DNA from: Cymodocea nodosa
Taxonomy: Eukaryota; Streptophyta; Magnoliopsida; Alismatales; Cymodoceaceae
NCBI GenBank assembly: GCA_036874045.1
Contig: CM072335.1
Span: 8,948,001-9,012,000 of the forward strand
Direction of reading: 5' to 3'
Length of the DNA stretch: 64,000 bases
Positions 1 to 64,000 of the stretch are shown here, piece after piece (the first letter of the stretch is position 1; every line of letters starts with the position of its first letter). A program made the translations under genes and the position numbers. The notes beneath the pieces were generated by a model, which was not told where the DNA came from, did not search any database, and saw only the letters and a list, made by a program, of their open reading frames with translations.

Positions 1-290
1 AGTTATGTAATTCAAGAGTATATGCAAGAGTTATTTACATGGTGAAATATCATCAAAGTATACAAGTACCATCATATATCATAAAATTTCAGCATGAATG
101 GTTCACCATATAAATTCAAGATGACATGAAACAACAAGGATAGATGCATGATAATAAGCATATAAAATTTTGACATGAACTTGCAATAATAAATTTTATT
201 GTTAACTACTAACACACTAATACATAGAATGAAAAATTACTAAGAATTAAGAAAAGAAAAACTACATGTACAACTAAATACATACGAACA
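1..290 (-). other. 3' noncoding region of gypsy-1
   Basis: AT-rich sequence downstream of pol on the minus strand. I see no gene here. The polypurine tract and 3' LTR of the element are not reached before the window edge. Confidence 0.6.
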
Positions 291-3077
291 CTAATTATAA
301 TTGGGTTCCAACAACAAAGCACTCTCTCCATGATTGTAGGTTTTTCCAGGATAATATTCTTTAAGCCTTTGACCATTCACTACAGTTTTAAATCTTGTCT
401 TACAATTTTCTATAGCTATAGCTCCATGATTATATATATGTTTAATGATGAATGGTCCTGTCCATCTAGTCTTAAATTTTCCAAGGAACAAATGTAATCT
501 AGAGTTATATAATAAAACTTCTTGTCCCTCATGAAAGTCCTTTCTCAAAATTTTCTTGTCATGGAATGCTTTTGCTCGTTCTTTTGCAATCTTTGCATTT
601 TCATAAGCCTCTCTTCTTATTTCTTCCAGCTCATTGAGTTGATATTTTCTTGCTTTTCCTGCATCATCAACACACATGTTAAATGTTCTAATAGCCCATT
701 CTGCTTTATGTTCTATTTCTATAGGTAAATGACATGCTTTCCCATAAACTACTCTAAATGGTGACATTCCCAACACAGTTTTATGGGCAGTCCTATAACC
801 CCAAAGTGCATCATTAAGCTTTTCTGCCCAATCCTTCTTACTTGGTTTGATTACTTTTTCGAGCATGTGCTTGATTTGTCTATTGGATACCTCAACTTGC
901 CCACTTGTTTGAGGATGATATGGTGTTGCTAACTTGTGAGTAACCCCATACTTCCTCAAAGCCATTTGAAATACTCTATTGCAAAAGTGAGGTCCATTAT
1001 CACTAATTATAGCTCTTGGAATACCAAATCTAGCAAAAATGTTAGATCTAAGAAAATCAACAACAACTTTAGCATCATTTCTCTTAGTTGGGATAGCTTC
1101 AATCCATTTAGAAACATAATCAATAGCCAACAAAATATAAGAATAACCAAAAGAAATGGGAAATGGTCCCATGAAATCAATGCCCCAAACATCAAAAATT
1201 TCAACTTCAATGATAGGATTCAAAGGCATCATATTTCGTTTGGAAATTTTTCCCATTCTTTGGCATCTATCACAATGTCTACAATGATCTTTAGAGTCTT
1301 TAATTAGAGAAGGCCAATAAAATCCACATTCAAGAATTTTCAAAGAAGTTTTTCTATGGCTAAGATGACCTCCACAAGCATGATTATGACAAAAATTTAA
1401 GACATTAGCAATTTCATCTTCAGGAAGACATCTTCTTAAAATTTGATCAGAACCCATTTTATACAAATAAGGTTCCATCCAAACATAATGTTTAGCCATG
1501 TACCTCAATCTTTTCTTATCTGGTTTAGATAAATCAATTGGTATTAACCTTGTAGCAAGATAGTTAGCAATGTCTGCAAACCAAGGTAACTTACCAACTA
1601 GAAATAAACTCTCATCAGGAAATTTTTCATTAATCACATTATTGCATGCTGGAATATTTTCTAATCTAGAGAGGTGATCAGCAACTAAATTTTCTTTTCC
1701 AACCTTATCTTTAATTTCTATGTTGAATTCTTGCAACAATAAAACCCAACGAATTAATCTTGGTTTTGCATCTTTTTTACTCATCAAATGTTTAATAGCT
1801 GCATGATCAATATGCACAATAACTTGATTGCAAACTAAATATGGTCTAAATTTATCTAGAGCAAAAACAACAGCAAGAAATTCTTTTTCTGTGGTAGTAT
1901 AATTTACTTGAGCTTCATTCAAAGTTTTACTAGCATAGCATATGACATGATGTTTCTTATCAATTATTTGCCCAAGTACTGCACCTACTGCATAATTGGA
2001 GGCATCACACATAATTTCAAAAGGATAATCCCATATTGGGGCATGAATTATAGGAGGAGATATTAATGCATGCTTAAGTTGATTAAAGGTAGCAAGACAA
2101 TGTTCATCAAAAACAAACTCAGAATCTTTTGCAAGTAAATTAGTTATAGGTCTTGCTATCTTGCTAAAATCATGAATAAATCTACGATAAAAACCAGCAT
2201 GTCCTAAAAAGCTTCTAACCTCCTTAACAGATTTAGGTGGTTGCAAATGAGATATAACGTCAATTTTTGCCTTATCCACCTCAATCCCTCTATTAGATAT
2301 CACATGCCCAAGAACTATGCCTTCATTCACCATGAAATGGCACTTTTCCCAATTTAAAATAAAATTCTTTTCAACACATCTTTGCAAAACCATATCTAAA
2401 TGATGTAAACAAATATCAAAATTTTTGCCAAAAACAGAAAAGTCATCCATGAAAATTTCTAAAAATTTTTCATTCATATCATAAAAAATTCCTGCCATGC
2501 ATCTTTGAAATGTTGCAGGCGCATTACATAAACCAAAAGGCATACGCCTAAAAGCATAGGTTCCACTTGGACAAGTAAAAGTAGTCTTTTCTTGATCCTT
2601 AGAGATTATGGGTATTTGATTGTACCTAGAGTATCCATCAAGAAAACAATAAAATTCATGTCCAGCTAACCTTTCTAGCATCTGATAAACAAATGGCAAT
2701 GGGAAATGATCTTTACAAGTTGCAGAATTCAATTTACGATAATCAATACATACCCTCCAACTAGTTTTTATTCTAGTAGGCACTAACTCATGATCTTGAT
2801 TTTCATCTACTGTAAAGCCCGATTTCTTAGGTACTACATGCATAGGGCTTACCCACCTACTATCACTAATAGGGTATATAATGCCATTGTCAAGCCATTT
2901 AACTATCTCCTTCTTTACCACCTCACTCATTTGGGGATTTAATCTACGTTGAGGTTCTCTAAAGGCATAGTTCTCATCTTCTAGGATAATTCTATGTTGA
3001 ACTATAGTGGGACTAACTCCTACAATATCACTCAATTGCCAACCAAGAGATCTCTTGTTTTTACTTAATATCTTCAT
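291..3077 (-). CDS. pol: gypsy-1 pol: reverse transcriptase, RNase H and integrase
   Basis: A single open frame of 928 codons. Residues about 50-260 are the reverse transcriptase, with the Athila-style active site FMDDFSVFG at 209-217. The RNase H follows, with [14 protein letters not shown] near 355-369 and ADHLSRLE near 466. The integrase begins with an H-x4-H (566, 571) and C-x2-C (602, 605) zinc-binding domain, then the catalytic D634, D693 and E729 with 35 residues between the last two, as the family requires. The C-terminal part is a basic tail of gypsy integrase type. The upstream protease frame ends about 60 bases before this one. It copies the element RNA into DNA and inserts it. The function is established for the family; activity here is not shown. 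Confidence 0.93.
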
Positions 3078-3134
3078 TAATTTTTCATCTTGGTTTGGGA
3101 TTAAGTTTGCTCCAATTATAACAGGATATTCATT

Positions 3135-4760
3135 TTACTTATCTATAAATGCATATTTCAGATTTTGTGGGAGTGCTTTTAATTTATTCCTTTTCTTAAC
3201 TTCTAAAATCAAGTCATTATTCATTTCATGCTCACCACTATTCTCTTGTAACGATGCCTTGTGTTCTAGATTATCTTCAACGTCTAGAAAGCAAATTTCA
3301 GCACTAAGTTCTTCCTCATTACTACTATTTTCAACTTCTTCAAATAATTCAGAAATGCTTACACTAATGTTGTCATCTACTTGATGGTTTATAGTCCTAT
3401 CTCTTTTAAAAATGTTCAATGATATCACCTTATTGTTAAAGGAGATTGACATTTTACCATTTCTGCAATTAATGTGGGCATTAATAGTTGCTAAGAATGG
3501 TCTCCCTAGGATCAATGTAGATTCATTTGGTTCACAAGTTGGTGCATTGGTTTCTAAAATGATAAAGTCAGCTGGGTATATAAAATCTTCAATTTGAATT
3601 AAGACATCTTCTACAATACCCATGGGACTCCTATATGATCTATCAGCTAGTTTACTTAGTGTTCTAGTTTTCTTAATTCCTGTGATTCCCAATTGTTCAT
3701 ATAAGTGTTTTGGCATCACGTTAACTCCTGCACCAAGATCTAATAATGCTTTTTCAATTAAAACATTCCCTATTAAGCAAGTTATTAGAGGAACATCAGG
3801 ATCATTGAATTTTTTAGCTAAACTATCAAGCAACATTGAACTACTTAACTTGGTTAAATAAACTTGCTTACTTAATTTTTTTCTTGGCTTCCTATGCTTG
3901 GTACAAAGGTTTTTAAGCACCCTCCCATATGCTGGAATTTTTCTAATTAATTCTAACATAGGCATATTAACGTTGATTTTCTCAAATATGGTTCTTATAG
4001 CTTCATTTTCCTCATTTTCTTTGTTGTTGTCAAGCCGACTAGGAAATGGTGGTTTGTTGTTCATATTTTCAGATGTTTCTTCTTTCTTTTTATCCATTTC
4101 TAAGTCTATAACAGGGTTTTCTTCAATTAATTCTTCATTAGTTTCATCCATTAGACATTTTTCAAGTTCAACTCCTTCATGTTCTAGTTCTACATCCTTA
4201 TGTTCATCTCTTGTCAACATATTTTCTTCCTTTTCATCTACGTTTTCTTCACTTTGTTTTTCTTCACTTTCATGTTCTAATATGTTTCTTTCTATGGTTT
4301 TTCCAGATCTTAAGATTAAATTCACGTTTTTATCTACATTAGAGTCTTCTTCATCATCTATGACAATTACATCTTCTTTTTGTTGTAGGAGCTTAGTGGC
4401 AACATAATAGCTATCTCCTAACTCTATGATTCTCTCTATATTCCTCATGGACTCTTCTATAGAACTACTACTAACATGAGAGCAATCACAAACATCATTT
4501 CTTTCATCAATATGAGATTTATGCATATCAAAATCGTAAGAAAATTCACTAGCATCATGCAAGACATCATATTCATCACTAACATGAGTTGTTTCTTCTA
4601 CTGGTTGAATTTTTATATTAAATAACTTGCTGGTACATATGCTTTCATCATGACCTTTTACATGGCAATAAGAACAAGCACTTTCAGATAAAAAATCATT
4701 TATAAACTTAAAAGGATCATCATGATGAAAATTTGACATACTTGCAAGAAATTTAAGCAA
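3135..4760 (-). CDS. gypsy-1 zinc knuckle and aspartic protease (no capsid core)
   Basis: An open frame of 541 codons. A CX2CX4HX4C zinc knuckle sits at residues 29-42, almost at the start. An acidic, low-complexity linker runs from about 60 to 250 and contains the Athila signature LRSGKT (149-154). The retropepsin-like protease follows, with DLGAGVNVMP at 341-350 and LILGRPFLATINA about 80 residues later. The frame ends in LKYAF, the usual join between protease and RT in this lineage. A normal Athila gag would have about 300 more residues of capsid core before the knuckle; here the frame starts about 105 bases from the primer-binding site, so there is no room for it. Element A in this window has the same layout. 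Confidence 0.85.
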   Translation of the reverse strand: MLKFLASMSNFHHDDPFKFINDFLSESACSYCHVKGHDESICTSKLFNIKIQPVEETTHVSDEYDVLHDASEFSYDFDMHKSHIDERNDVCDCSHVSSSSIEESMRNIERIIELGDSYYVATKLLQQKEDVIVIDDEEDSNVDKNVNLILRSGKTIERNILEHESEEKQSEENVDEKEENMLTRDEHKDVELEHEGVELEKCLMDETNEELIEENPVIDLEMDKKKEETSENMNNKPPFPSRLDNNKENEENEAIRTIFEKINVNMPMLELIRKIPAYGRVLKNLCTKHRKPRKKLSKQVYLTKLSSSMLLDSLAKKFNDPDVPLITCLIGNVLIEKALLDLGAGVNVMPKHLYEQLGITGIKKTRTLSKLADRSYRSPMGIVEDVLIQIEDFIYPADFIILETNAPTCEPNESTLILGRPFLATINAHINCRNGKMSISFNNKVISLNIFKRDRTINHQVDDNISVSISELFEEVENSSNEEELSAEICFLDVEDNLEHKASLQENSGEHEMNNDLILEVKKRNKLKALPQNLKYAFIDK

Positions 4761-4865
4761 TAAAATTCACAACTAAGCACAAGAAAGATATGTTTATCAA
4801 AATTTGTCAAACAACCAACTAAGAACTTCAAATATGGTAAAAATAAACTAAGCCAAATTGCCAAT

Positions 4866-4882
4866 CCCCGGCAACGGCGCCA
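4866..4882 (-). other. tRNA-Asp primer-binding site of gypsy-1
   Basis: On the minus strand the 17 bases TGGCGCCGTTGCCGGGG are the complement of the 3' end of plant tRNA-Asp including CCA. They lie 6 bases inside the LTR end at 4889. This primes minus-strand DNA synthesis in Athila-type elements. Confidence 0.92.
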
Positions 4883-4888
4883 AAAACT

Positions 4889-5486
4889 TGTTGAGCTATA
4901 TTTTTAGCTCAAGCTTTACTGCAAGTGCATAGTTCTTTTGGTGTACATGGCAAATACAGGTCATTCTTCCACAAGGATTGTGTTTATGACTTAATCAACT
5001 ATTACTCAACTTGTTCTTCAAGCTCTTAGGTATACTTCAGTAAATTAATGACATATGAATGTAGAATAATCAAAGTTAACACAAGCTCACAAATCATGCA
5101 ATTTCAAGGCAATGTGTAGTGGAAAATGGTGATGTGAATCAATTTCTTTACTTGTAAATCTATCAACTCATTCAATTATAACATGCACACAAGTTCCACA
5201 TGATTTCAGAAGTGATATCCATGCATCAATATTAAGGAAAGAAAAATAAAACAAGAAGGTTCAATAGACTATACTACTCTATTCTAATTTATACTAAATG
5301 CATGCAACTATGCTATTTGCTAATCTAGCTAAACTATACTATACTACTTGCATTAGAAATTCTTTTTGGAGATTGATTAGGACAAAATGTGATCAATATA
5401 AGATATAACAAACTCAATTAACTACTGAAATTAAAATTAACAACTAGAGATAAGTGATAGGTTCTTCATTCAAATGAACATCAACA
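4889..5486 (-). repeat. 5' LTR of gypsy-1
   Basis: 598 bases, minus orientation, beginning TGTTGATG and ending CTCAACA, with matching terminal inverted repeats TGTTGA/TCAACA. The inner end is 6 bases from the primer-binding site. The U5-like part contains the CCTTGTGGA...GTATTTGCC...TGCACTTG pattern also present in the other gypsy LTRs here. Confidence 0.88.
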
Positions 5487-6051
5487 CTTATTTCTAGTTG
5501 TTAATTTTAATTTCAATAGTTAATTGAGTTTGTTATATCTTATATTGATCACATTTTGTCCTAATCAATCTCCAAAAAGAATTTCTAATGCAAGTAGTAT
5601 AGTATAGTTTAGCTAGATTAGCAAATAGCATAGTTGCATGCATTTAGTATAAATTAGAATAGAGTAGTATAGTCTATTGAACCTTCTTGTTTTATTTTTC
5701 TTTCCTTAATATTGATGCATGGATATCACTTCTGAAATCATGTGGAACTTGTGTGCATGTTATAATTGAATGAGTTGATAGATTTACAAGTAAAGAAATT
5801 GATTCACATCACCATTTTCCACTACACATTGCCTTGAAATTGCATGATTTGTGAGCTTGTGTTAACTTTGATTATTCTACATTCACATGTCATTAATTTA
5901 CTGAAGTATACCTAAGAGCTTGAAGAACAATTGAGTAATAGTTGATTAAGTCATAAACACAATCCTTGTGGAAGAATGACTTGTATTTGCCATGAACACC
6001 AAAAGAACTGTGCACTTGTAGTAAAGCTTGAACTAAAAATATAGCTCAACA
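5487..6051 (+). repeat. Older plus-strand LTR of the gypsy-1 family
   Basis: This stretch is the reverse complement of 4889-5456 with only a few percent difference, and ends CTCAACA like the gypsy-1 LTR. It lacks about the first 30 bases of a full LTR and abuts the outer end of gypsy-1. The simplest reading is that gypsy-1 inserted near the start of this LTR, so the rest lies beyond the left window edge. After its right end the G fragment resumes. Confidence 0.8.
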
Positions 6052-7260
6052 CCAGCCTTCTACGGAATCTATAGAAGCAGAGTCTAAGAATTCACAACAT
6101 GAATCATTGGAAATATCTGTTGAACAAAATGAACAATTACAGACAGATACACCGGCTGTAGAATTTGTAGAAAAATTGTACTCTAAACATTCTATAGAGA
6201 CTGAACAGATGAATGTTGAGCATATTGACAATGTTCCTAAAACTGTTGAAGCTGAAGAATCAAGCTTACCTGAGTAGCTTCAAGATAATATTTTGGAAGA
6301 GGAACAACATGACATTCATTTTGAAGAAGAGGTTCCTGAAGATGAATTAAACTCTGAATCACGACTTCAGGTATCACCTTCTTTGTGTACAATGTTAAAC
6401 ATTCAAGGTAATACAATTCATTTTAGATTTGAAGAAGCATTGCAGAAATACAATAATTTGATTACATGTCAGATTCTGCATGCTCGTCCAATAAAATTCA
6501 GAAATTTGATGGACATAAGAGATCTGTTTAAGTTTCAAGGCCTCATTAAATTCTTGCCAGTAGGACCGAAATGGAAGCAATACACAGAGCTTATTGCAGC
6601 TTTTTATAGCAATCTGGTCAAGAATGAAAATTTTCTGAAAACTCAAATAAATGAACAGGAGTTTATATTGTCTCCTGAGTTAATTTTTGAAGTTTTAGGA
6701 TTAAAGAATGAAGGTGTTGTTGTTACCAACAGATTTGACATGATAAGACAACGGGAATGGAACATTCAGTCTTTATCAAAAATTCCAGATGTATATTTTG
6801 AAATGAGATTAATGGAAAATCTGAATGTTGAGGCAAGGTTTATTGCAAATATATTGCATGCAAATTTATTTCAGAGAGTTGGACACAATATGGAAGTCAG
6901 CAGAAGTTGTTTATATGCAACTTATAGCTTGCTAAATAGAATTCAAATCAATTGGTTTGATGTTTTCACTTCTCAACTACAGCATATGAATTCAAAGTTA
7001 TTTTATGGTGATGCTGTATGTAGACTCATTGCAAGCCAATTGAATTTATCCGACTGGCCCTCTGAAACTAAAGGCATGAGAGCTTTTAGTGTCAAAGATT
7101 TGCAAAAATTCCAGGCCATGCATAAACCTCAACGACAACAACAACAACAACTTGATACAGACCATATACAACAACAACAACAAAGTTATTCAGTTCAAGC
7201 AGAACAGCAAACCTAGCTACCTCCTGACTTAGATGCAGTGCTTAACGACATCAGAAATGA
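6052..7260 (+). pseudogene. Extra-gene remnant (env-position ORF) in fragment G
   Basis: Closely matches the F extra gene (40168-42438). The long conserved part reads through RDLFKFQGLIKFLP, AFYSNL, LSPELIFEVLGL and NRIQINWFDVF, which resembles the 'putative plant transposon protein' domain seen in plant retroelements; that assignment is from memory of the family, not a search. A glutamine-rich tail (QRQQQQQL, IQQQQQ) ends the protein part. Not whole: the first part of the gene is missing. Confidence 0.7.
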
Positions 7261-7261
7261 T

Positions 7262-8608
7262 ATGTTTTAATGTTATATCTTCTGTATCATGAACAGTGCA
7301 CGTTTAGACAACTCGTTAAGTTAGAGTTTTGTTTGTATAGAGGTCACATGAGAACTCGTTAAGTTAGAGGCTTAAAGGTTAAAATAGGTCACGTGATAAC
7401 TCGTTAAGTTAGTGAGTAAAAGAAGAGACGAACTCGTTAAGTTAGTGTTATACACGTGATGAAATTATAAGTTACGAATGTTGTATTGTATCACGTGAGG
7501 TGCACATGTTTAACTCGTTAAGTTAACATAACTAAACGCGTTGAGTTGCTATATTGAACACTAAGGCAACGCGTTAGGTTAGCGTTATAAACTTAAGTTG
7601 TTATTTTTGCACATGGTAAAATTCTTATTATAAAAACATTTGTTTATTACTAGTTCGTTGAGTTAGCATAACACAACGGAGATGGTACGTTGAGTTATCA
7701 TAACACCACAGACATAGTTCGTTGAGTTAGCTACAGTACTTGTCACGTGAAATGGCACATGAGGAACTCGTTAAGTTAGAAACGTTAAGTTATATATATA
7801 CGTGTGTTACTCGTTTAGTTAACATTAAAGTAACGACTTCTTATTACACTGATGAAAAACTTTTGGACAAGAAAGTTTATTTTGTAGGAATTTTTTCAGA
7901 GATCCAAGACTGATGATTAAAGAAAATTCGAAATATAAACGTGGGTTAGAACGTGTGTGTTTCGATGAATGAAAAAGAAAAGACGTGGAGAAGTGGAAAA
8001 CTAGTGGTGGTTAAACGTGAAGGATATGCATGAAATGAAGATACAGTATAAAAGGCATAGAATTCTCATTGATCAATTTATCCTTGCACACAAAACGAAA
8101 ATTTTTTTCAAGGATCAAACCATCCCTGCAGACCAAAAGAAAAATCTTTTTCAAGGATCAAAAACACCTTCTCGGGGAAAATCTCTCAAGTAGAAGAAAG
8201 TTCAATGAAGCATAAAAGGTAAGATTTTCGTCATTGAAGATTTGAAGTATCAAAAGAAAGCAAATTCAGTGAAGCATGAAAAGACAAGATATTCGTCACT
8301 GAAGAATTGTTGAAGAAGAAAAAGAAGAAGAAAGATCTCAAACAAGGAGAAAAGTTTTAAATTTCGCAAATTAGTTTTCTCTGTTTGTAGTTATGAAATT
8401 GTTTAGATGATACATTGTATCGAAATATAATTGCATCTACAATTTCTGAGGAGAATTGAATTGTATATTGTAATTGAAACATTGAATAAAAATGATTTTA
8501 TGAAAACAATGTCTCGATTTATTTTTGAGTTTTAAAGTTTCAATTATATTTCAGAAATATTAAAAATACACAATTCACCCCCCTCTTGTGTAGCCATACG
8601 ATCCTACA
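7262..8608 (+). repeat. 3' LTR remnant of fragment G
   Basis: Matches the F-family LTR from about its base 230 to the end. It contains repeated AACTCGTTAAGTTA motifs, CACGTG boxes, a TATAAAAGG box at 8047-8055, an AATAAA at 8485 and the terminal CGATCCTACA. Confidence 0.85.
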
Positions 8609-10419
8609 ATAGGTTAATTTAGGAGGTAAAGGTTTTAATTCTAAATGATGCCCATTAGAAGCTAGAGCTCCTAATTGAACATCATCATTTTTTAAATTAA
8701 TTTCTTCCTGATCTCCTTCTATATTTTTGCTTTCACTTTCTTCTAAAGTTTCAGAATTGATTTGCCTATTTAATTCTTCTTGAATCACATCATCTAACAT
8801 ATCTCCTTCATCCTCTAAAAAGTCTATGGTATGTAAGGACATTTCTAACTCCTCAAAGCTTTCTGGTTTGAAAATATTTAATTGAGTATCCTCATTACCA
8901 TATGCTAAACTTCATTACTCCAGTTTTTACAATTTATAATAGCCCCTGATGTTGCTAAAAATGGCCTTCCCAAAATTAAAGATGTATCACTATTTTTTAT
9001 GCTTAATTTGTTGGGAATCCAAAATTACAATATCAATAGGATATAAAAAAATTTCTTGATTTTAATTAAGACATCCTCTATTTTTCCTCTAGGGTATCTT
9101 ATACTTCTATCAACTAATTAAATAAACCGTACTAGTAGGAGTTAAGCCTTCTAATCCTAAGGATGCAAATATATCACTTGGCATAACATTTATACTTGCA
9201 CCTAAGTCTATTAAGGTTCTTTCTAGAATGGTATTTCCTATGGTGCATGATATAACAGGGATTCCAGGATCAGATAACTTCTTAGGAATTTGTGGCAGAA
9301 ATAGGGAACTACTTTGCTCAGCTAAAAAGACATTTCTAAGAACTTTTCGCTCTGTTTTCTTAGTACACCAATCCTTCAGAAATTTAGCACAAGGTGACAT
9401 ATTCTGCATAGATCTAACAAAGGAATGTTAACTTGTACTTTTTCAAAAATTTCTCTAATTTTTTCTTGTTTTTCAGGAATTGTTTGTTGTAATCTTTCAG
9501 GATAGGGTGCTAAAGATTTTGATTTCAAAGACTCTTTTTCTTTCAATTGATTTGTTTGATCATTTTTAGCTTCAATTGCAGATTCAGATTGTTCTTCAGT
9601 GATTTCTAGATTTTCAGCTATTACATTTTCATTATCATTTTGATTTTTACTCTTGTCCACCTTCATATCATTTTCATTTTGAGTTCTTGGTGGTATATTA
9701 GTTCCAGATCTTAATGTTACACATACATCTTCCAGATTTTCGTTACTTTCATGATGTTTTTGTATATCATTTTCGTGATTATGATCTTCAATTGTTTTTA
9801 GTTTTAAAGTGCATTCTTTAAATTCTCTTACATTAGTGTTTTCTGTTTGTTGTATATTTTGCAAGTTGTGCAGGTTTATAACATTATAATTTTCATTGTC
9901 CTATTGCAAAACTTGTATTTTCATTGCATTTTTGTCTAATGCTTTTAATTTTGGTTCCAGATCATCTAATTTCATTGCATTCAATTTTTGATCAATTTTC
10001 TTTATGGCTTTTTCAGTTTCGTAAATTATATCCTGTTTAGGTTCTGAATATGCCTCCTTATAGTTTAACCGGTTAACTTCTTGTTGTTGACACACAAAGT
10101 ATTCTAGTTTGTTCAGATTTTGCTCTATACTATGCTCTAATTTGTCATAGCTATCCCAAACTTCAATGTCTCTCATCATATTACACATTCTATACTGACC
10201 GTCAGTTGGGTAAACTATAGGATTCTCATACTCGACTCTATTATATTGAGGATAATTCATTTGTTGTTCATGGGATCTAACAATCTGTAAATGTCTCAAT
10301 TTCAAACAATCAGAAATGTCATGTCCTTCAGAATTGCAGAATTCACGTATGCTAATTAAAGGTTTCAGAAATCTTTGAGCATAAGCATATGCCATATTCT
10401 CAATTACAAAAGAAAACAC
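8609..10419 (-). pseudogene. Gypsy A zinc-knuckle and protease region
   Basis: The first frame has a zinc-knuckle-like FCNSEGHDISDC within 40 residues of its start, and no capsid core before it. An acidic linker follows with VTLRSGTNIPP, the Athila mark between gag and protease. The protease core LIDLGASINVMPSDIFASLG is near 9150-9220, and an LILGRPFLAT-like match is near 8930-8970. The last part, ending LELKPLPPKLTY, is the usual join to RT. The layout is the same as in gypsy-1, which belongs to another LTR family. Broken, with several breaks. Confidence 0.8.
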
Positions 10420-10465
10420 ACAACTCTGACTATTAAAATGAAACAGCTCTAACAGTTACTTATAT

Positions 10466-10530
10466 CTATTCAATTCAATTCAATTCACTTCGACTCAATT
10501 CAATTCACTTCGACTCAATTCAATTCAATT
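10466..10530. repeat. Short tandem repeat next to the primer-binding site of A
   Basis: Repeats of the form CAATTCACTTCGACTCAATT run straight into the primer-binding site. Element BC has the shorter run CTCAATTCAATTCAATTC at the same place, which supports a shared origin of the two leaders. Confidence 0.75.
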
Positions 10531-10547
10531 CCCCGGCAACGGCGCCA
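10531..10547 (-). other. tRNA-Asp primer-binding site of gypsy A
   Basis: The same 17-base complement of the tRNA-Asp 3' end as in gypsy-1 and BC, separated from the LTR by the 7 bases 10548-10554. Confidence 0.92.
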
Positions 10548-10554
10548 TAAAACT

Positions 10555-12523
10555 TGTTTGGGTTTTCCCAGTACTACACTAGAAAAACTTGGATTTGTTA
10601 CTTCTATTTTTACTTAGTTAATTTATCTTTATGCCTATTCTTTCTTTTAGAAGTAAACAAACAACCTTTAATACAATTTAGATATTAATTCCAATTTGTA
10701 CTTTAACTGCAAGTGCACAATGTCTATTGTATCAGTGTGCAAGTACAGGTCGATCTCATAGGGAATTGCTGACGAATTTAAGAAATGTTTGTTTGTGAAC
10801 AATTCAAATTTATATTCAATAAGCACTCCGTTGAGTTACAGTTAACTCAACGGACTATCCTCGTGGACTTAAGTTAACTCCACGAGCCTGTCTCTTCTTT
10901 ATAATATTGCTATTTACAGAGGAATTCAGCCAACCATTGGGCAATTCCACAGATTGTAAATAACATCAATTAAGCTTTTTAATGCTAGTTAACATTGGAT
11001 TTATCATTAAGCAATGCTAACATTCAGATGATTCAAACAGTAATCATTAAAATCTTTAAGTTTTTTGTACGAACTAATTTCAATAAACTGTAAAATTAAA
11101 ACTAACATAAAACAATCATAAAACTGATACAGATAACATTAATCACGATACAACACAAACAATACAACACTCAAATACAATATACAAACAAAGATAAATT
11201 GTTTTTGGTATTTTTGTTTTGATGTGAACATGGAAATGGGTGAAAGGTGAAATGTAGAGTAATCTCACTTGACAGTAAATACTTCCGACACTACTTGCAA
11301 CGCGGTTACACCATTGAAAATTAAACCACTTACAATTCTGTCTCCTCTCCCTATAGAATCGCGAGTCCAGAATTGCAAGATGATCTCCTCTTCAGCATAC
11401 AGGCATCAACCTAAAGCCAAGGCTAAAAGCTTTACGATCTCCTGAAATATGAGTCGGCGCTTGGTGAAAATGTCTTCCCTTCCCGCGACGCGATCACTTC
11501 TCACAGTGGTTGTCAAGCACTGTGTTTGGCTCGGAATCGACCCGACATCAGGCAAGTATCCTCACAGACCTCCGATGATTGGTGATTATGGTGGTGATAA
11601 CGATGGTTGGTGTGATACTTCGAAGAATCACCGATACTTTCTGCAGAAAGCTCGGTGCTCCTCCTCTGTATACACTGCCGTCCATCGATCATACACACTT
11701 CTTTTCTTTTATATTTCTTCAGTAGTAACTGCTTCTGCTTGAATGGTCGGTTGGATTTCCTTCCTTCAGATCAACGACGATGATTTCTTTCTCCCTGCGC
11801 GATTGAATTCCTACGTGATACGTGCAAACGTGGTTTTTCCTTCCAACTATCTGTTCCTACAATCGCTACAGTGGCATTTTAGAAAATAACTATAAAATAC
11901 ATGCAATAAAGAAATAAGCCGCTAACCTAACGCGTTACCTTAGTGTATATTCATGTAACTCAACGCGTACAGTTATGCTAACTTAACGAGTTATAACTTA
12001 AGTAAATCCACCAGATCTCGACACGTGTCAGTAGCAGTTTAAACATAAAATAACATTTCGGAGAGTTACAGGTCTAACTATCCGATGCTTAGATGCATTT
12101 TTGGATAGTTACAGCTAACTCACCGAAAGTTCACTTAAGACATTCATTCTGGTTTTGACACGTGTACATTTGGAAATAATAAAATATTCTCTCAAAACAT
12201 AACTGTTCGGTAATTTAAACATAACTATCCGATACATATTCCGTCTGTTAAACATAACTGTCTGAATTTGTTCGGTATGTTAAACATAACTGTCCGAAAT
12301 ATCAGAAAATTTGGATACTTAAGAATTTCACAGCCTGCAACTTACCGACAGTTCATAAATGTACTAAATTAACATTAATTCCCTAAAATTAAGTAGATTC
12401 TTCAATTAAAGCATATAACAGTGCAATTATAACATAATGGCTTAATTCTCATATGATAAGCTAAATATTATGCAATTAACCATCATTTAACTGTTAATAA
12501 TATGCACTTTTTCATTCTAAACA
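10555..12523 (-). repeat. 5' LTR of gypsy A
   Basis: 1969 bases; minus-strand ends TGTTTAGAATG and CCCAAACA. Highly similar along its length to the two BC LTRs (47650-49594, 55462-57418). Contains AGTTA/TAACT repeats near 10826-10885 and 11930-12310 and a less AT-rich patch near 11340-11640. Confidence 0.9.
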
Positions 12524-12699
12524 CTAGCCATGACCAAATCATTAAGGGATTAGAAGCAAAGTTTGATAGGTTATCTACTTCATCTAGAGGTAGAGCATGG
12601 GGAGAATTACCTAGTAATACTATACCAAATCCCTACATGGCAGGTGTGCACTTGGCACAAGGAGAGACTTCAGGAACCAATCCTTCACCATCTACATGA
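12524..12699 (+). pseudogene. Gypsy H gag C-terminal end
   Basis: A frame running to a stop at 12699 encodes IIKGLEAKFDRLSTSS followed by GELPSNTIPNP, which resembles the Athila gag tail and the BC gag tail (GGLPIQAIPNL). No protease or RT follows. The rest of gag lies left of gypsy A. Confidence 0.55.
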
Positions 12700-12709
12700 G
12701 TGAAAGTAA

Positions 12710-12743
<34 letters not shown>

Positions 12744-13206
12744 TGTTAGTATTTTTATTCCTAATCATATGTTGTAGTTCTTTTTATGTAAATTATTTCT
12801 GTTTTGATATGTTTGTTAGTTTTGTAGTTTATTCCTTTTCTTCATCAAGCAAGGCATGCACTCTTAATCCTATTACTATATGATGCATTTGAATGATACT
12901 TGTATTAAACACTATTTCTTTAGCATACTACTCAATCTCCATTGTATGTTTTAGAAATAATACAATTTAAATTTATACAAGTGTATATAGTTTGCATGTT
13001 AGGTATAGGGGTGTAATCTTTCCTTGCTTGTCATAGTTTGTTTCTTTTGTTTTTGTCGTCTTCATGCTTTTTATCTTCATGCTTTCTTTTACATTGGGGA
13101 CAATGCAAAGTTTAGGTATGGGGGAAGAAGCATTTGATGATAGTTTTTTTTTTTGATTTTGTGCTCTTTTCTTGTTTATTTTGTTTTATAAATGCTCTTA
13201 GGCCCT
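12700..13206 (+). other. 3' noncoding region of gypsy H, first part, with internal polypurine tract
   Basis: Contains a (TA)n microsatellite at about 12722-12750, then CATTGGGGACAATGCAAAG followed by TTTAGGTATGGGGGAAGAAG at about 13113-13133. This is the Athila-style polypurine-tract neighbourhood, but it lies about 1.1 kb of H sequence before the LTR. The last five bases (13202-13206, GCCCT) are the TSD of element D. Confidence 0.7.
12722..12750. repeat. (TA)n microsatellite
   Basis: About 14 TA units in the 3' noncoding region of gypsy H. Confidence 0.9.
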
Positions 13207-14423
13207 TGTAGGATTGTCTGTATCACAAGTGGGGGGGTGAATTGTGTCTTTAGTAATTAAATACTAGCAGATAAAACAAGAGCACAAAACACTCGTGAAT
13301 GAAATTCTATTCTTTATTTAAAGACAGAATTTACAATATCTTTTCAACTCAATTCCCTTCTTGAAGGTTTTAATACAGTAATGTTTGATATACAATTCAA
13401 ATAGAAAAACAAAGCTCTTATTCAAAACTAATTTTGAATTGTATAAAACCTAATCTTTATGCACATAGCTTCTTTCTTTCTCTTTGCTCAGCTTCTGTAT
13501 CTCTTCTTCTCTAGTTGTCGAATTTCCAGACTTCTTGCATTTGCAGCTCCTTTTTTGAAATTGCTTGGAATTTCGAACTTCTTCTGATGTTGGAGAATTT
13601 TTCAGAATATGAATATTCAAACTTAACTTTTCAGTTAGGGATCCAGATTGAATATTTAGACTTGGTTTTTGAGATTGGGATCCTCTATTGTAATGTAGCT
13701 CGTACTCTCTATTTGTAGTCGAACTCTGTTGTCTTTCATGTTCAGCATGTTCATCCACTTAATCCACAATCCATAATCCATAATCCACGTACTAATTTTT
13801 TCTTTAATCCAAATTACTATCTTTTTGAGTTTCCACTTTCTCTACAATCATTTTGAATTTCCACGATCTGCACTCATAGATATATCGAGACTTTTATCTT
13901 CATAGAGTCTTGTAGAATTTATCTTCCAAGTCTTTGATTTAGTCGAATATTTATCCTTTAAGTCTTGTAAAAACTCAAACACTTATCCTTTAACTCTTCG
14001 AGTTTTTGTGCTCCTACAAAACACGTGACTAAACAAGAAAACTTATCTATTCGTCAGTCCTTTTATAAAACTCGAACAGTTATCTATCCATGCATATAAA
14101 AACTCGAACAGTTATCTAACTATTCGATTTTTCATTACCGAACGCACATGGAAAACACGTGACAACTTAAAAACATATGTGCAGATAACTTAACTATCGA
14201 GTTTTTAATATAAAGTAATCGACAAAAACGAAACGTTAACTATCCAAAAGTTTAACTATTGCAAATATAACTCTTCGAAAATTTTTAATTTATCCGACAT
14301 AAAAATGAAACTTTCCGATAATATGTTAACTGTTATACTTAGAGAAATATACTTAGAGAATATTATGTAGACTTATTTAAAAACATTAATAAAGCATATA
14401 TCATCAAAATTACATACCTAACA
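13207..14423 (-). repeat. 3' LTR of copia D
   Basis: 1217 bases, minus-strand ends TGTTAGGTATG and GATCCTACA-like; pairs with 21485-22687. Rich in CGAANAGTTA/TAACTATTCG repeats and ACGTG boxes. Confidence 0.9.
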
Positions 14424-14440
14424 ATCTCCCCCTTTTTGAT
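14424..14440 (-). other. Polypurine tract of copia D
   Basis: On the minus strand ATCAAAAAGGGGGAGAT ends exactly at the LTR start. A further purine run of the same type (AAGGGGGAGAA) occurs near 14516-14526, as Sireviruses often have several. Confidence 0.88.
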
Positions 14441-14751
14441 GATGTCAAAACCTAATAAGTCACATAATTTATATCTCCGCCTTTTTGGCATTATAAAAAA
14501 GTAAACAAACTATTTTCTCCCCCTTTAGGAAGTTAAGCAAGTTAAATGTAAGGAAGGAAATCTTATTAAGTTTATATTAATCAAAACAATAGTTTCAAAT
14601 ATACATAAAATTTATGGATTAAGCATAAACTGTTTAAACATAAATTGTGAAAAATAATCACATAACATTAAATTCAGTAAACAGTTGACATAATATTTTT
14701 GGTTACAAATTACAAGAAATAAATCATGTAATACATAATTTGTATTATCAC

Positions 14752-17370
14752 AAGCCTCTGTGTCTTCGAAAAATATCAATTAGAGTATCTGAAATTTTCT
14801 TTGCAATTTCTGTACTAACTCTGTTTATCTGATCAAGTAATGCTTGATCTAAATCATTTTGAGAAACTTGTGATGGTTGCTATAAAAATTCAGTATGAAT
14901 GTCTGTATCTATACCTATATGTGTATCTGTATGTATACCTTATTGTATATCTGTATGTATATCTTGTTGTATATCTGTATGTTGCTGTTGGTCTGTAAAT
15001 TGTGTTGATTTGTGCTATTGCTATTGGGACTGAGTTTGCCAATCTTGTTGTTGTTGTTGTCTGAGGATAGGTGTATCTGCTTCCTGGTATTTTTGGAGTT
15101 CCTTTGCAGAGAAAGATCTTGATTTAATCTTTTCTGTGGTCAAGGTGTAATATCTATTTGACTTGCCACAATTTTCAAAATCGTATTATCATAAAATAAT
15201 TTACTCTGCAAATGTAAGATATGAGAAATAAAAATATCATACCAGTTCACTTGTATATGGTTAATTAATGCATATGTAGCATAAAGACAACATCTGCCAA
15301 CTTCTGCACCATGACCAAACCTCTGAAACAATGAAGCATGCAGTATTTTTGCAATAAAACGTGCTTGGCCATTTAAGTCATTTAGTAACCTCAATGGTTT
15401 GTTGGCAATTGGATCTTTGGCTAAAGTTTGAATGTCTCATCCCAAATGATAAACCTATTTTCTTTCTTATAATTTAACTCCATTTTTCAGACCAAGTACT
15501 TGATAAAGTAAATCGGGAGATAAATATATGTCATTTGCTTGTATATTGGAAATAGGAATATCGTCTTCCACTGTTAAGTTTGAGTAAAAATAGCTGATAA
15601 GTTCGGGTATAACAAGATGGCCTAGTTGTTGTGGAAGTAGAGTCAACAAGTCTTGAAATTCAAACATTTCTTGTATATGTGCCATCCCTTCAAACTTAAC
15701 TAGTCTTGAATATAAAACTATAAAAGTTTTATATGTTTGAAATTTGTCATAACAGGAACTATTTCTGAACCATAATAATGTATTTTCATCTAAACTCTGT
15801 TTAGGATTAGGTATTTTCCTGTCATGATGTTTTGATATGGGACTTGTTTCAATATTATCAGTAGCATCTATATTTTCAGATCTTTTAGAACTGGTGGAAT
15901 TTCCATCAAAATTAGTATAAATGTCTGAAATATCTGTTATTGTCGTATCAATAATCTGTTGAAATTCTTCTGTTTGTTTTTCTAGAAACATTTCAGTAGC
16001 AACAGTATTTGTATCAATTTGTCTATCAGCAACATGTATGTCTATAATTGATCTATACAACAACTGTCTCTGTATGAAAGAATGTTCTATATCTGTCTGT
16101 ATAATAGAATCATCCTGTATTTCTGAAATTGCTATTCTTGAGACATAGGCAGTGTGATATTCAATTTGTAACTATGTATGTTGTTGATTATATATATTTA
16201 TCAACAAGTATATTATATACTGTAATAGACATAACCATATGTATAAACTGTAGTATAAGCAACTATACCAAAAATTAAAATTTTCTATCTGTGATACAGT
16301 TAGAGGAAGAATATCTATACATTCCTCTTTAGATGAAATATCTTCTATATTCATAGACTCAGTGTCTATATCATCAAAAATATCATCAAAAATTGATATC
16401 ATCTATATATGTATCATCAAAATTTCCTACATGCTCTCTTTCCGTAGGAAAAGAATGTGTGTTTGCAGCATTGTGCAAAAAAACTCTCCATTGTATGAAA
16501 AGATACATTATGCACTAATGTGACACAATACCTTAGAGTATATAATTGTAAGCCAATATTTGTCACATCTGCTGGTATTCCTGACAAAAATGTCTGTCCA
16601 ACTTTTGCAATGGAGCATAGTTTTCCATTTTTCATTGATTCTTCTTTTTGCTGCAATATTCCTTGTACACTTGCAATTAGTCCAAAATATTTAATTGTCT
16701 TTTTCTTTTTTCGACTATATGTTTGTAGTGTTTCAAGTTGTTTAGGAGGTTCTAAAATTGTCTTAATTTCTCCTGTTAAAGTCACCTAGGGTCTTGATGG
16801 TCCTTCACCATGATGCCTAGGTGGTAATAATGGAATATAGAGTTTTAAGCTCTCCACCTCTACCATTTTAAGTTGATAAACTCTTTGTCCTTCACTCCGA
16901 AGGCCCATTTTGCTAATGGCAATTTTTTGTTCATTTATGTACTATTGAATGTTATTTAAAATAGCCAGGGGAAAATAATGTTGGGAATACAATGATTGTA
17001 ATTCCCTGTTTGCATTTTCGATCATTGGTCCCCATTTCTTTCCATAATAAGTGATAAACTGTATCGATTTTTCAGGTATCTGTCCAAAACTTGTAATAAC
17101 CGCAAGGTTAGGTTGTAAAGTTCGTTTCCAAAGTTGTAATGCATAAAGTTCAGTCTGTTTTAGTCTAAACTGTGTTTCATCATAATTGTGAATAAACTTC
17201 CAACAGAAATTTTTCTCATCTTGAATAGCTTTTCTTATTTCATGCAGTATTTCATTTGTAAAAGTGTACCTTGAATAGATGTCGTTGATTTCATTCTGCA
17301 TTTTTTGAAGTTACAGCTCTCTTTTCTCCACTTTTATCATTCTAACGCATCCTCTTCCACGTCCTAACAT
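14752..17370 (-). pseudogene. Extra gene (env-position ORF) of copia D
   Basis: Starts MLGRGRG, comparable to the GCGRGKGKSRR start of the F copy. An N-terminal region with NEILHEIRKAIQ is near 17200. An acidic middle carries ETSPISKHHDRKIPN, then come FEFQDLLTLLP, YFYSNL, LSPDLLYQVLGLKNG and INHIQVNWYDIF, which align in order with the F and G copies. A glutamine-rich tail (near 15040) and a short C-terminal helix-like end follow. No signal peptide or clear membrane anchor is seen, so a true envelope is unlikely. It resembles the 'putative plant transposon protein' domain. Broken, with several breaks. Confidence 0.68.
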
Positions 17371-19486
17371 TGTCGATTAAGCTTTGTTGTACACTGTAGA
17401 ACTTAGTGGAAGTGAAGATTACGAAACTAGGGTTTTACCAAGGTAGAAACATGAAAGGTTGTTAGTAAAACATTTATAACTCTTCAAGTTTATAAACGGA
17501 TAAACAGATTCAATCATTGAAATCATAAATATAAGATCTGTTACTGATAAATAACTCGAGTGCTTACAATAACTATACAAGTTTTACAACCGACTAAAGC
17601 AGAATACTTAGTGTAACTGTTCGTATAAAGAAAATAACTTCGGGCTAAGTGAAAAGTGAGAAAACTCAAAGACTTATGATAACTATTCGAGTTTCTCGAA
17701 TGGATAGGTGCGAAAGTCGAAGAGTTAAACATAATTGTTCGAGTTTCGACTGAGACATTATAAAACAGTGAAATTCAACATGTGCACAATTTGAACTTAA
17801 GGTGTTCAGAAAGTTTCGGAGACTTATAAACCTAACTATCTGATGCTTAGGCGTAATTCAGAGAGTTACAAATAACCTTCTGAAAGATAACTTAAGTCAA
17901 TCTTCCAGATCACGACACGTGTACTTAAGTAGTTTTATAATAAAAAGATGTTTCGGACAGTTACAAATCTAACTATTCGATGCCCAAACGCATTTCGGAG
18001 AGTTATAGATAACTTACCAAAATTCCACTTAAGTCATGCCTTATGGTTTCGACATGTGTACTTCAGGAAATAATAAAATATTCTATTGAATGTTTTAAAA
18101 CATAACTGTTCGATACTTGCAATATAACTTACTGAAACAATAGAAAATTCAGATACTTAAGAATTAAAAAGCCTGCAAGTCACCGACAATTCAGGAATGT
18201 ACTTAATTAAAGTATATTTCCTGAAATTATGCTGATTCTTTCATGAAAACATATAATAGTTCATAAGAGATGAATTATTATACGAGAAATTACTCCCCCT
18301 ACATAAATGTAGTGTAAAGAATCTATGTCGTACTTATACTGGGTTGCCAAGCCCTAAATAGATTTGGCTTTAAAAGGTTAAATAGCTTACTTAAAAAGGA
18401 TGTTAAGCCTTAAATAGATTTGAGTCTCTCTAAATTTTTATTTTTATTTTTTAAATATGAATTAAATACAGAAAGAAGTAGTAGATTTAACAATTTAGAC
18501 TTTTTGGCTTTTATCTTATTCAGTTTACAAAAGATAATTCATAAAGATATACCTTCAGGAACTTAAAAGAATTCAATAATGAGTACACAAACTTAAGACA
18601 ATAAATATCGTACATTATGTGTAAAGAGTAGATAATAACAAGAAAAAAAATAAAGATTATATGCACAGATTATGGCAGGATTGTTATAACACCTTAAAAG
18701 ATAAATTAAGCTTGAGTACATTGCCCCTTTTTCCTTTTTTTTTTTGTTTATATTCATATATATATATTTTATGTATTTCCTCCCACAATATCATCTTTTT
18801 ACGTGATCACAATCCCTTACTTAGGGGAAAGATAACCAGTTACTTAATGATAAGTGAGAATAGGTAATTTTTTTTTTTTTAATTTTTAATTGTAATTTGA
18901 ATTGTAAAATGAGTTTTCAGTCAACACATCACAAACTAGTTGGTTTAAGTGACTAGGATTTAAGATCCCTCAATGGACTTAATTACTCAAGTAATTGCAA
19001 ACAAAAAAAATAAATAAATAAAACAAGACAGTAAATTAAATTAGAGGCAACCACAAGACTTAATTTTTCTAACAGAATGTTAATAACTTTCCTTTAATAA
19101 AAAGTACATACTTTCTATGTATTTTCCTGTTAAAATCTCTATAATAGCATATACGCATATACATAAGTAACAAAAATATAGTTGGTACTCACATTGAATC
19201 AATTTAACTTTCCTTAAGTAATCTTTTCTGAATTTTTCTTAAATAAATTGACTTCAATAAAAATCAGAATTTCATAAATTCTTAACTACCAGAAACTATA
19301 ATTCGAAAATTGATATATATATATATATTTTAATAATAAAGACATTAAATTCTAAAACTACCTTTATAACAAAATAGTCAAAAAGAGATTTTATCTCTTG
19401 GAACCCATTTTTGAGTGGGTCTAAGAATTTTAGAGAGTCATACAAAAATAATCCGTATTTTTAGACTTCAACTTATCTATTTTCTG
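17371..19486 (-). other. Spacer of copia D with gypsy-like 3' noncoding sequence
   Basis: No gene seen. 17460-18280 holds many AGTTA/TAACT repeats with CGAG or CCGA flanks. 18661-18860 on the minus strand matches gypsy H at about 23080-23230: both contain GTAACTGGTTA, CTTTCCCCTAAG and AAGGGATTGTGA in the same order. A TA run lies at 19315-19328. Confidence 0.65.
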
Positions 19487-21390
19487 TTAATTATTTTTTT
19501 GTTTCTTTCTCTTAGTGTTATAATTATCAGAACATTTATCTCTATGTAAACTAGAGTTGAAATTTTCATTTCTAACATTATTTGATTTCCAATATCCGAT
19601 ATTCTTTAAATATGAAGAAAATTGATCAAGAATAGTAATATTCTCAAATGACTTAGCTTGATTTTTCTGAAAATTTCTTTTGACATTCTTGCATCGTGTG
19701 CTATCATTTATATGCTGCATTTTATCAATTTGCACATATTTTTCTCCCTTTTTAATTACACACAGAATAGTTTTTCCCTTACTATTCTTAGTATTGGAAA
19801 TAAAGACATTATTTTTAGCAGTACCATCATGCAATATATAATTTTCAGAAGATGCATCGTGTAAACCAATACCATGTTTTTCTACATTTGATATTTTACT
19901 ACTATGTTCATTTGTTATAGTTTGACTATTATTCCATTTACTTAATATAGCCTTTTGATCACAAACCTTAATCTTTAACACATCAATTTCTGAATTTAAA
20001 TCAGTAATAATCAGTTCTAGTTTTTCAATTTCACAGATCATTTTCTTCTTACCAGCAATTAAATTTTCACAATTAGCATGCAATTTTCTTTCTATTATAG
20101 TAAACTTTAAAATTTCCTATGCATGCCTTTGATTTTCTTCTTTAAATTTATTCAACGTAGAGTTCAGAAAATCAATCTTATTTTCAGATTCATCTAGCAT
20201 TTTCCTAGTGTTCTTTCCTTCTATTTTTACTTTCTTATATTTTTTGGCCAGTCTATTGTATTCAACAAGTAATCTATCAAAACTATCAAAGTTAGCATTT
20301 TGATCAAAGGATACCTCACTAGATTTTGCCATGAAGCATACGTTTGCCAGATTTTCTTCTAAATCTGATGTTGATGAGGATTCATTGTCTGATGTTGAAT
20401 CCTTTGTTTCTTCACTTTGTGAAGCTGAAGAGTCATCCCATGTCACTTTAAGTGCCATTCTCTTTCTGAATTTCTTACTCCTAAAATTCCTCCTCGAATT
20501 CTTCTTATCTTTGTTGAGCGGACAATCAGTTTGAAAGTGACTCGGTCTGTTGCACTTGTAGCATATGATTTTGTCTTTCATGAATGACTTCTGCTCCATA
20601 TCTCTAGATGTCTTTGCTGACTTGAAGTTCCTGCGTTTCTTCAACAGATTTTTAAATTTTCTAGTCAACAATAGTAAATCATCGTTAGAATCACTAGTGA
20701 CTTCTAAGACTTTATCAGCCTCAAAAGCCAGATCCCTTCTAGGATTTTTCCCTTTTGGATCTAAATGTTGTACTTCATAGGCTGTCAGATTTCCTATGAG
20801 ATCATCGAGAGTATATGTTTTTAAATCTTTAGACTCTTCAATAGATGTTGTCTTTTGAGACTAAATTTTAGTTAAAGATCTAAGGATCTTTCTTACCAAG
20901 TTTTTTTCCTCGAATTTCTTGCCTAAAGATTTTAATGAATTTACAATCTCAAGAAAATGAGAAAACATGTCAAAGATACATTCATTTTCGTGCATTTTAA
21001 AAAGCTCATATTTATGTACTAACATATTAATCTTAGATTCCTTGACTTGGTTAGTACCTTCGTTGGAAACTTCTAATGCATGCCATATCTCATATGCAGT
21101 TTGATATGTAGAAACTTTATTAAATTGATCATGAGATAAAGCACAAAACAAGATGTTTAAACCTTTAGCATTCAGTGTCATTCACTCCTTTTCATTAAAA
21201 GTTCAAGTATCATATGGAGTCGTAACTAACACTATAGGATTGCTAATTATATGCCATAATTTGAAATCGATTGATTGAAAGAATACTTTCATCCTATATT
21301 TCTAGTAGCCATAATTACTGCCTTCGAACATAGGAGGACGATTAGTGGTCTGTCCTTTAGTCATAACTAAGATTTCAGTATTATCCATTT
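19487..21390 (-). pseudogene. gag: Copia D gag region
   Basis: Begins MDNTEILVMTKGQTTNRPPM near 21388, the usual start of copia gag, followed by the UBN2-type region with LNILFCALSHDQF, YEIWHALEVSNEGT and YELFKMHENE. Then comes a zinc knuckle CYKCNRPSHFQTDC and the Sirevirus mark MALKVTWDDSS, with ANVCFMA further on. A long coiled-coil-like tail (LIITDLNSEIDVLKIKVCDQ region) follows. The same order is seen in the F gag. It forms the particle that packages RNA. No protease follows. Broken, with several breaks. Confidence 0.82.
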
Positions 21391-21470
21391 TAAATAGATA
21401 ATCCTAAGAAAATAATAGGAAAAATCGATTCCTAAATAGAGAAATAAAAGCTCTTAATTACGATAATAAT

Positions 21471-21484
21471 GCTCTGATACTAGT
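21471..21484 (-). other. Primer-binding site of copia D
   Basis: The minus strand reads CTAGTATCAGAGC right after the LTR end CCTACA, close to the TGGTATCAGAGC copia primer site complementary to initiator tRNA-Met. Confidence 0.8.
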
Positions 21485-22687
21485 TGTAGGATCGTTTGTA
21501 TCACAAGAGGGGGGGTGAATTGTGTCTTTAGTAATTAAATACTAGCGGATAAAACAAGAGCACAAAACACTCATGAATGAAATTCTATTCTTTATTTAAA
21601 GACAGAATTTACAATATCTTTTCAGCTCAATTCCCTTCTTGAAGGTTTTGTTATAGTAATGTTTGATATACAATTCAAATAGAAAAACAAAGCTCTTATT
21701 CAAAACTAATTTTGAATTGTATAAAACCTGATCTTTATGCACATAGCTTTTGTATCTCTTCTTCTCTACTTGTCGAATTTCCAGACTTCTTGCGTTTGCA
21801 GCTCCTTTTCTGAAATTGCTTGGAATTTCGAACTTCTTTTGATGTTGGAGAATTTTTCAGAATATGAATATTCAAACTTAACTTTTTAGTTAGGGATCCA
21901 GATTGAATATTCAGACTTGGTTTTTGAGATTGGGATCCTCTATTGTAATGTAGCTCATACTCTCTATTTATAGTCGAACTCTGTTGTCTTTCACGTTCAG
22001 TATGTTCATCCACTTAATCCACAATCCATAATCCATAATCCACGTACTAATTTTTTCTTTAATCCAAATTACTATCTTTTTGAGTTTCCACTTTCTCCAC
22101 AATCATTTTGAATTTCAACGATCTCCATTCGTAGATATATCGAGACTTTTATCTTCATGGAGTCTTGTAGAATTTATCTTCTAAGTCTTCAATTTAGTTG
22201 AACATTTATGCTTTAAGTCTTATAAAAACTTGAACACTTATCCTTTAACTCTTCGAGTTTTGTGCACTTGCAAAACACGTGACTAAACAAGGAAACTTAT
22301 CTGTTCGTTAGCCCTTTTATAAAACTCGAACAGTTATCTATCCATGCGTATAAAAACTCGAATAGTTATCTAACTATTTGATTTTTCATTACCGAACGCA
22401 CATGGAAAACACGTGACAACTTAAAAACATTAAAAACATACGTGCAGATAACTTATCTATATGAGTTTTTAATATAAAGTATTCGACAAAAATGAAACGT
22501 TAACTATCCGAAAGTTTAACTATTGCAAATCTAACTCTTCGGAAATTTTTAATTTATCCGACATAAAAATGAAACTTTCCAATAATCTGTTAAATGTTAT
22601 ACTTAGAGAAATATACTTAGAGAATATTATGTAGACTTATTTAAAAACGTTAATAAAGCATATATCATCAAAATTAAATACCTATCA
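21485..22687 (-). repeat. 5' LTR of copia D
   Basis: 1203 bases, pair of 13207-14423. The U5 tail (about 40 bases at the left) is nearly the same as in the F family, although the rest of the LTR differs. Confidence 0.9.
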
Positions 22688-22692
22688 GCCCT

Positions 22693-23772
22693 AATGGATA
22701 GAGTTCTTTTAGGTATAATTGAAACCTAAAAGTGAATCGTTTAGGAAAGAAACCTTGAACCTTAAGGGGAGGAGAAGAATAAAATTCAAAACCATCCATA
22801 TTTTTGAGCTTATATGTAGTATTGCACCTACATGAGGCCTTGATTAGGAAGGAACCACTTCTCTTGAACGGAAACTTAGGCAAGAACTTAGGAATATACC
22901 TTGGGGTTGTCTTATGAGAAGGGTAGAATAAAAGGGTTAAGGTAATTGCCCGTTCCTACACAATGATGTAGGAGACACTCTTAAGGGTAGAGGGTAAGAG
23001 AAAAAAAAATGAAAAAAAAAGAAAAAGAAAAAGAAAAGAAGAAGAAGAAGAGAGATTGATTACTTGCTCTTACAAAAGCTACTAGGTAACTGGTTAACTT
23101 TCCCCTAAGCAAGGGATTGTGATTACGTAAAAAGGTGTTGGAGTAGGAGGTAATCTAAAAAGAAGAGAGAAAAATCTAAAAAAAAAAAAAAAAAAAAAGA
23201 GTAAAAATAAAGGGACAATGGACTCAAGGATAGACCTTTGGGATTACCTAGGTAACTGGAGAGAGTTGAGTAGGTTATTTCTTAGTCTTGGCCAATTTCA
23301 CATACATTTATTTATAGTACTCTACTTTCTTAGGATGGAAATTGAATGATTATTTGAATCCAATCTAGAAAGGTGAGAGGGTGATTGAATAAAGGTGAAG
23401 TTAATAGGTCTAGACTACCTAAAAACAACTTTATCCATGTTTAGGAAACCAAGAGCATATTTTTGTTGTTTTTTTGTCTTTCATTTGTGTTGTTTTATAT
23501 TTTGTTTTGGATTTTGTGGGTATATTCGCTGAAAACCCTCTAGAGACACAACTCCACCACTAGGGTGACCTAGGGGTTTAAAGGCTTGCTGCACATGCTA
23601 AGTGTAGTCGTGATCCCTACGAAATTGGCTTAGGTTAGTTCTATTTTTTTTATTTGTTTATTAGTTGTTTTTGTTTTCTATTTTTAATAAGTGCTTTTTC
23701 ATATGGGCTTTGTGTTATCATTGTTTAATTTTAGTCCTTTGCTAAGGGACTAGCAAAGACTAGGTATGGGGG
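22693..23772 (+). other. 3' noncoding region of gypsy H, second part, with terminal polypurine tract
   Basis: No gene. Contains purine-rich stretches (AGAAGAAGAAG near 23038-23054, an A run near 23178-23198), a segment shared with copia D (about 23080-23230), and GCTAAGGGACTAGCAAAGAC followed by TAGGTATGGGGG at 23761-23772, the tract just before the LTR. Element BC has the matching GGGACTAGCAAAATTTAGG at its own 3' end. Confidence 0.7.
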
Positions 23773-24428
23773 TGTGTAAAGTATCAATTTGTGCATTTTA
23801 TAGATGTTAATTCATGCATGTTAAGGATTATAAAGTGCAAATATATATGTTCTAATGTGGAATTACATGCAAATCATATTTTTAGACATATGCATGAATT
23901 AGGGATTAAATAGTCAATAATGCACAAATTTGTCCTTTATTAAATTAATACCTAGTCAATTAGCCCATGTGTAGATATAAGTAATTTATATATTGATTTC
24001 ATGCATATCTTAAAAGAATTGTCATTAAGATATGAAATCAAATAATCCTCAATTGAGTAAGCAATATATTATGCACATTTTATTTTTGGTTTATAATCTA
24101 GTAGGAATTTATGTGTAATGTACATATGCATTTAATGTTATGTTTGAGTTGTTGATAATAAGAAGGACATGGACCCTTGGATTAAATCATGGGAAATCAA
24201 CAACCCATGGTTGTCCATCTCACACTTCCAATTCTTGAAGATATCAATCAATCAACTATCAAGACTTGCTTAATTTAGGAGGTCACAAATTGGAAGGAGT
24301 TTGAATTCTTTCCATAGATGAATGACAAGGGAAGAGAAAAGTGTATGGCCGACCAAGGAAAGATCGATCTCCTTTCTCCTTCATGCAAAATGCTAAGCAA
24401 AGAACTCCAAAAATTTCATCCTCCCTTC
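23773..24428 (+). repeat. 3' LTR of gypsy H, first part
   Basis: Begins TGTGTAAAGTATC after the polypurine tract. Continues at 47429-47649 and 57424-58707, giving about 2.16 kb in all. 24424-24428 (CCTTC) is the TSD of element E. Confidence 0.75.
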
Positions 24429-25925
24429 TAGAAGGACCTCTAGATTTTGATAATGCAAAAATCAATGTAAGATTTTGAATTGTATTTATCAGGATTAGTC
24501 TGTACAGTAAAAAGATCAGAAGACAAACAAATTGAAGCAGCAAACAGGTTGCAGTAAATCTCAGAATGTGTTGCCACAGATAATCGGACAGTTAAGAAGG
24601 ATTGAATGATCGGATAGTTAAGGAGTTAACTATTTGGAAGCTTAAAGGAAGAGTTACAGGTATAACTATTCGAAAGTTAAGTCATTCAATTAATCACGTG
24701 CAGAAATACAAAATGGAAGCTTAAAGGACTTGTTAGAGAGTTAGATAACTATCCGAGTTTTCTTTTCGGAGAGTTAGATAACTATTCGAGTTTTTCGGTA
24801 AGTTACAGGTATAACTTTCTGGAACTTAAGTCATCCTATTACGCACGTACAGAATGGAGAAGCTGATAGTCAAAAGCATAAAGGAAAAATCGGAGAGTTA
24901 GATAACTATCTGAAATCTCAAAGAGAATTTCGGTGAGTTACAATTTAACTATCCGAAACTTAAGTCATTGAATTTCCCACGTGCAGAATTCTAGATAGAA
25001 GCTGAAATAAGTTTTTGGAGAGTTAGAAAGATAACTATCTGAAATCCTAAAGCGTTTCAGTGAGTTACAGGGATAACCATTTGAAACTTAAGTTAGCCTT
25101 TTATGCACGTGCTGAATTAAAGCAATTGGAAAGTTAACGGAGAGTTACTATAGCCAACTATCTGACAGTTATAACTGTTCGGTAAGTTACAGTTATAAGT
25201 ATCTGATTGAATGACAACTCGCAGTATATATTTTGGAATCCTACATGGTAGAAAAGTTTAAGTGATATTTCGGTGAGTTACAGATATTCTTTGGAGAGTT
25301 ACACAACTAACTATCCAAAAGGTTAAGAAAATTGGAAGGACATCTTGAAATAACTTTCTGAACGGTAACTTACCGTATTTGAGACTGAAGTCTAATCAAG
25401 TATAGTAGAATACATCTGTTGGAAGAAAATATGATCGTTACACATGTTTGGTATATATACAAGATACAGACAACAGATTTAGATAACTTTTGCTCATATA
25501 CATACTTACACCAAGCTCAACAGAAGAAAAGCTTTAGAGATCAAATCATCTTCAACAGTTACAGACTGAATATCAGAAGCTCATCACACACTCAACTTTG
25601 TTGCTCACAAGCTAGTGTTTACTGAAGTACACGGATCAAAACTTCAGAGAAAGGATTGATTGAAACTTCGACAAGGAAGCTCAAGTGAATGGTTGGCTGG
25701 TTCTTGCTTAAACCTTAAAGCAAGTGATTGTAAGTTTGCAAGTGTTTAGTGAAGCCCAAGTATCCCTTGGGGGTGGACTAGTCGTTAGTGGTGAACCACC
25801 TAAAATCTCTGTGTGTATTCTTTTATTGTGTGCTTGCTATCTCCTTACATTAAACTACTTCTAAAAGGTTAAGAAACGAATTATTACCATTCACCCTCAC
25901 TCTAGTAAGCCTTAAGGTCCTAACA
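24429..25925 (+). repeat. 5' LTR of copia E
   Basis: 1497 bases, ending GGTCCTAACA. Its U3 carries about a dozen CGGAGAGTTA / TAACTATCCGA repeats, many as hairpins (for example 24777-24798). The TATA-like TATATATA at 25452-25459 marks the likely promoter, and the pair copy has it at about 46950. Confidence 0.88.
25452..25459 (+). promoter_or_regulatory. TATA box of the copia E LTR
   Basis: TATATATA in GGTATATATACAAG, about 470 bases before the LTR end; the same motif is kept in the 3' LTR near 46950. Position fits the U3/R border of a copia LTR. Inference from motif only. Confidence 0.55.
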
Positions 25926-25927
25926 AT

Positions 25928-25939
25928 TGGTATTAGAGC
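25928..25939 (+). other. Primer-binding site of copia E
   Basis: TGGTATTAGAGC, one base from the standard TGGTATCAGAGC complementary to initiator tRNA-Met, two bases after the LTR end. Confidence 0.88.
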
Positions 25940-25977
25940 AAGGTTGATCTCGTTAATAGATTTAACCATCTGAGATC

Positions 25978-27525
25978 ATGGCTTTCCACACTGTAGAGGG
26001 TCATAATATCCATCAACCTCCCCTCTTTGATGGTAGCAATTATAGCTACTGGAAAAATAGGATGGAGTGCTTTCTCAAGAGTACAGATGTGAAACTTTGG
26101 AGAATGGTTGTACATGGTACACCAACTCCAATCAGTCATGAAAGTGACTAGATTGAGGAGGATGAAAGAATCATCCAGATGGATGCTTGTGGGCTTAATT
26201 CCATTTATTGTGCATTAACTGGTGAATAGTATAATAAAATATATACTTGTAAATTTTCCCATGAAACTTGGAAGATCCTTGAAATTACATATGAAGGAAC
26301 CAACCAAGTTAAAGATACTAAAATTAGCATTTTGTTAAGAAAATATGAATTATTCAAAATGCTTGAAAAAGAAAGTATCACTGAAATGTTTTCTAGATTC
26401 ATAGAAATTGTGAATGAACTAAGAGGCCTTGGGAGGAGTTTTTCTAATCGTGAACAGGTACAAAAGATCCTAAGGAGCTTGACAATCAAATGGAAGCAAA
26501 AGTCTACTTCCATACAGGATTCAAAGGATCTGAATAACTATTCAATTGAAGATCTGTTGGGAAACCTTCTAGCCCATGAAGTCCAAATGAAGGAATGGAA
26601 AGAAGAAGGAGTTACTGAAAGAAAAGTAGAGAAAAAGAAAGAACTAGCTTTTCCCTCAATAGAAGATCAACTAAGCTCGGATGAGGATGAAGTGTTGCTG
26701 TTGGCTAGGAACTTCAAAAGGATGATGAGACAAGGAGGCAAAGCCAGCTCCTCAAAACCAAAAGTCCCTACATGCTACAAGTGCAAGAAATTGGGACACA
26801 TTCAACTTTACTGTCCTTTTCAATAGGAGGAGGACAAACAGAAATGGAAAAGGAATAATAAAAAGAAAATGGCCTTGAAAGCCACTTGGGATGACAATAG
26901 TTCATCCAGCAGCTCATTAGACTCAAATGACGAGGCATCTGCAAACGTGTGCTTTGCTGCACAAGACGTATGCTCTACATCTCCCTATTGCTCAGAAAAA
27001 GAAAATGATGATGTAGATATAGATAGTCTTCTCTGTATAGTAGATAACTTATATGTAAAATGTAAGAAGTACAAGAAAGAATTAAAGAGTTTAAATTCCT
27101 ATCTAGAAGATGTTTTTGCTAAACTAGAAAAAGCCCTAATTGATAATAGGGAATTAAAAACTAAAATGGATAGCTATAGTTGTAAAAATTTTGATTTGAA
27201 GGAAGAAAATAAAAACCTGTTATCTGAAGTTACTGATTTAAAGAAAACTATATGTAAATTTACTAAGGGTGAAAATAGTTTAAACAAAATCATAGGATCT
27301 CAAAGAATAGGAAGAAGTAAATTTGGCCTAGGATACGCTGTACCATAGGAAACCCCTTACTGTGGTGGAAAAATTAGATCTTACAAAGATGGCACAACTG
27401 TGTTTGTCATTAACAAGAGATCTACGTCTATATGGCTACCAAAAGGCAACAAGTTTAGTATACAAAGGACTAATAGTGATGGACCCAAGAAGATATGGGT
27501 ACCAAAAGTCTTAATTTCAACATGA
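25978..27525 (+). pseudogene. gag: Copia E gag region
   Basis: Starts with an ATG at 25978 and reads like a copia gag: PPLFDGSNYSYWKNRMECFL, then YELFKMLEKESITEMFSRF, LGRSFSN and SIEDLLGNLLAHEVQ of the UBN2 domain. The zinc knuckle CYKCKKLGHIQLYC is near 26780-26820. The Sirevirus tail MALKATWDDNSSSSS begins at 26869, with ANVCFAAQ and a coiled-coil region to about 27345. Broken, with several breaks. Confidence 0.85.
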
Positions 27526-30500
27526 CTTGCAGGACTGCATGGACAAGAAAAGTCAAACATCCAAGTGGATCATTGATAGTGGTTGCTCAAAGCATATGAC
27601 AGGTAAGAAAAGACTTCTGGAATCTGTTAAATCAATAAATTCAGGATTTGTTAAGTTTGGTAACAATGAAAAATGTAGAATTATTGCCATAGGAAATGTT
27701 GCATCTGAAAATGGAAAAATAGAAAATGTCTTACATGTAAATGGTTTAAAATAGAATCTGCTAAGTGTAGGTCAATTATATGACAAAGGTTACAATATAC
27801 TTTTTACTATAGAAAATTGTTTTATATTACAATAGGATACACATGAAATCAAATTTACAGGATATAGAAATAATTCAATTTATACTTTGGAATTTCCATG
27901 TGATATTATATCTAGTGATGCATGTTTAGTTGCTTTTAATGAAGATGAATGGTTATGGCATAAAAGATTAAATCATGCAAACATGAGACTTATAAGAAAA
28001 TTGACCAAACATGATCTTGTTAGAGGTGTGCCTAAGCTTAAATTCAAGAGAGATAAATTGTGTAGTGACTGTACAGGTGGAAAACAAATGAAATCAGCAC
28101 ACAAGAGTATTGAAGACATTGCAACACGTCAACCATTGGATCTATTGCATATGGACCTGTTTGGTCCTACATAGATAGCTAGTTTAGGAGGAAGAAAATA
28201 TACCTTAGTGGTAGTTGATGACTATACAAGATTCACTTGGGTTATTTTCTTAACACACAAGAATGAAGCCTGTGATGAATTCAAACATCTCTGTATTAGA
28301 ATTCAAAATGAAAAAGAATCAACCGTGAAGAAGATCAGAAGTGATCATGGAGGTGAATTTGAAAATTCAGAATTTGAAGAATTATGCAATTCTTTTGGCA
28401 TACTGCATGAATTCTCATGTCCAAGAACTCCTGCTCAAAATGGAGTTGTAGAAAGGAAGAATAGATAAATACAAGAAATGGCAAGGACAATTCCTAATGC
28501 ATTTGATCTACCAAAATCTCTATGGGTTGAAGTTGTAAATACTGCATGTTATTCTATAAATAGAACTCACCTTAGACCTATCCTACATAAGACACCTTTT
28601 GAATTATGGTATGGTAAAATACCAAATGTTGGATATTTTAAGGTATTTGGATCAAGATGTTTTGTGCTTAATACTAAGGATCAAAAGGACAAATTTGATG
28701 CAAAATATGATCCTGCTCTATTTGTTGGATACTCTTCAAGAAGCAAGGCCTACAGGGTCTATTTTGAACATGAAAGAAGAGTAGAAGAGTCAATAAACGT
28801 ATTCTTTGATGAAGACATGGTAGGAAAATTGAAGAGGCTAACAATAGACAATGAAAGTGAATTAATAAATCGAAAAATTCCTCAGAAAAAGGATAGTTTA
28901 ACACTGCCTACACCTACTGAGACAGAAAAAGCATGGAAGACAAAGTCTGAACATCTCATTGGACAAATTCTTGGGAATATAAATCAATGCGTTCAAACAA
29001 GAAGCAAAATTCAAAATATTTGTAATTATTGTGCTTTTGTGTCTGAACTTGAACCTTCAACAGTTGAAGATGCCTGTAATAATTAATACTGGATCATGGC
29101 CATGTAAGAGGAACTAAATCAGTTTAAGAAAAATGAAGTCTAGAACTTTGATTGAAAGGCCCATCGAAAAATCAATTATTAGTACTAAATGGGTGTTTAA
29201 GAACAAACTTGATAATAATGGTAGTATTATCAGAAATAAAGCTAGACTTGTTGCTCAGGGATACAACCAACAAGAAGGAATCGACTATGAAGAAACCTTT
29301 GCACCTGTTGCAAGACTTGAAGTAATTAGAATGTTACTTGCCTTTGCAAGCAATATGAAAATCAAGCTTTATTAGATGGATGTTAAAAGTGCATTTCTTA
29401 ATGGCGTTCTGCAAGAAGAAGTATATGTAGAATAACCACTAGGTTTTGAAGATGAAGAAAATCCAAACCATGTATACAAATTGAATAAAGCTCTCTATGG
29501 TTTGAAGCAAGCACCACGTGCATGGTATGATAAACTGAAGAGTTTCCTTCTTGAGAATCAGTTTAACATAGGAACTGCAGACAACACCTTATTTATCAAA
29601 TCTGAAAGTTCTCATATGTTGATTATTCAAATCTACGTGGATGATATCATTTTTGGTGCCACACATGAGAAACTATGTCATGATTTTCAAATCTTAATGA
29701 AGAATGAATTTGAGATGAGTCTTATGGGAGAATTAAAATTCTTTTTAGGATTACAAATTCATCAACTTCAGCATGGTATTTTCCTGAATCAAGAAAAATT
29801 TTGCAAAGAGATTCTCTTAAAATTTGGTATGGATAAATCCAAAGCAGCAAGTACTCCCATGAACTCAAATGAAAAACTTGATAAGGACATTTCTGGCATT
29901 CTAGTAGATCAAAAGAAATATAGAGGCATGATTGGATCACTTTTGTATCTAATAGCTAGTAGACCAGATATAATGTTTAGTGTTTGTGCTTGTGCAATAT
30001 ATCAAGCCTCTTCAAAAGCATCACACTTAAAAGTAGCTAAACATATATTTAAATATCTACAGGGTACCAAAGACTTTGGCTTATTTTATTCTTCACAGAG
30101 TCAATTGATATTAGCAGGATACAGTGATGCAGATTATGCAAGATGCAAATCATATCAAAAAAGCACTAGTGTGACATGTCAGTTGCTTGGTCATTCACTT
30201 GTTTCTTGGTTCAGCAGGAAACAAAACTCTATAGCTCTATCCACCACTAAAGTTGAGTATATAGCAGCAGGCCTATGTTGTGCATAGATCTTATGGATGC
30301 AACAAACTCTAACAGATTATAAGCTAAATTTTTAGAATACCATTATTTACTGTGATAGCAGTAGTGCCATCAATCTCTCCAAAAATACAGTTCTACACTC
30401 TAGAGCAAAACATATCGAGATTAGGCACCACTTTTTAAGAGACTATGTTGAAAAAGGTCATATTTCCTTAAAATATGTCTCTACTAAAGAACAACTTGCA

Positions 30501-30584
30501 GATATCTTCACCAAACCATTATCTGAAGCTGCATTTAATCATATTAGATGAAATTTAGGGATTTGTTCTTTATACGATTTATAA
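27526..30584 (+). pseudogene. pol: Copia E pol region: protease, integrase, RT, RNase H
   Basis: Copia order protease-integrase-RT-RNase H is kept. The protease site IIDSGCSKHMTG is near 27575. The integrase zinc region (LWHKRLNHANMRLI, then CSDC) is near 27955-28080, and the integrase core has MDLFGPT, DHGGEF and NGVVERKNR up to about 28470. RT begins near 29100, with [20 protein letters not shown] and the active site YVDDIIFGAT at about 29635. RNase H covers SDADYARCKSYQKSTS to LADIFTKPL near 30520. Broken, with many breaks. Confidence 0.9.
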
Positions 30585-30892
30585 TTTCATATCTCTACTC
30601 TCCAAGCTCACAACTAGGAGCTTGTTCTACTAACATCTCTGTTTTGTAGCAACTTAAACATTTTTGATACTCAGCTATAATTGCTCCACCAACTCAATAT
30701 CTATTTTCTCACTTCTTTTTGACAATTGGCAAAAAAGGGGGAGAAATATCATATTTTGGCAAGCAAAGCTGTAGTAAAGTAGGGGGAGAAATATCTCTAT
30801 ATTCCTCATGTGTTTTTCTTGTATAGATATATAGGAAGAGAAATACATGTAATACATTGTAAGGTTTTTGCCATTATCAAAAAGGGGGAGAT
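30585..30892 (+). other. 3' noncoding region of copia E with three polypurine tracts
   Basis: AAAAAAGGGGGAGAAAT near 30731, AGTAGGGGGAGAAAT near 30778 and AAAAAGGGGGAGAT directly before the LTR at 30893. Several GGGGGAG tracts upstream of the 3' LTR are a known Sirevirus trait. No gene. Confidence 0.85.
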
Positions 30893-31419
30893 TGAAAGAA
30901 CCTCTAGATTTTGATAATGCAAAAATAAATGTAAGGTTTTGAATTGCATTTATCAGGATTAGTCTGTACAGCAAAAAGATCAGAAGACAGACAAATCGAA
31001 GTAGCAAACAGGTTGTAGTAAATCTCAGAATGTGCTGCCACAAATAATCGGACAGTTAAGAAGGGGTGAATGATCAAATATTTAAGGAGTTAACTATCCG
31101 GAAGCTTAAAGAACTTTTCGGAGAGTTACAAGTATAACTATCCAAAAGTTAAGTCATTCAATTAATCACGTGCAGAAATACAGAACAGAAGCTTAAAGGA
31201 CTTGTCGGAGAGTTAGATAACTATCTGAGTTTTCTTTTCAGAGAGTTAAATAACTATTCGAGTTTTTCGGTAAGTTACAGGTATAACTTTTCAGAACTTA
31301 AGTCATCCTATTACGCACGTACAGAATGGAGAAGCTGATAGTCAAAAGCTTAAAGGAAAAATCGGAGAGTTAGATAACTATCTAAAATCTCAAAGAGAAT
31401 TTCGGTGAGTTACAATTTA
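30893..31419 (+). repeat. 3' LTR of copia E, left part
   Basis: Begins TGAAAGAACCTC and matches the 5' LTR from 24429. Interrupted by F; 31415-31419 (ATTTA) is the F TSD. Confidence 0.88.
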
Positions 31420-33001
31420 TGTTGAGTATTTTTGTTTTGATGATGTGTGCTGAATGAAAATAATCATATTTTCTCAATCACTATTGCTTGTGAAAAGAAA
31501 TTAAAATCATCAATTAATATAGAAAAAGCTTACTGATATAAATACTTGTCTGTATTGGATCTGAAGTTAATAACTAGTCGTTTCGTTGCATTAATTTCTC
31601 ATTTAGCTAAACATTAAGTTAACGTGTGTTTTTATTGAAAAGCATGATATGTTTTAATGTTATATCTTCTGTATCATGAACAGTGCACGTTTAGACAACT
31701 CGTTAAGTTAGAGTTTTGTTTGTATAGAGGTCATGTAAGAACTCGTTAAGTTAGAAGCTTAAATGTTAAAATAGGTCACGTGATAACTCGTTAAGTTAGT
31801 GAGTAAAAGAAGCGACGAACTCGTTAAGTTAATGTTATACACGTGGTGAAACTATAAGTTACGAATGTTGTATTGTATCACGTGAGGTGCACATGTTTAA
31901 CTTGTTAAGTTAGCATAACTAAACGCGTTGAGTTGCTATATTGAACACTAAGGCAACACGTTAGGTTAGCGTTATAAACTTAAGTTGTTATTTTTGCACG
32001 TGGTAAAATTCTTATTATAAGAACATTTGTTTATTACTGGTTCGTTGAGTTATCATAACACAACGGAGATGGTTCGTTGAGATAGCATAACACCACAGAC
32101 TTAGTTCGTAGAGTTAGCTACAGTACTTGTCACGTGAAATAGCACATGGTGAACTCATTAAGTTAGAAACGTTAAGTTATATATATATACTTGTGTTACT
32201 CGTTTAGTTAACATTAAAGTAACGACTTCTTATTACACTGATAAAAAAATTTTGGACGAGAAAGTTTATTTTCAGGAAATTTTTCAGAGATCCAGGACTG
32301 ATGATTAAAGAAAATTTGAAATATAAACGTGGGTTAGAATGTGTGTGTTTCGATGAAGGAAAAAGAAAAGACGTGGAGAAGTGGAAAACTGGTAGTGGTT
32401 AAACATGAAGGATATGCATGAAATGAAGATATAGTATAAAAGGTATAGAATTCTTGTTGATCAATTTATCCTTGCACACAAAAAGAAAAATCTTTTCAAG
32501 GATCAAACCATCCCTGCACACCAAAAGAAAAATCTTTTTCAGGGATCAAAAACACCTCTTCGGGAAAAATCTCTCAAGTGGAAGAAAGTTCAGTGAAGCA
32601 TAAAAAGGTAAGATTTTCGTCACTGAAGATTTGAAGTATCAGAAGAAAGCAAATTCGGTGAAGCATGAAAAGACAAGATATTCGTCACTGAAGAATTGTT
32701 GAAGAAGAAAAAGAAGAAGAAGAAAGATCTCAAATAGGGAGAAAAGTTTTAAATTCCGCAAATTAGTTTTCTCTATTTGTAGTTATGAAATTGTTTAGAT
32801 GATACATGGTATCGAAATATAATTGCATCTACAATTTCTAAGGAGAATTGAATTGTATATTGTAATTGAAACCTTGAATAAAAATGATTTTATGAAAATA
32901 ATGTCTCGACTTGTTTTTAAGAATTAAAGTTTCAATTATATTTCATAAAATATTAAAAATACATAATTCACCCCCCTCTTGTGTAGCCATACGATCCTAC
33001 A
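31420..33001 (+). repeat. 5' LTR of copia F
   Basis: 1582 bases, TGTTGAGTATT to CGATCCTACA. Contains AACTCGTTAAGTTA repeats, CACGTG boxes, TATAAAAGG at 32435-32443 and an AATAAA near the R/U5 part. Confidence 0.92.
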
Positions 33002-33003
33002 AG

Positions 33004-33015
33004 TGGTATTAGTGC
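33004..33015 (+). other. Primer-binding site of copia F (diverged)
   Basis: TGGTATTAGTGC two bases after the LTR, a diverged form of TGGTATCAGAGC; copia J of the same family has the exact form at 62699-62710. Confidence 0.75.
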
Positions 33016-33201
33016 TTTGTGAATAATCTTTGATATAAAATCGATACTAACTTATTTAACATCATTGCTTATTCTACCTTCCTTGTTTTTAAACGGAAAT
33101 TAATATCTAAGCATACGTTTAACTCCATTGATTTAAGGCTCAAGTTGTTTTAAAGTTTTTAGACTATTTAAAATCAAATAGGTTGAAAAATCTAAGGAAA
33201 A

Positions 33202-35460
33202 ATGGCTACTGGAAATGGTAATTTTTCTTTATATGAAGGTCAAAATCTTAATCGTCCTCCTTTATTTGATGGAATACATTTTGAATATTGGAAATATAAG
33301 ATGACTGTTTTTCTTCAAAGTATAGATCATAAATTGTGGTTCATGATTTCTAAACCATATACTCCATTAACTACTCCTTATAATACTTGGATAATTACTG
33401 AAAAAGAAAATGAAACTCTGAATGGTAAGGGCTTAAATATTTTATTTTGTGCATTGAGTTATGAACAGTTCAGTAAAGTGTTGGCATATAAATCTGCTTA
33501 TGAGCTGTGGCATGCATTAGAAGTTTCACATGAAGGTACTTCTCAAGTTAAAGAGATAAAAATAAACATGTTGATTCATAAGTATGAACTCTTTAAGATG
33601 CATGAAGACGAAAATATTTCTGAGATGTTTTCCAGATTTCTTGATATCATAAACTCTTTAAAATGTTTAGGAAAGAAATTTGAACAGAAGGATTTGGTGA
33701 GGAAAATTCTCAGATCCCTAAGTTCTAAATGGTCTCAGAAAGTAACATCAATTGAGGAATCACAAGATTTAAATGTTTATACTATGAATGAACTTATAGG
33801 AAATTTAACAGCTTATGAAGTTCAATTAAATGAATCACTAAGTCACAACAAACTAAAAATGAAGAAAGAAATAGCCTTTGAAATTAATTCAGATTCTGAT
33901 ATATCTACTGATTCTAACAAGGATTTGATTTTGCTGACTAGGAAATTCAAGAAAGCATGGAAAGCTAGGAAACAGCAAAGGAACAAAAATGATAAACCCT
34001 CAACGTCAAAATCATTGAATGACAAGAATTCTTCATCCAGAAAGTATGTATGTTACAATTGTAAGAAACCTAGACATCTTTCTCCAGATTGTCCTATGAG
34101 GAAAAATGAAAAGCAAAGTAGGACAAATCAGAAGAAGACGGCTCAAAAAACTCAGAAAATGCTTTACAAGAAAAAGGCTTTGAAGGTCACTTAGGATGAC
34201 ACGTCTGAAGAGTCTGAATCTGAGGATTTATCATCAAAATCTTCACATTCAGAAGGAGAACAAGAGTTAGAAGATGTTGCTCATGTGTGCTTCATGGCAG
34301 ATGAGTCTAAGGTAATATCTGATATTGAAAGTCATTCAGATTTCAACTTTGATGAATTATTATGTGCTTATCATGCATTATTACAAAAACTTAAAGTATG
34401 TAAACTGGAAAATAAGAATATTAGAAAATCTTCATCCATTATGGAAGAAGAAAATTGTTTCCTGTCTACTACTTTAGAAAAGTTTAAATGTGATAATGAA
34501 AATCATATTAGAGATTTGCAAAAATTTAGATTCAATGAATGTATCTTGCATGAACAAATACAAAATATAAATGCTGAAAAATTAAAGATAGAATTTGAAA
34601 ATGAAATGTTGAGAAACAATATAAATGAACTTGAATTAGAGATAGATAAATTAAAACTGAGAGAGCAAGATTTAAATTCTACCATTGAGAAATGGAATTT
34701 AAGTCAAACTAAGTTAGACAAACTAACTAGTACCCCTACGGTGTCTTATAAATTTGGCTTAGGATTTGATTATCTTAAATATCCTAAATCTCAAGCCAAT
34801 AAAGGATTTATTAGTTGTAGTTCAAGTAAATCTAAGACTAAAATTCCTTTCATTATGAAACAAGGTAATAAATATGTAGAAGTAGGTACTTCAAGGGATG
34901 AATCATGCAGTAATAATAAAAATCAATGTGATTTGTCAAATTGTACTTCTAACATGACTATAAATGTTTCTAAAAATCTTGTTTCTTGTTCTGGAAATTC
35001 AGTTTCTAATGTTTCTAAAATTTCAGATAATTGTAGTACACTGAAAATTCAGAAACCTGAACATGTAATTCAATACACTGGTATTAGACCAATTACTCAT
35101 TCTGCATGTGATAAAATAAAAAATTCTTGTGTAGAAAAGGATTTTGTATGTACCGAAAGTGTTAATACAAGTACAAAATCTTGGTATGAACATACAGAAA
35201 TGTATAAGCATGACCAAAATAAATTAACATCTGATAAAAATATGTTTGGTCTTGATTATACTACATCTGAAAACAAAAGGAATGATTGCAAAAGCAATAA
35301 TGCTATATGTGAGTATGAAGCTAATGATAAATCAATAGTACTTACAACTAATAAGAATATAAATGATAATGTTAAACTATTTTTAAACAAAAAGAAGAAA
35401 TATGCGTTTAATGAACTTGGTCCTCAACAACATTGGATACCAAGAAAAAGTTTTCTTAAT
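33202..35460 (+). pseudogene. gag: Copia F gag region
   Basis: Starts MATGNGNFSLYEGQNLNRPP, followed by the UBN2-type gag (FEYWKYKMTVFLQ, YELWHALEVSHEGT, YELFKMHEDENISEMFSRF, VRKILRSLSSKW). The zinc knuckle CYNCKKPRHLSPDC is near 34050-34095. A KKALKVT-WDD-type Sirevirus mark follows, then an acidic serine-rich stretch, AHVCFMAD, and a long coiled-coil-like tail ending near 35460, where the protease begins. D and J gags align with it. Nearly whole, with one or two breaks. Confidence 0.88.
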
Positions 35461-35462
35461 TT

Positions 35463-38400
35463 GTGTTGCAGGAGGAAACAACATCAAAATGGATCTTGGA
35501 CAGTGGAGCGTCAAGTCCCATGACCGGACAAACAAGTCTATTGCAAAATTTTACAAATACCATGAAAGGAAGTGTAACATTTGGAAACAAAAGCGAAGAT
35601 AAAATCATAGGTATGGGCAATGTTCAAATAACTCCTACTTGTGTTATTTCGAATGTACTATATGTAGAAAACCTAGGATTTAATTTGCTGAGTGTCATAA
35701 AACTAACTGAAAATGGATATTATGTAGTGTTTGAAGATAATATATGCAAAATAATTGATAAAAATACAGATGAAATTAAGTTTATTGTTAAAAGAAAAGG
35801 TTCTGTATGTATTTTATCTTTACCTTCTAGTGTAGTTGATTTAAATTCATGTTTGCTAGCTGAAACTAGTGATGCATATCTATGGCATAGAAGGATTGGG
35901 TATATAAATATGAGACTGTTACATAAACTATCTAGAAAACATTTAGTGAGAGATTTACTAAAGATTAAATACTCAAAGAATTTTATGTGTGATGCATGTG
36001 AGTTAGGTAAACTTCACAAAAACTCTTTTAAATCCAAAACTGATATTTCAAGCAAGAGAGTCTTAGAACTTATACATATGAATCTATTTGGACCAACAAG
36101 AATCATGAGTGTTGGTGGTAAACGATATGTATTTGTTTTAGTAGATGACTTCTCTAGATACACTTGGATATATTTTCTAGCATCTAAGACAGAAGTTTTT
36201 GAAAAATTTAAAATGTTTTGCAATTTTGTTTAAAATGAGCAAAGTGTCTCTATTCAAAAACTTAGGAGTGATCATGGAACTAAATTTGATAATGATCAAA
36301 TGGATAACTATTGTAATGAGCATGGCATTGATCACAAATTTTCTTTTCCAAGAGCACCGTGTCAAAATGGTGTTGTTGTGAGAAAGAATAGATCACTTCA
36401 AGAAATGGCCAGAACTATGTTGAATGAACATAAGTTACCTCAAAATCTTTGGGCTAAAGTAGTAAATACAGCTTGTTATGTTATTAACAGAAGTCATTTA
36501 AGACCTCATGTTAATAAAACTCCTTTTGAAATTATGTTTAATAGGGTTCCAAAAATTTCCTATATGAAACCATTTGGCTGCAAGTGTTTTATTCTTAATA
36601 TTAAGGATAAAAGGGATAAATTTCAAGCCAAATCGGATGAAGGAATTTTTGTAGGTTACTCTACTAGAAGTAAAGCCTATAGAGTATATAACAAGACTTC
36701 TTGGACTATTGAAGAAACCCTCCATGTAAGCTTCAATGAAAATTCTCTTAGAGAACCTCAATCTAAAGCTGATAATGATGATATGATCAATTTTCCAAAT
36801 GAGTTAGAGATCAATAGAGAGATTGATGATTTATCTGAAAAAATCAAAAATATGAACTTAGATGATCAAACTAATGATGAAAGTGATGGACTTTCAGATG
36901 TTGATGAGAATATTAAGGAAAATCAAAGAAATTGGCGTTATTCTTCATCACATCCCATTACTCAAGTCATTGGTAATATTAATGAGGGAGTTAAAACTAG
37001 AGTTTCAGTAAATTTAAATAGTATGTGTATGTTTGTTTCTATGGTGGAACCAAGGAATATACAAGAAGCATTATCTGATGAAAATTGGATAGTGGCAATG
37101 CAAGAAGAACTAAATCAATTCATCAGAAATGATGTATGGGAATTAGTCTCTCCACTAGAAAATCAGTCCATAATAGGTACAAAGTGGATCTTTAGAAACA
37201 AAACTAATGAAACTGGTCAAATTATAAGGAATAAAGATAGATTAGTTGCACAAGGGTATACACAGGAAGAATGATTAGTTTATGATGAAACATTTGCTCT
37301 TGTGGCTAGGTTAGAAAGTATTAGAATATTATTGGCCTATGCTTGTTATATGGATTTTAAATTATATCAAATGGATGTAAAAAGTGCATTTCTAAATGGT
37401 TTAATTAATGAAGAAGTCTATGTAAAACAACCACTTGGATTTGAAGATATTAAAAATCCTGACTTTGTGCATAAATTGAAGAAAGCCTTATATGGTTTGA
37501 AGCAAGCACCTAGATTATGGTATGAAAGATTGTCTACTTTTTTAACAGAAAAAGGCTATATCATGGGAAAAGTGGATCATACTCTATTTATTAAGAGAGA
37601 TGGTAAAGATCAGATTGTTGTTCAAATATACGTGGATGATATAATCTTTAGAGCAACCTTTGATAAGTTGATAGAAATATTCTCTGAAGAGACGACTAAT
37701 CAATTTGAAATGAGTATGATAGGAGAACTTTCATATTTTCTAGGACTTCAAATTAAGCAAATGGATAAAGGTATATTTTTAAATCAGGAAAAATATGTAG
37801 ATGAAATGCTTAAGAAATTTAATTTTAATGATACAAGGATTCGAGGAACTCCTATGAGTACTACTTTAAAGTTAGATATTGATGACATAGGAAAATCTAT
37901 AGATCAAAGAAAATACAGAAGTATGATTGGTTCTTTACTTTATTTGACTGCTAGTAGACGTGATATTATGTTTGTTGTGTGTGTTTGTGCTAGATTTTAA
38001 TCTAATCCTAACGAATCACACTTAATTGCAGTTAAAAGAAAATTTAGATATATACAAGGAACTTAAAATTTCGGACTGTATTATTCTAAGGATAGTTCAA
38101 TAGATCTTATAGGATATACTGATGCTGATTATGCAGGATCTAAATCTGATAGAAAGAGTACCAGTGGCACATGTCAATTATTGGGAAATAATTTAGTGAC
38201 ATGGTTTAGTAAAAAGCAAAACTGTGTAGCACTTTCTACTACAGAAGCTGAATATGTTGCTGCTGCACTGTGTTGCACTCAGATTCTGTGGATAAGGCAA
38301 ACTTTAGAAGATTTTGGATTATCTTATGATACAACTGAGATTTATTGTGACAGTAGTTCTGCAATAAATCTTTCCAAAAATCCTGTATTACATTCAAGTG

Positions 38401-38579
38401 CAAAGCATATAGAGGTTAGACATCATTTTCTAAGAGATAACGTAATTAAAGGAAAAATTAAATTAGAATTTATGTCTAGTAAAAATCAATTAGCTGATAT
38501 ATTTACAAAACCTCTAGACGAAAATACATTCTGCAACATTAGATTAAATTTAGGTATTTGTAGGCTATGTGATGTGTAA
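35463..38579 (+). pseudogene. pol: Copia F pol region: protease, integrase, RT, RNase H
   Basis: Protease WILDSGASSPMTGQ is near 35490. The integrase zinc region (YLWHRRIGYINMRLLHK ... CDAC) is near 35880-36000, and the core has YVFVLVDDFSRYTWIYF, DHGTKFDN and CQNGVV. The GKR-type tail (NKTPFEIMFNRVP, FVGYSTRSKAYRVYN) follows. RT has GTKWIFRNKTNETGQIIRNK and the active site YVDDIIFRAT near 37630. RNase H reaches from ADYAGSKSDRKSTSGTC to LADIFTKPLDENT near 38520. Broken, with a few breaks. Confidence 0.9.
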
Positions 38580-40167
38580 AATGCTTAAACTCCACATAAA
38601 AAGATAAATATTATTGATGATGTTGTTCACCTCATAGATTTTATATACTTATTATAAATATCTAAAGTAATATCTAAACTACTGCTTAAGATACTATGTA
38701 TTTATTGTAAAATCATAGTAGTATCTTATTGATTTTAAGTAGTTTATCAATTTTAATTATTTTTACGATTTTAAGTGGAAGTGTAAATGAAAAACATTAA
38801 ATACTTCTGACATTCTGAAATTTTGATTAAATGTTTTCTTTGAATCAAGGAAAATGCATATGATCATGCATAAATTTGACTTAATTGATTAAACTTGTAG
38901 AATAAGTTATATGTAACTCATCTTAAACTGTTAATCAAAAGTATAAGCTTATTGAAACTGATTCATATTCTCAGTTCAATCATAGAAGTAAAAATTGTAT
39001 GAGATTTGTGTTTTATTGCATCTGTATTAATGGAATACATATATACTGTGCTTCAAATGAAATGTGCTTACAAAGTAAAAATCTTTGAGAGTTTATTGAT
39101 CAGTTTGATCATGAGCCTTTTGTACTTGAGCAGATAGGTATGTAAGGATTGTTGTCCTGAAAAAGGATTCTTTAAATCTAGCAACCTAAGGTCCTGATCA
39201 GATCTGGGATTGTTGACTGAAAGCTCATTACACGGGTACATTAGGAAGCTCTTGTATGATTCAAGCTTTTCAAACTAACTTTTAAAGAAAATTATCAATA
39301 TTTACTGTTTTGAAAAGAAAAAGTTGTTTCATTAATTACAGATATCTTTGAATCGCATATAGTTTATACCAATATGACTACTGATTTATTGAATCAACAT
39401 TAGTACTTTTGAAAACATTTATTTGAGATACATTCTTTTATTCTCCTTGAATTAATCGAATTGAGTTCAAAGTTGTGTTTTGATTCATATACAGTAGGAA
39501 TTGATTCTGGAAATCATTTTTGATGATGTTAGGATAACGGAAGTCTCTGAAAAGAAAATGTAAAAGTATAGTTATACTTAACATCTATTGTCACTACAAG
39601 TATATTTTGTATTTTGATTGAATATATTTGAAGTATATTTGTAGGGGGAGGATTAACAATGTCGAAAATAGATTAATATAATTTAGAATACAAATCTTAG
39701 TTAATCTGAATTAATGTCCTCTTAAAATCTTAATGAAATAATTTAAAAAGACAAATAAACTATTTTAGATTCAAAGGACAAAATGTTCAAATAGTTTACA
39801 ATGTTCTCAAGATAATGTTAAGTTTAGCATGTGTGTTGGTTTCAGAACGTTTCAGATGGAAGCATCCTAAAATTGTTTTAAGTGTACTAACTAGACGTTA
39901 AGTTAGATAAGGTAACGTGTAAAATTGCCTCTAGACAGCGTTTTACTCATTAGGTTAGTTAACTCAACGAGTTATACTTGAATATTTTGGGTACCTTGAT
40001 TGAATAAACTTTATTCAATATTTATTTAATTTCTAAACCCGACTTCTCTTCACGTTGAGTTATACGCCTAAAAACCCTATTTAAACACTTATTACACGGG
40101 GACTTTGGTTATTTGTAAACTTTGTCAAGAAAATCTTTCCCGCTTGTTGCTGTTACAACCTGCGACG
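38580..40167 (+). other. Spacer of copia F between pol and the extra gene, with gypsy-like segment
   Basis: No gene. From about 38860 to 39530 it matches the 3' noncoding region of gypsy BC (minus strand, about 50590-49850) in order: both have CCTTTTGTACTTGAG, AGATAGGTATGTAAGGATTG, GGGATTGTTGACTGAAAGCT and AGCTCTTGTATGATTCAAGC. Purine tract GTAGGGGGAGGA at 39642. AGTTA motifs with CGTTAAGTTAG near 39895-40000 precede the gene start. Confidence 0.75.
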
Positions 40168-42438
40168 ATGGTCTCCACATTCTACAAAGGTTGTGGCAGA
40201 GGAAAAGGCAAAAGCAGAAGAGATGCAAAAGGAAAAGAAATAGAGAATGATGAAGTTTCACGTACTTGGTTCAAGAAAATATTTCGAGTGGACAAAAGGT
40301 TAGAAGAACTTTATAGAGATTACTTCTTTTCTCAAGATATATTAGATGAAGTTAGACAAGAACTTCAACATACTGATGCAAGTATTACATACATGGGTAT
40401 TCGAAGTAAATATGATAGAGAATATAGAATGAAATGTGCTGAGATTGCATTTTTGGAACAATATGCAAAATATTTGGAAAAAGGTGTAGGTTCATCAAAT
40501 AGAACTCCTTAAACTCCTATAAACGGTACAAGACTACATGCATTTGAGGAAGAGCATGAATCAGCTATCCCTACTCCTTTATATTCAAAACAAGTAAAAT
40601 CAGATATTGCTGTAGGCAAAACAAAAGTTGACAGTTTTCGAAAGGTCGTTGCAATAGAAAGTGCCTTAGAAGAATTAAAGCAGAAAACTTTTAAGGAGCA
40701 ATTTGAAAAGAAAACAGCAATACTTGAAAAGGAGAAACAAAAATGTTATAGAAGAAGGAAAGTGAAAAAAATTATGTTTAAGGAAACAAAGTCTATTGAA
40801 AAAGGAAAATTGGATGAAAATTTATTTCCAAAGGACAATGTATGTCTAGACATTGTACCTTATTGTGCCTTTGATAAACTCATCAGTTCTGAACACATTG
40901 AAACTGATGAAGATAATGAGACTTTATTTTCCTTTGCTAGAAAACTTAAGAAGAAATCCAAGTCAAATATGAGCTCAAGTTTTTCTGTTAGTACAAGTCC
41001 TGATGATGCAGAAATTGACAAATCAGAGCATCAGGCACCTAACATTGAACAAGTTATTGCAGATATAATTGACAATGTTGAGGCAGTAACTAGTTCAAAG
41101 GCTGAATTGTCTGGAGTAGCAGATATTGAAAATGTTAAGACTCCAGAAGAGCTAAAAGTTAACCAGCCTTCTATAGAATCTATAGAAGCAGAGTTTGAGA
41201 ATTCACAGCATGAATCAATGGAAATATCTGTTGAACAAAATGAACAATTACAGACAGATACATCAGTTGTAGAATTTGTGGAAAAATTGTACTCTGAACA
41301 TTCTATAGAGACAGAACAGATGAATGTTGAGCATATTGACAATGTTCCTAACACTATTGAAGCTGAAGAATCAAGCTTACCTGAGCAGCTTCAAGATAAT
41401 ATTTTGGAAGAGGAACAACATGACATTCATTTTGAAGAAGAGGTTCCTGAAGATGAATTAAACTCTGAATCACGGCTTTAGGTATCTCCTTCTTTGTGTA
41501 CAATATTAAAAATTCAAGGTAATGCAATTCATTTTAGATCTGAAGAAGCATTGCAGAAATACAATAATCTAATTACATGTCAGATTCTACAAGCTCGTCC
41601 AATAAAATTCAGAAATTTGATGGAAATAAGAGATCTGTTTGAGTTTCAAGGCCTCATTAAATTATTGCTAGTAGGAACGAAATGGAAGCAATACACAGAG
41701 TTTTTTACAGCTTTTTATAGCAATCTGGACAAGAATGGAAATTTTCTGAAAACTCAAATAAATGAACAGGAGTTTATATTGTCTCTTGAGTTAATTTTTG
41801 AAGTTTTAGGATTAAAGAATGAAGGTGTTGTAGTTACCAACAGATTTGACATAATAAGACAACTGGAATGGAACATTCATTCTTTATCAAAAATTCCAGA
41901 TGTATATTCTGAAATGAGATTAATGGAAAATCTGAAAGGAGAGGCAAGGTTTATTGCAAATATATTGCAGGCAAATTTATTTCAGAGAGTTGGACACAAT
42001 TTGGAAGTCAGCAGAAGCTGTTTATATGCAACTTATGGCCTGCTGAATAAAATTCAAATAAATTGGTTTGATGTTTTTATGTCTCAACTATAGCATATGA
42101 GTTCAAAGTTATTTTATGGTGATGCTGTATGTAGAATCCTTGCAAGCCAATTGACTTTATCTGACTGGCCCTCTGAAACTAAATGCATGAGAGCATTTAG
42201 TGTCAAAGATTTGCAAAAATTCTAGGCCATGCATAAACCTCAACGACAACAACAACAACAACCTAATACAGACCATATACAACAACAACAACAACAAAGT
42301 TATTCAGTTCAAGCAGAATAGCAGACCTAGCTACCTCCTAACTTAGATGCAGTGCTTAACGACATCAGAAATGATATTAGGCATCTAGGAGATAAAATAT
42401 GTAATGCTATAAGTGATATACTTAGGAGGGGTCGATAA
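40168..42438 (+). pseudogene. Extra gene (env-position ORF) of copia F
   Basis: Starts MVSTFYKGCGRGKGKSRRD (ATG at 40168) and ends ILRRGR before a stop at 42436. N-terminal part: basic, RVDKRLEELYRDYFFSQDIL. Middle: acidic, glutamate-rich, with repeated EQ/ES runs. C-terminal half: RDLFEFQGLIKLL, AFYSNL, LELIFEVLGLKNEGV, RFIANILQANLFQRVGH and NKIQINWFDVF. The tail is glutamine-rich. The same gene is found in D and G. It resembles the 'putative plant transposon protein' domain often found in plant retroelements. No signal peptide or membrane segment is seen. Broken, with a few breaks. Confidence 0.7.
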
Positions 42439-42935
42439 CTGTTTTTGTTTGTTTCTGAATACAAAATGTAATGTTTGTATTACTTGTTTGATTCATTAAA
42501 CAATACATTTTTCTGTAAATGTGTTCAATTATTATTCTTGTTTACAGAAATCGTTGTTGTAATTCTCTTATATACATATATATATTCTCTGTAATTAGAA
42601 ATTTTATAAAAAGATGATTATGATCTTAATTGCATATATATAGAAATGTTATAAAAAGATGATTATGATCTTAATTGCTTATATATATTATAAAAGGAGA
42701 TGCTATTTAAATGGTTATTGTAATTTGAGAGATGATAATTAGAAAACTGATACTTATATAATTATTGACATTTGAGAGATAAAATTTACACAAACAATAG
42801 AAATAAGCTTAAGTGAACTTAAGTCAACAAACAAGTTTGTTGAACTAAAAGTTAACCCAACGAAGGTGCTTTGTTGAGTTAAACATTTTCATAATTGATT
42901 TAATATGGTTTTGTCATCATCAAAAAGGGGGAGAT
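42439..42935 (+). other. 3' noncoding region of copia F with polypurine tract
   Basis: AT-rich; a 50-base unit with AAAAAGATGATTATGATC is present twice (near 42606 and 42652). Ends in CATCATCAAAAAGGGGGAGA directly before the LTR at 42936. Confidence 0.8.
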
Positions 42936-44531
42936 TGTTGAGTATTTTTGTTTTGATGATGTGTGATGAATGAAAATAATCATATTTGCTCAATTACTAT
43001 TGCTTGTGAAAAGAAATTAAAATCATCAATTAATACAGAAAAGCTTTCTGATATAAATACTTGTCTGTATTGGATTTGAAGTTGATATCTAGTTGTTTCG
43101 TTGCATTAATTTCTCATTTAGCTAAACGTTAAGTTAACGTGTGTTTTTATTGAAAAGCATGATACGTTTTAATGTTATATCTTCTGTATCATGAACAGTG
43201 CACATTTAGACAACTCGTTAAGTTAGAGTTTTGTTTGTATAGAGGTCACGTGAGAACTCGTTAAGTTAGAGGCTTAAAGGTTAAAATAGGTCACGTGATA
43301 ACTCATTAAGTTAGTGAGTAAAAGAAGAGACGAACTCGTTAAGTTAGTGTTATACACGTGGTGAAATTATAAGTTACGAATGTTGTATTGTATCACGTGA
43401 GGTGCACATGTTTAACTCGTTAAGTTAACATAACTAAACGTGTTGAGTTGCTATATTGAACACTAAGGCAACGCGTTAGGTAGCGTTATAAACTTAAGTT
43501 GTTATTTTTGCACGTGGTAAAATTCTTATTATAAAAACATTTGTTTATTACTGGTTCGTTGAGTTATCATAACACAACGGAAATGGTTCGTTGAGTTATC
43601 CTAACACAACGGAGATGATTCGTTGAGATAGCATAACACCACAGACTTAGTTCGTTGAGTTAGCTACAGTACTTGTCACATGAAATGGCACATGAGGAAC
43701 TCGTTAAGTTATATATATACTTGTGTTACTCGTTTAGTTAACATTAAAGTAACAACTTCTTATTACACTGATGAAAAACTTTTGGACGAGAAAGTTTATT
43801 TTGCAGGAAATTTTTCAGAGATCCAAGACTGATGATTAAAGAAAATTCGAAATATAAACGTGGGTTAGAATGTGTGTGTTTCGATGAAGGAAAAAGAAAA
43901 GACGTGGAGAAGTGGAAAACTGGTAGTGGTTAAACGTGAAGGATATGCATGAAATGAAGATACAGTATAAAAGGCATAGAATTCTCGTTGATCAATTTAT
44001 CCTTGCACACAAAAAGAAAAATCTTTTCAAGGATCAAAACATCCTTACACACCAAAAGAAAAATCTTTTTCAGGGATCAAAAACACCTCTTCGTGAAAAT
44101 CTCTCAAGTGGAAGAAAGTTCAGTGAAGCATAAAAAGGTAAGATTTTCGTCACTGAAGATTTGAAGTATTAGAAGAAAGCAAATTCGGTGAAGCATGAAA
44201 GGACAAGATATTCATCACTTAAGAATTGCTGAAGAATAAAAAGAAGAAGAAGAAAGATCTCAAACAGGAAGAAAAGTTTTAAATTCCACAAATTTGTTTT
44301 CTCTATTTGTAGTTATGAAATTGTTTAGATGATACATGGTATCGAAATATAATTGCATCTACAATTTCTGAGGAGAATTGAATTGTATATTGTAATTGAA
44401 ACCTTGAATAAAAATGATTTTATGAAAACAATGTCTCGACTTCTTTTTGAGTTTTAAAGTTTCAATTATATTTCAAAAAATATTAAAAATACACAATTCA
44501 CCCCTCTCTTGTGTAGCCATACGATCCTACA
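42936..44531 (+). repeat. Second LTR of copia F
   Basis: 1596 bases. Five CACGTG boxes at 43247, 43292, 43355, 43394 and 43511; TATAAAAGG at 43966-43974; AATAAA at 44407. Confidence 0.92.
43966..43974 (+). promoter_or_regulatory. TATA box of the F-family LTR
   Basis: TATAAAAGG, kept in all F-family LTRs except J (8047, 32435, 43966, 45872). About 565 bases before the LTR end; AATAAA follows at 44407, consistent with a U3-R-U5 layout. Confidence 0.65.
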
Positions 44532-44856
44532 TTATCTTTTTGATTAATGACAAAAAGGGGGAGAAATATTATAAAAAGATGATTATGATCTTAATTGCAT
44601 ATATATATTATAAAAGGAGATGCTATTTAAATGGTTATTGTAATCTGACAGATGATAATTAGAAAACTGATACTTATATAATTATTGACATCTGAGAGGT
44701 AAAATTTACACAAACAATAGAAATAAGCTTAAGTGAACTTAAGTCAACAAACAAGTTTGTTGAATTAAAAGTTAACCCAACGAAGGTGCTTTGTTGAGTT
44801 AAACATATTTCATAATTGATTTAATATGGTTTTGTCATCATCAAAAAGGGGGAGAT
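44532..44856 (+). repeat. Second copy of the copia F 3' noncoding region between two LTRs
   Basis: 325 bases; from about 44568 it matches 42606-42935, including the final polypurine tract before 44857. The first 40 bases carry an extra AAAAAGGGGGAGAAAT tract not present in the first copy. Confidence 0.85.
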
Positions 44857-46438
44857 TGTTGAGTATTTTTGTTTTGATGATGTGTGCTGAATGAAAATAA
44901 TCATATTTGCTCAATTACTATTGCTTGTGAAAAGAAATTAAAATCATCAATTAATACAAAAAAAGCTTACTGATATAAATACTTGTCTGTGTTGGATCTG
45001 AAGTTAATATCTAGTTGTTTCGTTGCATTAATTTCTCATTTAGCTAAACGTTAAGTTAACGTGTGTTTTTATTGAAAAGCATGATATGTTTTAATGTTAT
45101 ATCTTCTGTATCATGAACAGTGCACGTTTAGACAACTCGTTAAGTTAGAGTTTTGTTTGTATAGAGGTCACGTGAGAACTCGTTAAGTTAGAGGCTTAAA
45201 GGTTAAAATAGGTCACGTGATAACTCATTAAGTTAGTGAGTAAAAGAAGAGACGAACTCGTTAAGTTAGTGTTATACACGTGGTGAAATTATAAGTTACG
45301 AATGTTGTATTGTATCACGTGAGGTGCACATGTTTAACTCGTTAAGTTAACATAACTAAACGTGTTGAGTTGCTATATTGAACACTAAGGCAACGCGTTA
45401 GGTTAGCGTTATAAACTTAAGTTGTTATTTTTGCACATGGTAAAATTCTTATTATAAAAACATTTGTTTATTACTGGTTCGTTGAGTTATCATAACACAA
45501 TGGAGATGGTTCGTTGAGATATCATAACACCACAGACTTAGTTCGTTGAGTTAGCTATAGTACTTGTCACATGAAATAGCACATGGTGAACTTGTTAAGT
45601 TAGAAACGTTAAGTTATATATATATACTTGTGTTACTCGTTTAGTTAACATTAAAGTAAAGACTTCTTATTACACTGATGAAAAATTTTTGGACGAGAAA
45701 GTTTAGTTTCAGGAAATTTTTCAGAGATCCAAGATTGATGATTAAAGAAAATTTGAAATATAAATGTGGGTTAGAACGTGTGTGTTTCGATGATGGAAAA
45801 AGAAAAGACGTGGAGAAGTGGAAAACTAGTAATGGTTAAACGTGAAGGATATGCATGAAATGAAGATACAGTATAAAAGGCAAAGAATTCTCGTTGATCA
45901 ATTTATCCTTGCACATAAAAAGAAAAATCTTTTCAACGATCAAACCATCCCTGCACACCAAAAGAAAAATCTTTTTCAAGGATCAAAAACACCTCTTCGG
46001 GAAAAATCTCTCAAGTGGAAGAAAGTTCGGTGAAGCATAAAAAGGTAAGATTTTCGTCACTGAAGATTTGAAGTATCAGAAGAAAGCAAATTCGGTGAAG
46101 CATGAAAAGACAAGATATTTGTCACTGAAGAATTGCTAAAGAAGAAAAAGAAGAAGAAGAAAGATCTCAAACAGGTAGAAAAGTTTTAAATTCCGCAAAT
46201 TAGTTTTCTCTGTTTGTAGTTATGAAATTGTTTAGATGATACATGGTATCGAAATATAATTGCATCTACAATTTCTGAGGAGAATTGAATTGTATATTGT
46301 AATTGAAACCTTGAATAAAAATGTTTTTATGAAAATAATGTCTCGACTTGTTTTTGAGAATTAAAGTTTCAATTATATTTCATAAAATATTAAAAATACA
46401 CAATTCACCCCACTCTTGTATAGCCATACGATCCTACA
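44857..46438 (+). repeat. Third LTR of copia F
   Basis: 1582 bases, same length as the first LTR; TATAAAAGG at 45872-45880. Followed by TSD ATTTA (46439-46443) and the rest of the E LTR. Confidence 0.92.
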
Positions 46439-46443
46439 ATTTA

Positions 46444-47423
46444 ACTATCTGAAACTTAAGTCATTGAATTTCCCACATGCAGAATTCTAGATAGAAGCTA
46501 AAATATGTTTTCGGAGAGTTAGAAAGATAACTATCCGAAATCCTGAAGCATTTCAGTGAGTTACAGGGATAACCATCTGAAACTTAAGTTAGCCTTTTAT
46601 GCACGTGTTGAATTAAAGCAATCGGAAAGTTTACAAAGGGTTACTGTAGCCAACTATCCGATAGTTATATAACTGTTCAGTAAGTTACAGTTATAAGTAT
46701 CCGATTGAATGACAGCTCGTAGTATATATTCTGGAATCCTACATGGCAGAAAGGTTTAAGTGATCTTTCGGTGAGTTACAGATATTCTTCGGAGGGTTAC
46801 ATAGCTAACTATCTGAAAGGTTAAGAAAATCGGAAGGACATCTTGAAATAACTTTCTAAATGGTAATTTACTGTATTTGGGATTGAAGTCTAATCAAGTA
46901 CAGTACAATACATCTGTTGGAAGAAAATATGATCGTTACACATGTTTGGTATATATACAAGATACAGAAAACAGATTTAGATAGCTTTTGCTCATATACA
47001 TACTTACACCAAGCTCAACAGAAGAAAAGCTTTAGAGATCAAATCATCTTCAACAGTTATAGATTGAATTTCAGAAGCTCATCACACACTCAACTCCGTT
47101 GCTCACAAGCTAGTGTTTACTGAAGTACACAGATCAAAACTTCAGAGAAAGGATTGATTGAAACTTCGACAAGGAAGCTCAAGTGAATGGTTGGTTGGTT
47201 CTTGCTTAAACCTTAAAGCAAGTGATTGTAAGTTTTTAAGTGTTTTGTGAAGCCCAAGTATCCCTTGGGGGTGGACTAGCCATTAGTGGTGAACCACCTA
47301 AAATCTCTGTGTGTATTCTTTTATTGTGTGCTTGTTATCTCCTTACATTAAACTACTTTTAAAAGGTTAAGAAACGAATTATTACCATTCACCCCCCCTC
47401 TGGTAAGCCTTAAGGTTCTAACA
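46444..47423 (+). repeat. 3' LTR of copia E, right part
   Basis: Continues the E LTR from 31419, including the TATATATA box near 46950, and ends GTTCTAACA. TSD CCTTC follows. Confidence 0.88.
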
Positions 47424-47428
47424 CCTTC

Positions 47429-47649
47429 TTCTAGCCAAGGTTGTGGACGAGCTCTCCTCCAAGATTGGTGAGCTAGACGTCTTCCCCCTCATACTAGAAG
47501 ACCTCCTTTTCTCCACTCCAAGCCAACATACAAAAGGATCTCCATGGGTAAAAAATTGGTGGTATTGGAGGCATGTGTGTAGCATTGGAAGAGCTTGGGA
47601 TGTGATCTTCAAGATGAGGTAATTAGGAAGCATCAAAATTGAGAGGAAA
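47429..47649 (+). repeat. 3' LTR of gypsy H, second part
   Basis: Lies between the E and BC insertions. 47645-47649 (AAAGA) is the BC TSD. Confidence 0.7.
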
Positions 47650-49594
47650 GATGTTTGGGTTTTCCCAGCACTACACTACAAAAACTTGGATTTGTTACTT
47701 CTATTTTTTTACTTAGTTAATTTATCTTTATGCCTATTCTTTCTTTTAGAAGTAAACAAACAACCTTTAATACAATTTAGATATTAATTCCAATTTGTAC
47801 TTTAACTACAAGTGCACAGTGTCTATTGTATCAGTGTGCAAGTACAAGTCGATCCCACAGGGAATTGCTGATGAATTTAAGAAATGTTTGATTGTGAACA
47901 ATTCAAATTTATATTCAATAAGCACTCCATCGAGTTACGGTTAACTCAACGGACTAAGTTTGTTGAGTTATGGATAACACAACGGACTATCCTCGTGGAC
48001 TTAAGTTAACTCCACGAGCCTATCTCTTCTTTATAATACTGCTATTTACAGAGGAATTCGGCCAACCATTGGGCGATTCCACAGATTGTAAATAACATCA
48101 ATTAAGCTTTTTAATGCTAGTTAACATTGGATTTATCATTAAGCAATACTAACATTCAGATGATTCAAACAGTCACCATTAAAATCTTTAAGTTTTTTGT
48201 ATGAACCAATTTCAGTAAACTGTAAAATTAAAACTAACATAAAACAATCATAAAACTGATACAGATAACATTAATCACGATACAACACAAACAATACAAC
48301 ACTCAAATACAACATACAAACAAAGATAAATTGTTTTTGGTATTTTTGTTTTGATGTGAACATGAAAATGGGCGAAAGGTGAAATGTAAAGTAATCTCAC
48401 TTGATAGTAAATACTTCCGACACTACTTGCAACGCGATTACACTACTAAAAATTAAACCACTTACAATTCTGTCTCCTCTCCCTATAGAATCGCGAGTCC
48501 AGAATTGCAAGATGATCTCCTCTTCAGCATACAAGCATCAACCCGAAGCCAAGGCTAAAAGCTTTACGATCTCTTGAAATATGAGTCGGCGCTTGGTGAA
48601 AATGGCTTCCCTTCCCGCGACGCGATCACTCCTCACAATGGTTGTCAGGCACTGTGTTTGGCTCGGAATCGACCCGACATCAGGCAAGTATCCTCACAGA
48701 CCTCCGATGATTGGTGATTATGGTGGTGATACGATGGTTGGTGTGATACTTTGGAGAATCGCCGATACTTTTTGCAGAAAGCTCGATGCTCCTCCTCTGT
48801 ATACATTGTCGTCCATCGATCACACCTTCTTTTTTTTTTCTTCTTTTCTTTTATATTTCTTCAGTAGTAACTGCTTTTGCTTGAATGATCGGTTGGATTT
48901 CCTTTTTTCATATCAACAGCGATGATTTCTTCTCCATGCACGATTGAATTCCTGCATGATACGTGCAAACGTGGTTTTTGCTTCCAACTGTCTATTCCCG
49001 CAACCGCTACAGTGGTATTTTAGAAAATAACTATAAAATACATGCAATAAAGAAATAAGCCGCTAACCTAACGCGTTACCTTAGTATATATTCATATAAC
49101 TCAACGCGTACAGTTATGCTAACTTAACGAGTTATAACTTAAGTAAATCTACTAGATCTCGAGACGTGTCAGCAGCAGTTTAAAAATAACATTTCGGAGA
49201 GTTATAGGTCTAACTATCCGATGCTCAGATGCATTTTCGGATAGTTACAGCTAACTCACTGAAAATTCACTTAAGACATTCATTCTGGTTTCGACACGTG
49301 TACATCTGGAAATAATAAAATATTCTCTCTAAACATAACTGTTCGGCAATTTAAACATAACTATCCGAAATATCAGAAAATTCAAATACTTAAGAATTTC
49401 ACAGCCTACAACTTACCGACAGTTCATAAATGTACTAAATTAACATTAATTCCTCAAAATTAAGCAGATTCTTCAATTAAAGCATATAACAGTGCAATTA
49501 TAACATAATGGCTTAATTCTCATATGATAAGCTAAATATTATGCAATTAACCATCATTTAACCGTTAATAATATGCACTTTTTCATTCTAAACA
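47650..49594 (-). repeat. 3' LTR of gypsy BC
   Basis: 1945 bases, minus-strand ends TGTTTAGAATG and CCCAAACA. Same family as 10555-12523 and 55462-57418. Confidence 0.93.
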
Positions 49595-49608
49595 CTTCCC
49601 CCATACCT
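49595..49608 (-). other. Polypurine tract of gypsy BC
   Basis: On the minus strand TTTAGGTATGGGGGAAG ends at the LTR start. Preceded by GGGACTAGCAAAA as in gypsy H. Confidence 0.88.
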
Positions 49609-51573
49609 AAATTTTGCTAGTCCCTTAGCAAACTAAGATCTAATTAATTGGTCTTTCAAAAAGTGCTAGAATTAATTAAGCCTTTTGTTTTTTTTTCTTT
49701 TGTTTAGCATAAACATATATTCTGTATGTTTCAGTAATCAACCTGCAAAGATATTTAGAATATATGTAAATTACATACAAAGTATATCATCTTCATATAG
49801 GTGTTAATTATATTATCGTTTGTTCTTCTTTTCATCATCTGTTATCCTGAATTTTCCAATAAGTTTTCTAGAAGAAATTTCAACAACATACGAATCAAAG
49901 TATAATCCAATTCAATCTAATTAAGACAAGTAGAATAAAGAATTGTATTTCCACTAAACAACTTCAAAAGTCAATTCCAGATTCATATTTCAGCAATTCT
50001 AGATAACAGAAAATATACTCGATTCATAAGATATCTGTATTTCACAAAACACTTGTATCTTTTCAGAACAGTATATGTTTTTTTTTTTTTCTTTTTTTGT
50101 GTACTTTAAAAGTTAATTTGACAAGCTTGAATCATACAAGAGCTTTTTAATGTACCCATGTAACGAGCTTTCAGTCAACAATCCCAAATCTGATTAGGAT
50201 CTTAGGTTGCCAGATTTTCAAAGTCCTTTTTCAAGTCAACAATCCTTACATACCTATCTACTCAAGTACAAAAGGCTCGTGATCAAACAAGTCAATAAAC
50301 TCTCAAAGTTTTTTGTTTTTTTGTTTTTTTCAAAAAATAAATGCACACACAAAACAAAGCATTAATCACATACTGTATATGCACGTATTTCATTAATACA
50401 GATGTAGTAAAACACCAATCTCATATAATCCTACTTCTATCATTTACTAAAAATATGAATCCATAACAATAAGCTCATACTTTATCTGTAGTTTAATAAG
50501 ATCTACACATAAATCATTCTACAAGTTCAATCAGTCAAAGTAAATGTATCTTTCATCATATGTGTTTCATTTAATCTAGAATTCACATCTCAGCTCCTTC
50601 AGGACTTCAGATAATTTTCTGATTAAGCATTAAATATTCTGATTTCATTTTAAAATTGTAAAACTGTTAAACTCATGAAATTCAGAAAAATCATAAGATA
50701 CTATATCTAGATTTACATAAATAATAAATTCTATAGCATCTTCTATAGCCTTCTAAATATAACATTCAAGCAGTTTATAAAAATTTTATAGTCTTAATTA
50801 TCGGATAGTTACAACAAGTTCATAAAAATTTTCAATTTCCTCAAAACATTGCAGTACCATTTTAATTCCTTTAATTAACAAACTTACATGGCTGTTACTT
50901 TAATTACCTCCCCCCCATACCTACATTTTGCATTGTCCTCAATGTAAAATATTTGACAATAAGTACAGTAATTGTAGCAAGCATGAATAAAGTTTTGTTT
51001 GATTTAAAATTTAGGATAAGTAATTGGTTACATACCTTGTTCCATTTGTATCTCTTTCTGCATATTCTGATTTTTGATTCTGAAAAACTTTTCATTCCTA
51101 GATAATTACAGAATATAAAACAAAATAACATTTAACAGATATTAATAAATCAGTGTCTTGTGTGGAACCCAGGCTTCTATGCCTTTGGTGGCTCACAAGC
51201 AAGCTAGTTGGTTTCCTAGAACAGATACCAACAAATTGGATTGATATTTTGTTTTGTTTGTTTTTTTTTATAAAATGAACATGAAAAACTTCAAAATTCC
51301 TTTGTTTTTTAAAAATAAAATAAAAATAAATGCAGAATACACACGTTAAACACACAAAATCACACCTTAAGAACATGATTGAAAAGTAGAAACAAATGGA
51401 ATAAATGTATCAGTCCAAGCAAACTTTTTAGGCATAGTTCTTCTTGCTATTAATTCTGTTTTAATGCAGTTCTTGTTCCTTTTTAATTTGTAAACATGCA
51501 ATATATTATAAATTCTAAATACGAGTGTATTACCATTAATGATATGTAATGCAGAAAGGGATCCTTTTTGGTT
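49609..51573 (-). other. 3' noncoding region of gypsy BC with a second, internal polypurine tract
   Basis: No gene. On the minus strand CATTGAGGACAATGCAAAAT followed by GTAGGTATGGGGGGGAGG at about 50945-50909 is an Athila-style tract 1.3 kb before the terminal one. About 50590-49850 matches the spacer of copia F (38860-39530). T-rich runs at about 50078 and 50318. Confidence 0.75.
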
Positions 51574-52495
51574 CTAGGGTAATGTAGCAGTTTCTATTTC
51601 TACATCTATTTCAATATACTCCTCTTCCCACTTCCATTCATTCATGTCTTCCATAATCCATATTTGAAATTTCATCAGTTCATCCCACCATCTTATCAGA
51701 CATAAAGTAGAATCATCTTCTTCATTATACCACATTCCTATTTGAATTTCATTAAATTCTGCAGATGGTGGTTTAGTTATTTCACTCGGTACAAGTAAAA
51801 TTTCTATATAATCATCATAACTGTCTATGCTAACTATGTATAAATCAGATCCATATGCTAATGATATCTACATGACTAAATAGATATATCCATCAAGTAT
51901 GACATGTGTTTGGTTAATTAATGATTTCTGTCCTAGATATATTATAATGTTTTCATTCCAAGATCTGTTTAGAAAATTATACACACTTAAGCGTAAATCT
52001 TCACCCCAATTTCCTGTAGGTCTCCAACAATATAATTTTTCAGGAATTGCAGAATTTTTATCAGAAAATATTAAAGCTGACCCATAATTTTCAATTGGTG
52101 CTTCAAATATATTAGGTCTTCCTATATTCCATTCTTCTCCTGTTATAGGATTTCTTATCAAAATATCAGGTAATGATAAACTTGCATACCTTGGTCTAGT
52201 CTTGTATATGATTAATCCTTCATCTATCCCCATAATATGACTCATTCCTTCTAATGCATTGGGTGGAATTCCAGTAGTTTCTTCCATAGCCAGATATTCA
52301 TGGGTATTTGAACTACGATTAAATGACCTCCATATGAATCCATCTCTAATCTTAGTCATTTTTGCAGCTTGTAGTCCCTGAAAATATTTTTCTTCCATAC
52401 AGTCTTTAATTTCCTTTGATACACAATAGATCTTTAGCTAACAAGTTACTTAGTATTTCCCTTAGTGCATCCAATGGTAATTGCATTAATTCCAT
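51574..52495 (-). pseudogene. F-box gene carried by gypsy BC (copy 1)
   Basis: Starts MELMQLPLDALREILSN, an F-box opening, at 52495. The body aligns along its whole length with the open copy at 58888-59775: KYFQGLQAAKMTKIRDGF, MEETTGIPPNALEG, DILIRNPITGEEWNIGR, SALIFSDKNS and THVILDGYIYLV. The repeated blade-like pattern after the F-box recalls F-box-associated or KIB1-4 (DUF295) domains of plant F-box proteins; this is my judgement. It sits between gag and the polypurine tract, where env-like genes lie in other Athila elements. A TTTTTATTTTACAG stretch, like a 3' splice site, ends 10 bases before the ATG. About three breaks. Confidence 0.78.
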
Positions 52496-52683
52496 TTATC
52501 GATTCTGTAAAATAAAAACAAAAATTTAGTAGAGACAAAAATTAACATAACTACTGCACACCCTCGTGGAGTTAAGGCATAACTCAACGGACTAAGTTCG
52601 TTGAGTTAAAAATTAACTCTACGATACTATTAACTTAAAATAAAACATATATACATACAGATAGTTGCTTCAGATATGCTGCT

Positions 52684-54026
52684 TCATTCAGCTGCCCTTC
52701 TAGAAGAGGTATCAATTTCATTAACCGTTCTATTGACAAGATTAGGTATAGCTTGTATTGGCAATCCTCCAATAGGTCTAACTTCCATTGGTTCCTTCTG
52801 TCTAAGTGATATATTTCTATTCTGATTTTGATTTGCAGCATTTCCAAATATAAATTCTAGACGATTGTTTACTTGTTGGATTATCTTTTCTAATTTCTCT
52901 ATTCTAGCTCCTTGTTCAATTAATACTTCATAACTTATGTTCTTCTCATTTATATTTTCTCCTCCTTGGAAATTGTTGTTTCTCCAAGATAAATTCGGGT
53001 GATTTCTCCAATTAGGATTATAAGAATTTCCCAAGTTATCTCTCTAGTTTCTAGCATAAATAATATCTAAGTCATTTATGTTTGTATTCTTTTCTGCTAG
53101 CTTTTGATTTAATGATAACTCTTCATTTTCTTTGTTAATTCATTTAATTTCACCTCAAGCATAGTATTGGAATCTATTTCATGCATTCCTCTTGGTAATA
53201 ATTTTTTATCTGCAATAGCTTCAACCGAATTTTCCCATTGTGTAGTTCTTTTTGCAAAATTTTCTAAATATGCCCATGCTTCTTCACTACATAATTTTAA
53301 AAATCCATTTTGACAAGTAGATTCTAATAAAGATTTCGTTGAAACATCTATGCCTTCATAAATTATGCCTATTAATTGTGCTTTACTCATTGCATGATGT
53401 GGACATTGAGTCAGTAAATCTTTAAATCTTTCAAAATATTTCCAAAATGATGCACCCTATTTTTGGCTACACATTAATATTTCTTTCTTCTTTTTAATCG
53501 TTTGATGTGTTGGATAGTATTTTTCTAGAAAAACAGAGCAAAATTCAGTCCATGTAGAAATTGAATCAGGCGATAGAGTATATAACCATCTCTTAGCTGT
53601 ATCTTTTAAAGCAAAAGGGATATATCTAAGTTTAATAGCATCTATACTCATGTTCGGCATTCTCATCATTTGACAAACTTCGTTAAATTCTCTAAGGAAA
53701 TAATAGGCATCCTCTCTTTCTAATCCATGAAAATGTGGCAATTGACTAATATAATTAGATTTCAGCTCAAACCTATCTCCCTCAAAGTTTGGCAATCAAA
53801 TACATGAAGGTTCATCAATTAATTCAGGATACAAAATCTCTCCTAATGGTTTTTCTACTGGAGTAGCCATCTCTACATTCTCTTTTAAAGAAAGGTTAGC
53901 TACACCCCAAAGAATTTCGTTAAAGTTCAGTTCAGAAAATTTTTTAGTACTCATCTGCAATGAAAATTCCTGGGTAGGTGTTCTTACTAATCGTTTAGTG
54001 CTTAGAGAACGAGTCCATGTGCTCAT
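52684..54026 (-). pseudogene. gag: Gypsy BC gag with capsid core
   Basis: N-terminal part: TKKFSELNFNEILWGVANLS. Core (about 53460-53800): FELKSNYISQLPHFHGLERE, FLREFNEVCQMM, IKLRYIPFALKDTAKRWL and WTEFCSVFLEKYYP, the Retrotrans_gag domain of Athila type. Then GIDVSTKSLLESTCQNGFL and AWAYLENFAKRTTQWE near 53200-53390. The tail has YNPNWRNHPNLSW (about 53000) and GGLPIQAIPNLVN. A CX2CX4HX4C zinc knuckle, expected between the core and YNPNWRNHPN, is not seen; a coiled-coil-like stretch stands there. No protease follows. About three breaks. Confidence 0.85.
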
Positions 54027-54054
54027 AAATAAATAGCAGAAGATTAATTACATA

Positions 54055-54300
54055 CTAGTCTGAAGCTTTCCATTCTATAAATATTTGTTGTTGGATGAAG
54101 GTTGAATCAACTGCTTCTCCTTCCAATTCCTCCAACGCTTTCTCCTTTCTTTTAAAAGTGCTGGTAACTCGTAAATAACATTCTGTTTCATATATATACT
54201 GCGCATCCATAAAGTGAATAAATCTCGTTGCAAGAACGTGGCTTGCAACGTGCATCGTGGTTCCTATTTTTATGGGTACGTGTACCACTACTAATTTCAA
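54055..54300 (-). CDS. Small open frame of unknown role in the leader of gypsy BC
   Basis: 81 codons just before gag, starting MKLVVVHVPIKIGTTMHV and ending FIEWKASD. The first half is hydrophobic and the second charged (KRKEKALEELEGE). I recognise no family. It may be an upstream open frame or a leftover first exon; the gag start lies about 30 bases on. Whether it is translated is unknown. Confidence 0.3.
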   Translation of the reverse strand: MKLVVVHVPIKIGTTMHVASHVLATRFIHFMDAQYIYETECYLRVTSTFKRKEKALEELEGEAVDSTFIQQQIFIEWKASD

Positions 54301-55437
54301 ATTTTGGTACCGCTAAACCGACGAAGTTTCGTTTGTGGTTAAAAGAATAACCATTCTGCTTAATCCACGAACTAACCTTGTTGAGTTACTGATTACTCAA
54401 CAAAACACAGTCGGTTACTGTTGCTAACTCCATGGACTAACTTCGTTGAGTTACAGATAACTCAACGGAGTGACCTTATATTGTATTATTGACCTCGTGG
54501 AGTTACGGTTAACTTAACGGACTTACTTCGTTGAGTTAACACTTGGCAACTTCTAAGTTTCACTCTCGTAAGTTTTCTATTCTGTTTTTTTTTTTTTTTC
54601 TTTGTTTTTCATTCTACTAACTGTAATAAAGTTAAATCTATGTCATTAATGCCTCATTTTGATTAAAATACATTTAAATCTGAACATTATATAAAGATTT
54701 AACTTGCAAGTCATTTTACGTTATGCAAAATTTACATTTTACCTTATAACATGCAGAAATTTTTGAGCAGTTATCCTATCATTCAGCAAATTGTAAATCT
54801 GTTACATATTCATAAAGTTCCACAAATTACATAATATTTAATAAATTCCATTCATTTCACATCTAAATACGTATGAAAATTGCATCTGAAAAATTATATT
54901 CATTAATATGAATCAATTACATTACAAGTACACCATACAATTTCATACAATTTTACACAAGTAGACGAACAATACAATTTAATCTCTATGCCTAAATTCA
55001 TCTACTTCCTTCTGGAGTTTTTCTAATTTTAGGTTTTAGCTACAGTACTCCGTTGAGTTACAGTTAACTCAACAGAATAAGCTCGTTGACTAACTCAAGA
55101 CTTAATGGAGTATGCTCGTTGAGTTAAGCGTAACTCAACAGACTCCCCGTACAAGCAAATATAATAATAAAAATATTACAAAGAATAGTTTTTCTATTTT
55201 TTACCGGTTTAACCGATACTATGCTTCGGTCAGACCTAAATATTTTTTATTTTTTTATTTTTCTTTCGGTTGGACCGATACTATGTTTCGGTAAAACCAA
55301 TATTTTTTTCTGAAAATTAATATACAATTTTTTTTTTTATTAATGTTCCGATCATGCCGATGGATCTAGTCGGTTGAACCGCAACTATTTTTATGTTTTA
55401 TATATATTTTTAATGTTTAACTCAATTCAATTCAATT
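54301..55437 (-). other. Leader of gypsy BC with AGTTA/TAACT hairpins
   Basis: No gene. Contains clusters of CGTTGAGTTA and TAACTCAACG at 54355-54545 and 55035-55145, including the perfect hairpin 54444-54467 (10-base arms, loop CAGA). A second set of motifs around CGGTTNNACCGA occurs at 55200-55385 (CCGGTTTAACCGAT, CGGTTGGACCGAT, CGGTTGAACCG). Confidence 0.7.
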
Positions 55438-55454
55438 CCCCGGCAACGGCGCCA
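55438..55454 (-). other. tRNA-Asp primer-binding site of gypsy BC
   Basis: 17-base complement of the tRNA-Asp 3' end, 7 bases from the LTR; the spacer is the same as in gypsy A. Confidence 0.92.
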
Positions 55455-55461
55455 TAAAACT

Positions 55462-57418
55462 TGTTTGGGTTTTCCCAACACTACACTAGAAAAACTTTGA
55501 TTTGTTACTTCTATTTTTTTACTTAGTTAATTTATATTTATGCCTATTCTTTCTTTTAGAAGTAAATAAACAACCTTTAATGCAATTTAGATATTAATTC
55601 CAATTTGTACTTTAACTACAAGTGCATAGTGTCTATTGTATCAGTGTGTAAGTATAGGTCGATCCCACAGGGAATTGCTGACGAATTTAAGAAATGTTTG
55701 ATTGTGAACAATTCAAATTTATATTCAATAAGCACTCCATTGAGTTACAGTTAACTCAACGGACTAAGTTCGTTGAGTTATGGATAACTCAACGGACTAT
55801 CCTCGTGGACTTAAGTTAACTCCACGAGCCTATCTCTTCTTTATAATACTGCTATTTACAGAGGAATTCAGCCAACCATTGGGCGATTCCACAAATTGTA
55901 AATAACATCAATTAAGCTTTTTATTGCTAGTTAACATTGGATTTATCATTAAGCAATACTAACATTCAGATGATTCAAACAGTCACCATTAAAATCTTTA
56001 AGTTTTTTGTACGAACCAATTTCAGTAAACTGTAAAATTAAAACTAACATAAAACAATCATAAAACTGATACATATAACATTAATCACGATACAACACAA
56101 ACAATACAATACAAACAATACAACACTCAAATACAACATACAAACAAAGATAAATTGTTTTTGGTATTTTTCTTTTGATGTGAACATGAAAATGGGCGAA
56201 AGGTGAAATGTAAAGTAATCTCACTTGATAGTAAATACTTCCGACACTACTTGCAACGCGATTACACCATTGAAAATTAAACCACTTACAATTCTGTCTC
56301 CTCTCCCTATAGAATCGTGAGTCCAGAATTGCAAGATGATCTCCTCTTCAGCATACAGGCATCAACCCGAAGCCAAGGCTAAAAGCTTTACGATCTCTTG
56401 AAATATGAGTCGGCGCTTGGTGAAAATGGCTTCCCTTCCCGCGACGCGATCACTCCTCACAATGGTTGTCAAGCACTGTGTTTGGCTCGGAATCGACCCG
56501 ACATCAGGCAAGTATCCTCACAGACCTCCGATGATTGGTGATTATGGTGGTGATACGATGGTTGGTGTGATACTTCGGAGAATCGCCGATACTTTCTACA
56601 GAAAGCTCGGTGCTCCTCCTCTGTATACACTGCCGTCCATCGATCACACCTTCTTCTTTTTTTCTTCTTTTCTTTTATATTTCTTTAGCAGTAACTGCTT
56701 CTGCTTGAATGATCGATTGGATTTCCTTCCTTCAGATCAACGGCGATGATTTCTTCTCCATGTGCGATTGAATTCCTGCGTGATATGTGCAAACGTGGTT
56801 TTTGCTTCCAACTGTCTGTTCCTGCAACCGCTACAGTGGAATTTTAGAAAATAACTATAAAATACATGCAATAAAGAAATAAGCCGCTAACCTAACACGT
56901 TACCTTAGTATATATTCATGTAACTCAATGCGTACAGTTATGCTAACTTAACGAGTTATAACTTAAGTAAATCTACCAGATCTTGACATGTGTCAGCAGC
57001 AGTTTAAAAATAACATTTCGGAGAGTTACAAGTTTAACTATTCAATGCTCAGTTGCATTTTCGGATAGTTACAGCTAACTCACCGAAAATTCACTTAAGA
57101 CATTCATTCTGGTTTCGACACGTGTACATCTGGAAATAATAAAATATTCTCTCTAAACATAACTGTTCGGCAATTTAAACATAACTATCTGAAATATCAG
57201 AAAATTCGGATACTTAAGAATTTCACAACCTGCAACTTACCGACAGTTCATAAATGTACTAAATTAACATTAATTCCCCAAAATTAAGCAGATTCTTCAA
57301 TTAAAGCATATAACAGTGCAATTATAACATAATGACTTAATTCTCATATGATAAGCTAAATATTATGCAATTAACCATCATTTAACCGTTAATAATATGC
57401 ACTTTTTTATTCTAAACA
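55462..57418 (-). repeat. 5' LTR of gypsy BC
   Basis: 1957 bases. On the plus strand it holds a 114-codon open frame (56405-56749) antisense to the element, also open in the 3' LTR (48581-48925) and shorter in A (11449-11742). This part is clearly richer in G+C than the rest. Confidence 0.93.
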
Positions 57419-57423
57419 AAAGA

Positions 57424-58707
57424 CAACAAATTCATGTATCTTGGAAGTGGTTGAAGACGTGCAACCTGCACTTCAAAGCAACCCTAGAGACCTCTTTTGG
57501 ACATGCTACAGGTGGTGAGAGCCCTGTGGTGTGTTGGTGTGACATGATTCAAGGTTAAAGGGGAGCTCATGCTTAAAGAAAGGTGGAGAACTCAAAGGTA
57601 TATTGGGGAGGAGTGATCCTCATACTTGTAAACACATTTTCATATCATATGTGTATGAGTATTTAGGTATTTTAAATTTATAAATGTATGCATGTTTAGG
57701 ATCTTTGTTAAATGTTTATTTCTTTAATTTAAATAGTTGTTTTAGATTAGAACTTGTGGAATATAATTGCTTCATGTGAATGTGTGAATGTTGTGAATAA
57801 AACTAACTCTTAACCCTTGTGAATGTGTGTATATCCTATTTGCTGTAAATTCCAGTGCATGTTCTATTTTGTTATATGTTTTATGACTTGATTTCTCTGA
57901 GTTATATGTCGTGTTATAGCTTGTTTTGTAAGTACTTCAAGTGTACAATATGTATGTAGTGTTTTTGAAATTTTTTAGAATGCATTTCTTCGGTTTTTCA
58001 ATTATTCTTTTAAAGGTAGCATCTACTCCATTTTATTAGTTGAGTGTCAGAAATTGTACTCGATGCCTTTGTGTTGCCTTGTATGTAGTGCATTTCAAAA
58101 TGTTTTTTTGTAAATTTTTCTTATTAAATATCTTTCAAGGTGCAGTAATTTCGTGGTGTTTCATGAAGATTTGATTGAGTTATGATTTTTGCACCGACGA
58201 TGTGTTTTTGGAAAGTTTTCAAAATCATTTTGCGCACTGTTTGTATATCCAACTTTGGCAGCAGCCTAGAGTGAGCTAGTGCTAGAAATTACTTCCATTT
58301 TAAAGATAATCGATGACCTTTCCAACCAATATTTTTTCTGGATTTTTCAATGTCTAGGTTGGAAGGAAGAAGAGTTAGAATTCAGACTTAATTTCTGTGA
58401 TTCCAGAGATGTGAAATAATGATTTTCTTGAGTTTTCAAGCTATCAACTCTAGGAATTAATAGGTTTTATGCTATCTTTGAAATCTTTATTGTATTTATG
58501 TAAATTGTAACTTAATTGCATGTGATTAGAGTTTTAATTACAAATTTAATGGTATGGATATTTTATCAAACAATCATTTTAATAAAATTATTTAATATAG
58601 ACTCCTTGTGGATTTGACTTGTACTTGCACATACTTATTACAATGGGCACTGTGCGCTTGCAGTTATAAATGTAAAATTTGCACTTTTGCCATTTAATTT
58701 AACAACA
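57424..58707 (+). repeat. 3' LTR of gypsy H, last part
   Basis: Ends with the U5-like pattern CTCCTTGTGGATTTGACTTG, then TACTTGCACATAC, GGGCACTGTGCGCTTGCAG and a terminal AACA or AACAACA (end uncertain within 3 bases). After this B2 begins. Confidence 0.72.
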
Positions 58708-58887
58708 CATAAAAGCGTTACAGTCTTCTTTTCTTTTTAACTTGTAAACTTGTAGTATATTATCAATACTAAATATAAGTGTATTACCATTAACGAATTG
58801 AAATGCAGAAAGAGATCCTCTTTTGTTCCAAGATAATGTAGTTATTTCTATTTCTACATATATTTCAATATATTTCTCTTCCCACTT

Positions 58888-59775
58888 TCATTCATTTAGG
58901 TCTTTCATAATCCATATTTGAAATTTCATCAATTCATCCCACCATCTTATCAAACATAAAGTAGGATCATCATATTCATTATACCACATTCCTAATTGAA
59001 TTTTATCATATTCTACAGATGGTGGTTCAACTATATTACTAGGTATAGGCAGTATTTCTATAAAGTCATCATCATAACTATCTATGCTTACTATGTATAA
59101 ATCAAATTTAAATGCAACTGATATATCTATGACTAAATATATATATCCATCAAGTATGACATGTATGTTGTTAATTAATGCTTTCTGTTCTAGATATATC
59201 ATAATATTTTTAGTCCAAGATCTATTCAGAAAATTATACACACTTAAGGATAAATCTTCATCCCAATTTTTAGTTAGTCTCCAATAATACAATTGTTTAG
59301 GAATGGTCGAATTTTTATCAAAAAATATTAAAGCTGACCCACAATTTTCAATTGGTACTTCAAATCTATTAGACCTTCCTATATTCCATTCTTTTCTAGT
59401 GATAGGATTTCTAATTAAAATATCGGGTAACAGAATTGCATACATTGGTTTGGTTCGGTAAATAATCAATCTCTCATCTATCCCCATAATATGATCTATT
59501 CCTTCTAATGTATTGGGTGGAATTCCAATAGTTTCTTCCATATTCAGATATTCATAGCTGATTGAACTACGATTAAATGACTTCCATAAAAATCCATCTC
59601 TAATATTAGTCATCTTTACAGCTTGTAGTCCATGAAAATATTTTTCTCTAACACATTCTTTAATTTCTTTTGACACACAACACAATCTGCACAGATCTTT
59701 AGTTGATAAGTTACTTAGTACTTCCCTTAGTGCATCTAGTGGTAATTTCATTAATTCCATTTGTTGTGATTCCAT
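58888..59775 (-). CDS. F-box protein carried by gypsy B2 (copy 2, open)
   Basis: 295 codons from the ATG at 59775 (MESQQMELMKLP); a longer frame upstream exists, but its first 40 residues lie in the spacer that is noncoding in BC. The F-box spans about residues 9-50: LPLDALREVLSNLSTKDL, then CRLCCVSKEIKECVREKY. The rest (IRDGFLWKSFNRSS, DILIRNPITRKEWNIGR, GSALIFFDKNSTIPKQ, YNFLNRSWTKN, VILDGYIYLVIDIS, WYNEYDDPTLCLIRWWDELM) looks like a repeat-based substrate domain of F-box-associated or DUF295 type. F-box proteins link targets to SCF ubiquitin ligases through SKP1. That the frame stayed open in an old, interrupted element may be chance or selection. Origin is probably a captured host gene. 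Confidence 0.75.
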   Translation of the reverse strand: MESQQMELMKLPLDALREVLSNLSTKDLCRLCCVSKEIKECVREKYFHGLQAVKMTNIRDGFLWKSFNRSSISYEYLNMEETIGIPPNTLEGIDHIMGIDERLIIYRTKPMYAILLPDILIRNPITRKEWNIGRSNRFEVPIENCGSALIFFDKNSTIPKQLYYWRLTKNWDEDLSLSVYNFLNRSWTKNIMIYLEQKALINNIHVILDGYIYLVIDISVAFKFDLYIVSIDSYDDDFIEILPIPSNIVEPPSVEYDKIQLGMWYNEYDDPTLCLIRWWDELMKFQIWIMKDLNE

Positions 59776-59974
59776 ATAACATAAACAAAATTTAGTAGAG
59801 ATAAAATTAACATAGCTACTTACATACCCTTGTGGAGTTAAGTCATAACTCAATGGACTAAGTTTGTTAAGTAATAACTCTATGATACTACTCACTATAA
59901 TTAAACTTACATTTTTTTTCTTTTTATATTTTTCTACTTACTATATTATACATAGTTACTTTAGTCATATTGCT

Positions 59975-60970
59975 TCATTTAGTTTCCCTCCCAAAGAAGG
60001 TATCAATTTCATTAATAGTTCTATTGACAGGGTTAGGTACTACTTGCATTGGCAATCCTCTAGTAGGTCTAACTTCTATTGATTCCTTTTGTCTAGGGGG
60101 TATATTTCTATTCACATTTTGATTTTGAATGGCAACATTTCCAAATACATGATCTAGACGATTGTTTAATTGTTGAAGTATCTTTTCTAACTTCTCTATT
60201 CTAGATCTTTGTTCAATTAATACTTCATAACTTATATTTTTGTCATTTATATTTTCTCCTCTCTAGAAATTGTTATTTCTCCAAGAAAGATTTGAGTGAT
60301 TTCTCCAATTAGGGTTATAAGAATTTCCAAAGTTATCTTTTTGATTTCTAGCATAAATAATATCTAAGTCATTAATATTTGCATTCTTTTCTACTAGTTT
60401 TTTATTTAATGCTAACTCTTCAATTTTCTTTGTTAATTTAGTTAATTTAACTTCAAGCATAGTGCTTGAATCTATTTCATGCATTCCCCTTGGCAATATT
60501 CTTTTATCTGTAATAACTTCAACCGAATTTTCCCACTAAGCAGTTCTTTTTGTAAAGTTTTCTAACTATGACCATGCTTCTTCATTACACAATTTTAAAA
60601 ATCCATTCTGATAAGTGGATTCTTCAAAATTTTTAACCAAGCGATAGAGTACATTCTTCGAAAATTGAATCAGGTGATAGAGTATATAACCATCTCTTAG
60701 CTATGTCTTTTAAAGAAAAAGGAATATATCTAAGTTTAATAGCATCAATACTCATGTTCGGTATTTCATCATTTGACAAACTTCATTAAATTCTCTAAGG
60801 AAATAATAGGCATCTTCTCTTTTTAATCCATGAAAGTGTGGCAATTGACTAATATAATTAGATTTCAGTTCAAACCTATCTCCCTCAAAGTTTGGCAATC
60901 GAATACATGAAGGTTCATCAACTAATTTAGGATACAAAATTTCCCCTAATAGTTTTTCTACTAGAGTAGT
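59975..60970 (-). pseudogene. gag: Gypsy B2 gag region
   Basis: Matches the BC gag: PNFEGDRFELKSNYISQLPH near 60880, YYFLREFNEVCQMM, GMHEIDSSTMLEVKL near 60480, and YNPNWRNHSNLSWRNN near 60270. As in BC, a coiled-coil-like stretch (LVEKNANINDLDIIYARNQK) stands where a zinc knuckle would be. Broken, with several breaks; cut at its N-terminal side by K. Confidence 0.82.
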
Positions 60971-61147
60971 TGTAGGATTGTATGGCTACACAAGAGGGGG
61001 GTGAATTGTGTTTTTCAACTTTTTCAATTATAATTGAAACTTCAAAATTAAAAACAAGTCGAGACACTATTTTCATAAAATCATTTTTATTCAAGGTTTC
61101 AATTACAAAGTACAATTCAATTCTCCTTAGAAATTGTAGATGCAATT
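60971..61147 (-). repeat. F-family LTR piece K (minus strand)
   Basis: The last 177 bases of an F-family LTR in minus orientation: TGTAGGATTGTATGGC at 60971 is the reverse of the usual LTR end. It stops where copia J begins; the rest is expected beyond J. Confidence 0.8.
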
Positions 61148-62696
61148 TGTTGAGTATTTTGTTTTGATGATGTGTGCTAAATGAAAATAATCATATTTGC
61201 TCAATTACTGTTGCTTGTGAAAAGAAATTAAAATCATAGATTAATACAGAAAAAGTTTACTGATATAAATACTTGTCTGTATCGGATCTAAAATTATACT
61301 AAGTTAATAACTAGTCGTTTCATTGCATTAATTTCTCATTTAAGTAAACGTTAAGTTAACGTGTGTTTTTATTAAAAAGCATGATATATTTTAAAGTTAT
61401 ATTTTCTGTATCATATATAGTGCATGTTAAGACAACTTGTTAAGTTAGATTTTTGTTTGTATAGAGATCACGTGAGAACTCATTGAGTTAGAGGCTTAAA
61501 GGTTAAAATAGGTCACGTGAGAACTTGTTAAGTTAGTGAGTAAAAGTTTAGACAACTCGTTAAGTTAGTGTTATACACGTGGTGAAATTATAAGTTACAA
61601 ATGTTATATTGTATCATGTGAGGTGCACATGTTTAACTCGTTAAGTTAACATAATTAAACACGTTGAGTTGTTATATTGAACACTAAGGCAACGTGTTAG
61701 GTTAACGTTAGAAACTTAAGTTGTTATTTTTTGCACGTGGTAAAATTCTTATTATAAAAACATTTGTTTATTACTGGTTCGTTGAGTTATCGTAACACAA
61801 CGGAGATGGTTCGTTGAGTTAGCGTAACACCACGGAGATAGTTCTTTGAGTTAGCTACAGTACTTGTCACGTGAGTTGGCACATGAGAAACTCATTAAGT
61901 TAGAAATTTTAAGTTATATATATACTTGTGTTACTCGTTTAGTTAACATTAAAGTAACAACTTCTTATTACACCGATGAAAAATTTTTGGACGAGAAAGT
62001 TTATTTTGTAGGAAATTTTTCAGAGATCCAAGACTGATGATTAAAGAAATTTCGAAATGTAAACATGGGTCAAAACGTGTGTATTTCGATAAAGGAAAAA
62101 GAAAAGACGTGGAGAAGTGGAAAACTGGTAATGATTAAATGTGGAGGATATGCATGAAATGAAGATACAACATAAAAGGCAAAGAATTCTCGTTGATAAA
62201 ATTATCCCTACACACAAAATGAAAAATCTTTTCAAGGATCAAAAACACCTCTTCTGGGAAAAGCTCTCAAGTGGAAGAAAATTCAGTGAAGCATAAAAAG
62301 GTAAGATTTACGTCACTAAAGATTTGAAGTATCAGAAGAAAGCAAATTTAGTGAAGCAAAAAAAGACAAGATATTCATCACTAAAGAATTGCTGAAGAAG
62401 AAAGAAGAAGAAGAAGAAGAAAGATCTCAAACAAGGAGAAATATTTTAAATTCCGCAAATTAGTTTTCTTTGTTTGTAGTTATGAAATTGTTTAGATGAT
62501 ACATGGTATCGAGATATAATTGCATCTACAATTTCTAAGGAGAATTGAATTGTATATTGTAATTGAAACCTTGAATAAAAATGATTTTATGAAAACAATG
62601 TCTTGACTTGTTTTTGAGTTTTAAAGTTTCAATTATATTCGAAAATATTGAAAAACATAATTCACCCCCCCTCTTGTGTAGTCATACGATCCTACA
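61148..62696 (+). repeat. 5' LTR of copia J
   Basis: 1549 bases, TGTTGAGTATT to CGATCCTACA. Has the AGTTA repeats and several CACGTG boxes, but the TATA motif has drifted (CATAAAAGG). Confidence 0.9.
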
Positions 62697-62698
62697 AG

Positions 62699-62710
62699 TG
62701 GTATCAGAGC
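62699..62710 (+). other. Primer-binding site of copia J
   Basis: TGGTATCAGAGC, the exact copia primer site for initiator tRNA-Met. Confidence 0.93.
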
Positions 62711-62896
62711 TTTGTTAATAATCTTTGATATAAAATCGATACCAACTTATTTAATATCATTGCTTATTCTGCCTTCCTTGTTTTTAAACAGACATTAATA
62801 TCTGAGCATACGTTTAACTTTCTTGATTTAAGGCTCAAGTTGTTTTAAAGTTTTTAGACTGTTTAAAATCAAATAGGTTGAAAAATCTAAGGTAAG

Positions 62897-64000
62897 ATGG
62901 CTATTGGAAATGGTAATTTTTCTTTATATGAAGGCCAAAATCTTAATCGTCCTCTTTTATTTGATGGAATACATTTTGAATATTGGAAATATAGGATGAC
63001 TGTTTTTCTTCAAAGTACAGATCATAAGTTGTGGTTCATGATTTCAAAACCATATACTTCGTTATCTACCCCTTATAATACTTGGACAATTACTAAAAAA
63101 GAAAATGAAACTCTGAATGCTAAGGGCTTAAATATTTTATTTTGTACATTGAATATGAACAGTTTAGTAAAGTGTCGACATATAAATCTGCTTATAAGGT
63201 GTGACATGCATTAGAAGTTTCACATGAAGGTACTTCTCAAGTTAAAGAGACTAAAATAAACATGTTGATTCATAAGTATGAACTCTTTAAGATGCATGAA
63301 GACGAAAGTATTTCTGAGATGTTTTCTAGATTTCTTGATATCATTAACTCTTTAAAATGTTTAGGAAAAAATTTTGAACAGAAGTATTTGGTGAGGAAAA
63401 TTCTCAGATCCCTAAGTTCTACATGGTCTCAGAAAGTAACATCAATAGAGGAATCACGAGATTTAAATGTTTACACCATGAATGAACTTATAAGAAACTT
63501 AACAGCTTATGAAGTTCAATTAAATGAATCACTGAGTCACAACAAACCAAAAATGAAGAAAGAAATAGCCTTCAAAATTAATTTAGATTCTGATATATCT
63601 ATTGATTTTGACAAGGATTTAATTTTGTTGACTAGGAAATTCAAGAAAGCATGGAAAGCTAGGAAACAACAAAGGAACAGAAATGACAAACCCTCAACAT
63701 CAAAATCACTAAATGACAAGAATTCTTCATCTAGAAAGTATGCATATTACAACTGTAAGAAACTTGGACATCTTTCTCCAGATTGTCTTATAAGGAAAAA
63801 TGAAAAGCAAAGTAGGAAAAATCAGAAGAAGATAGCTCAGAAAACTTAGAAAAAGTTTTACAAGAAAAATGCTTTGAATGTCACTTGGGATGACACGTTT
63901 GAAGAGTTTGAATCTAAGGAATCATCATCAAAATCTTCACATTTAGAAGGAGAACAAGAGTTAGAAGACGTTGCTCATGTGTGCTTCATGGCAGATGAGT
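62897..64000 (+). pseudogene. gag: Copia J gag region, cut by window end
   Basis: Starts MAIGNGNFSLYEGQNLNRPL and follows the F gag: FEYWKYRMTVFLQSTDHKLW, YELFKMHEDESISEMFSRF, LVRKILRSLSS, a zinc-knuckle-like YYNCKKLGHLSPDC near 63750, the acidic serine stretch and AHVCFMADE at the window end. Broken, with a few breaks. Confidence 0.88.

Follow-up and report, generated by a model that had tools for sequence, protein, structure and literature searches.

The locus raises the question of what an F-box gene is doing inside an LTR retrotransposon. It lies in the window, the whole 64,000-nucleotide stretch of DNA analysed here (positions 8948001-9012000 of its contig in a 374.6-Mb assembly of Cymodocea nodosa, which was also the genome searched), and an earlier note on this DNA had read the gene as standing in the place of pol. 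Our best explanation is that a large Ty3-type, Athila-like family probably carries it as an accessory gene, expressed from RNA from which gag is spliced out, and that its product would redirect the SCF ubiquitin ligase of the host.

Element BC and its F-box gene

Two copies of the gene lie in the window, one in the element that we call BC and one in the diverged element B2.

47652-57418, minus strand: element BC, a derivative without pol and without a Transposase_32-like frame, with an LTR pair and a target-site duplication (TSD)
55462-57418, minus strand: 5' LTR of BC
55438-55454, minus strand: primer binding site of BC, tRNA-Asp type
52687-54026, minus strand: gag of BC (PF03732), with stops and a frameshift
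51370-52495, minus strand: F-box gene of BC, damaged
49595-49607, minus strand: polypurine tract of BC, adjoining the 3' LTR
47652-49594, minus strand: 3' LTR of BC
59975-60969, minus strand: gag remnant of B2, broken at 60969/60970 by a Copia-type insertion
58888-59775, minus strand: F-box gene of B2, a 295-residue frame that ends early, with homology continuing to about 58730

The LTRs of BC are 95.7% identical in the window self-comparison (K2P distance 0.038 over 1943 sites), and the TSD AAAGA is found at 47647-47651 and 57419-57423 on the plus strand (TCTTT when read on the minus strand). A 5-base TSD beside the LTRs, as in Ty3/gypsy elements, also flanks the C13 element described below (CCGAC). 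The LTRs, TSD, tRNA-Asp primer site and polypurine tract previously described for BC were thus all found where they had been placed, as was gag upstream of the F-box gene, by its PF03732 match; the tRNA-Asp assignment uses as its model the Athila-group primer site given in the accessible part of PMC1142308. No integrase or Transposase_32-like match was found within BC, which is a complete LTR element with gag and without pol, i.e. of the non-autonomous type; this is true of BC and not of its family. We infer that BC has probably lost both blocks, because the commoner Athila make-up has them. Behind the F-box gene, the stretch 50960-50900 may resemble the sequence found after pol in Athila elements. 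Copies of a short motif around AACTCAACGGA/TTGAGTTA, which is self-complementary, are present at 47921-48005, 55044-55128, 55731-55815 and near 52550-52610; these sites belong to the LTRs, to the 5' non-coding stretch and to the gap between gag and the F-box gene.

The 295-residue B2 frame matches the Pfam F-box profile with an E value of 6.2e-11 (42.2 bits; cut-off 20.5), and the F-box is above the Pfam cut-off in P0001, L017, L008, L023 and L056. The match is N-terminal, covering residues 4-41 of the 379-residue frame of L056. FBA_1 reached E values of 0.013-0.015, below the cut-off, in two frames and gave no match in the other frames scanned. The gene does occupy the same place in BC and B2, as had been noted, but the lengths given for it (295 and 307 codons) are too short and the damage to both window copies had gone unmentioned: the BC gene has inner stops and, inside the F-box, an 11-base deletion (repeat spacing 7265 versus 7254), the B2 frame stops early, and homology runs beyond both quoted ends. 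Full length is 379-388 residues, uninterrupted in ten of 12 BC-like copies, which were chosen for long frames and hence are not a random sample. AlphaFold models were uninformative (mean pLDDT 33.6 and 36.5). No relative of the F-box gene in other species was found in protein, viral-contig or solved-structure searches: 5.8 billion protein sequences gave 402 candidates for P0001 and 7992 for A3 with no match at E values of 0.01 and 0.1, viral contigs gave five pattern matches with none confirmed, and the solved-structure sequences gave no match.

Within the genome, the B2 protein was matched at 82-100% identity over nearly the full 295 residues by all of the best 133 of 6351 candidates, and a 185-residue piece of the BC gene at 92-100% over nearly its whole length by all of the best 150 of 5363. 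Inner stops are present in 112 and absent in 21 of the 133 listed B2-like matches; by our own count, 89 of the 150 listed BC-like matches have none. At 27 of 30 loci from the B2 search gag lies just upstream of the F-box gene, with all three gag query pieces present at 25. The earlier note's proposal that the F-box gene is fixed in a family, and was not captured just once, is borne out: in this large LTR-retrotransposon family there are many copies, in the same place, and every listed match is nearly full-length. Protein identity to L056 is 54-60% for L068, L069 and L070 and 69% for L071, and because the subfamilies differ so far the family has, on this evidence, carried the gene for long. A Pfam F-box search of the genome gave 4219 candidates; eight were sampled from the best 150 by score and frame length (hence not at random), and seven of these are the element gene. 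The eighth, L065, is an unrelated host gene, and the closest host F-box gene, as a source, was not found in this sample. As element copies dominate it, counts of the F-box gene family in such genomes may be inflated.

Gene order in complete relatives

Pol-bearing sequences elsewhere in the window show how BC relates to its family.

10555-12525, minus strand: LTR of element A, of the BC LTR family (89% to the BC LTRs), with a primer site at 10547
8612-10480, minus strand: first part of the element A pol frame, with a CCHC-like motif and a protease-side part, directly after the primer site
291-4766, minus strand: pol of a second Athila-like family, with a primer site at 4882, another LTR and no gag ahead

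The tRNA-Asp primer sites of the window are at 55454, 10547 and 4882. In element A no gag was found ahead of pol, which begins within ∼75 bases of the primer site. The pol frame (8612-10480) gave no Pfam match above the cut-off and is 95.8-96.5% identical to L058 and L059. Both of these copies have a BC-type LTR and a primer site (tRNA-Asp type in L059, a diverged form in L058), followed after about 55-75 bases, with no gag between, by a pol frame of ∼1575 residues with one inner stop each. By Pfam, RT and RNase H are matched in each of the two copies and integrase in L058; RT and RNase H precede integrase in L058 and in the window at 294-3134. Neither copy gave a gag or F-box match below an E value of 0.6. 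Just behind pol, positions 44-429 of the BC 5' non-coding stretch recur (L058/L059). L060 adjoins L058 and continues with a Transposase_32-like frame and then BC-like sequence: non-coding positions 434-1507 (94% identity to BC), gag (95.5%), the F-box gene (95%), the 3' non-coding part (94%) and finally the LTR. The resulting C13 element (L058 + L060) has the TSD CCGAC on both sides; for its LTR halves the identity is 96.0% and 93.4%. L062 and L063 have the identical order from behind pol through the F-box gene, so that gag stands behind pol in L060, L062 and L063; the Transposase_32 match in L062 (PF20167; E = 3.4e-4, 21 bits) is under the 45-bit cut-off.

The arrangement also holds across the genome. 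When 150 listed pol matches (the best of 5894 candidates in a search with element A pol) were compared with the 150 listed BC-like F-box matches, 24 pairs lay within 15 kb of each other, with the F-box gene downstream on the same strand in 23, upstream on the same strand in none and on the opposite strand in one. Random shifts (1000) gave a mean of 0.68 and a maximum of four collinear pairs, and 23 of the 24 observed fall, collinear, in two distance clusters. The collinear pairs, the C13 element and L062/L063 therefore place pol first, then the Transposase_32-like frame, gag and the F-box gene, and complete members consist of an LTR, primer site, pol (protease, RT, RNase H and integrase), Transposase_32-like frame, non-coding stretch, gag, F-box gene, 3' non-coding part and LTR. 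The description of an F-box gene in place of pol accordingly fits BC but fails for the family, in which elements with the same LTR carry pol upstream. Two simple schemes are ruled out by these elements: the F-box gene as a family-wide substitute for pol, as complete relatives carry pol, gag and the F-box gene, and a two-element system of separate gag-only and pol-only members, as all three genes lie in one element.

The accessible text of PMC6317226 gives the usual Ty3/gypsy order as GAG-PROT-RT-RH-INT and removes elements of unexpected order as likely mispredictions. In element A, L058 and L059 pol, not gag, follows the primer site; because the GAG-first order does not hold, we call the family Athila-like and Ty3-type and do not file it as a standard Athila member. 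An order with pol before gag breaks a rule by which LTR elements are classified and unusual ones thrown out, and similar elements may therefore have been filtered out elsewhere.

In one copy of the second family, L061, which lies outside the window, to its left, pol is followed by a 312-residue gag frame (PF03732; E = 7.5e-20). There (reverse coordinates 317-1252 and 1232-6401) BC-like non-coding sequence, gag and F-box gene come directly after the second-family gag; with pol, two gag genes and an F-box gene in a row, L061 may represent either a mixed element or nesting. Beside the primer site of the second-family pol in the window is a 1.16-kb near-perfect palindrome (4889-6051; 97%), which looks as if an LTR were followed by its inverted copy. 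Further Transposase_32-like frames at 6278-7213, 15320-15967 and 41248-41988 have 28-33% identity to the element's own.

Splicing of the F-box RNA

The features that bear on expression of the gene lie immediately around gag.

54191-54198, minus strand: TATATATA, located ahead of exon 1, a putative internal promoter element
54056-54073, minus strand: end of exon 1 with an ATG (ATGGAAAGCTTCAGACTA); the splice donor GTATGT follows at 54055
52505-54055, minus strand: intron of the F-box RNA (GT at 54055, AG at 52505; 1551 bases), with the whole of gag inside

Retrocopies show that RNA of the element is spliced: the donor lies immediately ahead of gag and the acceptor immediately ahead of the F-box gene, with gag as the intron. 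In L022 the 5' non-coding stretch is joined to the start of the F-box gene exactly at ACTA|GTATGT (as in BC) and ACAG|AATC (as in relatives), and gag is gone; the same copy was also fetched as L033 and L036, and L033 keeps integrase and the Transposase_32-like frame upstream of the joint. The exact joint (≤3 mismatches) occurs at 244 places genome-wide, 37 B2-like and 207 BC-like, while reversed joint patterns, used as a control, gave no matches. Of 100 listed BC-like joints (of the 207), 15 have a listed pol match within 15 kb, and in 14 of these pairs the joint is downstream of pol on the same strand. L048, L049 and L052, three of the 12 BC-like copies chosen for their long frames, also have spliced joints, and in these the ATG of exon 1 is in frame with the F-box. 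On the F-box tree the spliced copies are scattered, with eight parsimony changes for nine tips (FastTree, branch support not used); these figures refer to B2-like copies only, L048, L049 and L052 being unlabelled as spliced in the tree. The abundance of such retrocopies suggests that splice products of these elements are often packaged and inserted.

The gag ATG (54026) lies within the intron, which places the start of gag in the unspliced RNA. The possibility that splicing is needed for gag was ruled out by this position, and the acceptor that it supposes is not kept in B2-like copies. With a donor before gag and an acceptor before the 3' gene, the retrocopies have the layout of a spliced 3' gene of retroviral type. 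The stretch TATAAATA/TATATATA is found at the matching place in the fetched copies.

Constraint on the F-box gene and its possible role

Compared by matched pieces, five long copies are 84-86% identical to BC in the F-box gene and 88-91% in gag (four copies), compared with 76-82% in the 3' non-coding part and 75-84% in the LTR. Gag stops common to at least five copies are all of the C-to-T or G-to-A kind, and because this decay is heavy we counted transversions alone, excluding codons with stops or gaps; of L036-L045, the tree and dN/dS set leaves out L036 (the repeat of L022) and L043 (too short). Transversion dN/dS is 0.43 for 41 F-box copies (shifted frames 0.98 and 1.12) and 0.38 for the 28 gag-bearing copies that passed the length limit (shifted frames 1.10 and 0.63). 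F-box variants in at least three copies give 0.22 versus 0.62 for singletons (Fisher p = 0.009); for variants present in exactly two copies the ratio is 1.00, and a singleton-to-shared contrast is found in one shifted frame as well (p = 0.04). Between subfamilies the value is 0.45 (shifted 0.92 and 1.40), whereas within BC-like copies it is 0.79 (shifted 0.88 and 1.53), and for near-fixed subfamily differences it is 0.68, no better than the 0.71 of one shifted frame (1.03 in the other). By all substitutions dN/dS is 0.38-0.50 in eight of nine subfamily pairs and 0.89 in the ninth (L056/L067), higher than in both shifted frames. The first 45 F-box codons give 6.8 by transversions, synonymous ones being nearly absent, and 0.27 by all changes. 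Together these values point to real but moderate constraint on the F-box gene, with some of the tests weak.

The gene could be a passenger, captured once from the host and copied along unused, as are most transduced genes in LTR elements. The moderate dN/dS (0.79 within BC-like copies), the near-fixed differences that do no better than one shifted frame and the inner stops in most listed B2-like matches would fit this, as would the pattern in the accessible part of PMC7264820, where genes transduced by LTR elements are usually present in one or few copies. However, the constraint is specific to the true frame, the F-box gene is more alike among copies than the adjoining non-coding parts, subfamilies at 54-60% protein identity keep it in the same place, more than half of the listed BC-like matches have no inner stop and the splice sites are kept; we therefore regard a passenger as unlikely. 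A different possibility, which we hold doubtful though more credible than a passenger, is that the protein does have a use, but against proteins of the element itself (e.g. by limiting Gag or Pol) or through occupation of SKP1, and not against a host target; production of Gag and the F-box protein from one RNA by a splicing choice would suit a switch between them.

The gene order and the joints have alternative origins too. In a window full of nested insertions, pol of one element might simply stand beside gag and the F-box gene of another by nesting or in tandem; unexpected domain order is treated as a likely misprediction in the accessible text of PMC6317226, and L061, with its two gag genes, does hold a mixed arrangement. 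We consider such an artefact very unlikely in view of an element flanked by a TSD, with two LTRs and only short LTR motif repeats between pol and gag, of the same order in L062 and L063 and of the collinear pairs in their two distance clusters. It is more improbable still, to the point of being hardly credible, that the gag-less joints are DNA deletions spread by copying and not products of splicing. Many of the 207 BC-like joints are identical, and part of them may descend from few events, but the joint falls exactly at GTATGT and ACAG in both subfamilies, whose joint sequences differ, and the spliced B2-like copies are scattered on the tree (again without use of branch support).

We return to the accessory gene, which we prefer. 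F-box domains typically serve SCF adaptors, and for this reason the element protein may well act as one. Unspliced RNA would give Gag and spliced RNA the F-box protein, in the manner of retroviral gag and env; as pol lies in front, this RNA is likely to start internally, perhaps at a promoter near TATATATA (54198-54191). The 379-residue protein would bind SKP1 through its N-terminal F-box and present a target with its weakly FBA-like C-terminal part, so that the element would turn the host SCF ubiquitin ligase to its own purposes. Host factors that keep the element in check would be the likeliest targets; that silencing factors are among them is a guess. A fuller scheme, which we put forward only tentatively, is that gag has moved behind pol as the intron of the F-box gene, that the choice of splicing yields either Gag or an SCF adaptor that removes host factors, and that pol-less copies such as BC and gag-less copies share proteins as a multi-component system. 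If the accessory-gene reading is right, this is a plant retrotransposon that encodes a ubiquitin-ligase adaptor of its own, one on which selection acts in many copies, and what transposons degrade in plants becomes a testable question.

The polerovirus P0 and nanovirus Clink proteins are viral F-box proteins. The baculovirus protein Lef-7, as far as the accessible part of its source goes, is similarly an F-box protein carried by a viral genome; the present protein has no known sequence relation to P0, Clink or Lef-7, and unlike them it is encoded by a retrotransposon. The Athila group (Athila4, Calypso, Diaspora and BAGY-2) resembles the present family in its tRNA-Asp primer site, a pol with RT, RNase H and integrase and a gag with Retrotrans_gag; the differences are the extra F-box gene and pol before gag, compared with GAG-PROT-RT-RH-INT (accessible text of PMC6317226). 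A Transposase_32-like extra frame is described for a sunflower Athila in the portion of PMC11728184 available, and the frame of the present family may correspond to it. Barley BAGY-2 likewise expresses a 3' gene, env-like, from spliced RNA (PMC7264820, in its accessible part), but here an F-box protein is the product, and gag-pol is replaced by gag as the content of the intron. Gypsy elements of the orchid Phalaenopsis keep a host-type extra gene through the family, that for an AlkB-type RNA demethylase (PMC9289625, accessible part); the gene is a different one and the usual order is not at issue there, whereas copy-wide selection and spliced retrocopies are seen here. The term 'F-box' is absent from the accessible portions of PMC7264820, PMC8775202, PMC9289625 and PMC11728184, and neither an F-box gene nor a pol-before-gag order in LTR elements was found in the literature searched, in which subscription papers are thinly covered. 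We rate an LTR retrotransposon with an unusual gene order and an unusual accessory gene as what is new here.

Elsewhere in the window there are Copia-type LTR copies at 7257-8609, 31420-33002, 42936-46440 and 60970-62697, one insertion splitting B2 in gag, and a Copia-like gag continues at 62891-64000.
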